Shown: positions 1-64,000 of the stretch, one piece after another
How positions within the stretch are numbered: position 1 is the stretch's first letter
Layout of the letters: every line of letters begins with the position of its first letter
Origin: Solirubrobacterales bacterium
Lineage (GTDB): Bacteria; Actinomycetota; Thermoleophilia; Solirubrobacterales; 70-9
Direction of reading: 5' to 3'
Assembly: GCA_035573435.1 (NCBI GenBank)
Contig: DATMZR010000021.1
Span: 1 to 64,000 of the forward strand
Length of the DNA stretch: 64,000 nt
Notes under the pieces: generated by a model
What the model saw: only the letters and a program-made list of their open reading frames with translations
Told to the model about the DNA's origin: nothing
Databases searched by the model: none
Position numbers and translations under genes: made by a program

Positions 1-2
1 AC

Positions 3-293
3 ATCGCGGTCGCCGCGGAGGTCGGATTCCTTGGCCTCCTCATCCTCATCATGATCTACGTAGGGGGGTTCATCGCCGCGCTGCGGCGCACCATCGCCTC
101 TGTCCGCAGCCCGCTGCCGTCCGATCCTCTCCCAGCGCTCCTGCTCACCACCACAATCGCCTTCTTTGCCCTTCTTCAGATGGGTTTTCTTGACAACTGG
201 CTCGAGGTGACCCGGCTCACATTCATCTCATGGGCCCTTCTGGCGATCTCGACGAAGGAGTTCGACGCTCGGGTTCCCTCGGAACGAACGTGA
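3..293 (+). CDS. O-antigen ligase/polymerase-like membrane protein, C-terminal fragment
   Basis: Only the last 96 codons lie in the window; the frame is open from base 3. The fragment starts with AEVGFLGLLILI, which resembles the conserved E-x-G-xxGLL segment of the Wzy_C/O-antigen ligase family, and continues as hydrophobic segments separated by a basic loop and ending in a short polar tail. Such proteins join or polymerise lipid-linked glycan units on the outer face of the membrane. The stop codon overlaps the GTG of the next glycosyltransferase (GTGA), so it belongs to the same polysaccharide operon. Family call is moderate because the N-terminal part is missing. Confidence 0.6.
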   Translation: MAVAAEVGFLGLLILIMIYVGGFIAALRRTIASVRSPLPSDPLPALLLTTTIAFFALLQMGFLDNWLEVTRLTFISWALLAISTKEFDARVPSERT

Positions 294-1387
294 AGCAACG
301 GCTCATCGTCATCGGGCCGCTGCCCCCACCCCATCACGGCGTCACCGTCTCAACGTCACTGGTGGTCGGGAGCGAGGAGCTGCAGCGGCGGTTCGAGGTC
401 GAGCACTTCGACACCAGCGACCACCGCACGATCGAAAACGTCGGGCGCTGGGACGCCAGGAACGTCGGGAGTGCGTTGGTTGCGATCAGCAGGTTCACGC
501 TGAGACTCAACGGCACCCCTGGAATCGTCTATCTCCCCATCTCACAGGGCCTCCCCGGACTCACCCGCGACACATTCTTCATCCGGATCGCCGCGGCACG
601 GGATTGGAAGGTCGTTGCCCATCTCCGAGGGAGCGAGCTAGGAGACGTCTACGCACGCCAGCCGGCGCCGATCCGAGCATGGCTGCGCCGCGCCTTCGAC
701 CGGCTCGACTCGGTGGCGGTGCTCGGGGAGTCACTGCGGCATGCTGTGGCGGACATCGTTCCCGTCGACAAGGTGGCGGTGGTCCCCAATGGCACTCCCG
801 ACCCCGGGCGGGCGGGACCGCCTGGACAAGGTGACCCGGGGCTGTTTCTGGGGAACCTGCGGAGGAGAAAGGGCGTCTTGGAGGCGCTCGAGGCGGCCCT
901 GATGGTTGTCGGCCAGCGGCAAGACGCCCGGTTCGTGTTCGTCGGGGATTGTTCCGACCAATCGCTGGCCCGGGAGCTACAGCTGACGGCGCAGAAGGCA
1001 GACGGAAGGATCGAGATCAGGTCTACCGCCGTGACGGGCGCTGAGAAGGCCGACCTCCTCGCTTCCTCGGCCTTCCTGCTCTTTCCCCCCGTGGAGCCCG
1101 AGGGCCATCCGAGGGTCGTTCTCGAAGCGATGGCATCCGGGCTTCCGGTGATCGCAACGGACCGCGGAGCGATCGCTGAGACCGTCGTTGACGGTGAATG
1201 TGGGTACGTCCTGCCGGACCCCGTACCGTCGCAGCTGGCGGAGCGGATGGCGAGACTCCTCGACGATCCCGAGTTGCGGTCGTCGATGGGTCGCGCAGCG
1301 CGCGACCGCTATCTCGCACGTTTCACGGAGGCGGCAGCCGATCGCGCCCTCGCGGACTGGCTGACCCGAGTCGGCACGGCCAAGTGA
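290..1387 (+). CDS. Glycosyltransferase, GT4 (GT-B) type
   Basis: A 365-residue protein predicted to transfer a sugar from an activated nucleotide donor onto a growing surface glycan in the cytoplasm. It opens with a beta strand and a glycine/proline loop (IVIGPLPPPHHG), has an internal LFLGNLRRRKG segment that starts the second Rossmann domain, and carries the GT4 donor-site pattern EPEGHPRVVLEAMASGLPV followed by a GAIAETV segment. I chose GTG 290 because it overlaps the upstream stop by four bases (GTGA) and begins right before the first core strand; an ATG at 230 would only add sequence lying inside the previous gene. Donor and acceptor cannot be told. Confidence 0.85.
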   Translation: MKQRLIVIGPLPPPHHGVTVSTSLVVGSEELQRRFEVEHFDTSDHRTIENVGRWDARNVGSALVAISRFTLRLNGTPGIVYLPISQGLPGLTRDTFFIRIAAARDWKVVAHLRGSELGDVYARQPAPIRAWLRRAFDRLDSVAVLGESLRHAVADIVPVDKVAVVPNGTPDPGRAGPPGQGDPGLFLGNLRRRKGVLEALEAALMVVGQRQDARFVFVGDCSDQSLARELQLTAQKADGRIEIRSTAVTGAEKADLLASSAFLLFPPVEPEGHPRVVLEAMASGLPVIATDRGAIAETVVDGECGYVLPDPVPSQLAERMARLLDDPELRSSMGRAARDRYLARFTEAAADRALADWLTRVGTAK

Positions 1388-2601
1388 GAAGCAGAGGAAC
1401 CCACGACGGTGGCCTCCCCACCGACCTTCTGTTCCTTGCTCCCGGTGACGTACGCAAGGCGCGCGTCGAGCCGATCTCATGGATGCGCACCTGTGAGGCG
1501 TTTGCGGCCCGAGGACTCCACGTAACGCTTGTCACGCTGCGGGCGCGATACCCGGACGCGGTCACCCGCGAGGAGATCTGGGACCACTTCAGCGTTCCCC
1601 CGAGCTTCCGGATCCGGATGCTCCCGACACCCTTGCGACGTGACTCGTCGACGCGTGCCTTCCGTTTCTGGGGGGGTTTGGCGTCCGCAGCTCTCGCGAT
1701 CGCCGTCCTCCTGAGCCGGCTCGCTTTACGGCGGCCGTTGCTGGTCGTGTACGCGAGGTCGCCGATCATGCTGACCCCGTTCTCGCTGCTTCGGCGATTT
1801 CTTCCTCGGGGACGGCAACCCAGGCTCGTCTACGAGACACATACCCTGCCCCCTCCGCGAACTTGGCGGATCTTGCGTGGGACAGACCTTCTGGTTGTCA
1901 ACTCGCGCAAGCTCGAGACGGACCTGGTGACCAGGGTCGGGATCCGCCCCGAGCGCATCCTCCACGCCCCCCTTCCCGCTTTCGCACCGGTCCGTCCTCG
2001 ACCGAAAGCGGAAGCACGAGCCGAGGTGGGCCTGCCGGGCGCCATCCCGATCGCCTGCTACTCGGGCAAGATGCTGGAGGGGCAGTCTAAGTTCCTGCTC
2101 GAGGTGGCACGCCTCACGCGCGCTCGGGTCGACGGCTTTCAAATGGTGCTGGTGGGGGGAAACCCCGACATCCTCCCCCTGCTGCGCGCACGCGTCGTGG
2201 AAGACGGCCTCGAGGACACTGTGATCTTGGCCGGGTTCGTCGAGCCTGCGAAAGTAGGCGCCTATCAATCCGCGGCCGACGTGCTCGTCTTCCACATGGA
2301 CAGCGACCTCCCTCACTTCCCCTACTGCACTCCGGCCAAGGGCTTTGACTACCAGGCGGCAGGGCGGCCGATCGTCGCGCGCGACATCCCGCTGTTCGAC
2401 GAGGTCTTCGGAGCCGACGGGGAGCGCGCGATCAGAGTGAGCACCGCGACGCCGGAGGCGTTCTCCGAGGCGATCCAGAACGCCCTCGTCATGGAAGGCG
2501 GCTACAGGGCGATGACCGAGCGGGCAATGTCGTGGATCGCGGGACGGACCTGGCAAGCGAGGGCGGATGCCGTCGTCGACGCGATCACCAAACAGACGTG
2601 A
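1384..2601 (+). CDS. Glycosyltransferase, GT4-like
   Basis: A 405-residue GT-B fold glycosyltransferase of the polysaccharide operon. N-terminal domain: LLFLAPGDVRKARVEP, followed by a membrane-associating hydrophobic stretch (residues about 95-125) and VYETHTLPPPR, which is like the acceptor-side loop of GT4 enzymes. C-terminal donor domain: IACYSGKMLEGQ, VLVGGNPD and VILAGFVEP, with a PAKGFDYQAAGRPIVA motif where classical GT4 enzymes have E-x7-E. GTG 1384 overlaps the preceding stop (GTGA), which fits translational coupling; the ATG at 1198 lies inside the upstream gene. Substrate is unknown. Confidence 0.8.
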   Translation: MRSRGTHDGGLPTDLLFLAPGDVRKARVEPISWMRTCEAFAARGLHVTLVTLRARYPDAVTREEIWDHFSVPPSFRIRMLPTPLRRDSSTRAFRFWGGLASAALAIAVLLSRLALRRPLLVVYARSPIMLTPFSLLRRFLPRGRQPRLVYETHTLPPPRTWRILRGTDLLVVNSRKLETDLVTRVGIRPERILHAPLPAFAPVRPRPKAEARAEVGLPGAIPIACYSGKMLEGQSKFLLEVARLTRARVDGFQMVLVGGNPDILPLLRARVVEDGLEDTVILAGFVEPAKVGAYQSAADVLVFHMDSDLPHFPYCTPAKGFDYQAAGRPIVARDIPLFDEVFGADGERAIRVSTATPEAFSEAIQNALVMEGGYRAMTERAMSWIAGRTWQARADAVVDAITKQT

Positions 2602-3577
2602 CGCTCATTCGGCGCGTTTGGTCTCCCGCTCGCTGTCGGGGTACCTCTGCGGAACGCACTCCGGTGCGCTCCGTTCGCGTCGGGGCGACCATCTGCCCCT
2701 CCACGCGCTAGCCGAGGCGCACCGCGCCCTCGAGCCGTCGATCGAGGGCGTCGAGGTCCAGCTGGGTGGCGAGCGCTGGCGCCCGGACGAGCGCACGGCC
2801 CGGCTCGCTGAGCGGCTGCCGCCGCTCCTCGACGATGACAGCATCGTCGAGCTCGTCCTGTTCGGCAGCCAGGCCAGGGGCGGGACGACCGGGTTCAGCG
2901 ACGTCGACGCCATCCTGGTCATCACCGACCAAGCCGCCGGCGACCCGCGACTCCTGAGGAGCCTGCGACCAGCCACTCTCGCTGCCCAACGGGAGGTTCT
3001 CGCTTACCAGCCCATGCAGCACCATGCCTTCGAGGTGGCGACGCCGACATTGCTGGGCCTGGCGGGAGACGCCCTGGCGCTGCCACGGGTGGCGTTGAAC
3101 GAGACTCGCTCCCTTGGCGGGGACTCCGTGATGGCGCGATTCACGGCGGCCGACAGCGCTGCCGAACGCGACCGGTTTCGTGAGCTCGCGTCCGTTCTCG
3201 TTGGCATCGATTCGTGGGCGTCACATCCTTGGCGCGCCCACCGGCTGATCTCCATGTTCGAGCTACTCCCTGCCGTGTACCTGCAGGCTCGCGGGCAACA
3301 CGTGCCGAAGTGGCAGTCCTTCGCATGCGCAGAAGACGACTTTGGCGACGCCTGGTGGCCATACGAGGTGCTGCAGGAGGTCAGGTCCGGGTGGCCGCCC
3401 ATGCAGAACGCTGGGCTCCGTGCGGCGGCGGTCACGCTTCGCAACCCCTGGTTCGCCGTCGCCGCTTGGCGCCGACTGCCCGCCCGGACCCCGGAGCCCG
3501 TTTCGCGCCTCCTGACCGCGGATTGCCTAGGAGGCCTCCAGAGCCTCGGTCGCCGGATGCTGGAGAGCGTCTCGTGA
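2567..3577 (+). CDS. Nucleotidyltransferase-fold protein
   Basis: A 336-residue protein with the DNA polymerase beta-like nucleotidyltransferase signature: LFGSQARGG (GS at about residue 100) followed by FSDVD (Asp112, Asp114), the two metal-binding acids. The rest is helical and unassigned. It would transfer a nucleotidyl group to an unknown acceptor. It sits between glycosyltransferase genes, and its stop overlaps the next gene's GTG (GTGA), so it is part of the operon. The start is uncertain: ATG 2567 overlaps the upstream gene by 35 bases but has a purine-rich GAGGG ahead of it; TTG 2618 is an alternative, and residues 1-50 are low in recognisable features. Confidence 0.65.
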   Translation: MPSSTRSPNRRDAHSARLVSRSLSGYLCGTHSGALRSRRGDHLPLHALAEAHRALEPSIEGVEVQLGGERWRPDERTARLAERLPPLLDDDSIVELVLFGSQARGGTTGFSDVDAILVITDQAAGDPRLLRSLRPATLAAQREVLAYQPMQHHAFEVATPTLLGLAGDALALPRVALNETRSLGGDSVMARFTAADSAAERDRFRELASVLVGIDSWASHPWRAHRLISMFELLPAVYLQARGQHVPKWQSFACAEDDFGDAWWPYEVLQEVRSGWPPMQNAGLRAAAVTLRNPWFAVAAWRRLPARTPEPVSRLLTADCLGGLQSLGRRMLESVS

Positions 3578-4605
3578 GAGCGCTCGATCATTGCACGGTG
3601 ACCGCCCTGCCATCGGAAATCTCACCGGACGAACACGCTCGGGCGGCGGCCGAGATCGAGGAGCGGCTCGCGTCGGTTCCAGGAATCGTCGCCGTCTACC
3701 GGACGGGCGGCGTTTCGGCTCCCGGAATCTCGGACATAGACCGCGTGGCCGTCCTGGAGAGACCGGTATCGATCGACTCGGTATGGCCAGAGCTGGACGA
3801 GCACACCAGGGCAATCGCCATGCACACGCCCTTCGGCGTGGACAAGGACACCTTCGAGCGGCATCGCTGGTTCGCGCACCTGGAGCCGTTGGACCTCGTG
3901 TCCGGCGACAACGTGCCCAGCGGCGACTCGGCGCTCGGCCGGCACGGCCTCAGACTGATGGGGGTGGAGGGCCTGGTTGTCAGCCTCCTGAAGCTCCTCA
4001 AGCAACGGAGTACGGGCAGGCTCAAGGCGAGGCCGCTCCTATGTGAGCTTCATGCGCTCCGCCATTCACTTCAACTTGCCGGGCTCACACCGGAGATCGC
4101 GCCGGCAGCCTGGCGGTTGATGGATGACGTCACTCAGGCCCGGCAGACGTGGTTTCAGCAACGGCCCACTGATCGCGAGGCCGGCGTTCGAGCGCTTGCC
4201 GGCAAAGCGCCCTCGGCCCTGCTGGGCGCGTTGGAGGGACTCCCCGCGGCAGATGAGGTATCCGAGGGCGCCACGAAGCCTCTGCCGATGAGCGCGCCTT
4301 GGGGCAACGTGACCATTTTGCGCGCCGGCGCTCACACAGACCCCGCTGCGACTTTCCGCACCCCGCGGACGGCAGGGCTCACCTCTCGCTCACGACGACT
4401 GGCGGAGCTCGGCTGGCGCCTTCGCTCGCGCCGTCTCGCGGTTCCTCCGGCGGCGTTGACCTGGCTGCACCCACCGATGGACGCGGACCTGGCCTCGTTG
4501 CGGGCGGAGCGCGACGGGATGGTCCTTCGCTACGCGGCGTTCGTGGATGCCTGCGGCGGCGGCTGGTCGAGCATCGGCTTCGCGCGATCGTTCCTTCAGC
4601 GATGA
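3574..4605 (+). CDS. Second nucleotidyltransferase-like protein
   Basis: A 343-residue protein with a diverged nucleotidyltransferase motif: YRTGGVSAPGISDID (GG at 45-46, Asp54 and Asp56 as putative metal ligands). The downstream half is alpha-helical and Arg-rich with no clear family. It is distinct from the gene before it but shares the same predicted fold, so two consecutive genes of the operon encode possible nucleotidyltransferases. GTG 3574 overlaps the previous stop and the stop overlaps the next ATG (ATGA), showing tight coupling. Function is not assignable beyond the fold; an adenylyl- or phospho-nucleotidyl modification of a glycan or protein is possible but only inferred. Confidence 0.55.
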   Translation: MRALDHCTVTALPSEISPDEHARAAAEIEERLASVPGIVAVYRTGGVSAPGISDIDRVAVLERPVSIDSVWPELDEHTRAIAMHTPFGVDKDTFERHRWFAHLEPLDLVSGDNVPSGDSALGRHGLRLMGVEGLVVSLLKLLKQRSTGRLKARPLLCELHALRHSLQLAGLTPEIAPAAWRLMDDVTQARQTWFQQRPTDREAGVRALAGKAPSALLGALEGLPAADEVSEGATKPLPMSAPWGNVTILRAGAHTDPAATFRTPRTAGLTSRSRRLAELGWRLRSRRLAVPPAALTWLHPPMDADLASLRAERDGMVLRYAAFVDACGGGWSSIGFARSFLQR

Positions 4606-5711
4606 CCGGGGCCAGCCCGCCCTCGGTCGCACACGCGCTCTGGAGCGGGGGCGCGGGCGGCATCGAGCGACTGGTTCACGACCTCGCGCAACGCCAACGG
4701 GAGCAGGGGATGACCGTGTCGGTCGCCTTCGCCCAGCTACGAGGTCCCTTCGCCGAAGGCATGCGTGACGCGGGCCTGCAGGTGGTCGACCTCGGACTCG
4801 GATCGGGCTACGACCTTCGACCTCCGCGGATTCGCGGTGGGGCACACGAGCTGGGCGCGTTCGACGTGATCCACCTGCACGCGTTCAATCTCCCGCTGGG
4901 CGCGATCGCGATCGCGAGTCGACGCCCCATCGTTTTCACCGAGCACGGCAATTTCGGCGCCGGCCGAAAGGTCGGGATCGCGGGACAACTCAGGCGCCCC
5001 GCGCAGCGAGCTTTCATCAGCCGAGCCTGCACTGAGATCGCCGCGAACTCCAGGTGGACCGCCGCCCGCATGGCCGACCTGTACGGCATCGAAGCGGACC
5101 GCGTTACGGTGATCCACAACGGCATCGGCGGCTCACCCGCCGAGGGCTCGGTTGCGCGGGAAAGGGACGACCGGATGGTGGTCGCGTTCGTAGGCCGGCT
5201 GGCAGGGTTCAAGCGCGTCGATCGGCTCCTGAAGGCGCTGTCGCAAGTCCGGGAGGGACAGCCGATCCGGGCCCTGATCGTGGGCGAGGGACCTCTTGAG
5301 GGAGAGCTGAAGGATCTGACCTCCCGCCTCGGTTGCGATTCGTTCGTCGAGTTCCTTGGCTATCGCTCCGACGTAGAGGCCATCCTGTCCGCGACCGATG
5401 TGCTCGTGCAGCCGAGTGAAGGAGAGCCTTTCGGGCTGGCCATCCTCGAGGCCTGCCGTCAGGGAGCGCTGCCGGTCGTCTTCGCCGACGGGGGCGGCGC
5501 GCTGGAGGTCCTGCCGCCGGACGGCCGCATCGTCGCAGACGAGTCCGATCTGGCCAGCGTTCTGGTCGAGTTGGCCGACGACGCCGCTGTGCGCAGCGAG
5601 ACGGCCCGGCAGGCGCGGGCGCAATGGGCGGTGGAGCGGTTCCCGATCGACCGCACGGCGGCTGCCTACCTGACGCTCTATCGCTCAGCGCTGGAGCGCC
5701 GCCAAGCGTGA
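4602..5711 (+). CDS. Glycosyltransferase, GT4 type
   Basis: A 369-residue GT-B glycosyltransferase. N-terminal ALWSGGAGGIERLVHDLA is the typical glycine-rich loop plus helix of the GT4 family, followed by VIHLHAFN and FTEHGNFG. The C-terminal donor domain begins with VVAFVGRLAGFKRVDRLLKA, then ALIVGEGPLEGEL, FLGYRSDVEAIL and the E-x7-E-like region PSEGEPFGLAILEACRQG. ATG 4602 overlaps the preceding stop (ATGA). It probably adds a hexose to the lipid-linked repeat unit exported by the flippase encoded next. Of the glycosyltransferases here it is the most canonical. Confidence 0.88.
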   Translation: MTGASPPSVAHALWSGGAGGIERLVHDLAQRQREQGMTVSVAFAQLRGPFAEGMRDAGLQVVDLGLGSGYDLRPPRIRGGAHELGAFDVIHLHAFNLPLGAIAIASRRPIVFTEHGNFGAGRKVGIAGQLRRPAQRAFISRACTEIAANSRWTAARMADLYGIEADRVTVIHNGIGGSPAEGSVARERDDRMVVAFVGRLAGFKRVDRLLKALSQVREGQPIRALIVGEGPLEGELKDLTSRLGCDSFVEFLGYRSDVEAILSATDVLVQPSEGEPFGLAILEACRQGALPVVFADGGGALEVLPPDGRIVADESDLASVLVELADDAAVRSETARQARAQWAVERFPIDRTAAAYLTLYRSALERRQA

Positions 5712-7135
5712 GCCGACTCCGCGCCAAGATCTCGAGGCTCCGAGTCCGGATCGCAGTACGCCGTCGGGGCGAGCTTGGCGGCTTTGCCACGGACTCGCTC
5801 TATGTCGCTGTCTGGCAGGGAGCCACCTCTCTCGCGGACCTGGCCCAGATCGCGCTGATCGCTCACGTGCTCGGCCTCGACCAGTACGGGCGGTTCGCGG
5901 TGGTCGTCGCGTTCGTGATGCTGGTGACCGCGTTCTTCGACGTCCGGGTAGGTGTAGCCGCAACGACTCTCGGCGCTCGAGAGCTACAAGACCCGCGACG
6001 CTCTGCAGGGATATTCCAGCTCAGCTACCTGATCGACGCGGTCACCGGCGTCCTCGCGTTCGTCGTCGTGGTGGCGCTTTCCTTCGCCGTCGGGCCCGGC
6101 CTGGTCGGCGGCAACGGCACTCTCCTGATCGTCCTGTTCGCAATCGGGGTGCTCGCCTCGACGCTGGAGGACTCCTCGCTGGCAGTGCTACGGCTACTGG
6201 ACCGCTTTCGCCTGGTGGCCGCGTACACGGTCGGGCTGGAGGCCGCGAGAGTGGCCCTGGTGGCCGGCGCGCTCCTGTTCTCCGAGGGGCTGGTGCCGGT
6301 GATCCTGGCGCTGGTCGCGCAGAAGATGCTCGTCATGGTTGTGCAGGTGGCCACCGCCGCGAGCTCGTTCCGAGCCGCGATGGGCCGCCCCCTGCTCAGG
6401 AAGTCGGCGCTCGACGCCGTGACCGACAAGCGCCGCCAGATGATCAACACCGTGCTCCATACCAACGTCGTTTCGTACGCGCGGCTCGCGCAGACCCAGC
6501 TTCCGACCGTCGTGATCGGTGCCATCTCCGGAACCGCGCAGGCGGGTCTCTACAGAATCGGCATGGCCGCGGCCGCGGCCGTCGGACGGCTCGCCGATCC
6601 GGCCTACGCCGCCCTCCTACCACGCGTATCCCGGCTGTTCGCGGCCGGCCGTCAGGACAGCGTGAAGCGCCTCATCGAGCGGGCGTCGCTGATTTCCGTT
6701 CCTGTGATGATCGTTGCGCTGGCGGTCGTGGTCCTGCTGCGAGATCCGATCCTGCAGTTGCTCGGCGGCCAGGCAGCTACGGATGCCGCCCCGGTGCTCG
6801 CCGCCGGAGCTGTTGCCTTCGCGATCAACGGAGCCGTGTTCTGGAACGTCGGAGTGCTCTTCGCCGCGGGCCGGGCTCGGACCGTCTCGCTGATCGCGGT
6901 GATCACAGCGCTGACACAGGCAACGCTGCTCGTCCCGCTCGTCCTCGCTCTGGATGCCGAGGGTGCCGCGCTTTCCTTCCTCGTGAGCATGGTGCTGGCG
7001 AACCTCGCAATGACGGCCGTGGCGCTTCGACTCCTTGCAAGGGGAGCTCACCGCGGCCCGGCGGCGGGAGCCTCTCCAGGAATGCGTGAAGGGGATGCGG
7101 CCACCGGCGGCGCGGTCACGGAGGAAGGGATCTAG
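5708..7135 (+). CDS. Polysaccharide flippase (Wzx/MOP superfamily)
   Basis: A 475-residue polytopic membrane protein with about twelve to fourteen hydrophobic segments, beginning with a short basic cytoplasmic tail and GGFATDSLYVAVWQGATSL, then AHVLGLDQYGRFAVVVAFV, a pattern typical of oligosaccharide flippases of the MOP exporter superfamily. It should flip undecaprenyl-linked glycan units to the outer leaflet for polymerisation or ligation. GTG 5708 overlaps the stop of the glycosyltransferase gene before it. It is the last gene of the plus-strand chain; the next gene is convergent and begins one base after its stop. Confidence 0.82.
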   Translation: MSRLRAKISRLRVRIAVRRRGELGGFATDSLYVAVWQGATSLADLAQIALIAHVLGLDQYGRFAVVVAFVMLVTAFFDVRVGVAATTLGARELQDPRRSAGIFQLSYLIDAVTGVLAFVVVVALSFAVGPGLVGGNGTLLIVLFAIGVLASTLEDSSLAVLRLLDRFRLVAAYTVGLEAARVALVAGALLFSEGLVPVILALVAQKMLVMVVQVATAASSFRAAMGRPLLRKSALDAVTDKRRQMINTVLHTNVVSYARLAQTQLPTVVIGAISGTAQAGLYRIGMAAAAAVGRLADPAYAALLPRVSRLFAAGRQDSVKRLIERASLISVPVMIVALAVVVLLRDPILQLLGGQAATDAAPVLAAGAVAFAINGAVFWNVGVLFAAGRARTVSLIAVITALTQATLLVPLVLALDAEGAALSFLVSMVLANLAMTAVALRLLARGAHRGPAAGASPGMREGDAATGGAVTEEGI

Positions 7136-8161
7136 TCAATCGCTCAACAGCTCCTGCCACATCCGCAGGGCAACTTGGTCCGAATACCTGGCGCGGATTC
7201 GCTGCCACGCTCTTGTGCCCATTGCCACCGCCTGATCGGGATCCGTTAGCAAGCGCCGCAGGGCATCTACCCACTGATCGTTGGTGCTCGCATGGACGCC
7301 GGTGTCTCCCTCAATCACAACCTGATCGGTGATGCCCACGGGGCTGGCCACCGTCGGCAGCGCATGGCCGCCGTACAGAATTGCTCTAAAGCCGCATTTG
7401 CCTCTCGCCCATGGATCGTCAGTGAGCGGAGCGACGCCGATCCTGGCGCCCAACAGGGCATCGAGCTCCGCTGCCCTGGACCAGCGGACGAACTCAGTGG
7501 GGACCGTGGCGGTGACCCAGGGCTGCGAACTCACCACCGTGAACTCGAACTCGATCTCCTCCCGGAGTTGGCGGAGGGGATCGGCGATCAGCCCGAGGTA
7601 CTGGAGATTGGCGGCAACGCCAACCCACACCACGCTCGGGTTTCCGGTCCGGCGAGGGACCTCCTGGATGGGCGAAACCGTGGTCGGGATCTCGATTACC
7701 CGCGGACAGTGCCGACGAGCGAATGCCGCCAGGATGGCGTTGCCGGCCACACAAGCGTCAACTGCCCGAAGCGTCCTGATCAACGGCCGCCGGCGAGCGG
7801 ACGCGCGTGGATATCCTCGCATCGCGGTCCGCCCTATCGCCCTTGCTGCTTGGGCAAGCCGCGAGCCCTCCACGTCCGGGGGCACGGCGTAGAGCGCGTC
7901 GTCCATGTCGAAGATGATCCGGTCGTACGCTGCTCGCAGCTGAGCCAGCTGCGACGGCGCCGGGAGAACCCGCTGAAGGATCAGCGTCGTGCCCGAGCCG
8001 GCAGCCGCGGCTATGTCATTCAGCTGCACCTCGGTCGGAAACGACCCTGCCGAAAACATGTCCACGGGCCACGTGCCATCGCGTGAGAACGCCCCGAGCC
8101 GGCGCTGGGCGCTCGGCGCATCCCACCCTCCCGGCGATGCGGCCACTATCCGCTCGGTCAT
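7136..8161 (-). CDS. Glycosyltransferase-like protein
   Basis: A 341-residue protein with a GT-B-like layout: an N-terminal domain holding LILQRVLPAP and YDRIIFDMDDALYA, then CVAGNAILAAFARRHCPRVIEIPTT-type interdomain sequence, and a C-terminal domain with VVWVGVAANLQYL and IGVAPLTDDPWARGKCGFRAILYGGHALP, close to the donor-binding region of family 4 transferases. ATG 8161 is preferred over upstream codons because a -10-like element (8169-8174) lies seven bases before it. It is transcribed towards the flippase gene and away from asnB, so it forms its own unit within the glycan locus. Substrate unknown. Confidence 0.65.
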   Translation of the reverse strand: MTERIVAASPGGWDAPSAQRRLGAFSRDGTWPVDMFSAGSFPTEVQLNDIAAAAGSGTTLILQRVLPAPSQLAQLRAAYDRIIFDMDDALYAVPPDVEGSRLAQAARAIGRTAMRGYPRASARRRPLIRTLRAVDACVAGNAILAAFARRHCPRVIEIPTTVSPIQEVPRRTGNPSVVWVGVAANLQYLGLIADPLRQLREEIEFEFTVVSSQPWVTATVPTEFVRWSRAAELDALLGARIGVAPLTDDPWARGKCGFRAILYGGHALPTVASPVGITDQVVIEGDTGVHASTNDQWVDALRRLLTDPDQAVAMGTRAWQRIRARYSDQVALRMWQELLSD

Positions 8162-8168
8162 CTCGGTC

Positions 8169-8174
8169 AAGGTA
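8169..8174 (-). promoter_or_regulatory. -10 element of a leaderless promoter
   Basis: TACCTT on the minus strand ends seven bases before the ATG at 8161, so the transcript would start at or next to the start codon. Same geometry as many other genes in this window. Confidence 0.5.
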
Positions 8175-8210
8175 TACGTATGGTCATGAGCCCGGCCGGG
8201 GACCAGTGAG

Positions 8211-10064
8211 ATGTGCGGGATAGCTGCCTGCTTCGATTTGAGCGGCAAGGACCGAGCTGCGCCGTGGGCTCGGCCGCACATGCGTCATCGGGGACCGGAC
8301 AGCGAGGGATGCGTCTCCCTGGACTCACCGCAAGGAGCGCTCGAGCACTGCCGCCTCGCGATCATCGATCCCGACAATCGCGACGCTGATCAGCCGATGT
8401 CCGACCCAAGCGGGCGCTGGACGATCACCTACAACGGCGAGATCTTCAACTATCGCGAGCTCCGGGCCGAGCTCGAGCGACGCGGCGCCGAATTCCGGAC
8501 CCACTCCGACACGGAGGTGGTCCTACAGAGCTACATCATGGACGGCGACGACGCCCTTTCGCGCCTGCGGGGCATGTTCGCCTTCGTCATCGTCGACCGT
8601 AAGTCCGGGGAGATCATCGCCGCTCGGGACCAGATCGGCGTGAAGCCGCTCTACTGGTCAATGGCCGATGGCCTCTTGATGGTGGCGAGCGAGCTGCGCA
8701 CTCTTCTGGCCCATCCGCACCTGGCGCCGAAGCTCGACCGGGCGGGCGTGATCGAGTACCTCGCCTTCGGCCACACCTCGGACGAGCGAACGCTCGTCGA
8801 CGGCGTGAGCAAGCTCCCGCCCGGACATGCGCTGCGGGTCCGCGATGGCGCCGTGGCCGTGTTCGAGTACTGGGACCCGCTGCCCCCCGATCGCGGGCAG
8901 CTCAATGGGGATCTGGCAGGAGATCTACGGGAGCGGCTGAGCGATGCGGTCGCCGCGTCCTTGGTTGCGGATGTCCCGATCAGCATGATGCTCTCGGGCG
9001 GTCTCGACTCCGCGACGATCGCCGTGCTGGCGGCCCGTCATGGAAGGCCGGCCGACATGACCGCTTACTCGGTCTCGTTCGGCCTCCCGGATGATGAGTC
9101 GGCCGTTGCCGCCCGGCTGGCGCGCGACCTGGGTTTCCGGCACCGAGAGATCCTGCTCACCGAGGAGATCGTCGCGGAGAGCTTCGACGATTGGCTCGCC
9201 GGCCTCGACGTACCCAATGCAAATCCCACCTGGATCGCTGTGTCCCAGATCGCCCGCGCCGTGCGTGAGGACGGCGGCAAGGTTCTTCTCTCAGGAGACG
9301 GAGGTGACGAGCTCCTGGGCGGCTACAGCCGCTGGATGACCTACCTGCGTTTCTACGAGCGGGCGTGGCGACGCGCCCCGGCGCCGATGCGGCACCTTGC
9401 CGGCCGCACGGCGAAACCGTTCGCGCGCGGCCTGGCCGGAGACATCGCCCGGCGGGCTCGCGACGGCGGCGAGTTGTTCGTCGGCAGCCGGCCCTTCCAC
9501 GACGATGCGCTTGAGGCTTGCCTGGGTCCCGCGGGCAGAGAAACGCTCGCAGGCGCTCCCCCGGAGGCTCCCGTGGCGGACCTTCGACGCCGTTTCGACG
9601 AGCGGATGCCCGAGGGGTCGGACTACCTCGCCTGGATGTCCTACCTCGCCCTCAAGAACAACCTCGTCGAGGACTACCTGGTCAGGCTCGACAGGATGGG
9701 GATGGCGCACTCGGTCGAGGGCCGGGTGCCGCTGCTCGATCCGACGCTCGTCAGATGGGCATTCCGGGTTCCGCAGTCGCGCAAGGTTCCGGACTTCGAG
9801 CAGAAGGCACTGATGCGCTCGGCGGTAACCCCCCTGCTTCCCGACTACATACTCGATCGACCGAAGCAGGGATTCTGCGCACCGGTTGGGGATTGGGCCT
9901 TGGCCCTGCTGGGGAAGCAACAGATGACGGGGTCGGTGCTGGTCGAGGAGAAGCTGGTTGCCCCGGACGCCTTCGACAGCCTGCGGGAGGCGGGAACGGT
10001 CAACGCGTCGTTCGCCTCCTGGACCCTCGGAACTCTGGCCTCATGGTGCGAACTAAACCTGTGA
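8211..10064 (+). CDS. asnB: Asparagine synthetase (glutamine-hydrolysing), AsnB type
   Basis: A 617-residue class II amidotransferase. Cys2 directly after the initiator Met (MCGIAACFD) is the glutaminase nucleophile; HRGPDSEG, YNGEIFNYRELR and RDQIGVKPLYW are classic N-terminal domain motifs. The synthetase domain carries the ATP pyrophosphatase loop LSGGLDSAT at about residue 261 and SGDGGDELLGGYSRW. It uses glutamine and ATP to amidate aspartate or a carboxylated sugar. AsnB homologues in polysaccharide loci often amidate uronic acids; this location favours that, but free asparagine synthesis cannot be excluded. The 3' end overlaps the convergent methyltransferase gene by 12 bases. Confidence 0.85.
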   Translation: MCGIAACFDLSGKDRAAPWARPHMRHRGPDSEGCVSLDSPQGALEHCRLAIIDPDNRDADQPMSDPSGRWTITYNGEIFNYRELRAELERRGAEFRTHSDTEVVLQSYIMDGDDALSRLRGMFAFVIVDRKSGEIIAARDQIGVKPLYWSMADGLLMVASELRTLLAHPHLAPKLDRAGVIEYLAFGHTSDERTLVDGVSKLPPGHALRVRDGAVAVFEYWDPLPPDRGQLNGDLAGDLRERLSDAVAASLVADVPISMMLSGGLDSATIAVLAARHGRPADMTAYSVSFGLPDDESAVAARLARDLGFRHREILLTEEIVAESFDDWLAGLDVPNANPTWIAVSQIARAVREDGGKVLLSGDGGDELLGGYSRWMTYLRFYERAWRRAPAPMRHLAGRTAKPFARGLAGDIARRARDGGELFVGSRPFHDDALEACLGPAGRETLAGAPPEAPVADLRRRFDERMPEGSDYLAWMSYLALKNNLVEDYLVRLDRMGMAHSVEGRVPLLDPTLVRWAFRVPQSRKVPDFEQKALMRSAVTPLLPDYILDRPKQGFCAPVGDWALALLGKQQMTGSVLVEEKLVAPDAFDSLREAGTVNASFASWTLGTLASWCELNL

Positions 10065-10754
10065 GGGCTTCTGTGCCTCGATCAGCGCCAGCGGGTCGCT
10101 GCACGGACCGATCGGAGGCACCGAGAATCCGGCCTCAGTCGCCAGGGTTGCCCATCGATCCAGGGCGGGCCGGGTGACCGAGAGCTCGAGGTAGAGGGCG
10201 TAGTTTCGCGCCGGGGTGAGCTTTGCCAACGAGCGCACGGGTGCGAACCTCAAAATCGATTGCTGAAACCGCTCCCGCACCCGCTTGGAGTGACGTGGAT
10301 CGGGGACTGTGAAGAGCGCCCAGCCTCCGGGCTTCAGGAGGCGGGCCATCTCCGCCAACGCAACCGCCGGATCGTTCAAGTACTCGAGGACGCTGGAGGA
10401 GATCACAGCGTCGAACAGGTTGGCATCGAGAGGCAGGGGAAACGGTCGATCAGCGTCCTCGAGGACCCATCTCACGGAATCGCCCTCGGGCTCGCTCCTG
10501 GCCATGTCCAGCATTCGGTTCGAGATGTCGGCCCCGGTCATCGAAAAGCCGACACGCGCGAGCGACCGGGTTATCCGGCCGGAGCCGCAGCCGAGGTCGA
10601 GGACGGCGCCGTCTCTGACACCACGACGTCGCAGTGCGGTGCTGAATCGCGCGATGCGATTCTTGACCGCCGCGTCGTGCAGGTACCTGTCCTCCCAGGT
10701 GGCGGCATGGCTCTCGAAGTAGGCGTGCACCCGGTCCTGATGCTTAGGCTCCAT
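10053..10754 (-). CDS. SAM-dependent methyltransferase, class I
   Basis: A 233-residue Rossmann-fold methyltransferase. The SAM-binding motif I is VLDLGCGSGR (residues 51-60), followed by GADISNRML (acidic residue of strand 2), ISSSVLEYLNDP and RLLKPGGWALFTVPD, the usual order in UbiE/UbiG-like enzymes. It lies 26 bases after the epimerase gene on the same strand and is probably co-transcribed with it. The likely role is O- or N-methylation of a sugar in the surface glycan. ATG 10754 is the natural start, preceded by TAGGA. Confidence 0.8.
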   Translation of the reverse strand: MEPKHQDRVHAYFESHAATWEDRYLHDAAVKNRIARFSTALRRRGVRDGAVLDLGCGSGRITRSLARVGFSMTGADISNRMLDMARSEPEGDSVRWVLEDADRPFPLPLDANLFDAVISSSVLEYLNDPAVALAEMARLLKPGGWALFTVPDPRHSKRVRERFQQSILRFAPVRSLAKLTPARNYALYLELSVTRPALDRWATLATEAGFSVPPIGPCSDPLALIEAQKPSQV

Positions 10755-10780
10755 TCCTACGCAATCTCTACACAGCTGGC

Positions 10781-11755
10781 TTAAACGAACGTTGCGGTGC
10801 CGCCAGAGGCCCGCCGCTCCTCATACCATGAAAAGACGCGTCGCAAACCCTCACGGGCACTGACGGAGGGCTCGTAGCCGAGCGCGCGGCGCGCACTCGA
10901 GATGTCCGCCAGTGAGTGCCGAATGTCACCGGGCCTTGGATCCGTGTAGATCGGCTCGATCTCCTTCCCGGTCAGCTCGCGAAGCTCGGCTATCAGAGCG
11001 TTCAGCGAGATCCGGTCGCCGCAGGCGACGTTGAACGTCTCCCCAGCTACGCCATCGGCGGCCCCAGCCAGCAGAGTCGCGTCGACGACATTCTCGATGT
11101 AGGTGAAGTCCCGGGATTGCTCCCCGTCTCCGTGGATCCTCGGGCGCTGGTCATTCAGGAACGCCGCGATGAACATCGGGATCACGGCCGCGTACTGGGA
11201 GGTGGGATCCTGGCGAGGACCGAAGACGTTGAAGTAGCGCAGGGCGACGGCCTCGAGCCCGTAGACGTGCCAGAAGCTTCGGCAATGGCCCTCGCCGGCG
11301 AGCTTGGAGACGGCGTAAGGCGCGATTGGCATGGGGCGGTGGTCCTCTCGCTTTGGGAGCTCCTCGTTTGCCCCGTACACCGACGACGACGACGCGTAGA
11401 CGACCCGCCTGACGCCCGCGTCACGAGCGGCGAGGAGGACGTTGAGGGTCCCGGTGATGTTGACCGCGTTGCTCGTCAGCGGGTCCTGGACCGACCGAGG
11501 GACCGAGGGAAGCGCTCCCTGGTGGAAGACGAGCTCGCAGCCGCTTATCGCGTTGTGGACGCGCTCGTAGCTCTGTAGGTCGCCCTCGATCAACTCGATC
11601 TCACCGAGCACCTCGCCGAAGTTCTCCCGGCGGCCCGTGGCGAAGTTGTCGAGCACCCGCACGGTGCAGCCGTCGCGCACCAGGCGATCGACGAGGTTCG
11701 AGCCGATAAAGCCTCCCCCACCCGTCACCAGGACCTTTTTGTCCCCTGTCGACAC
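10781..11755 (-). CDS. NAD-dependent epimerase/dehydratase (GalE-like extended SDR)
   Basis: A 324-residue extended short-chain dehydrogenase. NAD-binding glycine motif TGGGGFIGSN at 11-20, Ser cluster ASSSSVYG at 121-128, and catalytic Tyr147-x3-Lys151 (YAVSK). The pattern RYFNVFGPRQDPTSQYAAVIP resembles WbpP/TviC-type UDP-N-acetylhexosamine 4-epimerases, so it may supply UDP-GalNAc or UDP-galactose to the glycan pathway. GTG 11755 is used; a TAGGGT element lies eleven bases upstream. It is divergent from the nucleotidyltransferase gene, sharing a short intergenic region of about 22 bases. Confidence 0.82.
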   Translation of the reverse strand: MSTGDKKVLVTGGGGFIGSNLVDRLVRDGCTVRVLDNFATGRRENFGEVLGEIELIEGDLQSYERVHNAISGCELVFHQGALPSVPRSVQDPLTSNAVNITGTLNVLLAARDAGVRRVVYASSSSVYGANEELPKREDHRPMPIAPYAVSKLAGEGHCRSFWHVYGLEAVALRYFNVFGPRQDPTSQYAAVIPMFIAAFLNDQRPRIHGDGEQSRDFTYIENVVDATLLAGAADGVAGETFNVACGDRISLNALIAELRELTGKEIEPIYTDPRPGDIRHSLADISSARRALGYEPSVSAREGLRRVFSWYEERRASGGTATFV

Positions 11756-11777
11756 GGCGGCATGGAACCCTACAAGG

Positions 11778-12713
11778 ATGCCTCATGGGAAACTGAGCCC
11801 CGCGCTGCGTGCCGCCGCGCGCAGCTTGCGGGCCGATGCGGTGACCGTGGAGGTCTTCTCGAAGCTGCGGGAGTCGGGCGTTCGAGCGATCCTCCTCAAG
11901 GGCCCCTCGATCGCCCGGTGGCTGTACGCGGATGGGACGCCTCGGCCGTACGGCGATACAGACCTCCTGGTCGCGCCTCAGACGCTCCAGGCGACCTCGG
12001 GAGCGCTCCGGGATGCCGGCTTTCGTGAACAGCCCGGGGTGAGCTCCTTGACCTGGTATCGGCGATCGGATCGAAGCATCGTGGACGTGCACGACACGCT
12101 GTTCGGCGCCGAGTCACCTGGCCAGGAGGCTTGGCGGGCTCTCTCGGAGGGGACCGAGAAGATGCGGGTCGCGGGGCTGGACGTGGAGGTGCTCGGCCGC
12201 CCGGCACGTCTCCTCTACATCGCCCTGCACGCGGCGCAGCACGAGAGCGATGGCTTCCAGCAACCGCTGAGGGACCTCGAGCGGGCCCTGCGCCACGCCG
12301 ACGAGCAGCAATGGGGAGAGGCTGCCGCGCTCGCCACCAACCTGCAGGCTGGGCCCACCTTCGCCGCCGGGCTTCGGTGCCACCCCGACGGCGCCCGTCT
12401 GGCCGACCGGATCGAGCTGTCGGACGAGCGCCCGGTGATGCTTTCCCTGCGCGAGCGAAGCGGGCGGCAACTCTCAGTCACGCTCGAGCGGCTTGCGACC
12501 ACCCCCGGCACGGGCGCCCGACTCCGCCTGCTTGCTCGGCGGGCCGCACCCCCGCCCGAGTACATGCGCTGGCGATATCCGGCGCTTGCAGGGCGCGGGC
12601 CGGCGGGCCTGGTGCTCGCCTACCTCTGGCGCCCGGTCTCGACCGTACTGCGCCTGCCGGCGGCGATCGTCGCCTGGCGGCGGGCACGAGCTGGGCGCAA
12701 TCGGTCGCCCTGA
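11778..12713 (+). CDS. PF14907-type nucleotidyltransferase
   Basis: A 311-residue protein of the uncharacterised nucleotidyltransferase family often seen in lasso-peptide and polysaccharide loci. Signature: ILLKGPSIARWLY (KG at 41-42) followed by RPYGDTDLLV, with Asp60 and Asp62 as likely metal ligands; later LLYIALHAAQHES has the His-rich helix of this family. ATG 11778 has AAGGA upstream. Its proximity to a lasso-type precursor, cyclase and HPr-kinase-like gene suggests it may act on the peptide together with the kinase, as proposed for paeninodin-type clusters. That role is inferred from context. Confidence 0.68.
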   Translation: MPHGKLSPALRAAARSLRADAVTVEVFSKLRESGVRAILLKGPSIARWLYADGTPRPYGDTDLLVAPQTLQATSGALRDAGFREQPGVSSLTWYRRSDRSIVDVHDTLFGAESPGQEAWRALSEGTEKMRVAGLDVEVLGRPARLLYIALHAAQHESDGFQQPLRDLERALRHADEQQWGEAAALATNLQAGPTFAAGLRCHPDGARLADRIELSDERPVMLSLRERSGRQLSVTLERLATTPGTGARLRLLARRAAPPPEYMRWRYPALAGRGPAGLVLAYLWRPVSTVLRLPAAIVAWRRARAGRNRSP

Positions 12714-12727
12714 GCTGAGCTCGCTGT

Positions 12728-12733
12728 TACCCT
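12728..12733 (+). promoter_or_regulatory. -10 element of a leaderless promoter
   Basis: TACCCT, then seven bases (AAATCCG), then the GTG at 12741. The spacing implies transcription from the start codon. Confidence 0.5.
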
Positions 12734-12740
12734 AAATCCG

Positions 12741-13457
12741 GTGTCGCGACGTACGTCACGCGTCGAGGCCGGACAGCAGCCAGCATGGCGCACGGCAGGG
12801 GGCCCTCGAGGGAGGAAGCGAGGGGTATTCGCCGTGCTCGCTCTCGTCGTCGCCCTGGCGATCGCCGGATGCGGCGGAGACGACGGAGACGAGACCTCGA
12901 CCACTCATGCAGCCACGACCCCGGTCCATGACCCCTCTCAAGGCGGGAAGGCTGCGTCCAAGAAGTCCCAACCAACGGCCCGCTCCAAGAAGCACCAGTC
13001 CAAGAAGGCGGGGTCCTCCGGGAAGGCTGACTCACCCAAGAAGGGCGGCTCCGTCAACAAGCCGACACAACCCGCGGCTCCGCCGGCCGGCAAGCCCGTG
13101 GGCACGGTGCCGCCGGGCGCCGGGCCGGCGGCCGACGCGGACGCTGTGGCCCGCACTGTTCGCGCGTACCTGGTGGCAATCGCGCGCGGCGACGGCCCCC
13201 AAGCCTGCGCTCAGCTGACGCCCGAGGCGCAGCACGCCGTGGAGCGCAAGGTGGCGAGGGCCGCCCCCGAGACGAAGGGGTCCCCATGCGATGCCTCCAT
13301 TGCCCTTTACCAGAGCACCTACCGCGGCGCGGCCGGCGGGGTGAGGGTCACAGACGTACGGGTCGCCGGCGACCGCGCCCAGGCCGTGGCACTGCACAAG
13401 GCGGCCAGCCTTGTCAAGCACGACCGCACCTGGCTGATCGCCAGGTACGCACTATGA
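12741..13457 (+). CDS. Putative lipoprotein with Lys-rich linker
   Basis: A 238-residue exported protein. After a basic N-terminus comes a hydrophobic segment (VFAVLALVVALAIAGC) ending in a lipobox-like IAGC, so the mature protein is probably membrane-anchored through Cys. A long low-complexity linker rich in Lys, Ser, Thr and Pro (about 50-125) leads to a compact C-terminal domain of about 100 residues starting AVARTVRAYLVAIARGD, similar in layout to NTF2-like lipoprotein domains of actinobacteria. Function unknown. GTG 12741 is supported by a leaderless -10 element. It is convergent with the lasso precursor gene, separated by eight bases. Confidence 0.6.
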   Translation: MSRRTSRVEAGQQPAWRTAGGPRGRKRGVFAVLALVVALAIAGCGGDDGDETSTTHAATTPVHDPSQGGKAASKKSQPTARSKKHQSKKAGSSGKADSPKKGGSVNKPTQPAAPPAGKPVGTVPPGAGPAADADAVARTVRAYLVAIARGDGPQACAQLTPEAQHAVERKVARAAPETKGSPCDASIALYQSTYRGAAGGVRVTDVRVAGDRAQAVALHKAASLVKHDRTWLIARYAL

Positions 13458-13465
13458 ATGCCGGA

Positions 13466-13624
13466 TCAGACGGTCGAGCCGTCGTTGAACAGCTCGTCGG
13501 TGGGAGCCTGTCCCTGTTGCGTCAGCTCAGCAAACGTGCCGAGCACGACGATAGTGGGGGCCTCGTACCCGCCTGACTTCCCCTGCAACGAAGTGACTTG
13601 GCTCTCGCCGAAGTCGGATCCCAT
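13466..13624 (-). CDS. Lasso-type RiPP precursor peptide
   Basis: A 52-residue peptide with a typical lasso leader: Tyr20-x2-Pro23-x-Ile25-x2-Leu28-Gly29-x-Phe31-x2-Leu34-Thr35, the YxxP...LG.F..LT motif read by the PqqD-like recognition protein. Thr35 is expected at position -2 of the leader. The C-terminal part (residues 37-52) begins QGQAPTDELFND and ends GSTV. Depending on cleavage, Glu44 would be residue 8 (core from Gln37) or 7 (core from Gly38), both allowed as the ring acceptor. Start ATG 13624 has AGGGAG upstream; the longer frame to 13684 lacks such support. It lies 22 bases after the cyclase gene, at the operon's end. Ser50 is a possible kinase target. Confidence 0.78.
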   Translation of the reverse strand: MGSDFGESQVTSLQGKSGGYEAPTIVVLGTFAELTQQGQAPTDELFNDGSTV

Positions 13625-13646
13625 CAGTCTCTCCCTTTTTACCTGC

Positions 13647-15350
13647 TCAGCGCCCGCCTCGCGAACGCTCAAACGCCTTCGCAAAGGCTACCAGCTGACG
13701 GCCCCGATGTACATCCCAATACGCAATCTTGCTCCTCGGTGGCCAACCCGGTGCGAGAATCGGCTCGAGCACGCTCGGGATCTCGCCTGACCACGCACGG
13801 AATTCGGTCCCACCGGGGGGACGGGGGCGCCCCTTGTCGGGTCGCTCCAGGTTGACCGCCGGCACGTCACCGGCGAGGGCGGCGCGCAGCAGCCGCTTGG
13901 TTCCCGGCCCGACCAGCTCCGAGGGATGGCACTCGAAACCCAGTTCCAGCAGCTCCCTGGTCACGAAGGGGAAGCTCCGCCGCACTCCGAGCGAGCTCGT
14001 CACCTCCCAGTGCATTCCCAGGAACCCCTGGCGCTCGAGGAACATCGCCAGATAGGGCATCGGCCCGTCATCGTGTGCGGCCGCGCGGCGGCGGTCGCGC
14101 AACCAGTCTCGATACTGGTCGCGAAGCTCCGGCCGCACCAGCGACGGCAGCTCCCCCGGCCAGGGCACCGGCGGGCGCCGCAAGGCGCGGCGCAGGCGAT
14201 AGACGAACCAGCGACGGATATCGGCCGGGCCGGTGGGAAGCGCCCGTCGTGTGCCCCAGAGCCCGCTCAGGGTGGTGTGGCGGGCCCAGTCGCGCAGGGT
14301 CAGCGCCGAGCCGACCGTGTGGTCGGCGAACTCGCCCCCGACCAGCACGGAGACGGGCCATTCGTCGGCCACCGACGGCAGCAGGCAGAGGTAGGGCATG
14401 GGGACGTGGAAAGGGACCCGCGGCTCGTCGAGCAGGGCGAGGCGGCGCTCGCGGTCGACCACGACCATCTTGCGGCGGCGAAACCCAACCGCCTCCGTGA
14501 GCGCGTCGACGTATCGGCGGTCCCGGGCTCGCGCCGCCTCGTCGTCGGAGAGCACGGTCAGCGTGCTGACCTCCCGCCCCAGGGTGCCGGCGGCGAGCGC
14601 CCCCACCGCGGAGGAATCGACGCCGCCGCTCAATGCGAGGAGGTTCTCCCCCTCCGGGGCCAGGTCGCGCTCCAGCGTTGCGAGGAGCGCCGAGCGCAAG
14701 CGCTCGGCGTGATCGGCGGCTGGTCGCGGCGCCGCACCCTGACGGGGATCCCACCAGCGGCCGAAGGCCGCGCGGCCGCCGTCAAGACGCACGTACTCTC
14801 CGCGCCCCACCAGACGCACCCCGGCCACGAAGGTGCGCCGGTCGGGCGCCGCGTCGTAGCCCGAGGTCAGGATTGCGTTGACCAGCGGGTCGAGTGCAAG
14901 CTCTCCTGGATGGAACCGCAGCAGGTGCGCGAGCGTCGTGGCGACGGTCCAGCGCTCACCATCGTCCGCCACGTAGAAGGGCACCAGGCCGCCCGCGGAG
15001 CGGACGACCGTCACCTCCCCGCTCGGCCGGAATTGCACCAGGCCGAAGTCCCCCGGCAGCTGGTCGAGGCTCTCGGGCCGCTCCGCAACCAGATGCGCGA
15101 TCTCCTCCCAGCGACGCCCGCACGCGGCGAGCTCGTCGCGGCCCTGGGCGAACGCCAGGCCGGCGGCTCGCACGGGCTCGTCGTCCGGCGAGCTGCCGGA
15201 AAAGCGGCTCACCGCGACAAGCCTTCCCGGCGCGGGGTCCCAGGTCGGATCGAAGGCGCCGCTTGCCTCGATCCGCTCGCGGACAGCGCCGAGCTCCCCG
15301 GGGTCCAGGGTCCCGACCGCAAGCAGGTTGGCGAGGGGCCGGAGGCTCAC
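13647..15350 (-). CDS. Lasso peptide cyclase, asparagine-synthetase-like
   Basis: A 567-residue protein with the two-domain asparagine synthetase fold but no Cys2, so it has no glutaminase activity, as in lasso cyclases (McjC/LarC type). The ATP pyrophosphatase loop LALSGGVDSSAVGAL carries SGGVDS at 241-246. It would adenylate the side-chain Asp/Glu of the core and close the macrolactam with the core N-terminus. GTG 15350 overlaps the kinase stop by four bases; the longer open frame upstream is antisense-free overlap with the kinase gene and was dropped. The precursor gene follows 22 bases downstream. Confidence 0.85.
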   Translation of the reverse strand: MSLRPLANLLAVGTLDPGELGAVRERIEASGAFDPTWDPAPGRLVAVSRFSGSSPDDEPVRAAGLAFAQGRDELAACGRRWEEIAHLVAERPESLDQLPGDFGLVQFRPSGEVTVVRSAGGLVPFYVADDGERWTVATTLAHLLRFHPGELALDPLVNAILTSGYDAAPDRRTFVAGVRLVGRGEYVRLDGGRAAFGRWWDPRQGAAPRPAADHAERLRSALLATLERDLAPEGENLLALSGGVDSSAVGALAAGTLGREVSTLTVLSDDEAARARDRRYVDALTEAVGFRRRKMVVVDRERRLALLDEPRVPFHVPMPYLCLLPSVADEWPVSVLVGGEFADHTVGSALTLRDWARHTTLSGLWGTRRALPTGPADIRRWFVYRLRRALRRPPVPWPGELPSLVRPELRDQYRDWLRDRRRAAAHDDGPMPYLAMFLERQGFLGMHWEVTSSLGVRRSFPFVTRELLELGFECHPSELVGPGTKRLLRAALAGDVPAVNLERPDKGRPRPPGGTEFRAWSGEIPSVLEPILAPGWPPRSKIAYWDVHRGRQLVAFAKAFERSRGGR

Positions 15351-16312
15351 CGCGGTTGGTCGCCCCGAGGCCCGAGTGCGCCGGCCCCGGCCAGCGCATC
15401 GTGCAGGACCTCGGGCAGGCCGGGGTCTTGGAGGCGTCCCTGGGGCAGCTCGGCCCTGAAGGCAGGGACGGCCTGCGCGATCGCCGCACAGGCGACGAAA
15501 TGGGCGCGCACGGGGCCGGGTGCGCGCCACCCGGTCACCCGCGGACAACGCAGTAGCGAGTCCAGCGCCCGGCGGGGGGTCAGCCGGGTCACCGCTGGCT
15601 CGCGCGCCCCGCGCGGCCAGCTCGGAAACGCGATCGCGCCCAGCGGCGTGGCGGCGCCGGTCGCCGGGCGGGCCTCGACCGCCACGCGTCCATCCGCCGT
15701 CCTGCCCGCCCCTCCCCCCACGTGATCGGCGATCGTGGCGGCCTGCGGGCGCAGCCGCAGCTCGTGCGGGCCGTGGTGGACGAGCAGCGCGCCCTCGCGT
15801 TGCTCCACCCGCGCCGCGTCGTCGCCGACGATCGCTCCTCCCGCGGCGCAGAGCAGCGCCGCCACCGTCGACTTCCCCGCCCCGGTCGGGCCCGGGAAGG
15901 CGATCGCCGCGCCGTCCAGCTCCACGGCGCTGGCGTGAAGGACGGCGGCTCCACGAAGGCCGAGCACGATCGCCAGCAGGTTGCCGGCCAAGAGAACAGG
16001 CACCATCGCCTCCCCGCGCCCGGGCGCCGGTCGAGCGACGATCGCACCGCGCTCAAGGTCGACCTCGAACTCCCCCGTGGCGAAGAAGCGGACGGTCAGC
16101 GCCTCGTCCCGCAGGGCGGCCGCGTAACGCGCCCCCGGCTCGTCGAGCGCGGCCACGAGCTCCCCCGCCGGAGCCGACTGCGCCGGGCGCGAGGGAGCGT
16201 CGAGGTGAACCTCGAAGTCAACCGACCCGTCCGCGACGCCGGCCGCGCCGGGGATCGCGACGTCGCCGCACAGCCGCAGGCCGTGCAGGAGCTGCGTGGA
16301 ACCGCTGGACAT
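15347..16312 (-). CDS. HPr-kinase/phosphorylase-like protein of the lasso cluster
   Basis: A 321-residue kinase homologue. The core VLHASAVELDG (126 onward) leads into the P-loop GPTGAGKST (141-149) and a GGAIVGDDAARV segment that matches the HPr kinase Walker-B-like acidic pair. In paeninodin-type lasso clusters such kinases phosphorylate a C-terminal Ser of the precursor; here Ser50, three residues from the C-terminus, could be the target. It is coupled to the cyclase by a GTGA overlap. The residues needed to recognise HPr itself are not evident, and no PTS genes are nearby, which favours a RiPP tailoring role. The substrate is inferred. Confidence 0.75.
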   Translation of the reverse strand: MSSGSTQLLHGLRLCGDVAIPGAAGVADGSVDFEVHLDAPSRPAQSAPAGELVAALDEPGARYAAALRDEALTVRFFATGEFEVDLERGAIVARPAPGRGEAMVPVLLAGNLLAIVLGLRGAAVLHASAVELDGAAIAFPGPTGAGKSTVAALLCAAGGAIVGDDAARVEQREGALLVHHGPHELRLRPQAATIADHVGGGAGRTADGRVAVEARPATGAATPLGAIAFPSWPRGAREPAVTRLTPRRALDSLLRCPRVTGWRAPGPVRAHFVACAAIAQAVPAFRAELPQGRLQDPGLPEVLHDALAGAGALGPRGDQPR

Positions 16313-16379
16313 CCGGGAAAGTTTGACGGCCCGCCCGACGGCCCCTGCGGCCGCTGGACTCGCCAGCGCCTGCCGCGCC

Positions 16380-17225
16380 CTAGCGGCAGTAGGCGTAGGC
16401 GGTCAGCTTGGGGTGCCCGAGAGCCGCAAAGGCGGTCGCTCGCCAGCTGCGCTCGCCCCATCGCCTCGAACCGTGCACGATGGCGATGTCGTCCGTGTCG
16501 AGCTCGTCCGTGGCCCGCGAGAACTCGGAGAAGAAGCCGCCGGAGCGCAACTCCTCCGTTTGACGACAGGGCGCAGTCACCGACTGGCCGAACCGCTCGG
16601 TCTCGCTCGTGGTGATCGTCCTGCTTCTCGTCTTCAAGCCGGGTTCATGCCGGTCGCAGTAGACGAAGACGGTGTATTGGAGCGGACCGCCGCCGGGGTT
16701 GTAGACGGCCACCCTCCAAGTTCGGGCATCGGTGCGCCTCGAGGCCATCAGGTAGGTGCTCGCGTCCGGAGAGTCGAAGCCGCCCGCAACGGCCTCCTGC
16801 CCAGACTGGCACTGCGCGCTGCCACCGCCCCTGTTCCCCCCGCCCGGAACCGTGAACTGAGCGGACCTGGTAACGAGCCCGGGGTCGTTTCGAGCGCAAT
16901 AGACGTATGCCGTGGCCGTTCCGTCCCCCCCCAGGTTGCGGGCTCGAAGGCGCCACGCGCGACTTCCCTCGCGGGTGGAGTCGAGCGCCACCATCGCCGG
17001 CCCGAACTCCGTCAGGGGCGCGAAGAAGCCGCCCGAGACCGCCGTTCGGCCCGGCCCGCACGCGGCAAGGCCCTGACGCGTCTGGCCCCCCGGCACCGCG
17101 AAGCTCTTCGACTGCACGCCCAGCGCCGCGGCCGCCAGGCCGGCCGCCGCCAACAGAGCCACGAGCCCGGTCATGATCACGACCGCGGTCGCTCGCCGCC
17201 TCTGGAGCCTTTCCCCGTTTCGCAT
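16380..17225 (-). CDS. Secreted protein with three internal repeats
   Basis: A 281-residue protein with an N-terminal hydrophobic segment (VVIMTGLVALLAAAGLAAAAL) that could be a signal peptide or anchor. The rest is three related units of about 75-80 residues, each with a Cys followed by a GGF turn (AVSGGFFAP; AVAGGFDSP; LRSGGFFSE), a conserved Trp (AWRLRARN; TWRVAVYN; SWRATAFA) and a closing YxYC or similar (TAYVYCAR; VFVYCDRH; AYAYCR). The paired Cys of each unit suggests a disulfide and an extracellular location. I do not recognise the family. It lies between the kinase and RTX-like genes inside the lasso cluster. Confidence 0.65.
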   Translation of the reverse strand: MRNGERLQRRRATAVVIMTGLVALLAAAGLAAAALGVQSKSFAVPGGQTRQGLAACGPGRTAVSGGFFAPLTEFGPAMVALDSTREGSRAWRLRARNLGGDGTATAYVYCARNDPGLVTRSAQFTVPGGGNRGGGSAQCQSGQEAVAGGFDSPDASTYLMASRRTDARTWRVAVYNPGGGPLQYTVFVYCDRHEPGLKTRSRTITTSETERFGQSVTAPCRQTEELRSGGFFSEFSRATDELDTDDIAIVHGSRRWGERSWRATAFAALGHPKLTAYAYCR

Positions 17226-17311
17226 CCTTGCCTACCCCCGCCTGAAGCGTACCTGGAGCCGGAGCCGGCCGGGGCGGGCCCGGCCGGGCTCCAGCACGTG
17301 GTTATCGCGCT

Positions 17312-18556
17312 CTATACCGGCGTCTCGCAGTTGGTGATCGAGGCGTCGCCACCGTTGGTGCGGTAGGTGTCCGTGCCGCCCGCGCAGTCGAGCGTGTCGG
17401 CACCGTCCTCGCCCCACAGGAAGTCGCCGAAGGGGCTCCCCAGCAGCGTGTCGTTGCCGTCCCGGCCGAGCAGCTGCACGCCCTGGTTGGCGGACGCGGC
17501 GTTGACCCTGTCGGCGGCCCCGCTTCCGACGATCCGCTCGATGTCGCTGTGGACGTTCTCTGTCGTATTGCCGAAGCCGTCGCAGTCATCGGCGGCATTG
17601 TCGGTGTCGAGGTTGACCGCGAAGCCCGCGGTCACAGCCTGGCCCGCGCAGGTCGCAGCGACAGCCCCGGTATAGGGCGTCCCGTAGGTCACCGTGTCGA
17701 AGCCCGCGGCGCCGGTGGTGCCGTCGCCGTCGAAGATGTCGTTGCCCTCGCCCCCGCCCAGGATGTCCGCGCCGTTGCCGCCGGGGCAGCTGGCTGGGTC
17801 GCCGTTCAGGGTGTCGTTGCCGCCCGCCGAGCCGTTGGTGCTGCCCGGGTCGCCGACGATCGTGTTGGCGAAGCAGCTGCCGGTAATCGTGTCATTGAAG
17901 CTGCTTCCGGTGATCGATTCAACCGAGTCCTGCACGTTGTCGGTGCCGCCCTGGCCGTCGAGGTCGTTGGCGGTGTTGTCGATCGTCACGGTGGCCCCCG
18001 CGGTGGCGGCACTGTAAAGGGCCCGGTCGATCCCGCTACCGCCGTTCAGGGTGTCGTTGTCGGCTCCTCCGTCCATCCGGTCGCTCCCCGAACCGCCGTT
18101 CAGGGTGTCGTTGTCGGCAGCGCCTGTGATGACGTCGTTGGCGTCGCTCCCGGTGAGGCTGTCGATGCCAACTTCGCCGTTGATCGTGAACGGATCGTCG
18201 TTGACGCCGGCGGCGGTGACGCTGTCGTCTCGGTTACCGAGGTTGACGACCACCGAGGTCCAGGCGATGCCGTTACAGGTCACGTCGCCGCTGGCAGCGG
18301 TGCAGTTGGCGCTCGACTCGCTGATGCTGGTGCTCGCGTCGTGGAAGAGGTAGGTATTGGTGGCCGGGTGGGTGACGGTCAAGACGTTGAACTCGTTTCC
18401 GCCGGCCGTGAACGTGATCACCGTGCCCGAGGTGCTCACGGCCGCCGCCGAGGCGATCGCCGGCACGACGGCCAGCGCCCCGAGCGCCAGCGCTACGGCC
18501 AGCAGTGCACGCCGAACAAGCCCTCCTCGATTACGACTCATGCTGCTCGACGACAT
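17312..18556 (-). CDS. Secreted RTX-like (hemolysin-type repeat) protein
   Basis: A 414-residue exported protein. A signal peptide (LLAVALALGALAVVPAIASA) is followed by a beta-rich N-terminal region and blocks of Gly/Asp-rich nonapeptide-like repeats such as GSGSDRMDGGADNDTLNGG and GRDGNDTLLGSPFGD, which bind calcium in RTX proteins. It ends with ITNCETPV, a Cys-containing tail. No type I secretion genes are present, so Sec export is assumed. ATG 18556 is chosen over the longer frame because GGAGG sits five bases upstream; a putative ECF-type promoter motif lies at 18607-18622. Confidence 0.78.
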   Translation of the reverse strand: MSSSSMSRNRGGLVRRALLAVALALGALAVVPAIASAAAVSTSGTVITFTAGGNEFNVLTVTHPATNTYLFHDASTSISESSANCTAASGDVTCNGIAWTSVVVNLGNRDDSVTAAGVNDDPFTINGEVGIDSLTGSDANDVITGAADNDTLNGGSGSDRMDGGADNDTLNGGSGIDRALYSAATAGATVTIDNTANDLDGQGGTDNVQDSVESITGSSFNDTITGSCFANTIVGDPGSTNGSAGGNDTLNGDPASCPGGNGADILGGGEGNDIFDGDGTTGAAGFDTVTYGTPYTGAVAATCAGQAVTAGFAVNLDTDNAADDCDGFGNTTENVHSDIERIVGSGAADRVNAASANQGVQLLGRDGNDTLLGSPFGDFLWGEDGADTLDCAGGTDTYRTNGGDASITNCETPV

Positions 18557-18606
18557 CTCGACCTCCGTGGACCCTCGCTTCTTCCCGGGAAGGGAATTCA
18601 ACTCGT

Positions 18607-18622
18607 CCCTAATACGAACGAG
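18607..18622 (-). promoter_or_regulatory. Putative ECF-sigma promoter of the RTX-like gene
   Basis: Minus strand reads CTCGTTCGTATTAGGG. A near-identical copy (one base differs) lies upstream of the Gln-rich membrane protein gene beside the ECF sigma factor. CGTAT resembles an ECF -10 element; the start codon is about 50 bases downstream. Confidence 0.5.
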
Positions 18623-18728
18623 CCGCCCTGATCCCGACTACCGATGTGGCCTACGAGTCAGACACACCTGAGGGCAGAAGAACGCGGAATTTCCTGGCTG
18701 ATTACGCGAAATCGGGGAGGCGAGTCCC

Positions 18729-18995
18729 TCAGTCCTCGAGCAGGTCGTGGCTGGCAAGCTCGGAGAGGAAGCCGTCGACGTCGGATTCGGCGTCGTGGCG
18801 GCTGACGCCGCACTCCCGGCTCAGCCGCTCGACGAGCTCCTCGCGGCTCGCGCCCTCGACCAGCGCCGGCCAGAGCGTGGCGCCGCTCGGGTTGATCGCC
18901 AGATAGAGCGAGCGGCGTAGGTCGAGAGCCACGATCTCGCCCTCCACGGTGCGCCACTCGAGCGCGTCAGCGCGGACTCGCACAGGCTCCGCCAT
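18729..18995 (-). CDS. PqqD-like RiPP recognition protein (lasso B1)
   Basis: An 88-residue PqqD-family protein. The characteristic motif is present in the middle: LDLRRSLYLAINPSGATLW, followed by a helical half with DAESDVDGFLSELASHDLL. In split lasso systems this small protein binds the leader peptide through the YxxP motif and presents it to the B2 peptidase. It starts eleven bases after the B2 gene on the same strand, the usual B1/B2 pairing in reverse order. ATG 18995 is the only suitable start; the long frame upstream of it is a shadow of the B2 and permease genes. Confidence 0.85.
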   Translation of the reverse strand: MAEPVRVRADALEWRTVEGEIVALDLRRSLYLAINPSGATLWPALVEGASREELVERLSRECGVSRHDAESDVDGFLSELASHDLLED

Positions 18996-19006
18996 GCCCA
19001 GAGAGC

Positions 19007-19489
19007 CTACCGACGGCGCGGACGGCCTCCCTGCGGGCCCCCGTACGACGGTGCGGGGCGGCGAAGGAGCTCGTGGAACCGCCGGTGATCGTGCGGGTCG
19101 TGGTCGCCAGCCGCGGCGACCCTCTCCCCCGCTCCGGCGAGGCCGAGGAGCGACGGCTCGAGGCCCGCGTCCACGTGGACCAGCGGGTCGCCGTCGAGCC
19201 ACGCGTGAGCGCGGAACCCGGCGGGATCCGTGACGCCAACAATCAGGTCGCGCCGGCGTCCGTGCGCGGCCTCCCAAGCCTGGAGCACTATCGACCTCAC
19301 CAGGCAGCTCTCGCCGCCGCGGCGAAGCACGGCGCGAACCCCTCGCTCGGCCTCGGGAGACAGCGGAGGCGGAGCCGGCGGGGCGAGCGCAGCCTCGAGC
19401 CCCTCGGCGCCCAGCAGCCGCCTGGTGCGGCGCGCCGTCCGCAGCGCCCACCACGCCGCGCGCAGGTTGTCCGGATGCAGCCGTCGCAT
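19007..19489 (-). CDS. Lasso peptide leader peptidase, transglutaminase-like (B2)
   Basis: A 160-residue protein with the transglutaminase-like cysteine protease core of lasso B2 peptidases: ESCLVRSIVLQAW with the nucleophile Cys62, and FRAHAWLDGDPLVH with His95 and nearby Asp residues completing the site. It cuts the leader after the Thr-x pair to free the core for cyclisation. Start ATG 19489 lies 23 bases after the permease stop, which fits an operon; the longer open frame reaches into the permease gene. The C-terminal 25 residues are Pro/Arg-rich and probably disordered. Confidence 0.83.
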   Translation of the reverse strand: MRRLHPDNLRAAWWALRTARRTRRLLGAEGLEAALAPPAPPPLSPEAERGVRAVLRRGGESCLVRSIVLQAWEAAHGRRRDLIVGVTDPAGFRAHAWLDGDPLVHVDAGLEPSLLGLAGAGERVAAAGDHDPHDHRRFHELLRRPAPSYGGPQGGRPRRR

Positions 19490-19512
19490 GCGTCCAAGCG
19501 TAGTGTGGGTCG

Positions 19513-20322
19513 TCAGTACTGCGCCAGGGAGCCCGTGCGGCGGGCACGCCATACCGACGCCCTGAACCCCAGCAGGGCCAGCGGGAGGAGAATCGCGACT
19601 GAGCCGTAGAGGCCCGCGAGCTGCCCGGGCTCCACGTCGCCGTCCAGCAGCGATGCCCGCACCACGTCCAGTCCCCAGGTGAACGGCACCGCCTTGGCGA
19701 CGGCCTCGATCGGCTGCGGCATGACCTCGATCGGGAAGTAGACCCCGCCGAGCAGTGCAAGCGCCGTCACCACCAGTCCGAGAAGCACGGTCGTCCGCTT
19801 GAAGACCACGGTCAGGGCGGCAACGGCCACGCCGAGGGAAGCGAACAGCCCCACGCATCCGACGAGCGCCACCGCCGCCACCACGATGGAGCCTGGGCCG
19901 ACGTGCAGGTCGAGTCCGAAGACGATGATCGCAGCGGCCATCAGCAGTAGCCCGTCCAGGGTCGCCCGCGCGATGTCGTAGATCGCGCTCGAAATGATGA
20001 TCAGCGAGGGGCTCGTCGGCGTCGCCATGAGCGCCTCGAAGGTGCCGGTCGTCTGCTCCTCGCGAAGCTTGCGGGAGAAAGAGGCGAGTCCGATCTGAAC
20101 GATGGTGAGCAGCGCCAACCCGACCGCCGCGTATCCAAAGTAGCCGCCACGCAGGTCCTGACGGGCCCCGAATTCCGCGTTGTCGATCACTCGGCTGAGG
20201 TAGTAGAACAGCGCCAGGAGCAGGACCGTCGACAGCGTCCGGAGCACGAACGTCGCGCGGTAGGAGAGGTCGATCCGCAGGTCACGTCGCACGAACGCCG
20301 CCAGCACCGTGAGCGTGCTCAT
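19513..20322 (-). CDS. ABC-2 type transporter permease
   Basis: A 269-residue integral membrane protein with about six transmembrane segments and the ABC-2 pattern: an amphipathic N-terminus (AAFVRRDLRIDLSYRATFVLRT), EEQTTGTFEALMATPTSP in the coupling region, and LGGVYFPIEVMPQPIEAVAKAVPFTWGLDVVR near the C-terminus. It pairs with the ATPase upstream (ATGA overlap at 20319-20322). By position it should export the mature lasso peptide or give self-immunity, the role played by LarE/McjD-type exporters, although those are often single-chain. Substrate inferred from context. Confidence 0.82.
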   Translation of the reverse strand: MSTLTVLAAFVRRDLRIDLSYRATFVLRTLSTVLLLALFYYLSRVIDNAEFGARQDLRGGYFGYAAVGLALLTIVQIGLASFSRKLREEQTTGTFEALMATPTSPSLIIISSAIYDIARATLDGLLLMAAAIIVFGLDLHVGPGSIVVAAVALVGCVGLFASLGVAVAALTVVFKRTTVLLGLVVTALALLGGVYFPIEVMPQPIEAVAKAVPFTWGLDVVRASLLDGDVEPGQLAGLYGSVAILLPLALLGFRASVWRARRTGSLAQY

Positions 20323-21068
20323 TGCTCGACCAGATCGAGGACAGCGGCCTGCCGTGCGTTGACGGCCTCCAGGAATGCCGACTCGAGCCGCGCGGGGTCC
20401 ATTCCGGCGGCTGCCTCATCGAGCATCACCCGGCCGGCCGCGAGCACGACGATTCGATCGGAGACCGCCGCTGCCTCGTGGAGATCGTGCGTGGCGAGGA
20501 GGATCCCGGCGCGCCGTTCCCGGGTCAGGCGGACCGCCATCTCGCGGAACTCCACGGCGGCAAGCGGATCGAGGCTTCGGGTCGGCTCGTCGAGGAGCAG
20601 GAGGGGCGGGCCGGCGAGCAGCGCGCGGGCCAGCGATAGACGGGCGCGCATGCCGGACGAATAGCCGCGCACCGGGCGTTCGGCCGCTTCGCCGAGGCCG
20701 ACCAGATCCAGCAACTCGGCCGCATCACGGATCGCCTCCGGCCGCCGTAACCCGTGCAGGGCGGCGAAGAACGCCAGGTTCTCCTTGCCGCTCAGACGCC
20801 AGTAGAGCGAATGCTCGTCCCCGATCATCAGGCCGACCTGCCGACGGGCGGCGGCAGGGTTGGCGACGACGTCGACTCCCCCGACGCTCGCCGTCCCCTG
20901 ATCGGGCAGGACCACGGTGCCGAGGATCCGAAGCAGGGTGCTCTTGCCGGCCCCGTTTGGCCCCAGCAGGGAAACGATCTCGCCGCGCTCGACGTCGAGA
21001 TCGAGTCCGTCGAGAGCGACCACGCTGTCGAAGCGCCTGACGAGGCCGCGGACCCGAATCCCGTCCAC
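20319..21068 (-). CDS. ABC transporter ATP-binding protein
   Basis: A 249-residue ABC ATPase. Walker A GPNGAGKST at 36-44, Q-loop region GLMIGDEH, signature YSSGMRARLSLARALL, Walker B LLLLDEPTRSLD and the H-loop ATHDLHEAA. It energises the ABC-2 permease encoded directly downstream with a four-base overlap. GTG 21068 is the start because a TAGCCT -10 element lies seven bases upstream, which makes this the leaderless first gene of the export-peptidase part of the lasso operon. The region upstream is shared with the divergent O-antigen-ligase homologue. Confidence 0.88.
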   Translation of the reverse strand: MDGIRVRGLVRRFDSVVALDGLDLDVERGEIVSLLGPNGAGKSTLLRILGTVVLPDQGTASVGGVDVVANPAAARRQVGLMIGDEHSLYWRLSGKENLAFFAALHGLRRPEAIRDAAELLDLVGLGEAAERPVRGYSSGMRARLSLARALLAGPPLLLLDEPTRSLDPLAAVEFREMAVRLTRERRAGILLATHDLHEAAAVSDRIVVLAAGRVMLDEAAAGMDPARLESAFLEAVNARQAAVLDLVEQ

Positions 21069-21075
21069 CGCCAGG

Positions 21076-21081
21076 AGGCTA
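21076..21081 (-). promoter_or_regulatory. -10 element, leaderless promoter of the lasso export operon
   Basis: TAGCCT on the minus strand, seven bases before GTG 21068. Confidence 0.55.
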
Positions 21082-21134
21082 ACGCGCCGGCTGGCGGCAG
21101 CCCTGAGGTCGGCGAGACTGGCGGACCCTGGCTC

Positions 21135-21140
21135 TACGAT
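21135..21140 (+). promoter_or_regulatory. -10 element, leaderless promoter of the ligase homologue
   Basis: TACGAT followed by eight bases and ATG 21149; divergent to the lasso export promoter about 55 bases away. Confidence 0.5.
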
Positions 21141-21148
21141 GCGCCGCC

Positions 21149-23128
21149 ATGGCCAGACGGTCGCTGCTCGCTGTGTTCCCGCTGCTGCCGGGCGCCCTGG
21201 TCATCTACCTCGCCTTCAACGCGGGGGGGTACTTCCCCAACACCCAGGGGCTGGTGACGATCGTGCTCCTGCTGGCACTCGCCGCCTGGGTCGGCTTCGC
21301 CTACGAGCCTTTCGCCGGGCTGGGCCCGTGGCTCGGGGTGGCAGCCGGAGCACTGGCAGCCTTCGCCGTCTGGACCCTGCTCTCCGGAACCTGGTCGGAC
21401 TCGACCTCCCGCGCGCTGCTCGAGTTCAACCGCGCGCTGCTCTACCTCGCGGCGCTGGCGTTGTTCGGATTGACGATCCGGCAGGGGCGCCAGCTTCAGT
21501 GGCTCGTCTGGGGCCTTGCGGCGGGGATCGTCGTCGTCTGCACGATCGCTCTGACGACGCGGCTCCTTCCCAACGTCTGGCCGATCGACTTCAACCTCGC
21601 CAACGACCGGCTCAGCTACCCGATCACCTACTGGAATGCGCTCGGACTGCTCGCCTCGGTGGGCTCGATCTTCTGCCTGCAGGCGGCGACGAGGGCGCGG
21701 GGCTCGGCGCTGACGCGGATCCTCGGTGCCGCGGCGGTCCCACTGCTCGCTACGACGGTCTACTTCACGTTCTCGCGCGGCGCGATCGTGGCCGGGAGCA
21801 TCGGGATCGTCGTCTACCTCGTCCTGGCGCGGCCCCGGGGCGCGGTGAGCGGCCTGGTGGCGGCCGTTCCCGCCGCCGTGGTCGCGGTGGTCGTCGCCTA
21901 CAACGCCGACCTGCTCGCCACCCTGGACCCCACGACCGAGGCCGCGGTCTCCCAGGGTCATCGAGTGGCCTGGGTTCTGGCCGCGTGCATGATCGCCGCC
22001 GCAGCGATCAGGCTGGCGCTCCTGAGGCTCGACCGGCGCCTGGCAAGGCTTCGACGGGTTGTCCACCCCCGGACCGCGCTGGTGGCGGCCGGCGGAGCAC
22101 TGGCAGCGGCGGTCGCCACCGCGCTGGCCCTGGGGGCGCCGGGCTGGATCGAGCGGCAGTACGACCGCTTCACCGAGGACGCCCCGGTGAGCGAGGGGAC
22201 GCCGGCCGGCTCGACCGACCTGCGCCAGCGGCTGACCTCGGTGAGCTCCAACGGGCGCCTGGACTACTGGGCGGTGTCGATGGACGAGTTTCAGAAGTCA
22301 AAGCTCGAGGGGCATGGCGGTGGCACCTTCCAGCTCGCCTGGGAGCGCGAGCGCGACTTCCCGGGCACAGTGGTCGACGCTCACGGCCTCTACCCCGAGA
22401 CGCTCGGCGAGCTGGGAGTGGTCGGACTTGCTCTCCTGGCCACTGCGCTGCTCGCGATTCTGGTCGGTATTGCGGCCAGGGTAAGGGGCCACCGCCGAAC
22501 TCTCTACGCCGCCCTGTTCGCCGCCGGGCTCACCTGGGCGCTCACCGCGGGTGTCGACTGGCACTGGGAGATGCCGGTGGTGACCCTGTGGCTGTTCGCG
22601 GCGGGGGGCGCCGCGATCGCAGGCCGAGGCACCAGGCGGTCCAGGTTCGCTGCGCCGGCGGTTCCAGCTCGCCTCGCGCTGGCGATCCCTCTCGTCCTCC
22701 TCGCGGCGCTTCCGTACAAGGTCCTCAGCTCGCAGGCTTGGCTCGACCGCGCCTACGAGGCTTTCGGGCGTCACGACTGCCCCGCGGCCAGCGACGCCGC
22801 GCGCTCCTCCATCGAGGCGCTCGGCTCACGCCCCCAGCCCCACGAGCTGCTCGGCTACTGCGCGATCCGCCAGGGCCGCCCGCGACAGGCGATCGACGAC
22901 ATGGGGGCGGCAATCGACCGCGATCCCGACAACTGGAGCTTCCACTACGGCCTGGCGCTGGCGCGGGCCGCCGCTGGCCTCGATCCGCGTCCCGAGGCGC
23001 TGAAGGCGCGCGAGATGAATCCCCTCGAGCCGCTGGCAAGGCGGGCAGTCGCGCGCTTTGCGACAAACCGGCCCAACCTCTGGAAGCGCCGCGGCGAAGA
23101 GTTGGCGCGTCGCTCCTCCACAATCTGA
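21149..23128 (+). CDS. O-antigen ligase-family membrane protein
   Basis: A 659-residue polytopic protein. About a dozen hydrophobic segments flank the Wzy_C-type loop: FTFSRGAIVAG in the middle, then a large outside loop and GHGGGTFQLAW...VVDAHGLYPETLGELGVVGLALL, the hallmark of O-antigen ligases/polymerases. The C-terminal 130 residues are soluble and TPR-like (YEAFGRHDCPAASDAARSSI; LGYCAIRQGRPRQAIDD), as in several actinobacterial homologues. It would join glycans to an acceptor outside the membrane. It is divergent from the lasso operon, so not necessarily tied to the glycan locus at the window start. Confidence 0.8.
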   Translation: MARRSLLAVFPLLPGALVIYLAFNAGGYFPNTQGLVTIVLLLALAAWVGFAYEPFAGLGPWLGVAAGALAAFAVWTLLSGTWSDSTSRALLEFNRALLYLAALALFGLTIRQGRQLQWLVWGLAAGIVVVCTIALTTRLLPNVWPIDFNLANDRLSYPITYWNALGLLASVGSIFCLQAATRARGSALTRILGAAAVPLLATTVYFTFSRGAIVAGSIGIVVYLVLARPRGAVSGLVAAVPAAVVAVVVAYNADLLATLDPTTEAAVSQGHRVAWVLAACMIAAAAIRLALLRLDRRLARLRRVVHPRTALVAAGGALAAAVATALALGAPGWIERQYDRFTEDAPVSEGTPAGSTDLRQRLTSVSSNGRLDYWAVSMDEFQKSKLEGHGGGTFQLAWERERDFPGTVVDAHGLYPETLGELGVVGLALLATALLAILVGIAARVRGHRRTLYAALFAAGLTWALTAGVDWHWEMPVVTLWLFAAGGAAIAGRGTRRSRFAAPAVPARLALAIPLVLLAALPYKVLSSQAWLDRAYEAFGRHDCPAASDAARSSIEALGSRPQPHELLGYCAIRQGRPRQAIDDMGAAIDRDPDNWSFHYGLALARAAAGLDPRPEALKAREMNPLEPLARRAVARFATNRPNLWKRRGEELARRSSTI

Positions 23129-23155
23129 CATTCGCCACCCCCGAGCCAACTAGAA

Positions 23156-23177
23156 GGGGCGAGCCGAAGCCCGCCCC
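23156..23177. terminator. Possible hairpin between convergent genes
   Basis: GGGGCG and CGCCCC form a six-pair stem around a ten-base loop between two convergent genes. There is no T-run, so termination is only a guess. Confidence 0.3.
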
Positions 23178-23214
23178 CTGACGCTGGCCTTATCCGGGCA
23201 CAGGCACCCCGCCG

Positions 23215-23904
23215 TCAGTCCCCCTGGGCCTCCTCCTCGCAGGCCTTCTTCTGCGCCTCGTACTGCACCATGAAGTTCTTCCTGGCCTGCGCCTGCTGCT
23301 GATCGAAGGCCGCCTTGTCCTGCTTCTGCTGCTGCTCGAAGGCCTCCTTGTCCTGCGCCTGCTGCTTGTCGAACGCCTTTCTCTGCTGCGCGGTCGGATG
23401 GGTCGCTTCGAAGGCCGCCTTGGCCTGCTTCTGCTGCTGGTCAAAGGTCGCCTTCTGCTGCTTCTGCTGCTGGTCAAAGGTCGCCTTCTGCTGCGCCTGC
23501 TGCTGCTCGAAGGCCTTCTTGTCCGCCTCTGCCTGCGCCAGGCACTGCTTCTTGCGGTCCTTGCGGCACTGCTTGCCGGCCTTGCCGGGCGGGCAGTACT
23601 GAGCGACGGCGGCGCTGCCGGAGCTACTGCCGGAGCTGGGCGGCGACGACGGCGGGCCCTTGCCGGCGATGGCAAGTGCGCCGCCGAGGCTGGCCGTAAG
23701 CGCGAGCGCGGTGAGGGCGGTAGCCAGAGGCCGGCGGGCGGGGACCTTGCCCGCGCCCCTCCGCTCGTCACGCGTCGCCTGTGCCAGGGCCCGTTGCTTG
23801 ATGCGGTCGAGCTCGAGCGCACTCACCTCCGGACGCTGGGCTCGCAGCCAGTCGGCCGCCCGCTCAAGATCCTCGGGATGCTCCTCGAACTCTCGCCGTT
23901 CCAT
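23215..23904 (-). CDS. Gln-rich hendecad-repeat membrane protein, possible anti-sigma partner
   Basis: A 229-residue protein. The N-terminal 50 residues are charged and presumably cytoplasmic (LRAQRPEVSALELDRIKQRA), followed by one transmembrane segment (ATALTALALTASLGGALAIA) and a Ser/Pro spacer with two Cys. The C-terminal 130 residues are eight 11-residue units of the type FDQQQKQQKAT, seven regular and one of 13, giving a coiled-coil-like Gln/Lys/Ala rod. It is directly downstream of the ECF sigma gene, and the topology (inside N-terminus, single membrane pass) suits a non-ZAS anti-sigma or sensor, though no anti-sigma domain is recognised. ATG 23904 has GGAGG five bases upstream; ATG 23916 is the alternative. 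Confidence 0.65.
   Translation of the reverse strand: MERREFEEHPEDLERAADWLRAQRPEVSALELDRIKQRALAQATRDERRGAGKVPARRPLATALTALALTASLGGALAIAGKGPPSSPPSSGSSSGSAAVAQYCPPGKAGKQCRKDRKKQCLAQAEADKKAFEQQQAQQKATFDQQQKQQKATFDQQQKQAKAAFEATHPTAQQRKAFDKQQAQDKEAFEQQQKQDKAAFDQQQAQARKNFMVQYEAQKKACEEEAQGD
23235..23510 (-). repeat. 33-base coding repeats (11-residue units)
   Basis: Imperfect tandem 33-base units inside the Gln-rich gene; on the plus strand they show as repeated CTGCTGCTTGTC/CTTCTGCTG blocks. Reading frame is preserved in all copies. Confidence 0.7.
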
Positions 23905-23926
23905 GAAGTCCTCCATCGCCGGTCAC

Positions 23927-23942
23927 CCCTTATACGAACGAG
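23927..23942 (-). promoter_or_regulatory. Putative ECF-sigma promoter of the Gln-rich gene
   Basis: Minus strand reads CTCGTTCGTATAAGGG, differing by one base from the motif at 18607-18622. It lies between the sigma factor stop and the Gln-rich gene, so that gene can be transcribed on its own by the neighbouring sigma factor. Confidence 0.5.
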
Positions 23943-23975
23943 GGGGCCGATTTCTGACCGCCGGGGATCTCGACG

Positions 23976-24569
23976 CTAGGGACTCGGCTCTTCGAGCTCG
24001 ACGCGGAGCTTTCGGAGCGCCCGGTAGACGCGCCCCTCCATCGTCGTGAGCGAGTTCCCGGTCAGCTCAGCGATCTCCGGCACGGTCAGGTCGGCCCCGA
24101 ACCGGAGCGCTACGGCCTCACGCTCCTCTGCACTGAGCTCCCCGAGCACCCGTCCGACGACGTCGCGGTCCTCGACCTGGTCGAGGTCTCGGCTGGAAGG
24201 CTCCATCGTCCGCTCGAACTGGAGTCGCTCGGTCGCCCCCTGCCCGACCTTGCTACGGCGCGCGTGATCGCGCAGCAGGTTCAGGGCGATCGAATACAAC
24301 CATGACTTCTCGCTCCCGCGACGGCGGTCAAACATGCTTCGCTTGCGCAGGACCCGCTCGAACGTGTCGGCCAGCAGATCCTCGGCCAGGGCTCGATCGC
24401 CGGTTCGCAGGGCCAGGAAGGAGAGCAGCGGGACGGCGTGCTGCTCGTAAAGACGCTCGAAGTCCTCGTCGCTCAGGGCGCGACCGGCGCGCAGCGAACC
24501 GAGGAACCGCCCGCGCGCTCCCTGGGACACGGCCCTACCCGCCGCCAGACTGTCTGACTCCCTGCTCAC
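23976..24569 (-). CDS. ECF-type RNA polymerase sigma factor
   Basis: A 197-residue sigma-70-family protein of ECF size. Region 2 spans LYEQHAVPLLSFLALRTGDRALAEDLLADTFERVL and WLYSIALNLLRDHARR; region 4 is LGELSAEEREAVALRFGADLTVPEIAELTGNSLTTMEGRVYRALRKLR, a helix-turn-helix for the -35 element. GTG 24569 is preferred over TTG 24578 because a TAGCCT element at 24581-24586 would put the transcript start just ahead of it. The adjacent membrane protein gene and shared promoter motifs suggest it controls exported proteins. The signal is unknown. Confidence 0.85.
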   Translation of the reverse strand: MSRESDSLAAGRAVSQGARGRFLGSLRAGRALSDEDFERLYEQHAVPLLSFLALRTGDRALAEDLLADTFERVLRKRSMFDRRRGSEKSWLYSIALNLLRDHARRSKVGQGATERLQFERTMEPSSRDLDQVEDRDVVGRVLGELSAEEREAVALRFGADLTVPEIAELTGNSLTTMEGRVYRALRKLRVELEEPSP

Positions 24570-24616
24570 CCCCAGCAAACAGGCTACTGCCTTGCGGCGA
24601 GCGCGGATGCAGAAAT

Positions 24617-25963
24617 CTACCCGGCCGCCGCGACGAGGCTCTCGATTCGCGCCAGCTCGGCCTCGACGTCGGCGACGATGCCCTCGACTCCCTCGCGGGC
24701 CTTGGCGGAGCTCTTGTCGACGTTGGTGAGCGCCAAGCGCACGCTCTGGGCGCGCTTCAGGGCAGAGCGAGCCGCCTCGGCCGCATCGCGCACGCCCGCC
24801 GCGTCGACCTCGAGCGAGCGGTCGCGAGCCGTCAGCACGCGCAGCCGCGCGTAACGGTAGGCGAGGTCGAGCCCCAGCTCGTCGGGCAGCTCGGAGTCGA
24901 CGGCAACGATCATCTTGTTGCCCTCGTACTCGACCAGCTGCTCGCGCCTGGCGGGGATGCTCTCCTCGCCCGCGACGACCAGCACGGCGAAATCCGCGTC
25001 GCGCTCGGCCATCGCGGCGTTCAGCTCCTCCCAGGCCCGGTTCCGAGAGAGCTGGTCGTCCTTGTCCTCGAACACGATCCTGCCCAGCGACTTGCCGTCG
25101 GCAGCGCCGAGCTCGACCACCGTGTCGCCCTTCTTCGAGCCACCCTCGCCGCGCTCGTCGCCCACGTGGTGGGCGCAGTCGCCGCGTGCCACCGCGATCC
25201 GCTCGATCGCCGCGTGGACGCGCTCCTCGAAGCTGCGCCCCTTGCGGGTGCCCGCGCCCTCGGCCTCGGTGAGAGCCTGCTTCGCTTCGGCCTCGGCGGT
25301 GAGCCGCACGACGCTCGTCTCCACGCGCTGGAGCGCCTCGGCGACCGCCTGCACGCGTGCCTCCTGGCGCCGCGTGGACTCCACCACGGCCTGGGAGATG
25401 GCCCGCTTGGCGTCGGCGAACGGATTGGCCGCGTCGTCGGAGGCGAAGTGCCTGACCAGCATCTGGAGGCGCTCCTCGACCAGCTTGGAGACCTGTTCCT
25501 TGATCTGATGCTGGACGGCGGTCGAGCGATCGGCGCCGAAGTTCGCCGCGATCTGCTCCGCGAGCCCGTCCTCGAACTCGCCGAAGGCTCGCGCCAGCGA
25601 GCCCCCCTCGGCCGAGAAGGCGCGCTCGAACTGGCGCTGGATCTCCTCCACCACGCCGCGCGACTGCTCGATCAGGTGGCTTCGGGCCTCGCCCGAGGCG
25701 CGCTCGAACTCCGCGCGCACATAATCGACCTCCGCCCCAACGTCCTCTCGGTCCAGAACCCGGGCGCCGATCTCGATCGCGTCGGAGACCGTGCGCGCCG
25801 GCTGCTGGCCGGCCTCGGCCCGCTCGCGGACCACGCGCGCAGCCCTCTCGTCACTGACGGTGAGGCGCTCGATCACCAGCCGGTCGTCGAGCGCCCGCAC
25901 GACGCCCTCGCTGTCGCCGGGCGCCTGGTCGAGTGGTAGCTGGGGCTTCTCCGATGCTTCCAT
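24617..25963 (-). CDS. Coiled-coil protein with a possible PD-(D/E)XK-like core
   Basis: A 448-residue acidic protein. Residues about 60-225 are long amphipathic helices rich in Glu, Gln and Arg. A compact domain follows (about 240-370): FEERVHAAIERIA, then GDTVVELGAADGKSLGRIVFEDKDDQL, and DADFAVLVVAGEESIPARREQLVEYEGNKMIVAV. GD...E...EDK resembles the acidic-Lys active site of restriction-endonuclease-like folds, as in DUF2130/RmuC-type coiled-coil proteins. The C-terminus is again helical. This fold assignment is tentative. It is divergent from ccr, with the ATG at 25963 inside the palindromic CATG. Confidence 0.45.
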   Translation of the reverse strand: MEASEKPQLPLDQAPGDSEGVVRALDDRLVIERLTVSDERAARVVRERAEAGQQPARTVSDAIEIGARVLDREDVGAEVDYVRAEFERASGEARSHLIEQSRGVVEEIQRQFERAFSAEGGSLARAFGEFEDGLAEQIAANFGADRSTAVQHQIKEQVSKLVEERLQMLVRHFASDDAANPFADAKRAISQAVVESTRRQEARVQAVAEALQRVETSVVRLTAEAEAKQALTEAEGAGTRKGRSFEERVHAAIERIAVARGDCAHHVGDERGEGGSKKGDTVVELGAADGKSLGRIVFEDKDDQLSRNRAWEELNAAMAERDADFAVLVVAGEESIPARREQLVEYEGNKMIVAVDSELPDELGLDLAYRYARLRVLTARDRSLEVDAAGVRDAAEAARSALKRAQSVRLALTNVDKSSAKAREGVEGIVADVEAELARIESLVAAAG

Positions 25964-26024
25964 GGGAACTCACGAAAGTAGTCGGGACGCCGGACGTGAA
26001 CCTGACGGTAGGATCCCGCCCGCA

Positions 26025-27281
26025 GTGGCTGTGGACGTATCAGAGGTCTCGAAGCTCGACGTCGAGCCGGGCGAGGTGCCAAAAGAGATGGCCGCCTGGG
26101 TGATCCGGGCCGAGCGCGAGGGAGAGCCCAAGGACGCCTTCCAGCTCGAGGAGGTCGAGCTTCCGGAGCCGGGCGCCTTCGAGGTGATCGTCCGCGTGAT
26201 GGCGGCGGGCGTCAACTTCAACAACGTCTGGGCATCGCTCGGCAAGCCCGTCTCGGTGTTCAACTACGGGGACCACCCCGAGTGGGGGCATCACATCGGC
26301 GGCTCCGACGCCTCCGGGGTGGTCTGGAAGGTCGGCGAGGGGATCACCAAGTGGAAGCCCGGGGACGAGGTGGTGATCCACTGCAACCAGGCCTCCTACG
26401 AGGACGTCGAGGTGCACGGCCTCGATCCGCTCGCCGCCCCGAGCCAGCAGATCTGGGGATACGAGACCACCTGGGGATCGTTCGCCCAGTTCACCAAGGT
26501 CCAGGCGCAGCAGCTTCTGCCGAAGCCCGAGAACCTCTCTTGGGTCGACTCCTCGGCCTACGGCCTCACCTACTTCACCGCCTACCGGATGCTGATCGAC
26601 CGGTGCCGGCTCCAGGCGGGCCACAACGTGCTGATCTGGGGCGCCGCCGGCGGCCTCGGCGTGTTCGCCACCCAGCTCTGCGCGGCGTCGGGCGCGAACG
26701 CGGTCGGCGTCGTCTCCTCGGACGAGAAGGGAGAGCTGGTCAAGAAGCTCGGTGCTGTCGACTTCATCAACCGCGGCGAGTTCGCCGGCATGATGCGCAA
26801 GGGCGGCGAGTCGCCCGAGGAGGAGAAGGAGCGCTTCAAGGCCTCGCGCGGGTTCGCCAAGCGGGTGAAGGAGATCCTCGGCGACGCGCCGGACATCGTG
26901 TTCGAGCACGTCGGCCAGGCGACCTTCCCGACCTCGGTGCTGGTCGTGAAGCCGTTCGGCAAGGTGGTGATCTGCGGGGCGACCTCCGGCTACAACCTGG
27001 ACTTCGACGTCCGCTACCTGTGGATGCGCCAAAAGGAGATCCTGGGCTCCCACTTCGCGAACGCCTACGAGTGCATGCGCGCCAACCAGCTGATGGCCGA
27101 GGGCAAGATCCGGCCGGTGCTATGGCAGGCGATGGGCTTCGAGGGGGTGCCGGAGGCGCACCAGCTCCTGCACGAGAACAAGCACCTCGGAAAGATCTCG
27201 ATCATGGTCGGCGCCACCGACGAGGAGGAGGGCAAGCACACCGAGGGGCCGGGTGCGATCCGCGCCGAGGTCGGGACCTAG
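26025..27281 (+). CDS. ccr: Crotonyl-CoA carboxylase/reductase
   Basis: A 418-residue zinc-free medium-chain dehydrogenase/reductase. It reduces crotonyl-CoA with NADPH while fixing CO2 to give ethylmalonyl-CoA, the key step of the ethylmalonyl-CoA pathway. Matches to known Ccr include GVNFNNVWAS, GSDASGVVWKVGEG, GDEVVIHCNQ, IWGYETTWGSFAQF, LIWGAAGGLGVFATQ, DIVFEHVGQATFPTSV and RYLWMRQKEILGSHFAN. The Asn, Glu and His of the CO2 site are present; a Tyr stands where the described enzyme has Phe (WGYE versus WGFE). GTG 26025 is favoured by a TAGGAT element at 26009-26014; ATG 25962 is the longer alternative. Other pathway genes follow within 14 kb. Confidence 0.88.
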   Translation: MAVDVSEVSKLDVEPGEVPKEMAAWVIRAEREGEPKDAFQLEEVELPEPGAFEVIVRVMAAGVNFNNVWASLGKPVSVFNYGDHPEWGHHIGGSDASGVVWKVGEGITKWKPGDEVVIHCNQASYEDVEVHGLDPLAAPSQQIWGYETTWGSFAQFTKVQAQQLLPKPENLSWVDSSAYGLTYFTAYRMLIDRCRLQAGHNVLIWGAAGGLGVFATQLCAASGANAVGVVSSDEKGELVKKLGAVDFINRGEFAGMMRKGGESPEEEKERFKASRGFAKRVKEILGDAPDIVFEHVGQATFPTSVLVVKPFGKVVICGATSGYNLDFDVRYLWMRQKEILGSHFANAYECMRANQLMAEGKIRPVLWQAMGFEGVPEAHQLLHENKHLGKISIMVGATDEEEGKHTEGPGAIRAEVGT

Positions 27282-27301
27282 TGGCCGTCTAGCCGATCCG
27301 G

Positions 27302-27619
27302 GTGGCCGACCTCAACTACATCGACTGGCACATCCACCCCTTCCGGGCCGAGCGATGGCTGGAGATCTGGAGGCCTGCCCTCGACCGCGCGCTCGCCTTC
27401 GGCGCAAAGTCGTGCCAGCTGACCAGGGACGTCGATGACCCGCTCCACTTCCGCCAGGTAACCGTCTGGGACGACCACGCGGACTTCGAGCGCTACTGGT
27501 ACTCGGACGAGATCACCTCCCTGCGCGAGGCCGCCCTCAACTACTTCAACAAGCCGCTCGCGTCGAGCTGGCACACCGTGGCGGTCGATGCCTCGGGCGT
27601 CGAGGCTCCGTCGAAGTAG
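27302..27619 (+). CDS. Small alpha/beta-barrel (ABM-like) protein
   Basis: A 105-residue protein starting with GTG 20 bases after ccr and likely co-transcribed. The mix of short strands and helices (CQLTRDVDDPLHFRQVTVWDDHADFERYWYSDEI) resembles the dimeric alpha/beta-barrel of antibiotic-biosynthesis-monooxygenase-like proteins, where the strand-helix unit ends with W..H or Y. No catalytic residues can be named. The link to ccr is positional only. Family assignment is tentative. Confidence 0.5.
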   Translation: MADLNYIDWHIHPFRAERWLEIWRPALDRALAFGAKSCQLTRDVDDPLHFRQVTVWDDHADFERYWYSDEITSLREAALNYFNKPLASSWHTVAVDASGVEAPSK

Positions 27620-27658
27620 CACTCCGGTTACACGTGGGCGCGCGATACTGCGCGCGCG

Positions 27659-28057
27659 GTGTCGCAGGCGGATATAGACACGCTGCGTTCTGGATATGAA
27701 GCCTTCAGCAGGGGCGACTGGGATACGCCAACTCGCTTCGCTCATCCGGAGTTCGAGCTGAAGACGGCAGGCCGGACTCCCAGCCCTGGGACCTATCGTG
27801 GTGCCCAGGCGGCCAGGCGGTTCTTCGAGGACCTGTTCGCCCCGTTCGAGGAGATCACAATCGAACCCGAGGAGTTCTTTCAGCGCGGCGACCGAATTGC
27901 CGTCTACCTTCGCGTGCAGCTGAGGCCCGCGGGCAGCACGGCCGTTGTAGAGAACCGAATCGGCCACCTTTGGACGATGCGCGAGGGAAAGGCAACTCGT
28001 CTCGAGATATTTCCCAGACGAGAGGACGCCCTCGAAGCCGCCGGCCTCTCGGAGTAA
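27659..28057 (+). CDS. SnoaL/NTF2-like protein
   Basis: A 132-residue protein of the nuclear-transport-factor-2-like fold: an N-terminal helix (IDTLRSGYEAFSRGDWDTPTRFAHPEFELK), a GTYRGAQAARRFFEDLFAPFEE segment and C-terminal strands ending NRIGHLWTMREGKATRLEIFPRREDAL. These folds bind small hydrophobic molecules or act as isomerases/hydrolases; the substrate is unknown. GTG 27659 is preceded by GATACT nine bases upstream. A second NTF2-like gene (38586) lies next to mcl, a curious recurrence in this region. Confidence 0.7.
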   Translation: MSQADIDTLRSGYEAFSRGDWDTPTRFAHPEFELKTAGRTPSPGTYRGAQAARRFFEDLFAPFEEITIEPEEFFQRGDRIAVYLRVQLRPAGSTAVVENRIGHLWTMREGKATRLEIFPRREDALEAAGLSE

Positions 28058-28063
28058 CCGATG

Positions 28064-28354
28064 TCAGTGCTGCTCGAGGGGAGCCATGGTGAGCCCCGCG
28101 GCCTCGAGCTGCTCCCAGTAGTGCTCGGCCGGTTCCTTCGGCCCCGTCCAGACGACCGCCCGGCCGCTCGTGTGGATCCGGTCGGCGAACCGGTAGCCCT
28201 CCTCGACGGTCACGCCCGGGATCACCCGCGCGAGCGTCTTGGCGACGTGGTCGAAGGTGTTGTGATCGTCGTTGAGGACGATCACCAGCCAGTTGCCGCC
28301 GAGCCCCGACCCGGGACCGCCGGTGCGGGGGCGCTCGAGCGTCTCGGTATCCAC
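28064..28354 (-). CDS. clpS: ATP-dependent Clp protease adaptor ClpS
   Basis: A 96-residue ClpS. The core WLVIVLNDDHNTFDHVAKTLARVIPGV has the conserved N-D-D-x-N/H-T substrate-binding motif, and the helical remainder (GYRFADRIHTSGRAVVWTGPKEPAEHYWEQLEAAGLTMAPL) keeps the V-W-T-G and AGL-M-A features. ClpS binds ClpA/ClpC and delivers N-degron substrates with bulky N-terminal residues. Translation begins at GTG 28354. The gene is convergent with the NTF2-like gene (six bases apart). Confidence 0.9.
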   Translation of the reverse strand: MDTETLERPRTGGPGSGLGGNWLVIVLNDDHNTFDHVAKTLARVIPGVTVEEGYRFADRIHTSGRAVVWTGPKEPAEHYWEQLEAAGLTMAPLEQH

Positions 28355-28361
28355 TGAGCCG

Positions 28362-29054
28362 TTAGGGGTTCGGCACCAGCAGCTTCAGGTTGTCGAACGT
28401 GGCCACGATCCGCTTGTGGGAGCGCCTGGTGCTCCCGACGCCCACCTCGAGCTTGCGCCCGTCGACCTGACCCGCATTCGAGTCGGTCACCTTGGCCAGC
28501 TGCGTGCCGTTAACCCTCGCCGTGACCTTGTTGCCGCCCGCCTTCAGGCGCACGCGGTTCGGCTTGTCGACCCCCTTGATCGCCTGACTGCGGCCCGTGG
28601 CCGGGAAGCCAGCCCCGCCGCCCGACGGAGTGCGGCGAAGCTCGAACTTGTGCCGTTTCGGGAAGATTCGAAGCTCGTACCCCACGTCCTTGCCGGATCG
28701 AACGGCAATCGTCAAGTAGGCGCTTCCCCGGAGGCCCTTCGGCGTTGCCTTCAACAGCTTCAGCTTGGCGCGAAAGTCGTGATCAGGGCCGCTGCTGTCA
28801 CCCTCCACCGCCGGCCGATATCCGCAGGTCCCCGCTCCCGCATTCCGTTGCACCCGCACCGCCTTCGCCTTGTGCCTCCATCGTTTGGCGCAGTGCTTGC
28901 CGCTCGAGTGGCGAAGCTCCTTGGCCTCGGACTGACTCGAGAAGTTGTTCTTGTAGACCGTGACCCCGGCCAGCGCGACGGCGGCCATGAGGCCGAGTGC
29001 AAAAGCCGCGGTGAGCAAGGCAACGACCGATGTTCTGCGGCGGTGAGGGCCCAT
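28362..29054 (-). CDS. Exported protein, jelly-roll-like, unknown function
   Basis: A 230-residue protein with an N-terminal hydrophobic helix (VALLTAAFALGLMAAVALAG) and a beta-rich exterior. The sequence has LTIAVRSGKDVGYELRIFPKRHKFELRR and KVTARVNGTQLAKVTDSNAGQVDGRKLEVGVGS, typical of concanavalin-like domains seen in DUF1080/LamG proteins. Two Cys pairs suggest disulfides. I do not recognise a specific family. ATG 29054 is used because a TACCCT element at 29068-29073 makes the upstream TTG unlikely. Confidence 0.55.
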   Translation of the reverse strand: MGPHRRRTSVVALLTAAFALGLMAAVALAGVTVYKNNFSSQSEAKELRHSSGKHCAKRWRHKAKAVRVQRNAGAGTCGYRPAVEGDSSGPDHDFRAKLKLLKATPKGLRGSAYLTIAVRSGKDVGYELRIFPKRHKFELRRTPSGGGAGFPATGRSQAIKGVDKPNRVRLKAGGNKVTARVNGTQLAKVTDSNAGQVDGRKLEVGVGSTRRSHKRIVATFDNLKLLVPNP

Positions 29055-29093
29055 GCGAGGTCCGTGCAGGGTAGCCAAGTGCCCGCAACCTGG

Positions 29094-29897
29094 TTACGAG
29101 CGCTTTCTCCAATAGCGCTCCAGCCCCAGCCACAGTTGCTCCGCAGGGGCCGCCTGACGCTGCCGCTCAGCCACCTCCTCGTCGGCTTCGGATTCGATCT
29201 CGGCCTCCAGCTCGGCCAGGAACCGCTCCCGGTCGCCCTGGCGGGCGCGCTCCGCGTTTGTGCGAAGCCCCTCCCGCACGCGTTCGAGCTGGCGCTCGAC
29301 GTCGTCCACCCGACCGAAGTGAGTCAGGCAGAGCCGCTGCGGGCCCCAGTCGGCAACCGTCTGCAGCGAGCGCTCCCACGCCTCCAGGTCGATGTCCGGC
29401 GGCGGCGTCGGCGCGACCGTGTACTGAAGCGGAGGGATGCGGACGCCTGCCACGTCCCCGACATAAGCCTCACCGGTCGCCTCGTGTAGGTAGGCGACGT
29501 GGTGGCTGGCGTGGCCCGGGGTATACGCAACCCGAAATCCCTCGACCCGCTCTCCCCCACCCAGCGCGACGACGTTGGACGCCGGCACCGCGGCCACCGC
29601 GCCCCAGAGACGCTCCATCTCGTCCCCGTACAGCCGGCGCGCGCTTGACAGCAGCTTCGCCGGGTCGACCAGGTGTGGCGCCCCGGCCTCGTGCACGTAA
29701 ACGCGCAGCTTCGGAAAGCGGCGGACAAGCGAGCCCGAGGCGCCCGCATGGTCGAGGTGGATGTGCGTGAGCAGCAGCGCCCGCGGCTCGCCGTCGAGGC
29801 CGGCGAGCAGGGCCTCCAGGCACGACGAGGGGCCTGGATCGACGATCAGGCCCTCCATCTCGTAGGCACCGATCACGCGGTCCCGGCCGAGGTGCAT
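29094..29897 (-). CDS. MBL-fold metallo-hydrolase
   Basis: A 267-residue metallo-beta-lactamase-fold hydrolase. The motif THIHLDHAG gives the H-x-H-x-D-H zinc ligands; further ligands are the His of YTPGHASHHVAY and the Asp of YVGDVAG. The C-terminus (VERQLERVREGL onward) is a helical extension rich in Glu. Likely a thioesterase- or glyoxalase-II-like hydrolase. ATG 29897 is the first standard start, but the family-typical segment LID-C just ahead of it suggests translation may begin a few codons upstream at a non-standard codon. It is divergent from ecm. Confidence 0.78.
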   Translation of the reverse strand: MHLGRDRVIGAYEMEGLIVDPGPSSCLEALLAGLDGEPRALLLTHIHLDHAGASGSLVRRFPKLRVYVHEAGAPHLVDPAKLLSSARRLYGDEMERLWGAVAAVPASNVVALGGGERVEGFRVAYTPGHASHHVAYLHEATGEAYVGDVAGVRIPPLQYTVAPTPPPDIDLEAWERSLQTVADWGPQRLCLTHFGRVDDVERQLERVREGLRTNAERARQGDRERFLAELEAEIESEADEEVAERQRQAAPAEQLWLGLERYWRKRS

Positions 29898-29942
29898 GCA
29901 ATCGATCAGCTTCGTTGTCTCCAGCCTCCTCCCATCCGATCG

Positions 29943-29948
29943 TAGAAT
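29943..29948 (+). promoter_or_regulatory. -10 element, leaderless promoter of ecm
   Basis: TAGAAT followed by exactly six bases and ATG 29955. Confidence 0.6.
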
Positions 29949-29954
29949 CTGGGC

Positions 29955-31955
29955 ATGACCCACCACCGTCTCCCGGAGCCGGACCGGCCCTGGGTGATGC
30001 GGACTTACGCGGGCCACTCCGACGCGCGGCGCTCGAACGAGCTCTACCGCCGAAATCTGGCCAAGGGCCAGACCGGCCTCTCCGTAGCCTTCGACCTGCC
30101 CACGCAGACGGGGTATGACCCCGATCACCCGCTGGCCCGCGGCGAGGTGGGAAAGGTCGGCGTCTCGATCGTCCACAAGGGCGACATGCACACGCTGCTC
30201 GACGGCATCCCGCTGGACGAGATGAACACCTCGATGACGATTAACGCCACCGCCGCCTGGCTGCTGGCCCTGTACGTCACGGTCGCCGAGGAGAACGGGG
30301 TGGAGCGCGCAGCGCTCACCGGCACGACCCAGAACGACATCATCAAGGAGTACCTGTCGCGGGGCACGTACGCCTTCCCGCCGGAGCCCTCCATGCGGCT
30401 GATCGCCGACACGGTGGCGTTCACGGTCAACGAGGCGCCGAGCTGGAACCCGATCAACGTCTGCAGCTACCACCTCCAGGAGGCGGGCGCGACCCCGGTG
30501 CAGGAGATCGCCTATGCGCTCTCCACGGCGATCGCCGTGCTGGACGAGACGAAGCGGCGCGGCCAGGTGTCCGACGCCGACTTTCCGCGGGTCTTCGGCC
30601 GGATCTCGTTTTTCGTGAACGCCGGCGTGAAGTTCATCGAGGAGCACGCCAAGCTGCGGGCCATGGCCCGCCTGTGGGAGGACATCGGGCGCGAGCGCTA
30701 TGACGTCAGCGAGCCGAAGTACCTGCGGTTGCGTTACGGGGTGCAGGTCAACTCGCTGGGCCTCACCGAGTCGCAGCCCGAGAACAACGTGCCGCGGATC
30801 GTGCTGGAGGCGCTCGCGGTGACCCTCGGCCGCGACGCCCGCGCCCGGGCGATCCAGCTCCCCGCCTGGAACGAGGCGCTCGGCCTGCCACGGCCGTGGG
30901 ACCAGCAGTGGAGCCTGCGGATTCAGCAGATCCTCGCCAACGAGACCGACCTGCTCGACTACCCGGACATCTTCGAGGGGTCCGAGGTGATGGACGGCCT
31001 GGTCGCGGAGCTGTCGGAAGGGGCGCGCGCGGAGATGGCCACGGTCTCCGAGCTCGGCGGGGCTGTCGAGGCCGTGCCGTATATGAAGGCGCGCCTGGTC
31101 GAGTCCCACCGCGACCGGGTGGCCAAGATCGAGCGCGGCGAGATCAAGGTGGTGGGCCAGAACAGCTACACGGAGACGGAGGACTCGCCGCTCACCGCCG
31201 GAGCCGACAGCGGCATCCTCACGCCCGATCCCGAGGTGGAGCGCGAGCGCATAGAGGCCCTCGAGCGATGGAGGGCCGAGCGCGATCAGGGCGCCGTCGA
31301 TCATGCGCTCGCCCGGCTCGCCGAGGTCGCACGCGACGAGTCGGCGAACATCATGCCGGCCACAATTGAGGCGGCGAAAGCGGGCGTCACCACGGGCGAG
31401 TGGGCGGGCGTCCTGCGCGACGTGTTCGGCGACTACCGCGCTCCGACCGGGGTCGGGGCCTCAGCCGAGACCGCTGACGGCGACCTTTTGGCTGCCACCC
31501 GTGCCCGCGTCGGCGAGCTCTCCGAGCGCCTTGGCCACCGGCTGCGCATCCTCGTCGGCAAGCCCGGACTCGACGGGCATTCCAACGGCGCCGAGCAGAT
31601 CGCCGTCCGCGCCCGGGATGTGGGCATGGAGGTGATCTACCAGGGGATCCGGCTGACGCCCGAGCAGATCGCCGCCTCGGCACGCGACGAGGACGTTGAC
31701 GTCGTCGGCCTCTCGATCCTCTCCGGCTCCCATCTCCAGCTGATCCCCGAGACCGTGCGGCTCCTGCGCGAGCAGGAGCTCGACGTTCCGGTTGTGGTCG
31801 GCGGCATCATCCCCGCCGCCGACGCCCAGGCCCTGCTCGACGGGGGCGTGGCCCGCGTCTATACCCCCAAGGACTTCGACCTGAACCGGATCATGCGTGA
31901 GATCGCGGAGCTGGTGAGCGAGCGGGCCGAGGCGACGACGTCCCAGCCCGCCTGA
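29955..31955 (+). CDS. ecm: Ethylmalonyl-CoA mutase
   Basis: A 666-residue single-chain coenzyme-B12 mutase. The catalytic barrel holds RTYAGHSDARRSNELY and AFDLPTQTGYDPDHPLARG; methylmalonyl-CoA mutases have DLATHRGYDSDHPRV at this place, so the DLPTQTGYD version points to Ecm. The C-terminal B12-binding domain has KPGLDGHSNGAEQIA (D-x-H-x2-G, about residues 534-548), SILSGSHLQL and VVGGIIP. It converts (2R)-ethylmalonyl-CoA to methylsuccinyl-CoA. The gene is leaderless, and a hydrolase-cyclase fusion gene follows after five bases. Confidence in the Ecm subtype rests on the motif contrast. Confidence 0.88.
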   Translation: MTHHRLPEPDRPWVMRTYAGHSDARRSNELYRRNLAKGQTGLSVAFDLPTQTGYDPDHPLARGEVGKVGVSIVHKGDMHTLLDGIPLDEMNTSMTINATAAWLLALYVTVAEENGVERAALTGTTQNDIIKEYLSRGTYAFPPEPSMRLIADTVAFTVNEAPSWNPINVCSYHLQEAGATPVQEIAYALSTAIAVLDETKRRGQVSDADFPRVFGRISFFVNAGVKFIEEHAKLRAMARLWEDIGRERYDVSEPKYLRLRYGVQVNSLGLTESQPENNVPRIVLEALAVTLGRDARARAIQLPAWNEALGLPRPWDQQWSLRIQQILANETDLLDYPDIFEGSEVMDGLVAELSEGARAEMATVSELGGAVEAVPYMKARLVESHRDRVAKIERGEIKVVGQNSYTETEDSPLTAGADSGILTPDPEVERERIEALERWRAERDQGAVDHALARLAEVARDESANIMPATIEAAKAGVTTGEWAGVLRDVFGDYRAPTGVGASAETADGDLLAATRARVGELSERLGHRLRILVGKPGLDGHSNGAEQIAVRARDVGMEVIYQGIRLTPEQIAASARDEDVDVVGLSILSGSHLQLIPETVRLLREQELDVPVVVGGIIPAADAQALLDGGVARVYTPKDFDLNRIMREIAELVSERAEATTSQPA

Positions 31956-31960
31956 TCCGG

Positions 31961-33295
31961 ATGCCCCAACCGCCGCGCACCCGGTACGCGCTCAGCGGAG
32001 ACTCGCACATCGCCTACCAGGTCTTCGGCGAAGGCGACCTCGATCTGGTCTTCGTCCCCGGCTTCGTCTCGAACATCGAGCACTACTGGGAGATGCCGCA
32101 GGTTCCCGACCTGTTGGAGCGTCTCGCCTCCTTCGCGCGCGTGGTCATGTTCGACAAGCGCGGGACCGGCCTCTCCGACCCTGTGGCCGGCCCGCCGCCG
32201 TTGGAGCAGCGCATGGACGACATGCAGGCCGTGATGGACGCCGCGGAGGTCGAGCGCGCGGCGCTATACGGGATCTCGGAGGGTGGCCCCGCAAGCGTGC
32301 TGTTCGCCGCCACCTACCCAGACCGGACCTCGGCACTCGTGCTGTACGGGTCCACCCCGCGCTTCCGCACCGACTCCGACATCTCGTGGGGAGCGACCGA
32401 CGAGCAGATCGAGCTCGTGCTCGCCGACGTTTCCGCCAGGTGGGGTGACGGGTCGCTCCTGGAGATCTTCGCCCCCAGCACGGCCGGCGATCCGGCCATG
32501 GAGGGGGTCTGGGGCAGGTTCCAGCGAGCGGGCGCCAGCCCGGCGATGGCCCGGGCGGTGATGGCAGCCCTGTACGAGATCGACGTGCGTCCGGTCCTGC
32601 CGACGATCCGGGTTCCGACCCTGATCCTGCACCGCACCGGCGACCTGGTCGCCCCCGTCGAGGGCGCGCGGCTGATGGCCGAGAGGATTCCGGATGCCCG
32701 AATGGTCGAGTTCGAGGGTACGGATCACGTTCCGTTCACCGGGGATTTCGAGCCGATCGTGGACGAGATGGAGGAGTTCCTGACCGGGACACGTCACGCT
32801 CGGCCGCTTGACCGAGTGCTGGCGACGGTGATGTTCACCGACCTGGTGGACTCGACCCGACGTGCCGCGGACGCCGGGGACCGGCGTTGGCGGGAGTTGA
32901 TCGCCCGCCACGACGAGCTCACCCGCCGTCAGCTCGATCGCTACCGCGGGCGGGAGGTCAAGACCCTCGGAGACGGCTTTCTCGCAACGTTCGACGGCCC
33001 CGCGCGGGCGATCGAGTGCGCCTGCGCGATCCGCGATGGCATCTCCGCACACGGCTTGGAGCTGCGCGCCGGGCTTCACACAGGCGAATGCGAGCTCGAC
33101 GGCGACGACGTGCGAGGGATGGCAGTGAACATCGGCGCCCGGGTGGGAGCCATTGCGGGCGCCAACGAGGTGCTGGTCTCCAGCACGGTCAGGGACCTCG
33201 TCGTCGGCGCGGATCTCGAGTTCACCGAGCGCGGCGAGCACGAGTTGAAGGGTGTCCCGGGGAAGTGGCGCCTGTACGCTGCCGCAGCCTCATGA
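31961..33295 (+). CDS. Alpha/beta-hydrolase fused to class III adenylate/guanylate cyclase
   Basis: A 444-residue two-domain protein. Residues 1-275 are an alpha/beta-hydrolase with an oxyanion loop FVPGF, nucleophile elbow YGISEGGPAS and a late Asp/His pair (GDLVAPVEGA; GTDHVPF). Residues 285-444 form a cyclase homology domain: VMFTDLVDST with the first metal Asp (about 294), KTLGDGFLATF with the second (about 339), AGLHTGE, and AVNIGARV with the transition-state Asn/Arg. It would make cAMP or cGMP under control of the hydrolase part. It follows ecm by five bases, so a regulatory link to the ethylmalonyl-CoA pathway is possible. Confidence 0.82.
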   Translation: MPQPPRTRYALSGDSHIAYQVFGEGDLDLVFVPGFVSNIEHYWEMPQVPDLLERLASFARVVMFDKRGTGLSDPVAGPPPLEQRMDDMQAVMDAAEVERAALYGISEGGPASVLFAATYPDRTSALVLYGSTPRFRTDSDISWGATDEQIELVLADVSARWGDGSLLEIFAPSTAGDPAMEGVWGRFQRAGASPAMARAVMAALYEIDVRPVLPTIRVPTLILHRTGDLVAPVEGARLMAERIPDARMVEFEGTDHVPFTGDFEPIVDEMEEFLTGTRHARPLDRVLATVMFTDLVDSTRRAADAGDRRWRELIARHDELTRRQLDRYRGREVKTLGDGFLATFDGPARAIECACAIRDGISAHGLELRAGLHTGECELDGDDVRGMAVNIGARVGAIAGANEVLVSSTVRDLVVGADLEFTERGEHELKGVPGKWRLYAAAAS

Positions 33296-34005
33296 GCAGT
33301 CGTCGCGACCAGAAGGAGCGCCTGCGCCGAGAGCGGATTGCCCGCCATGAAGCGGATGCGAAAGCCGATGCGCGCCGGCGACGGGGCGCCATCCTCTTCG
33401 CGGGGGCGATCCTGGTCGCCGCGGCCGTCGCCGGCGTGATCGCGGTGGCGTCTGGCGGCGGGGGCAGCTCCAGCGACACCGCGCAGACCTACGCGCGGAA
33501 CTCCGTGCCGGCCGGCGCCGAGGTCGGGGTACAGACGACCCCGCCTCCATGGCGCCCCGAGTACGCGCACCTGGCGGAGCGCCTCCAGGCAATGGGGCTG
33601 CCGGGCCTGAACGAGGAGATCTTCCACATTCACTCCCTGATCCACGTGTACGTGAATGGGAAGGCCGTGACCGTGCCTGCCAACATCGGCCTGGACCAGT
33701 CGACCGGCGTCTTCTCGCCGCTGCATACACACGACACCAGCGGGATCGTCCATATGGAGGCCGACCGGGAGTACCCGTTCACGATCGGTCAGTTCTTCGC
33801 CGTCTGGGGAGTCAAGTTCACGAACGACCGCCTCGGGCCGTATGAGTCCGGCGGTGGCAAGCGGCTGCTGGTCTACGTCAATGGCGAGCGGGTCAAGGAC
33901 CCCGTCGACTACGTGATGCACGAGCACGCCAACATCGTCGTCGGCTACGGCGAGCCGGGATCGTTCCCGACGGAGCCACCGGCGATCTTCCCGTCCGGCC
34001 TCTAG
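33292..34005 (+). CDS. Membrane-anchored conserved protein
   Basis: A 237-residue protein translationally coupled to the cyclase gene (ATGA). The first 30 residues are a highly charged cytoplasmic tail (SSRRDQKERLRRERIARHEADAK), then one transmembrane segment (AILFAGAILVAAAVAGVIAVA), then an exterior domain with His-rich motifs: IHSLIHVYVNGKAVTVPANIGLD, FSPLHTHDTSGIVHMEAD and YVMHEHANIVVGYG. The conserved His residues could bind metal. No known function. The pattern of N-terminal charge and one TM is common in small actinobacterial anchored proteins. Confidence 0.6.
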   Translation: MSSRRDQKERLRRERIARHEADAKADARRRRGAILFAGAILVAAAVAGVIAVASGGGGSSSDTAQTYARNSVPAGAEVGVQTTPPPWRPEYAHLAERLQAMGLPGLNEEIFHIHSLIHVYVNGKAVTVPANIGLDQSTGVFSPLHTHDTSGIVHMEADREYPFTIGQFFAVWGVKFTNDRLGPYESGGGKRLLVYVNGERVKDPVDYVMHEHANIVVGYGEPGSFPTEPPAIFPSGL

Positions 34006-34153
34006 TGGTCGGGCCGCAAGCGGGCGATCCTTCGATCAGCTTCGAGGGCGTGCGTCGCGCGTACCCGTTGCATAGGGGAGTGCGGCGCGACGCTGCCTCG
34101 TACTGCCTGCTCCGCGGCGAGCTACCCTGAGCCGGGGGCTAGGCTGAATGGAC

Positions 34154-34723
34154 ATGAACGACGGCTTCTCTGGCGAGCAGAGCGCATGGCTTCGCTGTTA
34201 CCGCTGCTGGTCGCAGCGGCTCGAGGCCCAGGTTCACTACGACGCCATCCTCAAGGTCGATCAAGAGAGCGGCGAGGCGGCCGATCGGGTCGAGGAGATC
34301 CAGGAGGCCGTGGTCCAGTGCCTCGACTGCATGCACGACCAGCCCCACCTGACCGTCGAGGACGGGCGGGTGGTCCCGGTGGAGGACCGCTGGGAGCGAA
34401 TGGTGGCGGGCAAACCGTTCGTCGCCTCGTGCACGGTGACCGTGGACCAGGACCAGATCGAGACCTGCTCCGGCCCCGAAGCGACCGACAGCCTCACCTT
34501 CGGCTCGCTGGGCGAGTCGGGCACGCGGGAGTTCTTCACCCACGTTCGCTTCCACAAGCACGACTCCGATCGCATCGTGGTTCACCTGCTGGTCGAGCTT
34601 TACGCGCGCTCGGAGCAGGAGGCCATCGACGTGCTGGAGGCCTCGGCCCGTGGCACCCTCGAGATCACCTCGCTGGCGGAGGAATCGCGGCCGCCCGCCC
34701 ACGCCGCCGACGAGGCCCATTAG
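34154..34723 (+). CDS. Uncharacterised protein with a CxxC pair
   Basis: A 189-residue protein. Near the N-terminus it has CYRC and, 45 residues later, CLDC, which together could bind a zinc ion. The rest is a mixed alpha/beta domain with TVTVDQDQIETCSGPEA and RFHKHDSDRIVVHLLVELYARSEQEAIDVLEASA. I do not recognise it. ATG 34154 is preferred over 34148 because TAGGCT at 34140-34145 gives leaderless spacing of eight bases. It lies between the anchored protein and the luciferase-like oxidoreductase gene. Confidence 0.5.
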   Translation: MNDGFSGEQSAWLRCYRCWSQRLEAQVHYDAILKVDQESGEAADRVEEIQEAVVQCLDCMHDQPHLTVEDGRVVPVEDRWERMVAGKPFVASCTVTVDQDQIETCSGPEATDSLTFGSLGESGTREFFTHVRFHKHDSDRIVVHLLVELYARSEQEAIDVLEASARGTLEITSLAEESRPPAHAADEAH

Positions 34724-34748
34724 CAGCGGCCCGATATAAGTCCTGCCC

Positions 34749-35726
34749 ATGCCGGGCATCGGCGCCTTCATCTCCGCCGGGAAGTCGCTCGAGAAGGCGC
34801 TCCACCGCGTGGAGCGCGCCGACCGGCTCGGCTTCGATGCGGTCTACACGACGCAGCTCGCCGGTCGCGAAGCACTCACGCTGCTGACGGCCTACGCCTC
34901 GGTCAGCCAGCGGATCCGGCTCGGCACCGGCGTGGCGCCGATCTTCGCCCGCACGCCCGTGGCGATGGCGCAGACCGCGGCGACCATCGACGAGTTCTCG
35001 GGCGGCCGCATGGTCCTGGGGCTGGGCGTCTCCCATCAGGTCACGGTCGAGAACTGGTACGGCGCCCAGATCTCGAAGCCGGTGGCACAAATGCGCGAGT
35101 ACGTGGGCATCGTGCGCGCGATCCTGCGCGGTGAGCCGCCGCCTCAAGGGGAGTTCTTCAACACGAGCTTTCAGTTCATGGGCTATGAGCCGCGGCCGGA
35201 GCTGCCGATCTACGTTGCCGCGCTTTCGCCCAACATGCTGCGCCTGGCCGGCGAGATCGCCGACGGTGTGATGCTCTGGCTCTGCTGCCCGGCCTACATC
35301 CGCGACGTGGTCGTTCCCGAGGTCACCGCGGGCCGCGAGCGGGCCGGCAAGTCGCTCGCGGGCTTCGACGTCGTGGCGGCGGTCCCAGTGGCGCTCACCG
35401 ACGATGCGGAAGCGATCCGCGCAGCGATGCGCCAGGACCTGGTCACCTACGCCTCGCTGCCCTTCTACCGCGCGATGCTGGAGGGCTCCGGCTTCGGCGC
35501 CGAGCTCGCCGCCTTCGACGAGGGGATGCAGGCCGGCGACGTGGACCGCGCCAAGGCTGGGCTGTCGGACGAGATGCTCGGCGCGCTCGCCGGCATCGGC
35601 AACGCCGATGAGGTCACGGCCGCGGTGAATGGATACCGGGAGGCGGGCGCGGTCTCGCCCTGTGTGGGCGGGGTGCCGAGATCCGACTTCGACGCAGCCC
35701 TCGACGCCGTCGCCGAGCTGATCTAG
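34749..35726 (+). CDS. LLM-class (F420-dependent type) oxidoreductase
   Basis: A 325-residue luciferase-like TIM-barrel protein. Features: N-terminal strand IGAFISAG, ADRLGFDAVYTTQLAGREALTLLTAYASVSQRIRLGTGVAPIFARTPVAMAQTAATIDEFSGGRMVLGLGVSH, a classic LLM block with the A-T-I-D-E-F-SGGRMxLGLG motif, and PIYVAALSPNMLRLAGEIADGVMLWLCCP in the C-terminal half. Actinobacterial members commonly use coenzyme F420. The substrate is not known. TATAAG lies eight bases before the ATG, suggesting a leaderless transcript. Confidence 0.82.
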   Translation: MPGIGAFISAGKSLEKALHRVERADRLGFDAVYTTQLAGREALTLLTAYASVSQRIRLGTGVAPIFARTPVAMAQTAATIDEFSGGRMVLGLGVSHQVTVENWYGAQISKPVAQMREYVGIVRAILRGEPPPQGEFFNTSFQFMGYEPRPELPIYVAALSPNMLRLAGEIADGVMLWLCCPAYIRDVVVPEVTAGRERAGKSLAGFDVVAAVPVALTDDAEAIRAAMRQDLVTYASLPFYRAMLEGSGFGAELAAFDEGMQAGDVDRAKAGLSDEMLGALAGIGNADEVTAAVNGYREAGAVSPCVGGVPRSDFDAALDAVAELI

Positions 35727-35730
35727 CGCA

Positions 35731-36312
35731 CTAGCGAACCGCGTCGACGATTGCGGGGTTGAGGCCCTCGAGCGCCTCGAGCCGCGCGACCCAGTCGCGC
35801 TTGCGCTCGGGAACCAGGGCAGCGTAGTCGTACACCCGCCCCGTGCGTGCATAGAGGAAGCGAGGGATGAGCAGGAAGCGGTCACGGCCGTCGATGCCGG
35901 GCACTTCCACCGCCACCCGGTACCCGAAGTCGGGGTCACGCTCCCACTCGATGGCGCCGGAGAAGATCGCGTTGAGGATTGCGGTCGCGTGTTCCTGCCT
36001 GATCTCGACCGAGGCCTCTGGGTCCGCGCCCCCGACGCGGCCCTCCTTCAGCAGGTAGGCCTGGGCCTGGCTCGCCTGGAGGCGCTCCAGGAAGCGGTTG
36101 GCGTAGGGGGCGCGGGTCACCAGAGGCCCGGTATCGCCCAGGGTCAGGAGGGCCGCCGCCTGGGCGGGCTCCAGCGCTGCGACAGCCGGCAGGACCGCCT
36201 CGTCGACGCTGGGCACCGCGACGAAACGAGCGCCGGCCAGCTGGGCGGCGTCGGCCTCGGCAAGCGAGTTGATCGCCGCGCCGCCACGGTCACGGACAAG
36301 CTCATCCCACAT
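35731..36312 (-). CDS. Stand-alone domain resembling the C-terminus of ATP-dependent PEP carboxykinase
   Basis: A 193-residue protein. The second half reads AYLLKEGRVGG, IRQEHATAILNAIFSGAIEWERDPDFGYRVAVEVPGI and FLYARTGRVYDYAALVPERKRDW; the run of a small GG turn, an aligned helix and DPxFGxxVxxxVPG resembles the C-terminal region of ATP-type PEPCK, but the P-loop and metal ligands that lie N-terminal in the full enzyme are absent. Full enzymes are about 520 residues. It is the last gene of the mcd-SCP2-MaoC operon, and a full GTP-type PEPCK is encoded 4 kb away. It may be a regulatory or remnant domain. Relationship is a motif-level judgement. Confidence 0.5.
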   Translation of the reverse strand: MWDELVRDRGGAAINSLAEADAAQLAGARFVAVPSVDEAVLPAVAALEPAQAAALLTLGDTGPLVTRAPYANRFLERLQASQAQAYLLKEGRVGGADPEASVEIRQEHATAILNAIFSGAIEWERDPDFGYRVAVEVPGIDGRDRFLLIPRFLYARTGRVYDYAALVPERKRDWVARLEALEGLNPAIVDAVR

Positions 36313-36344
36313 CGGTGAGCGAGGCTTGGAACGAGGCCCGGCGG

Positions 36345-36902
36345 CTACTTGCCCGGGCTCTTCGCTCCGGAGGCCGGACCCTCCATCGCCTCGGGGCTTC
36401 GCGGCACCAGCACGGCGCGCTTGAACTCGGCGACCAGGGTCCCGTCCTGCTTGTAGGCCCGGGTGTGAACTCGGACTACGCCCCGGTCAGGCTTCGACTC
36501 CGAGGCTCGCACGTCAAGCACCTCCGACTCGGCGAACAGGGTGTCGCCGTGGAACACGGGTGCGGGGTGGCTGAGCTCGTCGGTCGCCAGGTTTGCGATT
36601 GCTTTGCCGGAGACGTCGCCGACCGTCATGCCGAAGACCAGGGAGTAGACGAACGGGCCGGCGACCACGTTTTTCCCCTGCTGGGATTTGGAGGCGTAGA
36701 CGTCGTTCAGGTGCAGCGGATGGTGGTTCATCGTCAGCAGGCAGAACAAGTGGTCCTCAGCCTCGGTGATGGTCTTCGCCGGCCAGTGCTTGTAGACGGC
36801 GCCCACCTCGAACTCCTCCAGGTAGCGACCGTAGGGATGGGCGCCCGAGGCCTCCCTGTCGGCCTGGTCGGTGATCAGCTCGTGGGTCTGGGTGTCGCTC
36901 AT
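36345..36902 (-). CDS. MaoC-like hydratase, candidate mesaconyl-CoA hydratase
   Basis: A 185-residue hot-dog-fold protein. GRYLEEFEVGAVYKHWPAKTITEAEDHLFCLLTMNHHPLHLND contains the MaoC-type catalytic Asp/His pair, and VAGPFVYSLVFGMTVGDVSGKAIANLATDELSHPAPVFHGDTL matches the rest of the domain. In the ethylmalonyl-CoA pathway it would hydrate mesaconyl-CoA to beta-methylmalyl-CoA. Rhodobacter-type enzymes are two-domain, whereas actinobacterial versions are single-domain as here. The operon order (dehydrogenase, SCP2-like, MaoC) supports this role, although R-specific enoyl-CoA hydratase is an alternative. Confidence 0.72.
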   Translation of the reverse strand: MSDTQTHELITDQADREASGAHPYGRYLEEFEVGAVYKHWPAKTITEAEDHLFCLLTMNHHPLHLNDVYASKSQQGKNVVAGPFVYSLVFGMTVGDVSGKAIANLATDELSHPAPVFHGDTLFAESEVLDVRASESKPDRGVVRVHTRAYKQDGTLVAEFKRAVLVPRSPEAMEGPASGAKSPGK

Positions 36903-36913
36903 GGGCCGCGATC

Positions 36914-37276
36914 CTAGTGAGCCTTCCTCAGCCTAGTGCGCGCCATATGCCGCTCGATCACGGTGCCGATCAGCTTCTGGATCTCGGGATCCCCCCCGAC
37001 CCTGATGTGGCCGCTCTCGTAGGCGTCACGCCAGTCGTCCAGCTTTCCCTTCTCAGCGAGCTGGTTGAACTGCGAACGTGACAGGGCTACCTGCACCCGG
37101 GCGTCGTCGGGCTCGCCCTTGGTCACCTCGGGGCCCGGCAGGCGGACCCGGAACACCTGCACGTCGCCCCGCCCGCGCAGCTCCAGCCGCACGACCAGCT
37201 TCAGCGGGCCGAGCGCCGGAACCTCACGCTCGAGGTTCCGTACGGCGATGGCGATCAGCTCCGCCGGGCGCGCCAT
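36914..37276 (-). CDS. SCP2-like sterol/lipid carrier protein
   Basis: A 120-residue protein of the SCP2 fold: a first helix (AELIAIAVRNLEREVP), VVRLELRGRGDVQVFRV strands and the typical C-terminal segment VQVALSRSQFNQLAEKGKLDDWRDAYESGHIRVGGDPEIQKLIGTVIERH. SCP2 domains bind fatty-acyl chains or acyl-CoA. It is placed four bases after the acyl-CoA dehydrogenase gene and eleven bases before the MaoC gene, so it is co-expressed with two pathway enzymes. It may carry or channel acyl-CoA intermediates; this is inferred from context. Confidence 0.78.
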   Translation of the reverse strand: MARPAELIAIAVRNLEREVPALGPLKLVVRLELRGRGDVQVFRVRLPGPEVTKGEPDDARVQVALSRSQFNQLAEKGKLDDWRDAYESGHIRVGGDPEIQKLIGTVIERHMARTRLRKAH

Positions 37277-37280
37277 CGCA

Positions 37281-38480
37281 TCAGATCTTGTTTCGCTCCA
37301 GGAGCTTCCTCCCGATCACCATCTTCTGGATCTCGGAAGTGCCCTCGCCGATCAGGAGCAAGGGGGCGTCGCGGTAGATCCGCTCGATCTCGTACTCCTT
37401 CGAATACCCGTACCCGCCGTGAATTCGGAGGCACTCCTCGGCGTTCTCCTTGGCGGACTCGGACGCGAACAGCTTCGCCATCCCCGCCTCCAGGTCGGAC
37501 CGCTCGCCGGCGTCTTTTAGCCGGGCCGCCTTCATCGTCAGCAACCGTGCGGCCTCCACCCGCGTCCCCATCTCGGCGAGCTTGAAGCTAATCGCCTGAT
37601 GCTGGGCGATCGGCTTCCCGAACGCCTTCCGCTCCTGGCTGTAGCGCAGCGCGAGCTCCAGGGCACGCTGGGCAACCCCCACCCCCCGAGCCGCCACGTT
37701 CACCCGGCCGACCTCGAGCGCGTCCATCATCTGGACGAAGCCCTGGCCGACCCCGTCCGGTCCCCCGAGGACCCGGTCTTCGGAGACCGCGAATCCGTCG
37801 AAGACGAGCTCGGTCGACTCCACCCCCTTGTACCCCATCTTCTTGATCTTCGGCGGGATCGTCAGCCCCGGGACCTTGTCCGCACCCGGCTCCTTCTCGC
37901 AGATGAAGCAGGTCATGCCCTTGTACCGGGGATCGGCCTTGGGATCGCTCTTGGCGAGCACGAACACGACGCCGGACAGCAGGCCGTTCGTGACCCACAT
38001 CTTCTGGCCGTTGAGCTCCCAGCTCCCGTCGTCCGCCTTCTTGGCCGTCGACTTGATGCCCTGCACATCGGATCCGACCTCCGGCTCGGAGAGCGAGAAC
38101 GCGGCTCGGATCTCACCGGTCGCCATCTTCGGCAGGAAGTGGTCCTTCTGTTCCTCGGTGCCGAACTTCATCAACAGGTAGGAGCCGATGAAGTGGGTGT
38201 TGACCACCCCGGAGATCGAGATCCAGCCCCGCGATAGCTCCTCCACGATCATCGCGTAGGTCGTCAGGTCAAGCCCCATGCCCCCGTATTCCTCGGGGAT
38301 CGTCACCCCGAAGAGCCCCAGCTCCTTCATCTGCTCGACGATCGGCTCCGGGAACTTGTCCTCGTGGTCGTATTCCTCGGCCACGGGAATGATCTCGTTA
38401 TCGGCGAACTGGCGCACCATCTCGGTGATCGCCCTTTGCTCGTCGGTCTTCTGCGTGTAGGTGTCGGCGGCTACGGCCAT
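37281..38480 (-). CDS. Acyl-CoA dehydrogenase, candidate methylsuccinyl-CoA dehydrogenase
   Basis: A 399-residue flavin acyl-CoA dehydrogenase. Conserved blocks: TIPEEYGGMGLDLTTYAMIVEELSRG, AFSLSEPEVGSDV, LNGQKMWVTNG, QERKAFGKPIAQHQ and the C-terminal IHGGYGYSKEYEIERIYRDA with LLIGEGTSEIQKMVIGRKLL, where the catalytic Glu belongs. It likely oxidises methylsuccinyl-CoA to mesaconyl-CoA because its operon partners and neighbours fit the ethylmalonyl-CoA pathway; general acyl-CoA dehydrogenases look similar, so the subtype is inferred. ATG 38480 has an AGGAG site; the longer frame upstream overlaps the divergent gene. Confidence 0.75.
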   Translation of the reverse strand: MAVAADTYTQKTDEQRAITEMVRQFADNEIIPVAEEYDHEDKFPEPIVEQMKELGLFGVTIPEEYGGMGLDLTTYAMIVEELSRGWISISGVVNTHFIGSYLLMKFGTEEQKDHFLPKMATGEIRAAFSLSEPEVGSDVQGIKSTAKKADDGSWELNGQKMWVTNGLLSGVVFVLAKSDPKADPRYKGMTCFICEKEPGADKVPGLTIPPKIKKMGYKGVESTELVFDGFAVSEDRVLGGPDGVGQGFVQMMDALEVGRVNVAARGVGVAQRALELALRYSQERKAFGKPIAQHQAISFKLAEMGTRVEAARLLTMKAARLKDAGERSDLEAGMAKLFASESAKENAEECLRIHGGYGYSKEYEIERIYRDAPLLLIGEGTSEIQKMVIGRKLLERNKI

Positions 38481-38572
38481 GGCTCCTGGTAGTCGTCGGG
38501 CTGAGGCCGGCGGCAGTTGGCGGCCGGCGGGTGGCAAGGATACCCGCGAGCTGACGCGGCGAGCCACTTGGG

Positions 38573-38578
38573 GATACT
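38573..38578 (+). promoter_or_regulatory. -10 element of a leaderless promoter
   Basis: GATACT followed by seven bases and ATG 38586. Confidence 0.45.
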
Positions 38579-38585
38579 GAGCCGC

Positions 38586-39026
38586 ATGGTCTCCGCGCTC
38601 GAGACACTGGGCCCGGTGCTCGCCGCCTTTCCGACAGCCGAAGCGCCGCTGACCCCCGACAACACGTTGGCCATCGAGCGACTGACCTCGGCCATAGAGA
38701 CCGTCGCGGTTCCCGACCTTGCCAGCGCCATGATCGGGCCCGACCAGTCCTTTCGGATCGACTATCGGGGCGTGGCCGCCTTGATCGACGGTTGGAGGGA
38801 CTGGCTCGCTCCCTACGAGAGCTTTCGGATGGAGATCGATGAGGTGATCGAGTCGGATGGCGTTCTGGTGACCTGCGTGCGCCAGTTCGGCACGCCGGTG
38901 GGAGGCGGCCCGGAGCTGGTGGCCCAAGGTGCAGCGGTCTGGTGGCTACGCGACGGTCGCCTGGTCCGGGTCGAGTTCAACCTCGATCGCGAGGCCGCGC
39001 TGCGATCAGCCGGGCTTGGGCCCTAG
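38586..39026 (+). CDS. SnoaL/NTF2-like protein next to mcl
   Basis: A 146-residue NTF2-fold protein with the usual plan: an N-terminal pair of helices (NTLAIERLTSAIETVAVPDLASAMIG), YRGVAALIDGWRDWLAPYESFRMEIDEVIESDGVLVTC and C-terminal strands ELVAQGAAVWWLRDGRLVRVEFNLD. These proteins can be isomerases or ligand-binding domains. ATG 38586 is favoured by GATACT seven bases upstream. mcl follows after 16 bases with its own -10 element, so both expression modes are possible. Function unknown. Confidence 0.65.
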   Translation: MVSALETLGPVLAAFPTAEAPLTPDNTLAIERLTSAIETVAVPDLASAMIGPDQSFRIDYRGVAALIDGWRDWLAPYESFRMEIDEVIESDGVLVTCVRQFGTPVGGGPELVAQGAAVWWLRDGRLVRVEFNLDREAALRSAGLGP

Positions 39027-39030
39027 ACAC

Positions 39031-39036
39031 TAGGCT
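39031..39036 (+). promoter_or_regulatory. -10 element, leaderless promoter of mcl
   Basis: TAGGCT followed by six bases and GTG 39043. Confidence 0.55.
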
Positions 39037-39042
39037 TGGATT

Positions 39043-40092
39043 GTGAGGAACCCACGCCAATTCGGACATCCGCTGGCCATCGGGGCGCCCCAGCCGCCGG
39101 CCGAGATCCCGGTCAAGCCATCGCGAATGATCCACTTCTTCGACCCCTCGAACGAGAAGATGGCGGCCAAGGTGCCGGGGATGGCCGCGCAGGCCGACAT
39201 CCTGCTGGGCAACCTCGAGGACGCGATCGCGGCGGATCGCAAGGAGGCGGCTCGCGAGGGCCTGATCGAGATCGCGAAGGCGACAGACTTCGGCGACACG
39301 GCGCTTTGGACCCGGGTCAACTCGCTCGAGAGCCCCTGGGTGCTCGACGACCTCCTGCGCCTGGTCACCGAGGTCGGCGACAAGCTCGAGGTGATCATGG
39401 TCCCCAAGGTCGAGGGGCCCTGGGACATCCATTATGTGGACCGCCTGCTCGCCCAGCTCGAGGCGAAGGTGGGGCTCGAGCGCGCGATCCTGGTTCACGC
39501 CATCCTCGAGACCTCCCTGGGCGTCGTCAACCTCGAGGAGATCGCGACCGCCAGCCCGCGGATGCAGGGGATGAGTTTCGGGCCGGCCGACCTGGCTGCC
39601 TTCCGGCGCATGAAGACGACCCGGGTCGGTGGAGGCCATCCCGCCTACCAGGTGATCGAGGATCCCGACCCTGAAAATCCCGACGCTCCACGGAGGACCG
39701 CCCAGCAGGATCCGTGGCACTACTCGATCGCCCGCATGGTCGACGCCTGCACTTCGGCCGGCATCCTGCCGTTCTACGGGCCCTACGGCGACATCAAGGA
39801 CACCGAGGGCTGCGAGACCCAGTTCCGGGCCGCTTTCCTGCTCGGCTGTGTGGGCGCTTGGTCGCTGCACCCCGCTCAGATCGAGATCGCGAAGAAGGTC
39901 TTCAGCCCTCCTGCGGACGAGGTCAAGTTCGCCAAGAAGGTGCTGGAGGCGATCCCGGACGGCCGGGGCGTCCACATGATCGACGGCAAGATGCAGGACG
40001 ACGCGACCTGGAAGCAGTGCAAGGTGATGGTCACGCTCGCCGAGATGCTGGCGCAGAAGGACCCAGAGCTGGCGAAGGCGTACGAGCTCTAA
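39043..40092 (+). CDS. mcl: L-malyl-CoA/beta-methylmalyl-CoA lyase (HpcH/CitE family)
   Basis: A 349-residue HpcH/CitE-type TIM barrel. Features: [42 protein letters not shown] with the acidic pair for substrate/metal binding, [10 protein letters not shown] (Arg), [40 protein letters not shown] with the metal-binding Glu and Asp, and [21 protein letters not shown]. It would split beta-methylmalyl-CoA into glyoxylate and propionyl-CoA, completing the ethylmalonyl-CoA pathway. Citrate lyase beta subunit homologues are shorter and lack these extensions. The stop overlaps the convergent pckG stop by four bases. Confidence 0.8.
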
Positions 40093-41990
40093 CCAGCAAC
40101 CCGCCGCTCGAGCGCGGCGAGCTGCGCCTGGACCTCGTCCGGCAGACGGTCGCCGAACCGGGCCAGATGCTCCTTGACCTGCGGGAGCTGCTCGCGGAGG
40201 AGCTCTGGGTCGACCCGCAGGAGCTCTGCCATCTGATCGGCGGAGATGTCGAGGCCTTCCGTGTTGAGCTGTCCCTCGGCCGGAACCAGCCCGATCGCGG
40301 TCTCAACCGTTTCCCCCTCGCCATCACAGCGGCGACAAATCCACTCCAAAACTCGGCTGTTGTCGCCGAACCCAGGCCAGATGAAGGTGCCGTCGTCATC
40401 CTTGCGAAACCAGTTGACGAGGAATATTCGCGGCAGCTTCTGGGGATCGTGCGTCCCCCCCATCCGCAGCCAGTGACGGAAATAGTCCGCCATGTTGTAG
40501 CCGCAGAACGGCAGCATCGCCATCGGATCGAAACGGAGCTTGCCAACCTCGCCCGCGGCTGCGGCGGTGGTCTCCACCGACATCGTGGCGCCGAGGAAGA
40601 TGCCGTGCTTCCAGTCCAACGCCTCGGTGACCAGGGGCACCGTGCTCGCCCGGCGCCCGCCAAATAGGAAGGCGTCGATCGGTACTCCGTCGGGGTCCTC
40701 CCATTCGGGGGCGATCGAGGGGCACTGAGAGGCGGGTGTTGTGAACCGCGCATTCGGGTGCGCGGCGGGCTCTTCGGAGTCCGGGGTCCAGTCGTTCCCA
40801 TGCCAGTCGACCGCATGGTCAGGTCGCTCACCGGTCATCCCCTCCCACCAGACGTCGCCATCGTCGGTGCGCGCGCAGTTGGTGAAGATCGTGTTTCGCT
40901 CGATCGTCTCCATCGCGTTGGGATTCGTCTTGTGGCTGGTGTTCGGCGCGACGCCGAAAAAGCCCGCCTCGGGATTGACGGCGTACAGGCGACCGTCCTC
41001 GCCGAACTTCATCCAGGCGATGTCGTCGCCGATCGTCTCGGCGGTCCAGCCCTCGAGCGTGGGGATCAGCATCGCCAGGTTCGTCTTGCCCGAGGCCGAC
41101 GGGAAGGCGCCGGCCACGTACTTCACCTTGCCGGCCGGCGAGGTGAGCTTGAGGATCAGCATGTGCTCGGCAAGCCAGCCCTCGTCGCGCGCCATCGCCG
41201 AGGCGATCCGCAGCGCGAAGCACTTCTTGCCGAGTAACGCGTTGCCGCCGTAGCCGGAGCCGTAGGACCAGATCTCTCGCGTCTCAGGAAAGTGGATGAT
41301 GTATTTGTTGTCGGCGTCGCAGGGCCACGGGACGTCCTCCTGTCCGTCGGCAAGCGGAGCCCCGAGCGAGTGCAGGCACGGGACGAACTCGCCGTCGTTG
41401 CCCAATACGTCCAGAGCGTCCTTGCCCATTCGGGTCATGATTCGCATCGAGGCGGCGACGTAGGCGGAATCCGTGAGTTGGACGCCGATGTGGGCAATGT
41501 GCGAGCCCAGCGGGCCCATCGAGAAGGGGACCACGTAGAGCGTGCGCCCGCGCATTGACCCCTTGAACAGCTCCTCGAGGATCTCGCGCATCTCGGCGGG
41601 CTCGCGCCAGTTGTTGGTTGGACCGGCGTCGTCCTCGCGCTCCGAGCAGATGAACGTGCGATCCTCGACCCGGGCCACGTCGTCCGGGTCGGAGCGAGCC
41701 AGATAGGAGTTCGGCCGCTTGACCTCAGAAAGCTTCTCGAAGGTCCCGCTCTCGATCAGGGTCTGGCAGAGGTGGTCGTACTCCTCCACGGAGCCGTCGC
41801 ACCAGTGGATTGAGTCGGGCTCGGTGAGGGCGGCGAACTGCTCGACCCATGCGATCAGCTTCTTGTTCTTTGTCAGGGCTTCCGTGGAGGCGGTGCTCTT
41901 GGTCAAGGGTCGGCTCAACTCCTCTTTCTCGTTTCCCGAACGGCAAACGCCCGGAAAGGCGATCCCGGACGTGAGGGCATTGTTTCGCAC
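40089..41990 (-). CDS. pckG: Phosphoenolpyruvate carboxykinase (GTP)
   Basis: A GTP-type PEPCK of up to 633 residues. Motifs: RDP-independent [48 protein letters not shown] (active site), [15 protein letters not shown] (P-loop), [32 protein letters not shown] (metal site and hyper-reactive Cys region), and [15 protein letters not shown]. It converts oxaloacetate to PEP for gluconeogenesis. The farthest start GTG 41990 lacks a ribosome site; TTG 41906, behind GAGGAG, would give about 605 residues, closer to mycobacterial homologues. Its place beside the ethylmalonyl-CoA genes fits growth on C2 compounds. Confidence 0.9.
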
Positions 41991-42090
41991 CCGGCCGGAT
42001 GGCGGCGCCAGCTGTACTCGGAGCTGGCTCAGGTCGTCCTCGTGCCTGCCCGCAGTCGGCCCCCTGGCAAGCTAGATTTCCCGCCCCCTG

Positions 42091-43350
42091 ATGCGCTTCT
42101 ACGAGTACGAGTCCCGGAAGATCATCGAGCGGGCGGGGATTCCGGTGACCAGATACGGCTTCTGCAACACGCCCGACGAGGCCCGCACGGCGGCGGAGGA
42201 GATCGGCGGCTCCGTGGTCGTCAAGTCCCAGGTCCTGACCGGAGGGCGGATGAAGGCCGGTGGCGTCAAGTTCGCCGACAGCCCCGACGAGGCGGCCGCG
42301 CACGCGGCCGAGATCCTCGAGCTGGAGATCAACGGACAGATGCCGCGTGGCGTCCTGGTCGATCCGAAGGCCGAGGTCGCCCAGGAGTACTACGCGGGCG
42401 TCGTCTGGGACGGAACCCAGAAGCGGCCGCTGATGCTGTTCAGCGATATGGGAGGGATCGACATCGAGGAGGTCGCCGAGCGCCACCCCGAGCACGTCGG
42501 GCGAGGCCACCTCTCCAACCTGCTGCCGATCTCGGACTTCGAGGCCAAGCAGGTGATCGCGCAGACGGGGGTCACCGGGTCGGAGCTGAACCGCGCGACG
42601 CCGATTCTCGCCCGGCTCGCAGCCCTGATGCGCGACTGCGACATGACCATGGCCGAGATCAACCCGCTTGCCCACCTGGAGGACGGAAGCTTCGTCGCCC
42701 TGGACGCCCACATGGAGATGGAGAACGAGGCGCGGCCGCGACAGCGGGGGCTGCTCCAGGAGCTCGGGATTGCCGAAGACGAAGCCCGGGAGCCATACGA
42801 GCCCAGCGAGTTCGAGCGCAACGTGAAGGCGATCGACTCGGCAGACCACCGCGGCGTGATCCAGGGCAAGGACCACGGCTTCCAGGGCAACCTGGGGCTG
42901 GTGATCGGCGCCGGCGGGGGCTCGTTGACGCTCACCGACGCGGTCCGCAGCCAGGGCGGAAGCCCCGCCAACTACACGGAGATCGGCGGGAACCCCTCGG
43001 TGGCCAAGGCCTGCGGCCTGGCGCGGGAGGTGCTGCGCAAAGAGGGCGTGGAGAAGATCGCCGTGATGATGTCCATCGTCTCCAACACTCGCGTCGACAT
43101 CGTCGCGCGGGGCGTGATCAAGGCCTGCCTCGAGCTGGGCAAGGATCCCGGCGAGACCATCGCGATCTTCCGCATCCCGGGCGCCTGGGAGGAGGAGGGG
43201 TTCAAGATCCTGGAGCGCTATGGCGTCGAGTACTGCGATCGCAGCGTCTCGATGTGGGAAGCAGCGGGCCGAGCGGTCGCCAAAATCCAAAATCCTGCCG
43301 CCTCCTCGTCTGCGACTCCGGGGGCGGCAGGGTCAGGTGAAGGACGATGA
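42091..43350 (+). CDS. Succinyl-CoA synthetase beta-like subunit (ATP-grasp)
   Basis: A 419-residue ATP-grasp protein of the SucC fold. Starts MRFYEYESRKIIERAGIPV, then SVVVKSQVLTGGRMKAGGVKFA, EVAQEYYAGVVWDG, MAEINPLAHLEDGSFVALDAHMEM (metal/substrate binding) and a flavodoxin-like C-terminal domain with GLVIGAGGGSLTLTDAV and ANYTEIGGNPS. Canonical SucC has DLFEYQ and GLMGNGAGLAMATMD, so this is a diverged member; malate-CoA ligase or another acid-CoA ligase is possible. TAGATT lies 12 bases upstream. It is coupled to the alpha subunit by ATGA. Confidence 0.72.
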   Translation: MRFYEYESRKIIERAGIPVTRYGFCNTPDEARTAAEEIGGSVVVKSQVLTGGRMKAGGVKFADSPDEAAAHAAEILELEINGQMPRGVLVDPKAEVAQEYYAGVVWDGTQKRPLMLFSDMGGIDIEEVAERHPEHVGRGHLSNLLPISDFEAKQVIAQTGVTGSELNRATPILARLAALMRDCDMTMAEINPLAHLEDGSFVALDAHMEMENEARPRQRGLLQELGIAEDEAREPYEPSEFERNVKAIDSADHRGVIQGKDHGFQGNLGLVIGAGGGSLTLTDAVRSQGGSPANYTEIGGNPSVAKACGLAREVLRKEGVEKIAVMMSIVSNTRVDIVARGVIKACLELGKDPGETIAIFRIPGAWEEEGFKILERYGVEYCDRSVSMWEAAGRAVAKIQNPAASSSATPGAAGSGEGR

Positions 43351-44264
43351 GCGTCCTTCTCGACGAGAGCTTCACCTTCATCGTGCAGGGCATCACCGGC
43401 CGCGAGGCGGTCAACCTGACCCGGGAGTGCCTGGACTACGGATCCCGGGTGGTCGGAGGGGTGACGCCCGGACGCAAGGGGCGCGAGGTCCACGGCGTGC
43501 CCGTGTTCGACACGGTCCAGCAGGTCACAGAGGCGGTCGGATATGTGCCCAACGGGTCGGTGGTCACGGTTCCCCCAGCGTTCACGAAGGACGCCGTGTT
43601 CGAGGCGCTGGAGGCGGGGGTCGAGTTGATCGTGATCGTCACGGAGCGGATTCCGCGCCGCGACGTGGCGCAGATGGTGGAGCTGGCGGGAATGCGCGGC
43701 GCGCGGATCATCGGCCCCAACTGCCTCGGCGTGATCGTCCCGGAGGTCTGCAAGATGGGCGGCATCGGCGGCCCGGCGAGGGACGCGGCCAAGGCCTACA
43801 CGCCTGGGGCGGTGGGAGTGATGTCGCGAAGCGGCGGAATGACCACGGAGATCTCGTCGACGCTGACCGCCGCAGGGCTGGGCCAGTCGACCGCGATCTC
43901 CATCGGCGGCGACGCGATCATCGGCTCCACCTACGCCGAGCTGATGCCCCTGTTCGAGGCCGACAAGCAGACTGAGGCGATCGTCATCTACACCGAGCCC
44001 GGCGGGCGGATGGAGGCGCAGTTGTCCGATTGGGTGAAGGAGAACGAGTCACGGCTGCCGATCATCGCCTTCATGGCGGGCCGCTTCATGGACTCCGAGG
44101 AGATGAAGGGCATGAGCTTCGGCCACGCCGGCACGATCGTCGAGGGCGCCGAGGACACGGCGACCGAGAAGATCGCCAGGCTCGAGGCCGCCGGAATCCC
44201 GGTTGTGGAGCGAATCGACGAGATCCCCGATCGGGTCAAGGAGACGCTGGGGGCGCGGGTCTGA
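43347..44264 (+). CDS. Succinyl-CoA synthetase alpha-like subunit
   Basis: A 305-residue SucD-fold protein: FIVQGITGREAVNLTREC (CoA site), VVGGVTPGRKGREVHGVPVFDTV, GARIIGPNCLGVI, GVMSRSGGMTTEISSTLTAAGLGQSTAISIGGDAIIGS and the phosphohistidine loop SFGHAGTIVEG (about residue 260). Two departures from SucD stand out: SGGMTTE instead of SGTLTYE and YTEPGG in place of the E-I-GG motif. These suggest a different acyl substrate. ATG 43347 overlaps the beta subunit stop; the ferredoxin-like gene begins in its own stop (TGATG). Confidence 0.72.
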   Translation: MSVLLDESFTFIVQGITGREAVNLTRECLDYGSRVVGGVTPGRKGREVHGVPVFDTVQQVTEAVGYVPNGSVVTVPPAFTKDAVFEALEAGVELIVIVTERIPRRDVAQMVELAGMRGARIIGPNCLGVIVPEVCKMGGIGGPARDAAKAYTPGAVGVMSRSGGMTTEISSTLTAAGLGQSTAISIGGDAIIGSTYAELMPLFEADKQTEAIVIYTEPGGRMEAQLSDWVKENESRLPIIAFMAGRFMDSEEMKGMSFGHAGTIVEGAEDTATEKIARLEAAGIPVVERIDEIPDRVKETLGARV

Positions 44265-44521
44265 TGGCGGAGACGCAGGAGTTGACCGGCGTGTTCATCG
44301 ACGTCGAGGTCGACGACGTCGTCGCCGGCGACCGCGAGCTGTCCGCGAAGCTGGAAGAGGTCTGCCCGGTCGATATCTTCAAGGCCGGTGAGTCAGGCCT
44401 CGAGATCGTGGACGCGAACCTCGACGAGTGCGTGCTGTGCGAGCTCTGCCTGGACGCCGCACCGGACGGCTCGGTGGCGGTCAAGAAGCTCTACGACGGC
44501 ACCGAGCTGAGGCGGAGCTGA
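44264..44521 (+). CDS. FixX-like ferredoxin domain protein
   Basis: An 85-residue protein starting inside the stop of the alpha subunit gene (TGATG), thus strongly coupled. Cys34-Pro in EEVCPVDIFKAG comes first and Cys56-x2-Cys59-x2-Cys62 in DECVLCELCLDAAPDG second; this CP-then-CxxCxxC order is that of FixX-type ferredoxins and could bind a single 4Fe-4S cluster. It may take electrons from or give them to a partner of the SucCD-like ligase, which is unusual because CoA ligases need no electron carrier. No flavoprotein or quinone oxidoreductase subunits occur next to it. Confidence 0.65.
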   Translation: MAETQELTGVFIDVEVDDVVAGDRELSAKLEEVCPVDIFKAGESGLEIVDANLDECVLCELCLDAAPDGSVAVKKLYDGTELRRS

Positions 44522-44549
44522 GCCGGGCCACCGCGACCGCGACGGGATC

Positions 44550-45260
44550 TCACCAGGGGATGGGGTTCCGATTGCGGAAGAAGCCTCCCTGCGGACCGTC
44601 GTCGGGAAGGGTGGCGAGCCAGACCGCTGTGTCGGCGCCTTCCGCGACGGAGCGGGGGGCCGCCGAGCCTCCCATCTGAGTGCGCACCCAGCCGGGGCAC
44701 ATCGAGTTGACCAGGATCCCGTTCGCGCCCTCCTCGTTCGAGAGGATTCGAGTGAGTGCGTTGAGGGCGGTCTTCGAGATCCGATAGCCGGGATAGCCGC
44801 CGTTCATGTCGGAGAGCTGGCCGGCGCCGCTCGACACGTTGACGATTCGGCCGTGCCCGCTGTGGCGCAGCAGCGGCAGCGTCGCCTGCACGAGCCGCCA
44901 GGCGCCGAACAGGTTCGTCTCCATCGTCCGGTGCGCGTCATCGAGCGGCGCCTGCGAGACGTTCGTGGCCACCTGGCCCATGTCGCCCGCGTTGTTGACG
45001 AGGGCATCGAGGCGGCCGGGCTCCTCCTCCAACCGTTTGCCCAGGCGCTCGACGCTACCCGCGTCAGCGACGTCCAGCTGCTCGCCTTGCAGGTCCAGCC
45101 GGCCACCGTCCGAGAGCTCCTCGACGGTGCGCCTCGCCGCGGCTGGGTCGCGGGCGGTGACGATGACGCGATGCCCCAGCTCGCCGAGCTGCCTCGCGAT
45201 CTCGCGCCCGATGCCCCGATTCGACCCGCTGACGAGCGCGACCCGTTGCTGGCTCTCCAC
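44550..45260 (-). CDS. Short-chain dehydrogenase/reductase
   Basis: A 236-residue classical SDR: SGSNRGIGREIARQL (cofactor loop TGxxxGIG type), DALVNNAGDMG, IVNVSSGAGQL (catalytic Ser), YPGYRISKTALNAL with Tyr-x3-Lys, and NSMCPGWVRTQMGG. Pattern is like NADPH-dependent carbonyl reductases. The substrate is unknown; in this setting an acyl-CoA or ketone is possible. GTG 45260 has a TAGTCT element seven bases upstream. It is divergent from the acyl-CoA ligase, with 20 bases between them. Confidence 0.85.
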   Translation of the reverse strand: MESQQRVALVSGSNRGIGREIARQLGELGHRVIVTARDPAAARRTVEELSDGGRLDLQGEQLDVADAGSVERLGKRLEEEPGRLDALVNNAGDMGQVATNVSQAPLDDAHRTMETNLFGAWRLVQATLPLLRHSGHGRIVNVSSGAGQLSDMNGGYPGYRISKTALNALTRILSNEEGANGILVNSMCPGWVRTQMGGSAAPRSVAEGADTAVWLATLPDDGPQGGFFRNRNPIPW

Positions 45261-45267
45261 GGTCGGC

Positions 45268-45273
45268 AGACTA
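45268..45273 (-). promoter_or_regulatory. -10 element of a leaderless promoter
   Basis: TAGTCT on the minus strand, seven bases before GTG 45260. Confidence 0.5.
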
Positions 45274-45280
45274 CGCGCCC

Positions 45281-46735
45281 GTGAACTTCATCGAGGACGT
45301 GCTGGAGCGGTTCCCGGCCTCGAAGCCGGCCCTGGTGGCGATCTCACGCGACGGCGAGCGTCGAGTGTGGGCATTCGGGGAGCTGATCGCGCGCAGCGCC
45401 GGGCTGTCGGGGGCATTCGCCGCCCGTGGCGTCGACCGCGGCGCCGTGGTGATGATCGTGGTCGGCAACCGAATGGAGTGGGTGCTGGCGATGCTGGCCT
45501 GCTGGCGAATGGGAGCGATCGCCTTGCCCTGCAGCACGCAGCTTCGGCGCCGTGACATCGAGCTCCGTGTACGGGCCGCGAACGCCGTCCTCTGCGTTGC
45601 CGAGGAGGAGACGCTCGGTGAGCTTCCGGAGGGCCTGCCGACGATGACCATGTCGGACGTGGCCATGGTGATGGACGAGGAGCGTCCCCAGGAGCCACCC
45701 GTGGACCCGGCCGACCTGGGTCCCGACGACGGCGCCCTGATCGTCTTCACGTCCGGAACCACCGGCGAGCCGCGCGGGGCGGTACACAGTCAGCGCTACC
45801 TGCCCGGCCAGCGCGCCCAGGCCCGGCACTGGCTCGGAGCCCGGGAGGGCGAGCTCGTCTGGTGCACGACGGCAAGCGGTTGGTCGAAGTCGGCCCGCAA
45901 CGCATTCGTCGCTCCATGGCTGTGCGGCGCCGCGGCGATGATCCACGATGCCCGCTTCGATCCGGCCGAGCGCCTGGAGCTGATCGAGCAAGAGCGGGTC
46001 AACGTCCTCTGCCAGACCCCGACGGAGTACCGGATGCTCGCCACCCAAGCCCAGCTTCGGCCGCTCCCCGGTCTGCGCCGCGTGGTGTCGGCCGGCGAGC
46101 CCCTCAACGCCGAGGCGATCGAGGCCTTCCGCGAAACGGTGGGCCGCGACATCTCTGACGGCTATGGCCAGACCGAGACGGGTCACCTGACGGGGAACCT
46201 GGCCGGCGACCCGATCCGCGAGGGCTCGATGGGCAAGCCCCTGCCGGGGTTCCGGATTCGCGTTTCCGACGGCGAGCTCGAGGTCCACGTCCCAAGCTGC
46301 CCCACCTTCTTCAGGCGCTACCTCGACGAGGAGCCGTTCGTGGGCGAGTGGTGGGCGACGGGCGACCTGGTCACGCAGGACGACGACGGTTATCTCACCT
46401 TCGAGGGACGGCGCGACGACCTGATCCTCTCCTCGGGCTATCGCATCGGCCCGTTCGAGGTCGAGTCGGCACTGCTTTCCCATCCTGCCGTCGCCGAGGC
46501 GGCCGCCGTCTCGGCCCCTGATCCCGAGCGCGGAGCGGTGGTCCGCGCGATCGTCGTCCTGGACGGAGCCGAGCCGAGCGATGACCTGGTCCGAGAGCTC
46601 CAGGACCACTGCAAGCGGGTGGCCGCCCCTTACAAGTTCCCGCGCATCGTCGAGTTCGCGGACCGGCTGCCGAGGACGACGAGCGGGAAGATCAAGCGAG
46701 CGGCGCTGCGGGCCGCGGGATCGCCGAGCCCATAG
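45281..46735 (+). CDS. AMP-forming acyl-CoA synthetase
   Basis: A 484-residue ANL-superfamily enzyme. The P-loop-like motif IVFTSGTTGEPRGAVHS, then VWCTTASGWSKSARNAF, ISDGYGQTETGHLTG (A5), GEWWATGDLVTQDDDGYLTFEGRRDDLILSSGYRIGPFEVE (A7-A8) and the catalytic Lys of RLPRTTSGKIKRAALR near the C-terminus. W-C-T-T-A-S-G-W-S is typical of medium-chain and acetyl/propionyl-type ligases. It activates a carboxylic acid as its CoA thioester. The MFS transporter gene follows after three bases. Confidence 0.87.
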   Translation: MNFIEDVLERFPASKPALVAISRDGERRVWAFGELIARSAGLSGAFAARGVDRGAVVMIVVGNRMEWVLAMLACWRMGAIALPCSTQLRRRDIELRVRAANAVLCVAEEETLGELPEGLPTMTMSDVAMVMDEERPQEPPVDPADLGPDDGALIVFTSGTTGEPRGAVHSQRYLPGQRAQARHWLGAREGELVWCTTASGWSKSARNAFVAPWLCGAAAMIHDARFDPAERLELIEQERVNVLCQTPTEYRMLATQAQLRPLPGLRRVVSAGEPLNAEAIEAFRETVGRDISDGYGQTETGHLTGNLAGDPIREGSMGKPLPGFRIRVSDGELEVHVPSCPTFFRRYLDEEPFVGEWWATGDLVTQDDDGYLTFEGRRDDLILSSGYRIGPFEVESALLSHPAVAEAAAVSAPDPERGAVVRAIVVLDGAEPSDDLVRELQDHCKRVAAPYKFPRIVEFADRLPRTTSGKIKRAALRAAGSPSP

Positions 46736-46738
46736 GCC

Positions 46739-47896
46739 GTGCCACGCTCGCCCAAGGCCGCCTTCGCGGGCATCTTCGTCGTCACCCTGCTCTCGCTGAC
46801 AGCGGTCGGCGCCGTTCTGCCCGTGATCCCGAGGTACGTCCGGGGACCGTTGGGCCTCAGCGACGTCGCGGTTGGCGTGGCGGTGGGCGCCTTCGCCGTC
46901 ACGGCCCTGGCCAGCCGGCCGCTGGCGGGACACGTCGCCGACCTGCGCGGTCGCCGGCCCGTCGTCGCGGCGGGAGCGCTGCTGGCCGCCACCGCGGGGC
47001 TCCTGTACCTGGTGCCGGCGGGGTTCGCCGGCCTGATAGGCGCCCGCCTGGTGCTGGGCGCCGGAGAGGCGATGGTGTTCACGGCCGGGGCGACGTGGGT
47101 GGTCGACCTGGCGCCACCCGATCGGCGCGGACGAGTGATCGGGCTCTACGGCCTGGCGGTATGGGGAGGCCTCAGCCTGGGGCCTCCGATCGGCGACGCG
47201 TTGCTCCGCGCGTCCAGCTACGACGCGGTCTGGGGTTTCTCCGCCATCTGCCCCTTCGTGGGGGCGCTGGTCGCGATGCGAATCCCCGATCCGCATCGCC
47301 CCTCCCTGGAGCCCGAGGCGCGGCCCCTGATCGCGCGGGAGTCGGTGCGCCCCGGGATCGGGATCTCGCTCGCCAGCGTCGGGTTTGCCGCCATGTCCTC
47401 GTTCATCGTCCTCCACCTCGAGGCGGAGGGCTCCGGGCACGGCGCCACCGCGTTCACGGCCTTCGCGGCCACGGTCGTTCTGACGCGCCTGATCGGCGGC
47501 GACCTGCCCGACCGGATCGGCCCGCTCCGGTGCGCGGCGGGCGCGGCCGTGCTCGAGTCCACGGCGCTGGCGCTGATCGCCCTGGCCCACGGTCTTCCCC
47601 TGGCGCTCGCGGGCGCGATCGGGATGGGGATGGCCTTCGCCCTGCTCTACCCCTCGCTGTCGCTGGTGGCGATCGAGAGCGTCTCCGAGTCCCGCCGCGG
47701 CTCGGCTCTGGGGACCTTCACAGCCTTCTTCGACATCGGCATCGGCCTGGGCGCCGTCCTCACCGGCTTCGCCGCCGCGCTGGGCGGTTACCCGGCCGCC
47801 TTCTGGCTGGGCTCGGCGTGCGCTTTGGGCAGCGGATGGGTGGCGACCCGGGCCCTGGGCCGCGCGCGGGCGGCAGCCGGGGTCACGGCGCCCTGA
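46739..47896 (+). CDS. MFS transporter
   Basis: A 385-residue transporter with about twelve hydrophobic segments and MFS motif A between TM2 and TM3 (LAGHVADLRGRRPVVAAG) plus an A-like loop in the second half (GGDLPDRIGPL). The GTG at 46739 lies three bases after the acyl-CoA ligase stop, so both are probably co-transcribed and the transporter may import or export the ligase's substrate or a related acid. Family within MFS (drug efflux-like) cannot be narrowed. Confidence 0.8.
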   Translation: MPRSPKAAFAGIFVVTLLSLTAVGAVLPVIPRYVRGPLGLSDVAVGVAVGAFAVTALASRPLAGHVADLRGRRPVVAAGALLAATAGLLYLVPAGFAGLIGARLVLGAGEAMVFTAGATWVVDLAPPDRRGRVIGLYGLAVWGGLSLGPPIGDALLRASSYDAVWGFSAICPFVGALVAMRIPDPHRPSLEPEARPLIARESVRPGIGISLASVGFAAMSSFIVLHLEAEGSGHGATAFTAFAATVVLTRLIGGDLPDRIGPLRCAAGAAVLESTALALIALAHGLPLALAGAIGMGMAFALLYPSLSLVAIESVSESRRGSALGTFTAFFDIGIGLGAVLTGFAAALGGYPAAFWLGSACALGSGWVATRALGRARAAAGVTAP

Positions 47897-47978
47897 TCTC
47901 CATCGCCGAAGCTCTAGATGACAAGAAGGCGTTTCGGGCCGGCGCGGTGTTCGTCAACGGCAAGAATCCTCGGTCCCC

Positions 47979-47984
47979 TACGCT
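47979..47984 (+). promoter_or_regulatory. -10 element of a leaderless promoter
   Basis: TACGCT followed by seven bases and GTG 47992. Confidence 0.5.
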
Positions 47985-47991
47985 GCGTGGC

Positions 47992-48429
47992 GTGACGATC
48001 CACCGGATGGATCACGCCGGCGTTGTGGTCGAGGATCTCCCGGCTGCCATCGCGTTCTTCGTCGAACTGGGCCTGGAACTGGAGGGCGAGGCAACAGTCG
48101 AGGGTGAATGGGTAGACCAGCTCGTCGGGCTGGACGGCGTCCGAGCGGACATCGCCTTCGTGCGGACCCCTGACGGCCACGGCCGGGTCGAGCTGTCGAC
48201 GTTCCACACGCCGGCGGCCACGAGCACTGCGCCGAGGGCGCCGATGAACACCCCGGGCATCCCTCGCCTCACGTTCGTCGTCGACGCCGTCGACGACGTC
48301 CTCGACCGCCTGCGCGCCCACGGCGCCGAACTCGTGGGCGAGGTGGCGCAGTACGTGGACATCTACCGGTACTGCTACGTCCGCGGCCCCGACGGCATCA
48401 TCATCGGCCTGGTCGAGGAGCTCCGCTGA
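47992..48429 (+). CDS. VOC/glyoxalase-family protein
   Basis: A 145-residue vicinal-oxygen-chelate protein: MDHAGVVVEDLPAAIAFFVELGLELEGE opens with the metal-binding His region, and LTFVVDAVDDVLDRLRAHGAELVGEV with YRYCYVRGPDGIIIGLVEE provides the second half with a terminal Glu. It could be a lyase, epimerase or dioxygenase-type domain. Methylmalonyl/ethylmalonyl-CoA epimerase also has this fold, but the epimerase-specific pattern is not evident. GTG 47992 is chosen because of the -10 element; the longer frame overlaps the MFS gene. Confidence 0.75.
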   Translation: MTIHRMDHAGVVVEDLPAAIAFFVELGLELEGEATVEGEWVDQLVGLDGVRADIAFVRTPDGHGRVELSTFHTPAATSTAPRAPMNTPGIPRLTFVVDAVDDVLDRLRAHGAELVGEVAQYVDIYRYCYVRGPDGIIIGLVEELR

Positions 48430-48479
48430 ACGACACTCCGAGCCCCTTCCTGGTGTTGAACGCCTGCTGACCGGCGCCG

Positions 48480-49514
48480 CTAGCTCGGGAACAGGCTGGT
48501 CTGTGACCCTCGCGACCGCGCGGGGCCGCCGCCCGTTTCGGCTTTGGACTCGCGAGCCAGGTCCCGCAGCCCGCGGCCGCCGCTGGCGCCGCGCCCCCGT
48601 CGCGCCATGCCGGAGAGCCGCTCCCGTTCCGGGCTCGGTAGGTACGCGCCGCGCGCGTACAGCTCCTCGTAACGCGGAACGAGATCGGGCCGGTAGGACC
48701 GCAGCCAGTCGAACCAGATCTCACGCACCTCGCCCCGCAGGTGCAACCCCACCCCGCCGATCGTCCGGGCGCCCCCTTCACCAGCCAGCTCGAGGATCTC
48801 CTCCACCTGCTCGGGAGCGTCGTTGATGCCCGGCATCAGGGGGGCGATCAGGACGCCGGTCGGGATGCCCGCCCGATTCAGCTCGCCCACGGCCTCCAGT
48901 CGCTTTCGTGGGTGGGGCGTGTGGGGCTCGGTCTCGCGCCACGCCTTCTCGTCGAGGGTGGGCACCGAGAGGTTGGCGGTGAACTCGGTCACCCGAACGA
49001 GCTGCTTCATCAGCTCGATGTCGCGCAGGAGCAGCGGCGACTTGGTCAGCACCGAGCAGGGATTTGCGTAGTCGCGCATCGCCTCCCAGATCCCCTCCAT
49101 CAGCCGGTAGCGCCCCTCGACCCACTGGTACGGATCGGTGTTGGTCCCCAGCGCCACGTGGTCGCCACGCCAGGAGGGACGTGCCAGCTCGGCGCGCACC
49201 ACTTCGGGCAAATTTACCTTGACGACGATCTCGCGCTCGAAGTCCTCCCGGGCGTTGAAGTCGAGATAGGTGTGCGTGGGGCGAGCGAAGCAATAAACAC
49301 AGGCATGCGCACATCCCCGGTACGGGTTGATCGTGTACCGGAAGGGCATTCGCGAGCGCTCGGGCACCTTGTTGATCCCGGAGCGCGCGCGGATCTCGTA
49401 GAAGCGGGTCCCAACGGCCTCGGGCGCATCGAAGGTGCGGACCCGCGCCGGCTCCTTGAAACCGGGCAGCGCAGCCTCACGCTCGTGCTCGACGGTCAGG
49501 CTCTGCCAGCGCAC
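48480..49514 (-). CDS. Rv2578c-family radical SAM protein
   Basis: A 344-residue radical SAM protein. The cluster motif is Cys68-x3-Cys72-x2-Cys75 (GCAHACVYCFARPTH), followed by FEREIVVKVN, VALGTNTDPYQWVEGRYRL, VLTKSPLLLRDIELM and VGLHLRGEVREIWFDWL. It matches the Mycobacterium Rv2578c layout from PFRYTINPYRGC onward; the family resembles SPL-like photoproduct-repair proteins. GTG 49514 is chosen because it aligns with the start of the mycobacterial homologue and lies just behind a LexA-type box; the longer GTG 49535 would put the box inside the gene. The final 45 residues are disordered. Confidence 0.82.
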   Translation of the reverse strand: MRWQSLTVEHEREAALPGFKEPARVRTFDAPEAVGTRFYEIRARSGINKVPERSRMPFRYTINPYRGCAHACVYCFARPTHTYLDFNAREDFEREIVVKVNLPEVVRAELARPSWRGDHVALGTNTDPYQWVEGRYRLMEGIWEAMRDYANPCSVLTKSPLLLRDIELMKQLVRVTEFTANLSVPTLDEKAWRETEPHTPHPRKRLEAVGELNRAGIPTGVLIAPLMPGINDAPEQVEEILELAGEGGARTIGGVGLHLRGEVREIWFDWLRSYRPDLVPRYEELYARGAYLPSPERERLSGMARRGRGASGGRGLRDLARESKAETGGGPARSRGSQTSLFPS

Positions 49515-49527
49515 GAACACATGTTCG
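49514..49527. promoter_or_regulatory. LexA (SOS) box
   Basis: CGAACACATGTTCG, a perfect CGAAC-N4-GTTCG match, overlaps the start codon of the radical SAM gene. The central bases ACAT are the same as in the box at 62751-62762 upstream of lexA. Confidence 0.8.
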
Positions 49528-49560
49528 CACTCCACCCGGACGTCCTCGGGCGCGGACGAG

Positions 49561-50604
49561 TCAGGAGCCGTCCTGGCTCAGCTCGGCGGGCACCAGCTCC
49601 AGGCTCAGCTCGTCTCCCGAGCGCCAGACCCAGGTGCGAACCGGGCGCTCGATCAGCTCCGCGGTCATCATCTGCTGGAGGTCCGAGGCGCTCGACACCG
49701 CCCTGCCGTCGAGCTCCAGGATCAGGTCGCCGACCCGGAGGCCGCCGCGTTCGGCTGGGCTGCCGGGCACGACCTCGACCACCTCCACGCCGGTGCGGTC
49801 GCCCCAGCGATCCCGGGCGCGGGGCGGAAGCGGGCGCGGCCCCCCGGCGACGCCGAGGAAGCCGCGGCGTACGCGACCCTCGGTCATCAAGGCACCGATG
49901 ATGTTGCGGGTCGCCGCATTGATCGGCACAGCCAGGCCGAGCCCGAAGCCTGCGATGGCCGTGTTGATGCCCACCACCTCTCCCCGGCCGTTGGCGAGCG
50001 CGCCTCCGGAGCTACCCGGGTTGAGGGCGGCGTCGGTTTGGATCACGTTCTCGATGATTCGCACTGCGCGACGGCCGGCGGGAGCAGGCAGGGCGCGGCC
50101 GAGCGCCGACACGACCCCGGCCGTGACCGAGCCCTCGAGGCCGTGAGGGTTCCCGATGGCCACCACCAGCTGGCCGACGCGCAGCTCGTCCGCGTCGCCA
50201 AGCGCCGCCGGGGTCAGCCCGCCGTCCTCGGCCCGCACGATGGCCAGGTCAGAGAGAGGGTCGCGGCCAAGCACCGAGAAGCGGAGCTCGCGCCCGTCGG
50301 TGAACGCTGCCCGGCCACCGCTGGCCGGCCCGGCGACGACGTGCGCCGAGGTCAGGATGAACCCGTCGTGCGTGAGGGCGACGCCGCTGCCGGCGCCCAC
50401 CGGCAACGACCCTCGACGCGTACGCCGCTGAACGCGCAGGCTGGCGACCGCCGGTGCGAGGCTCTCCGCCACCCCGACCACAGCCCGGGAGTAGGCGTCG
50501 AGCGCCGCGGAGTCTCCACTCGGCTCGCCCTGCGGGCGCGCCGGGAGTGACGACTCGGCCGGGGCCGAGGCGCCGGCGAGGCGCGATTGGTCCACCCCGG
50601 CCAT
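49561..50604 (-). CDS. HtrA/DegP-like serine protease with PDZ domain
   Basis: A 347-residue S1C protease. The catalytic triad is complete: His88 in ILTSAHVV, Asp119 in DPLSDLAIV and Ser199 in NPGSSGGALAN. A PDZ domain follows with FLGVAGG and VVPGSPAERGGLRVGDLILELDGRAV. No signal peptide or TM is evident; the N-terminus is hydrophilic, so it may work in the cytoplasm or need another start. It begins in the stop of the paralogue (TGATG) and is therefore coupled to it. Confidence 0.82.
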   Translation of the reverse strand: MAGVDQSRLAGASAPAESSLPARPQGEPSGDSAALDAYSRAVVGVAESLAPAVASLRVQRRTRRGSLPVGAGSGVALTHDGFILTSAHVVAGPASGGRAAFTDGRELRFSVLGRDPLSDLAIVRAEDGGLTPAALGDADELRVGQLVVAIGNPHGLEGSVTAGVVSALGRALPAPAGRRAVRIIENVIQTDAALNPGSSGGALANGRGEVVGINTAIAGFGLGLAVPINAATRNIIGALMTEGRVRRGFLGVAGGPRPLPPRARDRWGDRTGVEVVEVVPGSPAERGGLRVGDLILELDGRAVSSASDLQQMMTAELIERPVRTWVWRSGDELSLELVPAELSQDGS

Positions 50605-51506
50605 CAGACGCTGACCCCCGCCAGCTCCACCTCGACCTGGCGTTCCTCGGTGCCGCGAACCACGGTGAGCGTCAGCCCGCCGTTTGTCATGGCCGCGTCC
50701 AGAGCTCGGTGCAGGGCGTCGATCCCGTCCAAGGGCTCGCCGCCAGCGGCGACGATCAGGTCACCGGCCGCGATCCCCGCCTGAGCCGCCGCGCTCGATT
50801 CCTCGACGCCTCGAACGAGCAGGCCATCTTGCTCCGGCAGCCCAACGGCCCGCCGCATCCGGCGCGACACATGCGCCGGCGCCACCGCGACGCCCAGGAA
50901 AGGCCCCTCGGCCTGCTCGCCGCGCCCCAGGCGCTCCGCCGTCTCGCGCAGTCCCGACGCGGGACCGAGCGCGACGATCAGCCCGCCTTCCAGCCGTAGC
51001 GCGTTGACCCCGAGCAGGCGGCCCTCGGCGTCGAGCAGAGGTCCGCCGGCCGAGCCGCGAGGCAGCGTCGCCGTGTGCTCGATCGCGCCGGATATCCGTC
51101 TGCCGCGAGGACCGCGAAAGCCACGGTCCGCCGCCGCCACGAAGCCGAGGCTGGCCCGGAGGCCACGCCCGCCGGGATTGGCCAGCGCCACCACAGCGGT
51201 GCCGATCTCGACCTCCGCGTCGGCCGGCGCCCACGCCAGTGGCTCGATCTCGCCCGTATCCGCCTCCAGCACCGCCACACCCAGGTCGCGGTCGATGCCT
51301 ACCGGTTCTGCGACCACGCTCCGCTCCTCGGCGAAGGTCAGCGTGACCCCCTCGGAACGGACGTGATGCGCCGCCGTCAGCACCCGGCCGGGCCCGATCA
51401 CCGTCCCCGACCCGAACCGCCAGCCGCGCCCGATTCCGACCACGGCGTTGCCCCGGGTGTCGGCGACGGTTGCGACCTGCGACTGGATCTCATCGAGCAC
51501 GCTCAA
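50604..51506 (-). CDS. HtrA-like protein lacking the catalytic serine
   Basis: A 300-residue paralogue of the next gene: trypsin-like domain with TAAHHV (His47) and RDLGVAVL (Asp74), and PDZ domain (FLGVAVAPAHV; GIAAGDLIVAAGGEPLDG). At the position of the nucleophile the sequence is PRGSAGGPL, so the residue before GGP is Ala rather than the usual Ser (as in NPGNSGGPL), predicting an inactive protease. It may regulate the active partner. Start TTG 51506 has AGGAGG at 51513-51518; GTG 51548 lacks a site. Its promoter region contains a palindromic operator shared with the HxlR gene. Confidence 0.72.
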   Translation of the reverse strand: MSVLDEIQSQVATVADTRGNAVVGIGRGWRFGSGTVIGPGRVLTAAHHVRSEGVTLTFAEERSVVAEPVGIDRDLGVAVLEADTGEIEPLAWAPADAEVEIGTAVVALANPGGRGLRASLGFVAAADRGFRGPRGRRISGAIEHTATLPRGSAGGPLLDAEGRLLGVNALRLEGGLIVALGPASGLRETAERLGRGEQAEGPFLGVAVAPAHVSRRMRRAVGLPEQDGLLVRGVEESSAAAQAGIAAGDLIVAAGGEPLDGIDALHRALDAAMTNGGLTLTVVRGTEERQVEVELAGVSV

Positions 51507-51516
51507 ATTCAGCCTC

Positions 51517-51538
51517 CTAGTTACTTGCAACTTGCTAG
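51517..51538. promoter_or_regulatory. Palindromic operator between HtrA-like and HxlR genes
   Basis: An imperfect inverted repeat with CTAG ends and a central TTGCAA; it also contains two ACTTGC direct repeats seven bases apart. Located next to the HtrA-like gene's ribosome site, about 20 bases from the HxlR -10 element. Confidence 0.5.
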
Positions 51539-51556
51539 TGACGTCCACAAACAGAG

Positions 51557-51562
51557 TATCAT
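51557..51562 (+). promoter_or_regulatory. -10 element, leaderless promoter of hxlR-type gene
   Basis: TATCAT followed by seven bases and ATG 51570. Confidence 0.55.
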
Positions 51563-51569
51563 CCGACCC

Positions 51570-52064
51570 ATGCCCGCCAACCGCGACAGAGCCGTTTCAT
51601 CGGTGCTCAGCGAGGGCGACCCGCCTACCACGGTCCAGGTCGACTCCGCCTCGCTCGCCTCCCGGGCGCTGTCTGAGGCGCTCGATTCCGTCGGCGACCG
51701 CTGGACGCTCTTGATCGTCGCCTCCCTGCTGGGCGGCGCGAAGCGATTCGGGGAGCTTCAGCAGGAGCTGGGTGGGATCGCTCCCAACGTCCTCTCGGGC
51801 CGTCTGCGGCGGCTCACCGAGCAGCGCCTGGTGCTCGCCGAGCCGTACTCGCGCAGGCCGGAGCGCTTCGTCTACGAGCTGACCGAGAGGGGGCGCGGAC
51901 TGGCGGGCGCGCTGCGTCTGCTCGCCCAATGGGGAGCGCCCCAGACCGGCGGCGCCGCGGTGGTGCACGCCGCCTGCGGCAACCCGTTGGAGGCGGTGTG
52001 GTACTGCCCCACCTGCCAGTCGCCCGTGCCGGACGACGAGACCGACGAGCTCGATTACGCCTGA
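51570..52064 (+). CDS. HxlR-family winged-helix regulator
   Basis: A 164-residue winged-helix protein. LDSVGDRWTLLIVASLLGGAKRFGELQQELGGIAPNVLSGRLRRLTEQRLVLAEPYSRRPERFVYELTERGRGLAGALRLLAQWG is a typical HxlR domain. The tail adds a CxxC pair (WYCPTCQSPV) that could bind zinc or sense thiol stress. It is probably an autoregulator and, from the shared intergenic operator, may control the divergent HtrA-like operon. Its end overlaps the convergent dioxygenase gene by ten bases. Confidence 0.85.
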   Translation: MPANRDRAVSSVLSEGDPPTTVQVDSASLASRALSEALDSVGDRWTLLIVASLLGGAKRFGELQQELGGIAPNVLSGRLRRLTEQRLVLAEPYSRRPERFVYELTERGRGLAGALRLLAQWGAPQTGGAAVVHAACGNPLEAVWYCPTCQSPVPDDETDELDYA

Positions 52065-52996
52065 GTGGACACCCCGGTGCGAGGGTTGGTGATCGGGCGC
52101 ACCGTGGCCTCGATCTCGTCCCGCATAGCCTCGATGAACGGCGGCAGCGAGAGCTTCTCGCCGAGGCTCTCGAGCGGCTCGTCGACGGTGAAGCCGGGGC
52201 CCAGGGTGGCGATCTCGAACAGGACCCCGCTCGGCTCGCGGAAATAGACCGAGCGAAAGTAGAAGCGGTCGATCACGGGGGTGGGCCTCATCCCGGCGGC
52301 GACGACCCGGTCGCGCCAGGCCTCGTGGTCCTCGATGGACGACGCCCAGGCGACGTGATGGACGCTGCCGGCGCCCTGCAGGCCGGTGTCGGCAGGCGGT
52401 TCGTCGTAGGCGTAGATCGACCCGCGCCTCTCCCCCCTCGCCTCCCAGGAAGCACTTTCTTCGCCATCCCCGTGACGCGCGAACTGCAGCGTGTCGGCGA
52501 GCAATTCAGCGCTTCGATCGGGTTCGAACGCGTAGGCGCGCGCACCGTCGAAGCCCTGCAGCGCGAACTCGGCCGGGATCTCGGGATGATTGGCGGCCAG
52601 CGGCTCGTCGCCGGCCTCCGGCACCAGCAGCTCGTGGTCGAGGCCCTCTGGATCGGCGAACCGAAGTCGACCGTCGGCCCCCTGAGCCTCCACCCCGCGC
52701 TCCCCGAGCCGTGCGGCCCAGAACTCGAGCGCGTCTGTCGACCCGACCCGCCAGACGATGCGATGGACCATCCCGTCGCCCGCCCGCCCGGCGGGGATGC
52801 CCGGGTATTCGAAGAAGGTCAAGTCGGAGCCCGGGTCGCCCTTCTCGTCCGCGTAGAAGAGGTGGTAGACGGTCGGGTTGTCCTGGTTGACGGTCTTCTT
52901 CACCATCCGCAGTCCGAGCACGCCCACGTAGAAGTCGACGTTGCGCTGGGCGTCGGCCGTGATCGCCGTCACGTGGTGGATTCCGTCGAGTCTCAT
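52055..52996 (-). CDS. VOC ring-cleaving dioxygenase-like protein (MhqO-like)
   Basis: A 313-residue protein with two VOC modules. MRLDGIHHVTAITADAQRNVDFYVGVLGLRMVKKTVNQDNPTVYHLFYAD and DLTFFEYPG form the first; GSVHHVAWASSIEDHEAW and IDRFYFRSVYFREPSGVLFEIATLGPGF give the second, with His and a terminal Glu as iron ligands. These proteins belong to the hydroquinone/quinone-linked MhqO/PcpA-like group. ATG 52996 is supported by TATGGT seven bases upstream. Being convergent with a HxlR-family gene is interesting because HxlR-family regulators commonly control quinone detoxification. Confidence 0.8.
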   Translation of the reverse strand: MRLDGIHHVTAITADAQRNVDFYVGVLGLRMVKKTVNQDNPTVYHLFYADEKGDPGSDLTFFEYPGIPAGRAGDGMVHRIVWRVGSTDALEFWAARLGERGVEAQGADGRLRFADPEGLDHELLVPEAGDEPLAANHPEIPAEFALQGFDGARAYAFEPDRSAELLADTLQFARHGDGEESASWEARGERRGSIYAYDEPPADTGLQGAGSVHHVAWASSIEDHEAWRDRVVAAGMRPTPVIDRFYFRSVYFREPSGVLFEIATLGPGFTVDEPLESLGEKLSLPPFIEAMRDEIEATVRPITNPRTGVSTQA

Positions 52997-53003
52997 GACG
53001 TTG

Positions 53004-53009
53004 ACCATA
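53004..53009 (-). promoter_or_regulatory. -10 element of a leaderless promoter
   Basis: TATGGT on the minus strand, seven bases before ATG 52996. Confidence 0.5.
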
Positions 53010-53113
53010 CCGCTCCGCCACTGCGTCCAACGACCGGCGCCGAGCTTGTACCGAATCCGCTTCGCTTGGTCGCTACCCTCGCCACACGACCCAACGCGAA
53101 TGCAGGGAGGAAC

Positions 53114-54505
53114 ATGACTGTCCAGACCACCACAACCGGCGTCTCCCCGATCGACCGGGCGCGAATCGCGGCGCTGACGGAGCGCGAGATGGCGAAGCTG
53201 GCGGACCGCACTCCAGCCTCCAGGCAACGCTACGAGCGCGCCGTCAAGGTGATGCCGAAGGGCGTGCCGTCCTCCTTCCAGGAGAACGATCCCTGGCCCA
53301 TCTACGTCGAGCGCGGCGAAGGGAGTCGCGTCTGGGACGTCGACGGGCGTGAGTACATCGACTTCCACAACGGCTTCGGGGTCATGTGCATCGGCCATGC
53401 CAACCCCACCGTGGTGGCGGCGGTCAAGGCGCGAGTCGACCTCGGCACCCACTTCGCCGCTCCCACCGACGGCTCGATCGTGGTCGCCGAGGAGCTCACG
53501 CGGCGCTTCGGCCTGCCGCAATGGCGGTTCACCAACTCGGGCACGGAGTCGACGATGGACGCGGTCCATCTGGCTCGTGGCGCGACCGGCCGTGACGTGA
53601 TCCTCAAGATCGAGGGCTCTTACCACGGCCACCACGACGCGGTGATGGTCTCTGTCTACCCGTCGCTCGAGGAAGTCGGCGAGCGAAGCAATCCCCACTC
53701 GGTCCCGTACGGCGCCGGCTACCCGCGTGCGCTCACCGAGCTGACCCACGTCGTGCCCTTCAACGACGCAGAGGCGCTCGAAACGGTCCTCAGCAGGCTG
53801 GAGGGACGGGTCGCCGGGCTGATCATGGAGCCAGCGATGATGAACATCAACATCATCCCCCCGGCCGAGGGTTATTTGAAGCGGGTCCGCGAGCTCACGG
53901 CCGAGCACGGGGCGAAGCTGATCTTCGACGAGGTGAAGACGGGCGCCACGATCTCATACGGTGGCGCGACGAAGCGCTTCGGCGTCACGCCGGACATCGT
54001 CACCCTTGCCAAGGCGATCTGCGGTGGCTATCCGGGCGGGGCCGTCGGCATGACCCAGGAGATCGCCGAGCTGGTGGCGAGCGGCAAGGTCCATCAGTAC
54101 GGCACCTTCAACGGCAACCCGCTGGTGATGGCCGCCTCGGTCGCCACCCTGACGGAGGTGCTGACCGAGGACGCCTATCCGAAGCTGGAGGCCACCAACG
54201 AGAAGCTGAAGGCGAGGTGTCAGGAGATCGTCGACCGCTATGGCCTCCCCGCCTACACGGAGGGAATGGGAGCCAAGGGCTGCGTGGTCTTCGCAGCGCA
54301 ACCGCTGCGCGAATACCGCGATTACCTGACCAACGTCGACGGCGAGCTGTCGACCCTAGCCTGGCTCTACCACATGAACCACGGCATCTTCATGACGCCC
54401 GGCGTAGAGGAGGAGTGGACGCTCTCCCTGGCCCATTCCGACGAGCACCTGGAGCGCTACGTCGCCGCCTTCGAGGCCTTCGCCAAGGACGTCACGGCGG
54501 GCTAG
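53114..54505 (+). CDS. Class III aminotransferase, glutamate-1-semialdehyde aminotransferase-like
   Basis: A 463-residue PLP enzyme. KGVPSSFQENDPWPIYVERGEGSRVWDVDGREYIDFHNGFGVMCIGHANP is the N-terminal domain; WRFTNSGTESTMDAVHLARG binds the cofactor phosphate, IEGSYHGHHD and FDEVKTGATISYGG hold the ring, and the Schiff-base Lys is in TLAKAICGGYPGG (about residue 300). It is of HemL-like sequence but no haem biosynthesis genes are nearby, so it is likely an amino-acid or amino-sugar transaminase. ATG 53114 has AGGGAGG upstream. Confidence 0.82.
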   Translation: MTVQTTTTGVSPIDRARIAALTEREMAKLADRTPASRQRYERAVKVMPKGVPSSFQENDPWPIYVERGEGSRVWDVDGREYIDFHNGFGVMCIGHANPTVVAAVKARVDLGTHFAAPTDGSIVVAEELTRRFGLPQWRFTNSGTESTMDAVHLARGATGRDVILKIEGSYHGHHDAVMVSVYPSLEEVGERSNPHSVPYGAGYPRALTELTHVVPFNDAEALETVLSRLEGRVAGLIMEPAMMNINIIPPAEGYLKRVRELTAEHGAKLIFDEVKTGATISYGGATKRFGVTPDIVTLAKAICGGYPGGAVGMTQEIAELVASGKVHQYGTFNGNPLVMAASVATLTEVLTEDAYPKLEATNEKLKARCQEIVDRYGLPAYTEGMGAKGCVVFAAQPLREYRDYLTNVDGELSTLAWLYHMNHGIFMTPGVEEEWTLSLAHSDEHLERYVAAFEAFAKDVTAG

Positions 54506-54523
54506 CACCCGGGCCAGCTGGGC

Positions 54524-54904
54524 TCAGTCCAGCGCGGCTCGGGCGCTGGCGATGTCGTCGCTCGCGATCACGAGCTTCACGCCGCCGAAGGTCGTGTAGG
54601 CGAGCTCGATGTTGACGCCGGCCTCGCCAAGGGTGCGGGCGAGCTCGCCGAGCGTCCCAGGCCGATCCTCGACGTCGACTACCAGCACCTCGCGCTCGTC
54701 GGCGACGCCCATGCCCGTGTCCTCGAGTGCCTTCCTCGCCACGGCCGCCTTGGCGTCGTCGACCAGGATGTGGATGATCCCCCGCCCCTCGCCGGTGAAC
54801 GCGCACATCCCCTGGATGTTCACCCCCGCCTCGCCCGTTGCTTGGCCCAGACGAGCCAGCTCGCCTGGCCGATCCTGGAGAACCACCGTCAAATCCTTCG
54901 CCAT
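54524..54904 (-). CDS. Protein with two ACT domains
   Basis: A 126-residue protein made of two tandem ACT domains: LTVVLQDRPGELARLGQATGEAGVNIQGMCAF and VLVVDVEDRPGTLGELARTLGEAGVNIELAYTT. ACT domains bind amino acids and give allosteric control; stand-alone versions are candidate sensors. Convergent with the aminotransferase gene and separated by 18 bases. The ligand is not known. Confidence 0.85.
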   Translation of the reverse strand: MAKDLTVVLQDRPGELARLGQATGEAGVNIQGMCAFTGEGRGIIHILVDDAKAAVARKALEDTGMGVADEREVLVVDVEDRPGTLGELARTLGEAGVNIELAYTTFGGVKLVIASDDIASARAALD

Positions 54905-54992
54905 TGCCCCTTCTCTCCGCGTCGGGGTATATCAACAGCGCCCCCACCCCGGGTGGCAACTCGCGCCGCCCCGGCGCGCCGGTGCCAGCGGG

Positions 54993-54998
54993 TAGCCT
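54993..54998 (+). promoter_or_regulatory. -10 element of a leaderless promoter
   Basis: TAGCCT followed by six bases and ATG 55005. Confidence 0.55.
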
Positions 54999-55004
54999 GA
55001 ATCG

Positions 55005-57032
55005 ATGGCGAACCGGCTCGCGGAGGAGACCAGTCCCTACCTCCTTCAGCACAAGGACAACCCAGTCGAGTGGTACGCGTGGGGACCCGAGGCGCTGGAG
55101 CGGGCCAAGCGCGAGGACAAGCCGATCCTGCTCTCGATCGGCTACTCGGCCTGCCATTGGTGCCACGTGATGGAGAGGGAGTCGTTCGAGGACACCGACA
55201 CCGCGGGCTACATGAACGAGCACTTCGTCTGCGTGAAGGTCGACCGGGAGGAGCGCCCCGACCTGGACTCGATCTATATGGAGGCGGTGCAGGGGATGAC
55301 CGGTCACGGGGGGTGGCCCTTGACCGCCTTTCTCGATCCCGAGGGTGTGCCGTTCTACGGCGGCACGTACTTCCCGCCCGAGCCGCGCCACGGGATGCCG
55401 AGCTTCCGCATGGTGATGGAGGCGGTGGTCGAGTCGTGGAGCACGCAGCGGGAGGGGATCCGCGCCGCTGCCGCGCGGATCCGCGAGCAGCTCGCGGCCG
55501 TCGGCCGGCTGGAGCCCTCCGTCGAGCTCCTCAACCCCGATCTCGTGCGCGAGGCCGTGAACGGACTGCGAGAGATGGCTGACCTGCGCCATGGCGGGTT
55601 TGGCGGAGCGCCCAAGTTCCCCCCTGCGGCGGCGCTCGAGCTGCTCCTGACGCACGGCGCCAACGACGTGGTCGAGGTGACGCTGGACGCGATGGCGCAC
55701 GGTGGCATCCACGACCAGATCGGTGGCGGGTTTGCCCGCTATTCCGTCGACCAGGTCTGGCTCGTCCCCCACTTCGAGAAGATGCTCTACGACAACGCTC
55801 TGCTTGCCCGCGTCTACCTGCACGGCTGGCAGGCGCTGGGCCACGAGCGTTGGCGCGCCGTCGCCACCGACACACTCAACTGGGCGCTGCGCGAGATGCG
55901 CGGGCCGGAGGGCGGCTTCTACTCGGCGCTCGACGCCGACTCCGAGGGGGAGGAGGGCCGCTTCTACATCTGGACGCCGGAGCAGGTCCGGGACGCGCTC
56001 GGGGCTGCCGGCGTGGGAGACGCGTCCGACCAGGTGATCGCGTACTTCGGGGTCACGGAGGACGGAAACTTCGAAGGGCGCAACATCCTTCACCTGCCCG
56101 GCGGCCCCGACGCAGAGCCGCCGGCACGCCTGGACGAGGCCCGCCGGGCGCTCCGTGAGAGCCGTTCCAATCGCGTCTGGCCCGGCCTCGACGACAAGCG
56201 GCTCTGCTCGTGGAACGCCCTCATGATCGCGGCGCTCGCCGACGCCGGCGCCGACCTGGGCCGCGACGACTATCTCGACGCCGCACGCCGCTGCGCAGAG
56301 TTCGTCTGGACCCAGATGCGCTCCGGCGACGGGCGCCTGCGCCGCTCCTGGAAGGACGGCGAGGCTCGCCTCAGCGCCTACCTGGAGGACTACGCGTACC
56401 TGGTGGAAGCGCTGCTGACGCTGTATGAGGCGACGTTCGAGGCTCGATGGTTCGAGTCCGCGCGGCAGACCGCAGACCTGATGATCGAGCTGTTTGCCGA
56501 TCCCGAGCGCGGCGGCTTCTTCACGACTGCCCACGACCACGAGCGGCTGATCGCGCGCCGCAAGGACGTCGACGACCACCCGATCCCGTCAGGCAACTCG
56601 TCGGCCGCCTACGCCCTCCTGCGACTCGCCGCTCTGACAGGCGAGCGCGAGTACGAGCGCCACGCGGTGGGCGTCTTCCGCCTCCTGCACCAGGCGGCGA
56701 CCCGCTATCCCCAGGGGCTGGCCCACCTCCTGCGCGGCATGGACTTCCACTTTGCCTCGGTCAAGGAAGTGGCCCTGGTGGCCCCGGCGGTCGATGGCGA
56801 CGGCGGACCGGACGCAGGGGCCGCGCGTGCCGTCGCCCCCCTGGCCGCCGTGGTCCGCTCCCGCTTTCGGCCCCACCTGGTTCTCGCCGGCGGGACCGAG
56901 GGCACCGAGCAGCCCGAGCTGATGCGGGAGCGTTCGGCCGTCGACGGCAGGCCGGCCGCCTATGTGTGCGAGAACTTCGCTTGCCAGCGCCCGGTCACAG
57001 AGCCCGAGGACCTCGCTACAGCCCTGGCTTGA
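55005..57032 (+). CDS. DUF255 thioredoxin-domain protein (YyaL/SPATA20-like)
   Basis: A 675-residue protein. The N-terminal thioredoxin-like domain has [24 protein letters not shown] and Cys50-x2-Cys53 ([16 protein letters not shown]), typical of DUF255. The middle and C-terminal part form an alpha/alpha barrel with repeated aromatic motifs ([72 protein letters not shown]), like glycoside-hydrolase-type barrels. Function is not settled in any organism. Transcript is leaderless. Confidence 0.87.
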
Positions 57033-57103
57033 GGCCTCGGCGGGGGGCGGCGGGCCAACCCCGCGGGGTTTACGCGGTCGGTTCCCACAGCGGAGGAGGA
57101 TGG

Positions 57104-57316
57104 ATGGCTCAGGAGCTGAGGCGAGGCGACCGGGTGGAGTGGAACTTTCGCGGCGCGAAGGTCGTCGGCACCGTGCGAAGGAAGCTCACCTCCCGCACGG
57201 TCGTCAACGGCCGCGTGGTTGCGGCGTCGAAGGAGGATCCTCGTTATCTGGTCCGGAGCAAGAAGACCGGCAAGGAAACGACCCGTCGGGGTGCGACGCT
57301 TCGCCGAATCGAGTGA
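57104..57316 (+). CDS. DUF2945/Tudor-like small protein
   Basis: A 70-residue basic protein, MAQELRRGDRVEWNF onward, with VVGTVRRKLTSRT and DPRYLVRSKKTGKETTRRGATLRR. It has the short all-beta Tudor-like layout of DUF2945/HVA1 proteins. GGAGGAGG precedes ATG 57104. It follows the DUF255 gene by 71 bases and could be in the same transcript or separate. Function unknown. Confidence 0.75.
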   Translation: MAQELRRGDRVEWNFRGAKVVGTVRRKLTSRTVVNGRVVAASKEDPRYLVRSKKTGKETTRRGATLRRIE

Positions 57317-57391
57317 TCGTCTGGGTACACACACGGTCCCCAAGTGCGCACTCGACCCCTGGTGAGGCTGTTCCGAGGGCGGCTCGAACGG

Positions 57392-58756
57392 CTAGAGCAC
57401 CGGCAGGAACTTGTCGATCTCCCAGGGCGTTACCTGGACCCGATACTCGTCCCACTCCTGGCGCTTGATCTCGACGAAGCGCTTGAAGGTGTGCTCGCCG
57501 AGGATCCGCAGGACGAGCTCTGAGTGGGCGGCGATCTCGATCGCCTCGCCGAGCGTCTCGGGGAGCTCCTCGATCCCGCGCTTTTCGCGTTCCTCGGGGG
57601 TCAGGTGGTAGAGGTTCTGCTCCATCGGCTCGGGGAGCTCGTAGCCGTGTTCGACCCCCTCCAAGCCCGCGTGCAACATCCCGGCGAAACACAGGTACGG
57701 GTTGCAGGCGGGATCGGGGCAGCGCAGCTCGGCGCGCGTCGCCCGCTCCTTGCCCGGGTGGTAGAGCGGCACGCGGATCAGCGCCGAGCGGTTGCGGCGT
57801 GACCAGGCCAGGTAGGTAGGAGCCTCGTATCCGGGAACCAGCCGCTTGTAGGAGTTCACCCACTGGGCGAACAGCGGCGAGATCTCCCGCGCGTGCTTGA
57901 GCTGACCGGCGATGAAAGCCTTGGCCGTGGGCGACAGGTAGTACTGGTCGTCGGGGTCGAAGAACGCGTTACCCCCGTCCCGCGACAGCGACTGGTGGAC
58001 GTGCATTCCGGATCCGTTCTCGCCGAACAACGGCTTGGGCATGAAGGTCGCGTGCCAGCCGTACTTCATCGCGTACTCCTTGACGGTGATGCGGTACGTC
58101 ATGCAGTCGTCCGACATCGAGAGCGCGTCCTTGTAGCGCATGTCGACCTCGTGCTGGGAGGGACCCACCTCGTGGTGGGCGTACTCGACGTGGATGCCCA
58201 GCTGCTCCAGCGCCAGGATCGTCTCGCGCCGCACGTCCGAGCCGGCATCGAGTGTCGTGAGGTCGAAGTAGCCGCCCTCGTCGAGGGTCTCCGGCGGACC
58301 ATCCTCGGGCTTCGCGGAGCGGAAGTAGAAGTACTCGAGCTCAGGGCCGATGTTGTAGGTGTCGAAGCCCATCTCCTTGGCTCGCTTGAGCGCTCGGCGC
58401 AGGATCCACCTCGGATCGCCCTCATAGGGGTCCCCGCCCGGCACCTTGATGTCGCAGAACATCCGGCCGGTGGCCTTCTCAGCCGGCCGCCAGGGGAGGA
58501 TCGCGAAGCTGGTCGGATCCGGCTGGGCGATCATGTCCGACTCCTCGATCGGGTTGAAGCCCGTGATCGAGGAGCCGTCGAACCCCATGCCTCCCTCGAA
58601 CGCGTCGTCGAGCTCCGCGGCGTTGATCGAGAAGCTCTTCAGCTGCCCGAGCACGTCGGTGAACCAGAGCCGGATGAAGCGGACGTCGCGATCCTTGACG
58701 ACCTTCATGACGTCGTCGGGCGTCTCCGTTCGCGCGGCGGCGGGGTCTTGGGCCAT
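57392..58756 (-). CDS. glnA: Glutamine synthetase, type I
   Basis: A 454-residue GSI. Key blocks: MGFDGSSITGF (58-66), NIGPELEYFYF (metal Glu), HHEVGPSQHEVDM, KPLFGENGSGMHVHQS, NRSALIRVPLYHPGKERATRAELRCPDPACNPYLCFAGMLHAGLEGV. The region near the usual adenylylation site reads NLYHLTPEER; short GSI-alpha enzymes show this, so control by adenylylation is unlikely and feedback control more so. AGGAGG precedes ATG 58756. The region upstream contains a perfect 17-base inverted repeat. Confidence 0.92.
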   Translation of the reverse strand: MAQDPAAARTETPDDVMKVVKDRDVRFIRLWFTDVLGQLKSFSINAAELDDAFEGGMGFDGSSITGFNPIEESDMIAQPDPTSFAILPWRPAEKATGRMFCDIKVPGGDPYEGDPRWILRRALKRAKEMGFDTYNIGPELEYFYFRSAKPEDGPPETLDEGGYFDLTTLDAGSDVRRETILALEQLGIHVEYAHHEVGPSQHEVDMRYKDALSMSDDCMTYRITVKEYAMKYGWHATFMPKPLFGENGSGMHVHQSLSRDGGNAFFDPDDQYYLSPTAKAFIAGQLKHAREISPLFAQWVNSYKRLVPGYEAPTYLAWSRRNRSALIRVPLYHPGKERATRAELRCPDPACNPYLCFAGMLHAGLEGVEHGYELPEPMEQNLYHLTPEEREKRGIEELPETLGEAIEIAAHSELVLRILGEHTFKRFVEIKRQEWDEYRVQVTPWEIDKFLPVL

Positions 58757-58894
58757 CTGTCCTCCTGTCGATCTCGTCAGCGAGCGCGGAACCATATCCG
58801 CCCCCCGGCGGTTGAACCGGACTCCCCCCCGCGCACGTATTGAAGGTCGGACAGGCATGCGCCCGGCTTGCGCGACAGCCCGCTCTCCGGTATA

Positions 58895-58911
58895 ACTTAC
58901 GTAACGTAAGT
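58895..58911. promoter_or_regulatory. 17-base inverted repeat upstream of glnA
   Basis: ACTTACGT-A-ACGTAAGT, a perfect 8-base inverted repeat with one central base, in the AT-rich gap between glnA and the divergent AhpD-like gene. It lies 139 bases before glnA and 67 before the other start. Likely an operator for a dimeric regulator. Confidence 0.6.
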
Positions 58912-58977
58912 AACATGCTAAAGGTAAAGTAAAGGAACGCTCAACGGCGCCTAAACGCGCCCAACCGGGTAACCGAG

Positions 58978-59544
58978 TTGACAGTGAAGACCGACATCAG
59001 CCGCTTCGATATCCACGACGAGCTGACCGCTCCTGAGGCCAGCGCCAGGCTGCTGCAGGGCATGGCCCGCGCCGGGGGGTCGGTGTCGAAGTTCGTCGGT
59101 GTGCTGGCAGGCTCCCCCGCCACGCTGCGCGCCTTCGCTCGCATGCGCCACGAGCTTCGCGGCGGCGTCTTGCCACCGCCGACCCGCGAGCGCATCGCGC
59201 TGGCGGTCGCCGAGCAGCGGGGCGACCCCTATTCGGTCGCGCAGCACGCGAAGACCGCGCGCGCGGCGGGGCTCGGCCTCGATGAGATCTCCAAAGCGCG
59301 GAGCTGGAACTCAGACGATCCCCGCGAAGCGGCCCTCCTCACCTTCTTGAAGGCACTGTTCGTGGCTGACGGGCGCCCCGCACACCACCTGCTCGAAGAG
59401 GCCCGCGAGGTCGACTGGAGCGACGAGCAGATCCTCGAGGCGGTGGCTCACGTGGCGCTCAACGAGTTCCAGAGCCTGATGTCCAACGCCGCCGCCCTGC
59501 CGCAGGACCAATCGGATTCCTCGGTCCTGCCCGCCGCAGCCTGA
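58978..59544 (+). CDS. AhpD/CMD-family protein without the CxxC site
   Basis: A 188-residue all-helical protein of the alkylhydroperoxidase D/carboxymuconolactone decarboxylase family. The family core is visible as TRERIALAVAEQRGDPYSVAQHAKTARAAGLGLDEI and EAVAHVALNEFQSLMSNAA. Classical members have C-x2-C followed by His three residues on; here YSVAQH has no Cys, so peroxidase activity is unlikely. TTG 58978 or GTG 58984 is the start. It shares an upstream region and palindrome with glnA. Confidence 0.72.
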   Translation: MTVKTDISRFDIHDELTAPEASARLLQGMARAGGSVSKFVGVLAGSPATLRAFARMRHELRGGVLPPPTRERIALAVAEQRGDPYSVAQHAKTARAAGLGLDEISKARSWNSDDPREAALLTFLKALFVADGRPAHHLLEEAREVDWSDEQILEAVAHVALNEFQSLMSNAAALPQDQSDSSVLPAAA

Positions 59545-59625
59545 GCGCCCGAGGGCAGGCGGTCGCGCGCGACGGGGGGAGTCGCCGCGACCGCTGCTGC
59601 TACCGCATCGCCCCGGGGGAGGGGG

Positions 59626-60342
59626 TTACTTGATCGGGGCGGCGCGGATGGTGTCCGTTACTTCGAAGTGAAGCTTTCGAGCTGCCCGCTGGGTCAGGTC
59701 CCAGCGGATGCCCGTGGTGTACGGGCCGCGATCGATCACCTTGGTCCTGACGTAGCGCCCCCCGTACTTGAGCGTCACCTTCGTACCGCAGGGCAGGTGG
59801 CGATGGGCCACGCCCACCGTCTTGCGGCTCAACCTCTGGCCGCACGCGGTGCGCTCGCCAAAGAATCCCGGCCCGTACCACGTGGCGCCGCTCTTCGGCA
59901 TCGTGCGGGCGACCTTCTTCCGCGTCGTGCTGCGCACCACGCCGTCGGCGCGCAGACCGTGGCGTCGCTGGAAGCGGCGCACGGAGTGATCAGTCGAGCC
60001 GTCGAAGTCCCGGTCCATCGGCACGCCGTAGGACTTGGCCCTCAGGATCCAATGAAGCGTCTTGACGTCGCCGCCGCAGTCCCCGAGGTCGAGCGCCCGG
60101 GAGCCGTACCGCGCCTCCTGGCAGCCGCTCGAATCCCCGCCGCCTGAGCCAACTCCGCCGGAGCCGGCGTGGGCGCTGGCGGCGGCGGCGACCATGGCGA
60201 TCACCGACATCACGACCGCCCAGAGGGCGATCCGGTCGGGACGGCGCAGCGGCCGGTCGTTCGCTCGTCGGCCCGCGCGGGACGTCATTTGCTGTGGCCC
60301 GTATTCGATTTCCGCGCGTGAGCGGCCAGTGACTTCGTGCAT
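59626..60342 (-). CDS. RlpA-like double-psi beta-barrel protein with peptidoglycan-binding domain
   Basis: A 238-residue exported protein. A TM/signal segment (LWAVVMSVIAMVAAAASAHA) precedes a peptidoglycan-binding domain (LGDCGGDVKTLHWILRAKSYGV and VRRFQRRHGLRADGVV) and a C-terminal double-psi beta-barrel (ATWYGPGFFGERTACGQRLSR, VAHRHLPCGTKVTLKYGG, VKVIDRGPY-like VIDRGPYTTGIRWDLTQRAARKL). It probably cuts or remodels the cell wall. Translation may start at ATG 60342, behind GAAAGAG and just after the c-di-AMP riboswitch; ATG 60288 is the other option. Riboswitch control by c-di-AMP is typical of such wall hydrolases in actinobacteria. Confidence 0.8.
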   Translation of the reverse strand: MHEVTGRSRAEIEYGPQQMTSRAGRRANDRPLRRPDRIALWAVVMSVIAMVAAAASAHAGSGGVGSGGGDSSGCQEARYGSRALDLGDCGGDVKTLHWILRAKSYGVPMDRDFDGSTDHSVRRFQRRHGLRADGVVRSTTRKKVARTMPKSGATWYGPGFFGERTACGQRLSRKTVGVAHRHLPCGTKVTLKYGGRYVRTKVIDRGPYTTGIRWDLTQRAARKLHFEVTDTIRAAPIK

Positions 60343-60354
60343 CTGCTCTTTCGA

Positions 60355-60490
60355 TCGCTTACGGGGTTAGCTGACGGGCTCGCGCCGAAAGAGATGGCGC
60401 TACGCGGCAGTCGCCTGCGATTCGCCCCAGAGACTGGGTCCCCCGATCCCCGCGGATATGTGGCGGAGATTCAGCCGGAAGCTCGCGGCA
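60355..60490 (-). ncRNA. c-di-AMP riboswitch (ydaO/yuaA type)
   Basis: On the minus strand the 3' end reads CCCGTCAGCTAACCCCGTAA, the hallmark closing strand of the ydaO motif; earlier parts include CGGGGGACCCA and GGGGCGAATCGC, also conserved. It lies between a TAGGAT -10 element (60490-60495) and the start codon of the RlpA-like gene. Binding of c-di-AMP normally turns expression off. Outer boundaries are approximate. Confidence 0.85.
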
Positions 60491-60553
60491 TCCTAACAGA
60501 GGATCAAGCGGACGTTTGTGTTTGATGAGTGTCCGCTAACGCGAATCCGCACA

Positions 60554-60559
60554 TATGCT
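60554..60559 (+). promoter_or_regulatory. -10 element of a leaderless promoter
   Basis: TATGCT followed by six bases and GTG 60566. Confidence 0.55.
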
Positions 60560-60565
60560 CCCGGC

Positions 60566-61393
60566 GTGGGCGCGGCGCTGGTCACAGGAGCGGGGCGTGG
60601 CCTCGGCATGGAGATCGCCCGCGCGCTCGCGGCGCGCGGACTCACCGTCCACCTGACCGACGTCGACTCGGCTGCCGCCGAGGCGGCGGCGCGCGAGCTG
60701 GGGCCCCCGGCGTTCCCCTCGGCGCTCGACGTGCGTGACGCCGAGGCCTGCCGCGCGGCGGCGGCGCAGACCGCCGAGCGGGGCGGCTCGCTGGACGTCT
60801 GGGTGAACAACGCCGGCATCCTCGTCACGGGGCACGTCTGGGAGCACGATGCCGAGACCCGGCGGGCGCTGTTCGAAGTCAACACGCTGGGCACGATCAA
60901 CGGCACCCTGGCGGCGCTCGAGCTGATGCGCGCCACCGGCCGCGGCCAGGTGATCAACGTGGTCTCGCTCGCCGGGCTCGGAGCACCTCCCGGCGAGGCC
61001 CTCTACTCGGCCACCAAGCACGGCGCGATCGCCTTCAGCCTGGGGGCCCTCCACGACCTGCGGCGTGCCGGCTTCGAACAGATCCACGTCTCCGCCGTCT
61101 GCCCGGACGGGATCTGGACGCCGATGATCTCCGACAGGCTCGACGACCCCGGCGCCGCACCCTCCTTCTCGGGACGGCTGCTGCGGGCGGAGACGGTGGC
61201 GCCCCAGGTCGTCGCCCTGCTCGATCACCCCCGACCCGTGCTGGCGATCCCGCGCTGGCGCGGGCTCTTCGTCCGGTTTCTTGACGCCTTCCCGCGCCTG
61301 ACGTCGCGCCTCATGCCGCTGTTCATGGCCGACGCCCGCCGGCGTCAGCGGCGCTGGAAGAAGCGCGTCGAGGCCGGCAAGGAGCCACATTAG
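60566..61393 (+). CDS. Short-chain dehydrogenase/reductase
   Basis: A 275-residue SDR: ALVTGAGRGLGMEIARALAARG (cofactor loop), DVWVNNAGILVTG, VINVVSLAGLGAP (Ser), EALYSATKHGAIAFS with Tyr-x3-Lys, and VCPDGIWTPM. The C-terminal 60 residues are basic (RFLDAFPRLTSRLMPLFMADARRRQRRWKKRVEAG), perhaps membrane-associating. GTG 60566 is set by the -10 element and by the fact that the fold starts immediately. Substrate unknown; the gene ends next to the rnpB terminator. Confidence 0.83.
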   Translation: MGAALVTGAGRGLGMEIARALAARGLTVHLTDVDSAAAEAAARELGPPAFPSALDVRDAEACRAAAAQTAERGGSLDVWVNNAGILVTGHVWEHDAETRRALFEVNTLGTINGTLAALELMRATGRGQVINVVSLAGLGAPPGEALYSATKHGAIAFSLGALHDLRRAGFEQIHVSAVCPDGIWTPMISDRLDDPGAAPSFSGRLLRAETVAPQVVALLDHPRPVLAIPRWRGLFVRFLDAFPRLTSRLMPLFMADARRRQRRWKKRVEAGKEPH

Positions 61394-61394
61394 A

Positions 61395-61416
61395 AGAGGC
61401 CCCTCGCGGAGCCTCT
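61395..61416 (-). terminator. Terminator of rnpB
   Basis: Minus strand reads AGAGGCTCC, a GCGA loop, then GGGGCCTCT and TCTAAT: a nine-pair stem (one G-U) with a tetraloop. It follows the 3' end of RNase P RNA and also faces the convergent SDR gene. Confidence 0.7.
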
Positions 61417-61421
61417 CCCTT

Positions 61422-61791
61422 AGCAGGCTATAAGCCGGATTCTGTCGTGTGCAGCCATCTGTCTCACCGGGGACTGGGTCCCCGGGCGGCCCCGTTCGCC
61501 GGGGCCCTGCGGCCTACCTGGACCTCGCCGGGCCGGGTCGTCGGTCCTACTCGGCCTTGCACCGGACGGGGTTTACCCTGACGCGCCGCGTCACCGTGGC
61601 GCCGGTGCGCCCTTACCGCACCATTTCACCTTTGCCTGTGCGCGGCTCACGTGAGGCCGCGCCATCGGCCGTATCGTTTCTGTGGCACTTTCCCGCGGGT
61701 TTCCCCGGGTCGGCGTTACCGACCGTCCTTGCCCTGTGGTGTCCGGACTTTCCTCGAGGAGCATCACCCCCCGCGGCTGCATGGCCTGCGG
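61422..61791 (-). ncRNA. rnpB: RNase P RNA, class A
   Basis: The minus strand holds the conserved 5' core GAGGAAAGTCCGGAC, the middle element with ACAGAAACGATACGGCC, GGTGAAATGGTGCGGTAAG, and the 3' end ACAGAATCCGGCTTATAG, which are the diagnostic regions P4 and neighbouring helices. The ends pair as P1 (GCAGGC with GCCTGC). Its product cleaves tRNA precursors. A TACACT element at 61798-61803 fits the promoter. Boundaries are taken from P1 and may be off by a few bases. Confidence 0.92.
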
Positions 61792-61832
61792 AGATCAAGT
61801 GTAAGCCCCTTTGCGGGCTCCGGGAGAAGGCC

Positions 61833-62096
61833 CTACCAGGATTCTGGGCTGCGCGGGGCCGTCTCCGCCTCTGAGGAGAGCTCGGCGCCGCAGCGCGGGC
61901 ATCCGCCCTCCGCGGCGGGCGACAGCGGGCCGCTGCACACCGGGCATTCGGCGCGGCCCTGCTCCACCAGGTCCCGCCAGACGGTGAGGATCGACTCCTC
62001 CAGGCTGACGGTACGCGGCTCGAACAGCCTCGACGGACGGCGGCCCCTGTGCGGGCGACCGGCGACGTCTTGCTCCCGCGTCGCGACCGCGGCCAT
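61833..62096 (-). CDS. Small zinc-ribbon protein in the lexA operon
   Basis: An 87-residue protein. The C-terminal third has Cys-x2-Cys (ECPVCSGPLS) and Cys-x2-Cys (GCPRCGAELS), a likely zinc ribbon. The middle segment SLEESILTVWRDLVEQGRAECPVC is conserved-looking and helical. The ATG begins one base after the lexA stop, so it is in the same transcript and may be SOS-controlled. It is not a known SOS protein to me. Function unknown. Confidence 0.65.
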   Translation of the reverse strand: MAAVATREQDVAGRPHRGRRPSRLFEPRTVSLEESILTVWRDLVEQGRAECPVCSGPLSPAAEGGCPRCGAELSSEAETAPRSPESW

Positions 62097-62097
62097 C

Positions 62098-62700
62098 TCA
62101 GATGCTCCTGTAGACGCCGACGACCCGGCCCAGGACCCTCGCGTCACGGGTCCGGATCGGCTTGTAGGCCTTGTTCGCGGGCTGGAGCCGGACCCGGTCC
62201 TTCTCGCGGTAGAAGCGCTTCACGGTCGCCTCGTCCTCGAGCAGGGCCACGACGATCTCACCGTTGTCCGCATCGTCGGCCGCGGTCACCACCACGTAGT
62301 CCCCTTCGAGGATGCCGGCGTCCCTCATCGAATCGCCCCTCACCCGGAGGATGTAGTCGCCCTGCTCCCCTCCGATCACGGAAGGAAGCTGCACGTACTC
62401 CTCGATGTTCTCCTCGGCGAGGACCGGCTCGCCGGCGGCGACGTGACCGACCACGGGGAGCCCCGGCCCGCGCACGGCGCGCTTCGCCCGATCGACCAGG
62501 AGCTCGATCGCCCGCGGCTTCGTCGGGTCGCGCCGCAGCAACCCCACCTTCTCCAGGTTGGCGAGGTGGGCGTGTACGGTCGAGGACGAATGCAGGCCCA
62601 CGGCCTTGCCGATCTCCCGCACGGTGGGCGGGTAGCCGTACCGGGAGGCGTAGCGACGGATGAAGTCGAAGATCTCCTTCTGGCGCTTGGTCAGATCCAC
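62098..62700 (-). CDS. lexA: LexA repressor
   Basis: A 200-residue LexA. N-terminal winged helix (LTKRQKEIFDFIRRYASRYGYPPTVREIGKAVGLHSSSTVHAHLANLEKVGLL) binds SOS boxes. C-terminal protease domain: cleavage site Ala89-Gly90 (HVAAGEP), Ser124 in RGDSMRDAGI and Lys161 in VKRF. RecA filament triggers self-cleavage, which lifts repression of DNA-repair genes. GTG 62700 has AGAGGGGG upstream. An SOS box about 50 bases upstream gives autoregulation. Confidence 0.95.
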   Translation of the reverse strand: MDLTKRQKEIFDFIRRYASRYGYPPTVREIGKAVGLHSSSTVHAHLANLEKVGLLRRDPTKPRAIELLVDRAKRAVRGPGLPVVGHVAAGEPVLAEENIEEYVQLPSVIGGEQGDYILRVRGDSMRDAGILEGDYVVVTAADDADNGEIVVALLEDEATVKRFYREKDRVRLQPANKAYKPIRTRDARVLGRVVGVYRSI

Positions 62701-62750
62701 TCTCTATCCCCCTCTGACGCGCTTAGCCTCGACCAACCTGTTTACCACGG

Positions 62751-62762
62751 GAACACATGTTC
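62751..62762. promoter_or_regulatory. LexA (SOS) box upstream of lexA
   Basis: GAACACATGTTC, a GAAC-N4-GTTC palindrome, in the lexA promoter region. It has the same ACAT centre as the box at 49514-49527. Confidence 0.8.
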
Positions 62763-62829
62763 GTAGACTAGCTACTCTCACGGACGGAAGCAAGCCGGCC
62801 AGAACGGCGTCTAGAATCGGCTCCCACCC

Positions 62830-62915
<86 letters not shown>

Positions 62916-62922
62916 TGCGAAG

Positions 62923-62945
62923 CCCCTGCTGGTGCAGGGGTTTCG
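62923..62945 (+). terminator. Rho-independent terminator after tRNA-Leu
   Basis: CCCCTGC, loop TGGT, GCAGGGG, then TTTCG: a seven-pair stem with a short T-run eight bases after the tRNA. Confidence 0.7.
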
Positions 62946-63093
62946 TCGCTGGAAGCGCCGACTCTCCTGCGACATCGCCTACGCAGTGTCCCGCGGTGTC
63001 AGCGCGCGTCCAGGAGAGAAGCTGCCAGCACCCAAGACGGGCTAGGGTGGTCATCCAGCCGTTGGACGGGGTATCGACCGCGAAGGGAGCCAC

Positions 63094-63966
63094 ATGGTCT
63101 CGTCTGCATTCGTTCAACGCCTCACGGCGTCACTTGTCTTCGCCGGCTTCGCGATCGGGATTCAGGGACCGGCGGTCGCCGCCAAGAAAGCTGAGCGATG
63201 TCAGCTCGAACGGGCCACGATCACGGGCACGAACGGCGATGACGTGATCAAGGGCACCGCGAACAAGGACGTCATCGTCGCCAAGGGAGGGGACGATGTC
63301 GTCCACGCCGGCGGCGGAAAGGATCTGGTCTGCGGGGGAAGAGGTGCAGACCGAATCGGCGGTGGGCACGGCCGCGACGCCCTGAACGGCGGCCACGGAG
63401 ACGACACCCTGCGTGGCGGCCGCAACGACGACAGCCTCCTCGGCGATGTCATGAAGATTTCCGCACCTGGATCGTCTCCCGTGCGGGCACGGGGCGACGA
63501 TCATCTGATCGGAGGGCGCGGCATGGATCAATTGACCGGTGACAGCTTTTCGATCGGTTCGAACCTCCGAGGAGCCGGCGACGACCTGCTCGAAGACTCG
63601 TCCGGATTCAGCACGTATATGACGGGGGACAACCTCGCCAGCGGAGTCAAGGTGAGCGGCAAGGGAGACGACGTCCTGATCAACCGCACGGGGCCCGGCG
63701 GCTCCCATCTCGTCGGAGATCACAACAACGACACGGGTTCGGTAACGGGAGGACGAGGGAACGACCGGATTCGATCCGGTGGAGGCAACGACACGTTGAT
63801 CGGAGACAGCGTCTGGGTGAAAGGCTCACCGGGCGGCGGACGCGATCGCCTGAGTGCCGGGGCTGGTGACGACAGCCTCACCGGCGGCCCGAAGCGCGAC
63901 CGGTGCCGGGGCGACGGAGGCACTGACCTGGCCTTTCAATGCGAGGTGCTGCGCGGAATTCCTTAG
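63094..63966 (+). CDS. Secreted RTX-like (hemolysin-type repeat) protein
   Basis: A 290-residue exported protein with signal peptide (SLVFAGFAIGIQGPAVAA). The mature part has many Gly/Asp-rich nonapeptide-like units such as GTNGDDVIKG, GGGKDLVCGG, GGHGRDALNGGHGDDTLRGG and GGRGNDRIRSGGGNDTLIGD, typical calcium-binding beta-roll repeats, interrupted by less regular stretches. A C-terminal DGGTDLAFQCEVL ends like the other RTX-like protein at 17312-18556, which also closes with a lone Cys. No type I secretion genes are close. AGGGAG precedes the ATG. Confidence 0.78.
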   Translation: MVSSAFVQRLTASLVFAGFAIGIQGPAVAAKKAERCQLERATITGTNGDDVIKGTANKDVIVAKGGDDVVHAGGGKDLVCGGRGADRIGGGHGRDALNGGHGDDTLRGGRNDDSLLGDVMKISAPGSSPVRARGDDHLIGGRGMDQLTGDSFSIGSNLRGAGDDLLEDSSGFSTYMTGDNLASGVKVSGKGDDVLINRTGPGGSHLVGDHNNDTGSVTGGRGNDRIRSGGGNDTLIGDSVWVKGSPGGGRDRLSAGAGDDSLTGGPKRDRCRGDGGTDLAFQCEVLRGIP

Positions 63967-64000
63967 TTCGCGGCTGTAGCCGCGGCAGCGATCCGGGCCT

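What the first reader, a model, noticed from the sequence alone, without database searches (positions are those of the whole stretch)
13466..13624. Precursor with an ambiguous core start (TQQG) and a Gln or Gly at position 1
Thr35 at -2 would put Gln37 at core residue 1, which is rare for lasso peptides, with Asp43 or Glu44 at 7 or 8. Shifting by one gives Gly1 with Glu at 7. The C-terminus ends in GSTV, so the phosphorylation candidate Ser is three residues from the end instead of terminal as in paeninodin.
Basis: partly seen in the sequence, partly recalled or inferred. Interest (0 to 1): 0.65.

Follow-up and report, generated by a model that had tools for sequence, protein, structure and literature searches.

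The report
Lasso peptide gene with glutamine-first core
This short gene encodes the precursor of a probable knot-shaped (lasso) peptide in an actinobacterium; [quoted passage not shown]

Summary
Window 13466-13624 (-) is a 52-residue ORF with an ATG and a good ribosome-binding site, 22 bases behind a cyclase gene. It matches the lasso leader model NF033521 above its cut-off, and B1, B2, cyclase, HPr-kinase-like and ABC-transporter genes lie on the same strand.

The core-start ambiguity largely resolves. In this precursor and all 17 kindred ones with lasso enzyme homologues nearby, the leader Tyr and the Thr of 'LT/VT' are exactly 15 residues apart. This is the published Tyr(-17)/Thr(-2) ruler, and it puts Gln37 at core position 1 (QGQAPTDELFNDGSTV). 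The nearest relative (cyclase 44-45% identical) aligns without gaps as GSTTHVTDTSGLGSLPGL, with Gly1 and Asp8. Glu44 (position 8) is therefore the likeliest acceptor, giving a Gln1-Glu8 ring. The Gly1/Glu7 shift needs Thr at -3, seen in no relative.

The kinase keeps every catalytic residue, at the spacing reported for BsfK. A non-terminal Ser is not odd here: most kindred cores lack a terminal Ser.

New member of a known kind with a rare residue 1. Gln1 has been predicted once elsewhere; in the open papers I could read I found no report of one being made. Mass spectrometry would settle it.

The parts
13466..13624 (-). Precursor A: leader residues 1-36 (Tyr20, Pro23, Ile25, Thr35), predicted core residues 37-52 QGQAPTDELFNDGSTV
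   Evidence: NF033521 30.4 bits, cut-off 19; ATG with ribosome-binding site; spacing identical to 17 kindred precursors
13647..15350 (-). Cyclase C (asparagine-synthase-like, SGGVDS motif), GTG start overlapping the kinase stop
   Evidence: PF00733 above cut-off; below cut-off to macrolactam cyclase NF033561; 44-45% identical to the cyclase of the nearest related cluster
15347..16312 (-). HPr-kinase-like precursor kinase K with a complete catalytic motif
   Evidence: PF07475 and TIGR04352 below cut-off; catalytic residues at the same offsets as in BsfK
18729..18995 (-). B1, PqqD-family leader-binding protein
   Evidence: PF05402 above cut-off; closest solved chain TbiB1, E 7.6e-9; Tyr31 invariant in kindred B1
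19007..19489 (-). B2 leader peptidase
   Evidence: PF13471 and NF033537 above cut-off; Cys62 and His95 invariant in nine sequences
19513..20322 (-). ABC-2 permease, probable exporter subunit
   Evidence: PF01061 above cut-off
20319..21068 (-). ABC ATPase, probable exporter subunit
   Evidence: PF00005 above cut-off; homologues beside many kindred lasso loci
11637..12713 (+). PF14907 nucleotidyltransferase-like protein; possible tailoring enzyme, uncertain part of the cluster (opposite strand, one gene in between)
   Evidence: PF14907 90.8 bits; homologues beside several kindred lasso loci (L067, L072, L078, L079, L081)

Best explanation
The gene encodes a lasso peptide precursor. B1 binds the leader through Tyr20, Pro23 and Ile25. 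B2 cuts after Gln36 (Thr35 at -2) and frees the core QGQAPTDELFNDGSTV. The cyclase activates the side chain of Glu44 (core 8) with ATP and joins it to the amino group of Gln1, closing an 8-residue ring around the tail LFNDGSTV. The kinase probably phosphorylates Ser14 (or Thr15) of the precursor before cyclisation, and the ABC transporter exports the product. Shown: the genes, motifs, spacing and relatives. Inferred: cleavage site, ring residues, threading, phosphosite and export.
For: Leader model above cut-off. B1, B2, cyclase, kinase and ABC genes on the same strand. Tyr-to-Thr spacing of 15 in every kindred precursor, matching the published -17/-2 ruler (PMC10368454). Nearest relative has Gly1/Asp8 in ungapped register with Gln1/Glu8. 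Acids in kindred cores sit mainly at 8 or 9. B2 catalytic residues and kinase catalytic residues are intact.
Against: No product is known. The MccJ25 enzymes need Gly1 (PMC8498205). An N-terminal Gln can close to pyroglutamate before cyclisation (general chemistry). Asp43 at position 7 is an adjacent alternative acceptor. The cyclase is divergent and below the curated cyclase cut-offs. Only one close relative was found.
Confidence: 0.6

Rival explanations
1. Same lasso pathway and same Gln1 start, but Asp43 (core 7) is the acceptor, giving a 7-residue ring.
For: Asp43 is in range of the 7-9-residue rings (PMC8498205). In L054 and L055 the ring Asp is followed by x-x-Phe, and Asp43-Glu-Leu-Phe fits that pattern.
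Against: The known 7-residue rings I recall (xanthomonins) use Glu, so an Asp7 ring would be smaller still. The nearest relative uses position 8. Acid at position 7 alone is rare among kindred cores.
Confidence: 0.17
2. The leader is one residue longer: B2 cuts after Gln37 and the core is GQAPTDELFNDGSTV with a Gly1-Glu7 ring, like the xanthomonins.
For: Gly is the commonest residue 1, and Gly1/Glu7 rings exist (xanthomonins; title of a paper in the reference list of PMC13352647).
Against: Thr would be at -3 and Tyr at -18; no kindred precursor has this. Among the ten kindred cores with an acid at 8 or 9, the usual register gives Gly or Ala first in eight, the shifted one in two (hand tally).
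Confidence: 0.1
3. The product is not a threaded lasso: an unthreaded macrolactam, a linear pyroglutamate peptide, or another RiPP class using a lasso-like leader.
For: NF033521 leaders also occur in this class without lasso enzyme homologues nearby. The cyclase is divergent, and Gln1 could cap itself as pyroglutamate.
Against: B1, B2 and cyclase are all present, and B2 keeps Cys62 and His95. The nearest relative pairs the same cyclase type with an ordinary Gly1/Asp8 core.
Confidence: 0.1

Closest known systems
Paeninodin and kindred phosphorylated lasso clusters (PadeA/C/K/B1/B2)
   Same: Split B1/B2, cyclase, HPr-kinase-like gene and ABC transporter; firmicute order is C-A-K-B1-B2-D (PMC5067487)
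   Different: Gene order here is D-B2-B1-(two other genes)-K-C-A; the core ends in GSTV and not in Ser; Gln predicted at position 1
Lasso cluster of G236 contig C1 (L052; L060 in genome contigs, a Solirubrobacterales MAG)
   Same: Cyclase 44-45% identical; kinase and B1 homologues present; same leader spacing; Gly13-Ser14 in register
   Different: Gly1 and Asp8; kinase P-loop Lys replaced by Arg; core two residues longer; C-A-K order
Metanodin (Asn1 lasso peptide) and its relative with a predicted Gln1 (PMC12670498)
   Same: Amide side chain at residue 1 assigned from Thr at -2
   Different: Proteobacterial cluster without the split B1/B2 plus kinase layout; Asn and not Gln in the peptide that was detected; unrelated core sequence
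Bradymonas sediminis bsf cluster (PMC10368454)
   Same: Kinase motif with identical residue spacing; discrete B1; core start assigned by the same Tyr(-17) ruler; kinase acts on a residue other than a C-terminal Ser
   Different: Ile at -2; Gly1/Asp8; phosphosite Ser3, where this core has Gln3

Membership tests
Lasso peptide (RiPP) | Precursor with leader motif Tyr-x-x-Pro and Thr at -2 | tested here: met
   NF033521 above cut-off; spacing as in all kindred precursors
Lasso peptide (RiPP) | B1/B2 leader recognition and peptidase genes adjacent | tested here: met
   PqqD and Transglut_core3 families, NF033537 above cut-off; catalytic Cys and His conserved
Lasso peptide (RiPP) | Asparagine-synthase-like macrolactam cyclase adjacent | tested here: met
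   PF00733 above cut-off and SGGVDS motif; curated lasso cyclase models only below cut-off
Lasso peptide (RiPP) | Asp or Glu at core position 7-9 | tested here: met
   Asp at 7 and Glu at 8 if Gln37 is residue 1
Lasso peptide (RiPP) | Threaded macrolactam product | not testable with these tools
   Needs isolated product, MS/MS and NMR
Phosphorylated (paeninodin-type) lasso cluster | HPr-kinase-like gene with His, Lys and Asp-Asp motif | tested here: met
   All residues at the offsets of BsfK
Phosphorylated (paeninodin-type) lasso cluster | C-terminal Ser as phosphosite | tested here: not met
   Core ends in GSTV; Ser is third from the end. Not filed as paeninodin-type for this reason

The most novel reading that the evidence does not exclude
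A natural lasso peptide whose ring is closed through the amino group of glutamine, made by an actinobacterial cyclase that outcompetes pyroglutamate formation, and phosphorylated at a non-terminal Ser of the tail.
Probability: 0.35. Interest if true: 0.45.

Novelty: new member of a known kind. Interest (0 to 1): 0.32.

Why it matters
If made, it would add Gln to the short list of residues seen at position 1 of natural lasso peptides. It would show that a lasso cyclase can capture an N-terminal Gln before it turns into pyroglutamate, and would give an actinobacterial substrate for testing where HprK-like lasso kinases act when the terminal residue is not Ser. The spacing test is a simple way to assign core starts in unusual precursors.

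Tried and rejected
Precursor BLAST in 399 genomes of the class found no ortholog, only weak leader matches. A genome-contig scan with the cyclase alignment returned one locus, the same cluster as G236; a search of all 232 held genomes of the order found only that one again. Plasmid search: one 28% hit. A PDB search with the precursor found nothing. AlphaFold of the cyclase on a two-row alignment gave mean pLDDT 37 and was not used for a fold search. No Rfam family in the region. Gly1/Glu7 was rejected as the main reading for the spacing reason. Paeninodin-type membership was rejected because the C-terminal Ser feature is not met. Ser/Thr lies within the last three residues of 14 of 17 kindred cores, but I did not count this as support for kinase action because no background was computed.

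Full report
What is there. The minus-strand ORF at 13624-13466 encodes 52 residues, MGSDFGESQVTSLQGKSGGYEAPTIVVLGTFAELTQQGQAPTDELFNDGSTV. It starts with ATG behind AAAGGGAGAG and lies 22 bases after the stop of the cyclase ORF. NCBIfam's lasso leader model NF033521 matches residues 20-39 with 30.4 bits (cut-off 19), while Pfam has no family for it. In the whole genome this is the only NF033521 hit (1.5e-6), and the model is silent in 14 control genomes. A motif scan of the window found no second precursor.

Surroundings. On the same strand, reading downstream, lie an ABC ATPase (21068-20319), an ABC-2 permease (20322-19513), B2 (19489-19007, NF033537 above cut-off), B1 (18995-18729, PqqD family; its closest solved relative is TbiB1), an RTX-repeat protein, a protein without a Pfam match, an HPr-kinase-like protein (16312-15347), an asparagine-synthase-like cyclase (15350-13647, GTG start overlapping the kinase stop) and the precursor. 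B2 keeps the Cys and His that are invariant in nine aligned sequences. The kinase has His, three Gly, Lys, Ser and Asp-Asp at offsets 0, 15, 18, 20, 21, 22, 38 and 39 from the His. These are the offsets of H148, G163, G166, G168, K169, S170, D186 and D187 in BsfK. The cyclase is divergent: its NCBIfam hits, macrolactam cyclase NF033561 first, are all below cut-off. I therefore call it a lasso cyclase by context and by its nearest relative, not by a curated model.

Which register. Two tests were made. (1) Ruler. Work on B1 proteins places Tyr, Pro and Leu of the leader at -17, -14 and -12 and Thr at -2, and this was used to locate a core start where no product had been seen (PMC10368454). Here Tyr20 to Gln36 is 17 residues, so Gln37 is position 1, Pro23 is -14, Ile25 is -12 and Thr35 is -2. 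(2) Relatives. Precursors found by NF033521 in 399 genomes of the class and in the phylum were extracted with a motif that allows variable spacing. Every one has Thr exactly 15 residues after Tyr; the single entry printed as 12 has a second LT at 15. In the window precursor and the 17 kindred ones whose loci also hold lasso enzyme homologues, the segment from Tyr to -1 is 17 residues in all. Under this register the 17 begin with Gly 7, Ala 4, Thr 4, Val 1 and Asp 1, and their acids fall mainly at 8 (3) or 9 (7). Among the ten cores with an acid at 8 or 9, eight start with Gly or Ala; under a one-residue shift only two would (tally by hand). The shift that gives Gly1 here would be the sole exception to the ruler.

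Which acceptor. The nearest cluster found is G236:C1 (L052; a contig of the same length came back from genome contigs as L060, a Solirubrobacterales MAG). Its cyclase is 44-45% identical, and kinase and B1 homologues are present. Its precursor reads YESPQLQLLGTLPELTR|GSTTHVTDTSGLGSLPGL. Aligned without gaps, Gly1/Asp8 stand opposite Gln1/Glu8, and Gly13-Ser14 is shared. This favours Glu44. Asp43 remains possible: a D-x-x-F motif follows the ring Asp in L054 and L055, and DELF fits it. I give Glu8 about three to four times the weight of Asp7.

Is Gln1 plausible. Residue 1 in this class is not always Gly. Elsewhere, Leu1 (citrulassin N, PMC12971885) and Asn1 (metanodin, PMC12670498) were observed, and the metanodin paper notes a relative with Gln at that position. 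Against it, MccJ25 needs Gly1 (PMC8498205), and N-terminal Gln can close to pyroglutamate (general chemistry, not tested here). I found no report of a Gln1 lasso peptide in the searchable open papers, but subscription papers are not held, so absence is not proven.

Phosphorylation. Known kinases act on a C-terminal Ser (paeninodin, pseudomycoidin; PMC9266682) or on Ser3 (BsfK). Here the core has neither; its hydroxyl residues are Thr6, Ser14 and Thr15. Ser14 is the best candidate because it lies near the end and is in register with a Ser of the nearest relative. But that relative's kinase has Arg in place of the P-loop Lys, so the shared Ser is weak support. Only 4 of 17 kindred cores end in Ser, so a non-terminal Ser is ordinary in this class. 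A PF14907 gene (11637-12713, +) is related to genes beside several kindred lasso loci. PsmN, annotated as a nucleotidyltransferase, adds hexoses to phosphorylated pseudomycoidin, so a phospho-sugar decoration is conceivable but untested.

Limits. No orthologous precursor was found; the register rests on the leader ruler and one close relative. The cyclase fold model failed. No product, cut site, ring or threading has been shown. The cluster is rare: one further case in 232 genomes of the order.

Verdict. Real, probably a lasso peptide with Gln1 and Glu8. It is a new member of a known kind with one unusual residue, of moderate to low interest unless the product is shown.

Noticed in passing
L021, L027, L028, L029, L031, L033 (also L010, L023, L026): Peptides with an NF033521 lasso-type leader but a core around 'WQCS' (often EC-x-x-WQCSV-x-VPPP). 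Where wider stretches were fetched (L073, L075, L077, L065) no homologues of the lasso B1, B2, cyclase or kinase lie within about 8 kb; in L073 the gene is beside a multihaem cytochrome-like gene and a molybdopterin-oxidoreductase-like gene. Possibly another peptide family sharing the leader.
   Followed up: partly
L052, kinase at about 9035-9976 (+): The kinase of the nearest related cluster has Arg-Thr where the others have Lys-Ser/Thr in the P-loop (GQGRTT), so it may be inactive or altered.
   Followed up: no
L056 5592-5926 (+) and L057 near 8062 (-): Cores sharing SDGFTF or TDGWTF, with the acid at position 9, 10 or 13 when counted from Thr(-2); they may be larger rings or another product type.
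   Followed up: no
window 5624-12713 and 21149-23128: The lasso genes sit between polysaccharide genes: a flippase-like protein, a glycosyltransferase, an asparagine synthase, an epimerase, a methyltransferase and an O-antigen-ligase-like protein.
   Followed up: no
window 17312-18601 (-) and 16380-17225 (-): An RTX-repeat protein (PF00353) and a protein without a Pfam match lie between B1 and the kinase on the same strand; they may be insertions into the cluster.
   Followed up: no

What the first reader, a model, noticed from the sequence alone, without database searches (positions are those of the whole stretch)
49514..49527. Perfect SOS box at an Rv2578c-type radical SAM gene
CGAACACATGTTCG lies on the start codon. 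The mycobacterial homologue is, as I recall, also in the LexA regulon. This supports a DNA-damage role for the radical SAM family, which resembles photoproduct lyases, and conservation of the link over a large distance.
Basis: partly seen in the sequence, partly recalled or inferred. Interest (0 to 1): 0.6.

Follow-up and report, generated by a model that had tools for sequence, protein, structure and literature searches.

The report
SOS-induced radical-SAM enzyme with clamp tag
A DNA-damage switch sits on the start of a radical-chemistry enzyme gene, the same switch recurs at this gene across a bacterial phylum, and the enzyme ends in a short tag that looks made for clipping onto the DNA-replication clamp, which suggests it repairs damaged DNA at replication forks.

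Summary
The 14-mer is real, exactly placed and not chance. On the minus strand it reads CGAACATGTGTTCG; its last base is the first base of the GTG start of a radical-SAM gene (48480-49514). lexA lies in the same window with a 13/14-identical box. In the genome, all seven boxes with an alternating core sit at starts: lexA, dinB, an imuB-like gene, this gene, three endonuclease-like genes.

The LexA link is already published for Streptomyces, Gram-positive core regulons and other phyla. Added here is depth: in a phylum-wide draw, 87 of 97 Rv2578c-type genes have a perfect box at the start (93 of 97 with at most one mismatch); same-sized windows elsewhere, 0-1 of 62-120. In this order the box seems to double as the -10 of a leaderless promoter; elsewhere it mostly abuts the -10.

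The enzyme is probably not a spore photoproduct lyase: no conserved fourth cysteine, Phe for the catalytic Tyr. Not found in my paper searches: a conserved C-terminal pentapeptide (QLSLL/QPTLF/QTSLF type; 95 of 117 tails, shuffled mean 1.2) matching the bacterial sliding-clamp motif, also in proteobacterial relatives. Best reading: a LexA-controlled, clamp-tethered radical-SAM DNA-lesion enzyme, substrate unknown.

The parts
48480..49514 (-). Rv2578c-like radical SAM protein gene, 344 aa, GTG start at 49514-49512, stop TAG at 48482-48480
   Evidence: NCBIfam best hit NF038135 380.5 bits, below its cut-off of 430; Pfam PF04055 54.8 bits, cut-off 29.5; start placed by relatives
49514..49527 (-). 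LexA/SOS box CGAACATGTGTTCG (core GAACATGTGTTC 49526-49515)
   Evidence: exact match; conserved in relatives
49521..49526 (-). inferred -10 hexamer GAACAT, six bases from the GTG (leaderless spacing), forming the left half of the SOS box
   Evidence: sixth base T in 34 of 34 boxes of this order against 46 of 81 elsewhere; inference, no start-site mapping
49537..49541 (-). GTCCG element 12 nt after which the hexamer begins (GTC-N12-GAACAT); PafBC-like spacing, identity uncertain
   Evidence: GTC at this place in 21 of 34 boxes of the order, 2 of 81 elsewhere; published PafBC motif TGTCGG-N10-TANNNT (PMC8151990 passage)
49290..49313 (-). CX3CX2C [4Fe-4S] cluster motif (C68, C72, C75) followed by invariant F76
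   Evidence: invariant in 29 of 29 aligned sequences
48489..48503 (-). C-terminal QTSLF, predicted sliding-clamp-binding motif
   Evidence: conserved pentapeptide at the C-terminus of the family; matches QL(S/D)LF (PMC9690074 passage)
62098..62700 (-). lexA
   Evidence: PF01726 86.9 bits and PF00717 116.4 bits
62750..62763 (-). SOS box of lexA, 13 of 14 bases identical to the radical SAM box

Best explanation
The gene is an SOS gene. LexA, made from the same window, binds the palindrome that covers the -10 region and start codon of a leaderless promoter and blocks transcription; after DNA damage RecA-driven LexA cleavage frees it. The product is a radical SAM enzyme of the Rv2578c/PA0069 branch whose core barrel is followed by a variable, presumably flexible tail ending in a sliding-clamp-binding pentapeptide. 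I infer that it is carried to replication forks or gaps by the beta clamp, as ImuB and DinB are, and there uses a 5'-deoxyadenosyl radical to reverse or remodel a DNA lesion. Shown by sequence: box, its conservation, promoter layout, cluster motif, tail motif. Published for relatives: LexA binding and induction. Inferred: clamp binding, DNA as substrate, leaderless transcription. Unknown: the lesion and the chemistry.
For: Box exact and at the start. lexA in the window with a near-identical box. Same layout at dinB in this genome: GAACATGTGTTC directly followed by GTG. Perfect box in 97 of 119 homologue loci; 91 of 113 in the 360-bp start window against 0-1 of 62-120 in six other windows and 0-1 for the reversed pattern. 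In the phylum draw 87 of 97 Rv2578c-type loci perfect, 93 of 97 with at most one mismatch, comparable with or above recA (21 of 30) and lexA (20 of 30). In the order, 71 of 72 examined gene-bearing genomes have a perfect box 0-4 nt before the start. Published LexA ChIP and 20-fold induction in S. venezuelae; radical SAM in the Gram-positive core SOS regulon and bound by LexA in Balneolaeota; splB in other phyla. Clamp motif: Q..[LIMF][FLIVWAMD] within 3 residues of the end in 95 of 117 tails, shuffled mean 1.2, maximum 6; at or near the end in 9 of 10 named relatives on replicons from Actinomycetota, Proteobacteria and Gemmatimonadota, partial in the tenth, and in 0 of 4 more distant radical SAM proteins; in none of the other radical SAM proteins found in this genome.
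Against: No binding, induction or clamp assay in this organism. Four Rv2578c-type loci lack a box within one mismatch (L051, L070, L124, L144), and eleven divergent homologues have none, yet ten of these eleven still carry Q..[LIM] in the last 15 residues, so tag and box are separable. L147, a 34 percent paralogue without the motif, was left out of the 117. Clamp motifs are short and degenerate. GAACAT matches a -10 only at three of six positions, and TANNNT is absent after the box. No neighbouring repair gene: the gene stands alone beside htrA-like genes. The structure prediction was too poor to use.
Confidence: 0.66

Rival explanations
1. It is a true spore photoproduct lyase-type enzyme that repairs the spore photoproduct or a close UV dimer with the same Cys/Tyr radical relay.
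For: Weak profile match to solved spore photoproduct lyases, E 0.09 at best, over a 39-residue stretch and the cluster region. Published annotation of relatives as SplB.
Against: 17.5 bits against a cut-off of 400 for the lyase model. Only three cysteines are invariant in 29 sequences and F76 is invariant where the lyase has Tyr98/99; C141 and Y99 are the published relay (PMC3742179, passages). A published comparison also finds the similarity weak (17.6 percent identity; PMC12924846 passage).
Confidence: 0.08
2. It is SOS-induced but acts on something other than DNA (tRNA, a protein or a small molecule), and the conserved hydrophobic C-terminus is a protease degron that keeps an SOS protein short-lived.
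For: Radical SAM enzymes have many substrates; hydrophobic C-terminal tails can be degrons (general knowledge, no call).
Against: The motif is led by a conserved Gln (82 of 117 at position -5), and in seven loci it lies well inside the tail with further residues after it (L068, L077, L097, L122, L127, L128, L130), which a C-terminal degron would not allow. It matches the published clamp consensus.
Confidence: 0.17
3. The palindrome is kept because it is coding sequence (codons GAA CAT GTG TTC upstream of the annotated start), not as an operator.
For: In this window the frame is open upstream to a GTG at 49535.
Against: Other families keep the box at many other distances and frames; in 18 of 19 further genomes of the order the start is 1-4 nt or so after the box, in different frames; the middle residue codon varies freely while GAAC and GTTC do not.
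Confidence: 0.02
4. The promoter is mainly switched by PafBC, with LexA secondary.
For: GTC-N12-GAACAT in 21 of 34 boxes of the order against 2 of 81 elsewhere, the spacing of the published PafBC motif; a PafC-like HTH hit in the genome at 31 bits, just under the cut-off of 32.
Against: The bases after GTC differ from the published motif (CCG rather than GG/AG), and the PafC hit is below its cut-off. LexA and PafBC control need not exclude each other.
Confidence: 0.07

Closest known systems
vnz_31145 radical SAM protein, Streptomyces venezuelae LexA regulon (PMC9380542; section 7 with Table 1 read in full)
   Same: Radical SAM gene under LexA, 20-fold mitomycin induction, authors suggest repair of thymine cross-links
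   Different: Different genus and a less regular box at -61; no clamp motif discussed in the parts read. That vnz_31145 is the direct orthologue was not tested.
Gram-positive core SOS regulon radical SAM (PMC7739468) and splB/COG1533 in alpha- and beta-Proteobacteria, Bacteroidetes, Balneolaeota (PMC3323433, PMC8565304, PMC7739468; passages)
   Same: Same functional link: a COG1533-type radical SAM gene controlled by LexA
   Different: Other operators; those papers treat it as a photolyase; the passages seen do not mention a clamp motif
Spore photoproduct lyase SplB (PMC3742179 passages; PDB 4FHC, 4K9R)
   Same: Radical SAM fold class and CX3CX2C cluster motif
   Different: No conserved fourth Cys, Phe for Tyr99, no significant overall sequence match
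Mycobacterial ImuB (PMC10421592 passages)
   Same: SOS-regulated and recruited to the clamp through a Q-L-x-L-aromatic motif (QLPLWG)
   Different: ImuB is a polymerase-like hub with an internal motif; here an enzyme with a C-terminal tag, binding not yet shown
Archaeal NreB-SplB gene pair (PMC4929162 passages)
   Same: SplB-like enzyme linked to a protein with a possible sliding-clamp motif
   Different: There the clamp motif is on the neighbour and less clear-cut; here it is on the radical SAM protein itself

Membership tests
Radical SAM superfamily (PF04055) | Pfam gathering score and CX3CX2C | tested here: met
   54.8 bits, cut-off 29.5; C68, C72, C75 invariant in 29 sequences
Rv2578c family radical SAM protein (NF038135) | equivalog cut-off 430 bits | tested here: not met
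   380.5 bits, best family hit but below cut-off; so called Rv2578c-like, not filed as a member
PA0069 family radical SAM protein (NF033668) | cut-off 360 bits | tested here: not met
   253.6 bits
Spore photoproduct lyase (TIGR04070) | equivalog cut-off 400 bits | tested here: not met
   17.5 bits
Spore photoproduct lyase (TIGR04070) | conserved fourth cysteine (C141 in B. subtilis) | tested here: not met
   only C68, C72, C75 invariant in 29 sequences; no structure-based alignment was possible
Spore photoproduct lyase (TIGR04070) | Tyr after the third cluster cysteine (Y99 in B. subtilis) | tested here: not met
   F76 invariant in 29 sequences, aligned by HMMER to that position
Actinobacterial LexA (SOS) regulon | GAACN4GTTC operator at the promoter, shared with lexA | tested here: met
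Actinobacterial LexA (SOS) regulon | LexA binding and damage induction in this organism | not testable with these tools
   published for a Streptomyces radical SAM gene only
Sliding-clamp client proteins | QL(S/D)LF-type pentapeptide, typically C-terminal | tested here: met
   QTSLF two residues from the end; family counts; consensus
Sliding-clamp client proteins | measured DnaN binding | not testable with these tools
   no assay
PafBC-dependent promoters | TGTC(G/A)G-N10-TANNNT | tested here: inconclusive
   GTCCG-N10-GAACAT: spacing kept, bases differ; motif

The most novel reading that the evidence does not exclude
Across Actinomycetota and Proteobacteria, the LexA-controlled Rv2578c/PA0069-type radical SAM protein is a client of the beta sliding clamp: its C-terminal pentapeptide docks it on DNA at stalled forks, where it performs a new radical-based lesion repair distinct from spore photoproduct repair. 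In Solirubrobacterales the operator has moved by about one half-site to become the -10 element of a leaderless promoter, whereas in most other lineages it abuts the -10, so the control has been kept while the site has turned over.
Probability: 0.6. Interest if true: 0.78.

Novelty: new variant of a known kind. Interest (0 to 1): 0.6.

Why it matters
SOS regulons of several phyla contain a 'SplB-like' radical SAM gene whose substrate has never been established; a 2026 paper calls any repair link of the Rv2578c family speculative (PMC12924846 passage). A conserved operator in most of the phylum makes a damage role hard to doubt, and a clamp tag would turn the question into simple tests: does it bind DnaN, does it form damage foci, does loss of five residues equal loss of the gene. 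It would also add direct radical chemistry to the list of activities delivered by the clamp.

Tried and rejected
Viral contigs held no relative. Sequence search of solved structures with the single protein gave nothing useful; with the family profile only weak spore-photoproduct-lyase hits. Chance and coding constraint as explanations of the box were tested and rejected. A shared mobile origin of the two HNH promoters was sought in the order: only this genome has the pattern (1 of 151). Conserved gene neighbourhood was looked at only in this window, where the gene stands alone.

Rows dropped: of the matches listed, I examined 110 loci (30 supplied, 80 fetched), leaving out the remaining listed matches, mostly fragments or E above about 1e-36. 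In one search, L025 and L093 lacked the N-terminus; L028 was counted as a miss although its N-terminal half was not located. In one search, L028, L129 and L147 were left out by me (not located, broken frame, paralogue without the motif), and L041 has no stop in its contig. In one search, f18, f26, L136 and L147 were set apart as not Rv2578c-type, by family and identity rather than by a model score. The order check left 13 of 85 gene-bearing genomes unexamined, mostly intein-split or truncated.

Paper claims: the clamp motif in this family was searched for (open-licence library only, no preprints); nothing was found. Rv2578c itself appears in 2 held papers, and none together with LexA. Papers were seen as passages, except section 7 of PMC9380542.

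Full report
Observation. It belongs to a minus-strand gene; read in the gene's direction it is CGAACATGTGTTCG and its last G is the first base of the GTG start (49514-49512). A second in-frame GTG lies upstream, but relatives fix the start after the box: all 16 close loci read GAACATNNGTTC followed at once by GTG, and 18 of 19 further genomes of the order have a perfect box with the start 1-4 nt after it. The box is the only full match in the window. In the genome there are 24 GAACN4GTTC sites against 12 reversed-pattern controls.

The regulon. lexA lies in the window (62098-62700, minus) and its box matches in 13 of 14 bases. The seven genomic sites with an alternating core all sit at starts: lexA, this gene, a dinB-type polymerase (IMS 167 bits), an imuB-like protein (IMS 49.8 bits), a PD-(D/E)XK fragment and two HNH-like genes. 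In dinB and the PD-(D/E)XK gene the GTG also follows the box at once. recA of this genome has no such box directly upstream; the nearest lies 240 bp away inside the neighbouring gene.

Conservation. In a draw of 396 genomes of the phylum, 140 have a homologue at E below 1e-20. I read 110 loci from that draw and 11 from another collection. Of 119 with a readable N-terminal region, 97 have a perfect box within -300 to +60 of the expected start, 6 have one mismatch, 16 have two or three. Control windows of the same size have 0-1 hits of 62-120 loci, and the reversed pattern none in the start window. Within the draw, Rv2578c-type loci have a perfect box in 87 of 97 and at most one mismatch in 93 of 97, over 23 of 28 families; the 11 divergent homologues have none. 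For comparison recA has a perfect box in 21 of 30 and lexA in 20 of 30 (these are the best-scoring loci of 60 genomes each and the window was -400 to +60, so the comparison is rough). The family f18 that lacks the box at this gene (0 of 8) has weak LexA hits (45-50 bits in the four genomes seen) and no box at recA in the three seen, so gene and regulator appear to have parted together. In the order, 85 of 151 genomes have the gene; 53 of these have the strict box-GTG-CGN-TGG pattern (54 genomes in all, reversed control 0 of 151), and 18 of 19 of the rest that I read have a perfect box: 71 of 72 examined.

Promoter layout. In most other lineages a TANNNT hexamer follows the box within 0-4 nt (63 of 81), and 15 of 81 have TTGAC just upstream of the box; in this order TANNNT never follows (0 of 34). 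Instead the sixth base of the box is always T (34 of 34, against 46 of 81), so that GAAC(A/G)T sits six to ten bases before the start codon, the place of a -10 hexamer in a leaderless gene. The imuB-like gene of this genome has TTGACA 17 bases before GAACGT, which supports that reading. GTC lies 12 bases before the hexamer in 21 of 34 (2 of 81 elsewhere), the spacing of the published PafBC motif (PMC8151990 passage). Leaderless transcription and PafBC control are inferences.

The protein. It is a radical SAM protein, closest to the Rv2578c model but below its cut-off (380.5 of 430). Twenty-nine aligned sequences keep CX3CX2C and the Phe after it, and no fourth cysteine. Spore photoproduct lyase needs C141 and Y99 (PMC3742179 passages); HMMER aligns Y98/99 to F76. 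So the lyase chemistry is not expected.

The tail. After a variable linker the proteins end in QLTLL, QLSLI, QPTLF, QTSLF and the like. Of 117 tails, 95 have Q..[LIMF][FLIVWAMD] within three residues of the end, 78 end exactly in Q..[LIM][FLIVMW]; 500 shuffles give means of 1.2 and 0.1. With the looser Q..[LIM] in the last 15 residues, Rv2578c-type loci score 84 of 95 against a shuffled mean of 6.3; seven of the eleven misses carry the motif farther inside and four end in LF without the Gln. Ten of eleven divergent homologues have it as well. On named replicons, nine of ten relatives from Actinomycetota, alpha- and gamma-Proteobacteria and Gemmatimonadota have it (Gemmatirosa has QLSLGI), four more distant radical SAM proteins do not. 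The Aeromonas, Azospirillum, Sphingomonas and Paracoccus genes also have sequences resembling their own groups' LexA boxes (CTGT-N8-ACAG, GTTC-N7-GTTC; motifs recalled) 10-30 bases before a start; Pseudorhodobacter, Legionella and Gemmatirosa do not, and Sinorhizobium is unclear. None of the other radical SAM proteins of this genome has the motif. A review gives QL(S/D)LF, at the C-terminus, as the bacterial clamp motif (PMC9690074 passage); mycobacterial ImuB uses QLPLWG (PMC10421592 passage).

What is known. LexA control of such a gene is published: S. venezuelae vnz_31145, the Gram-positive core regulon and Balneolaeota with gel shifts, Bacteroidetes, alpha- and beta-Proteobacteria, and a 'DNA repair photolyase' in M. 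tuberculosis. SplB-like enzymes have been linked to ImuB-C operons. What I did not find in print is the clamp motif. In archaea a SplB-like gene neighbours a protein with a possible clamp motif, an independent hint in the same direction.

Verdict.

Noticed in passing
L006 3091-3102, L008 2998-3009, L009 3050-3061 (own genome): Three small endonuclease-like genes (one PD-(D/E)XK fragment, two HNH-like) have SOS boxes at their starts and lie close to tRNA-Ala, tRNA-Gln and tRNA-Lys genes; possibly SOS-triggered mobile genes. M. tuberculosis also has HNH genes among RecA-dependent mitomycin-induced genes.
   Followed up: partly
L008 and L009: The two HNH promoters share CCATGGGAACATNTGTTCGATG, found in no other of 151 genomes of the order.
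   Followed up: yes
radical SAM gene, around codons 68-81 in relatives: 21 of 121 homologue loci are split by 0.5-2.5 kb at the CX3CX2C region, as expected for inteins.
   Followed up: partly
L016 1933-1944 (own genome, recA region): recA of this genome has no SOS box directly upstream; the nearest is 240 bp away inside the neighbouring gene.
   Followed up: no
G000:C12:292864-293142 (L228): A PafC-like HTH in a 695-aa open frame, 31 bits with cut-off 32, perhaps a fused PafBC.
   Followed up: no
family f18 genomes (L137-L143, L145): Divergent homologues keep the clamp-like tail but not the SOS box, and their LexA hits are weak.
   Followed up: partly
phage records KX607102.1, NC_007409.1: Archaeal two-tailed Acidianus viruses encode a distant radical SAM relative (25.7 percent identity).
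   Followed up: no
window 49561-50604 and 50604-51548, minus strand: Two consecutive trypsin/HtrA-like protease genes with PDZ-like ends lie just upstream of the radical SAM gene (by eye).
   Followed up: no
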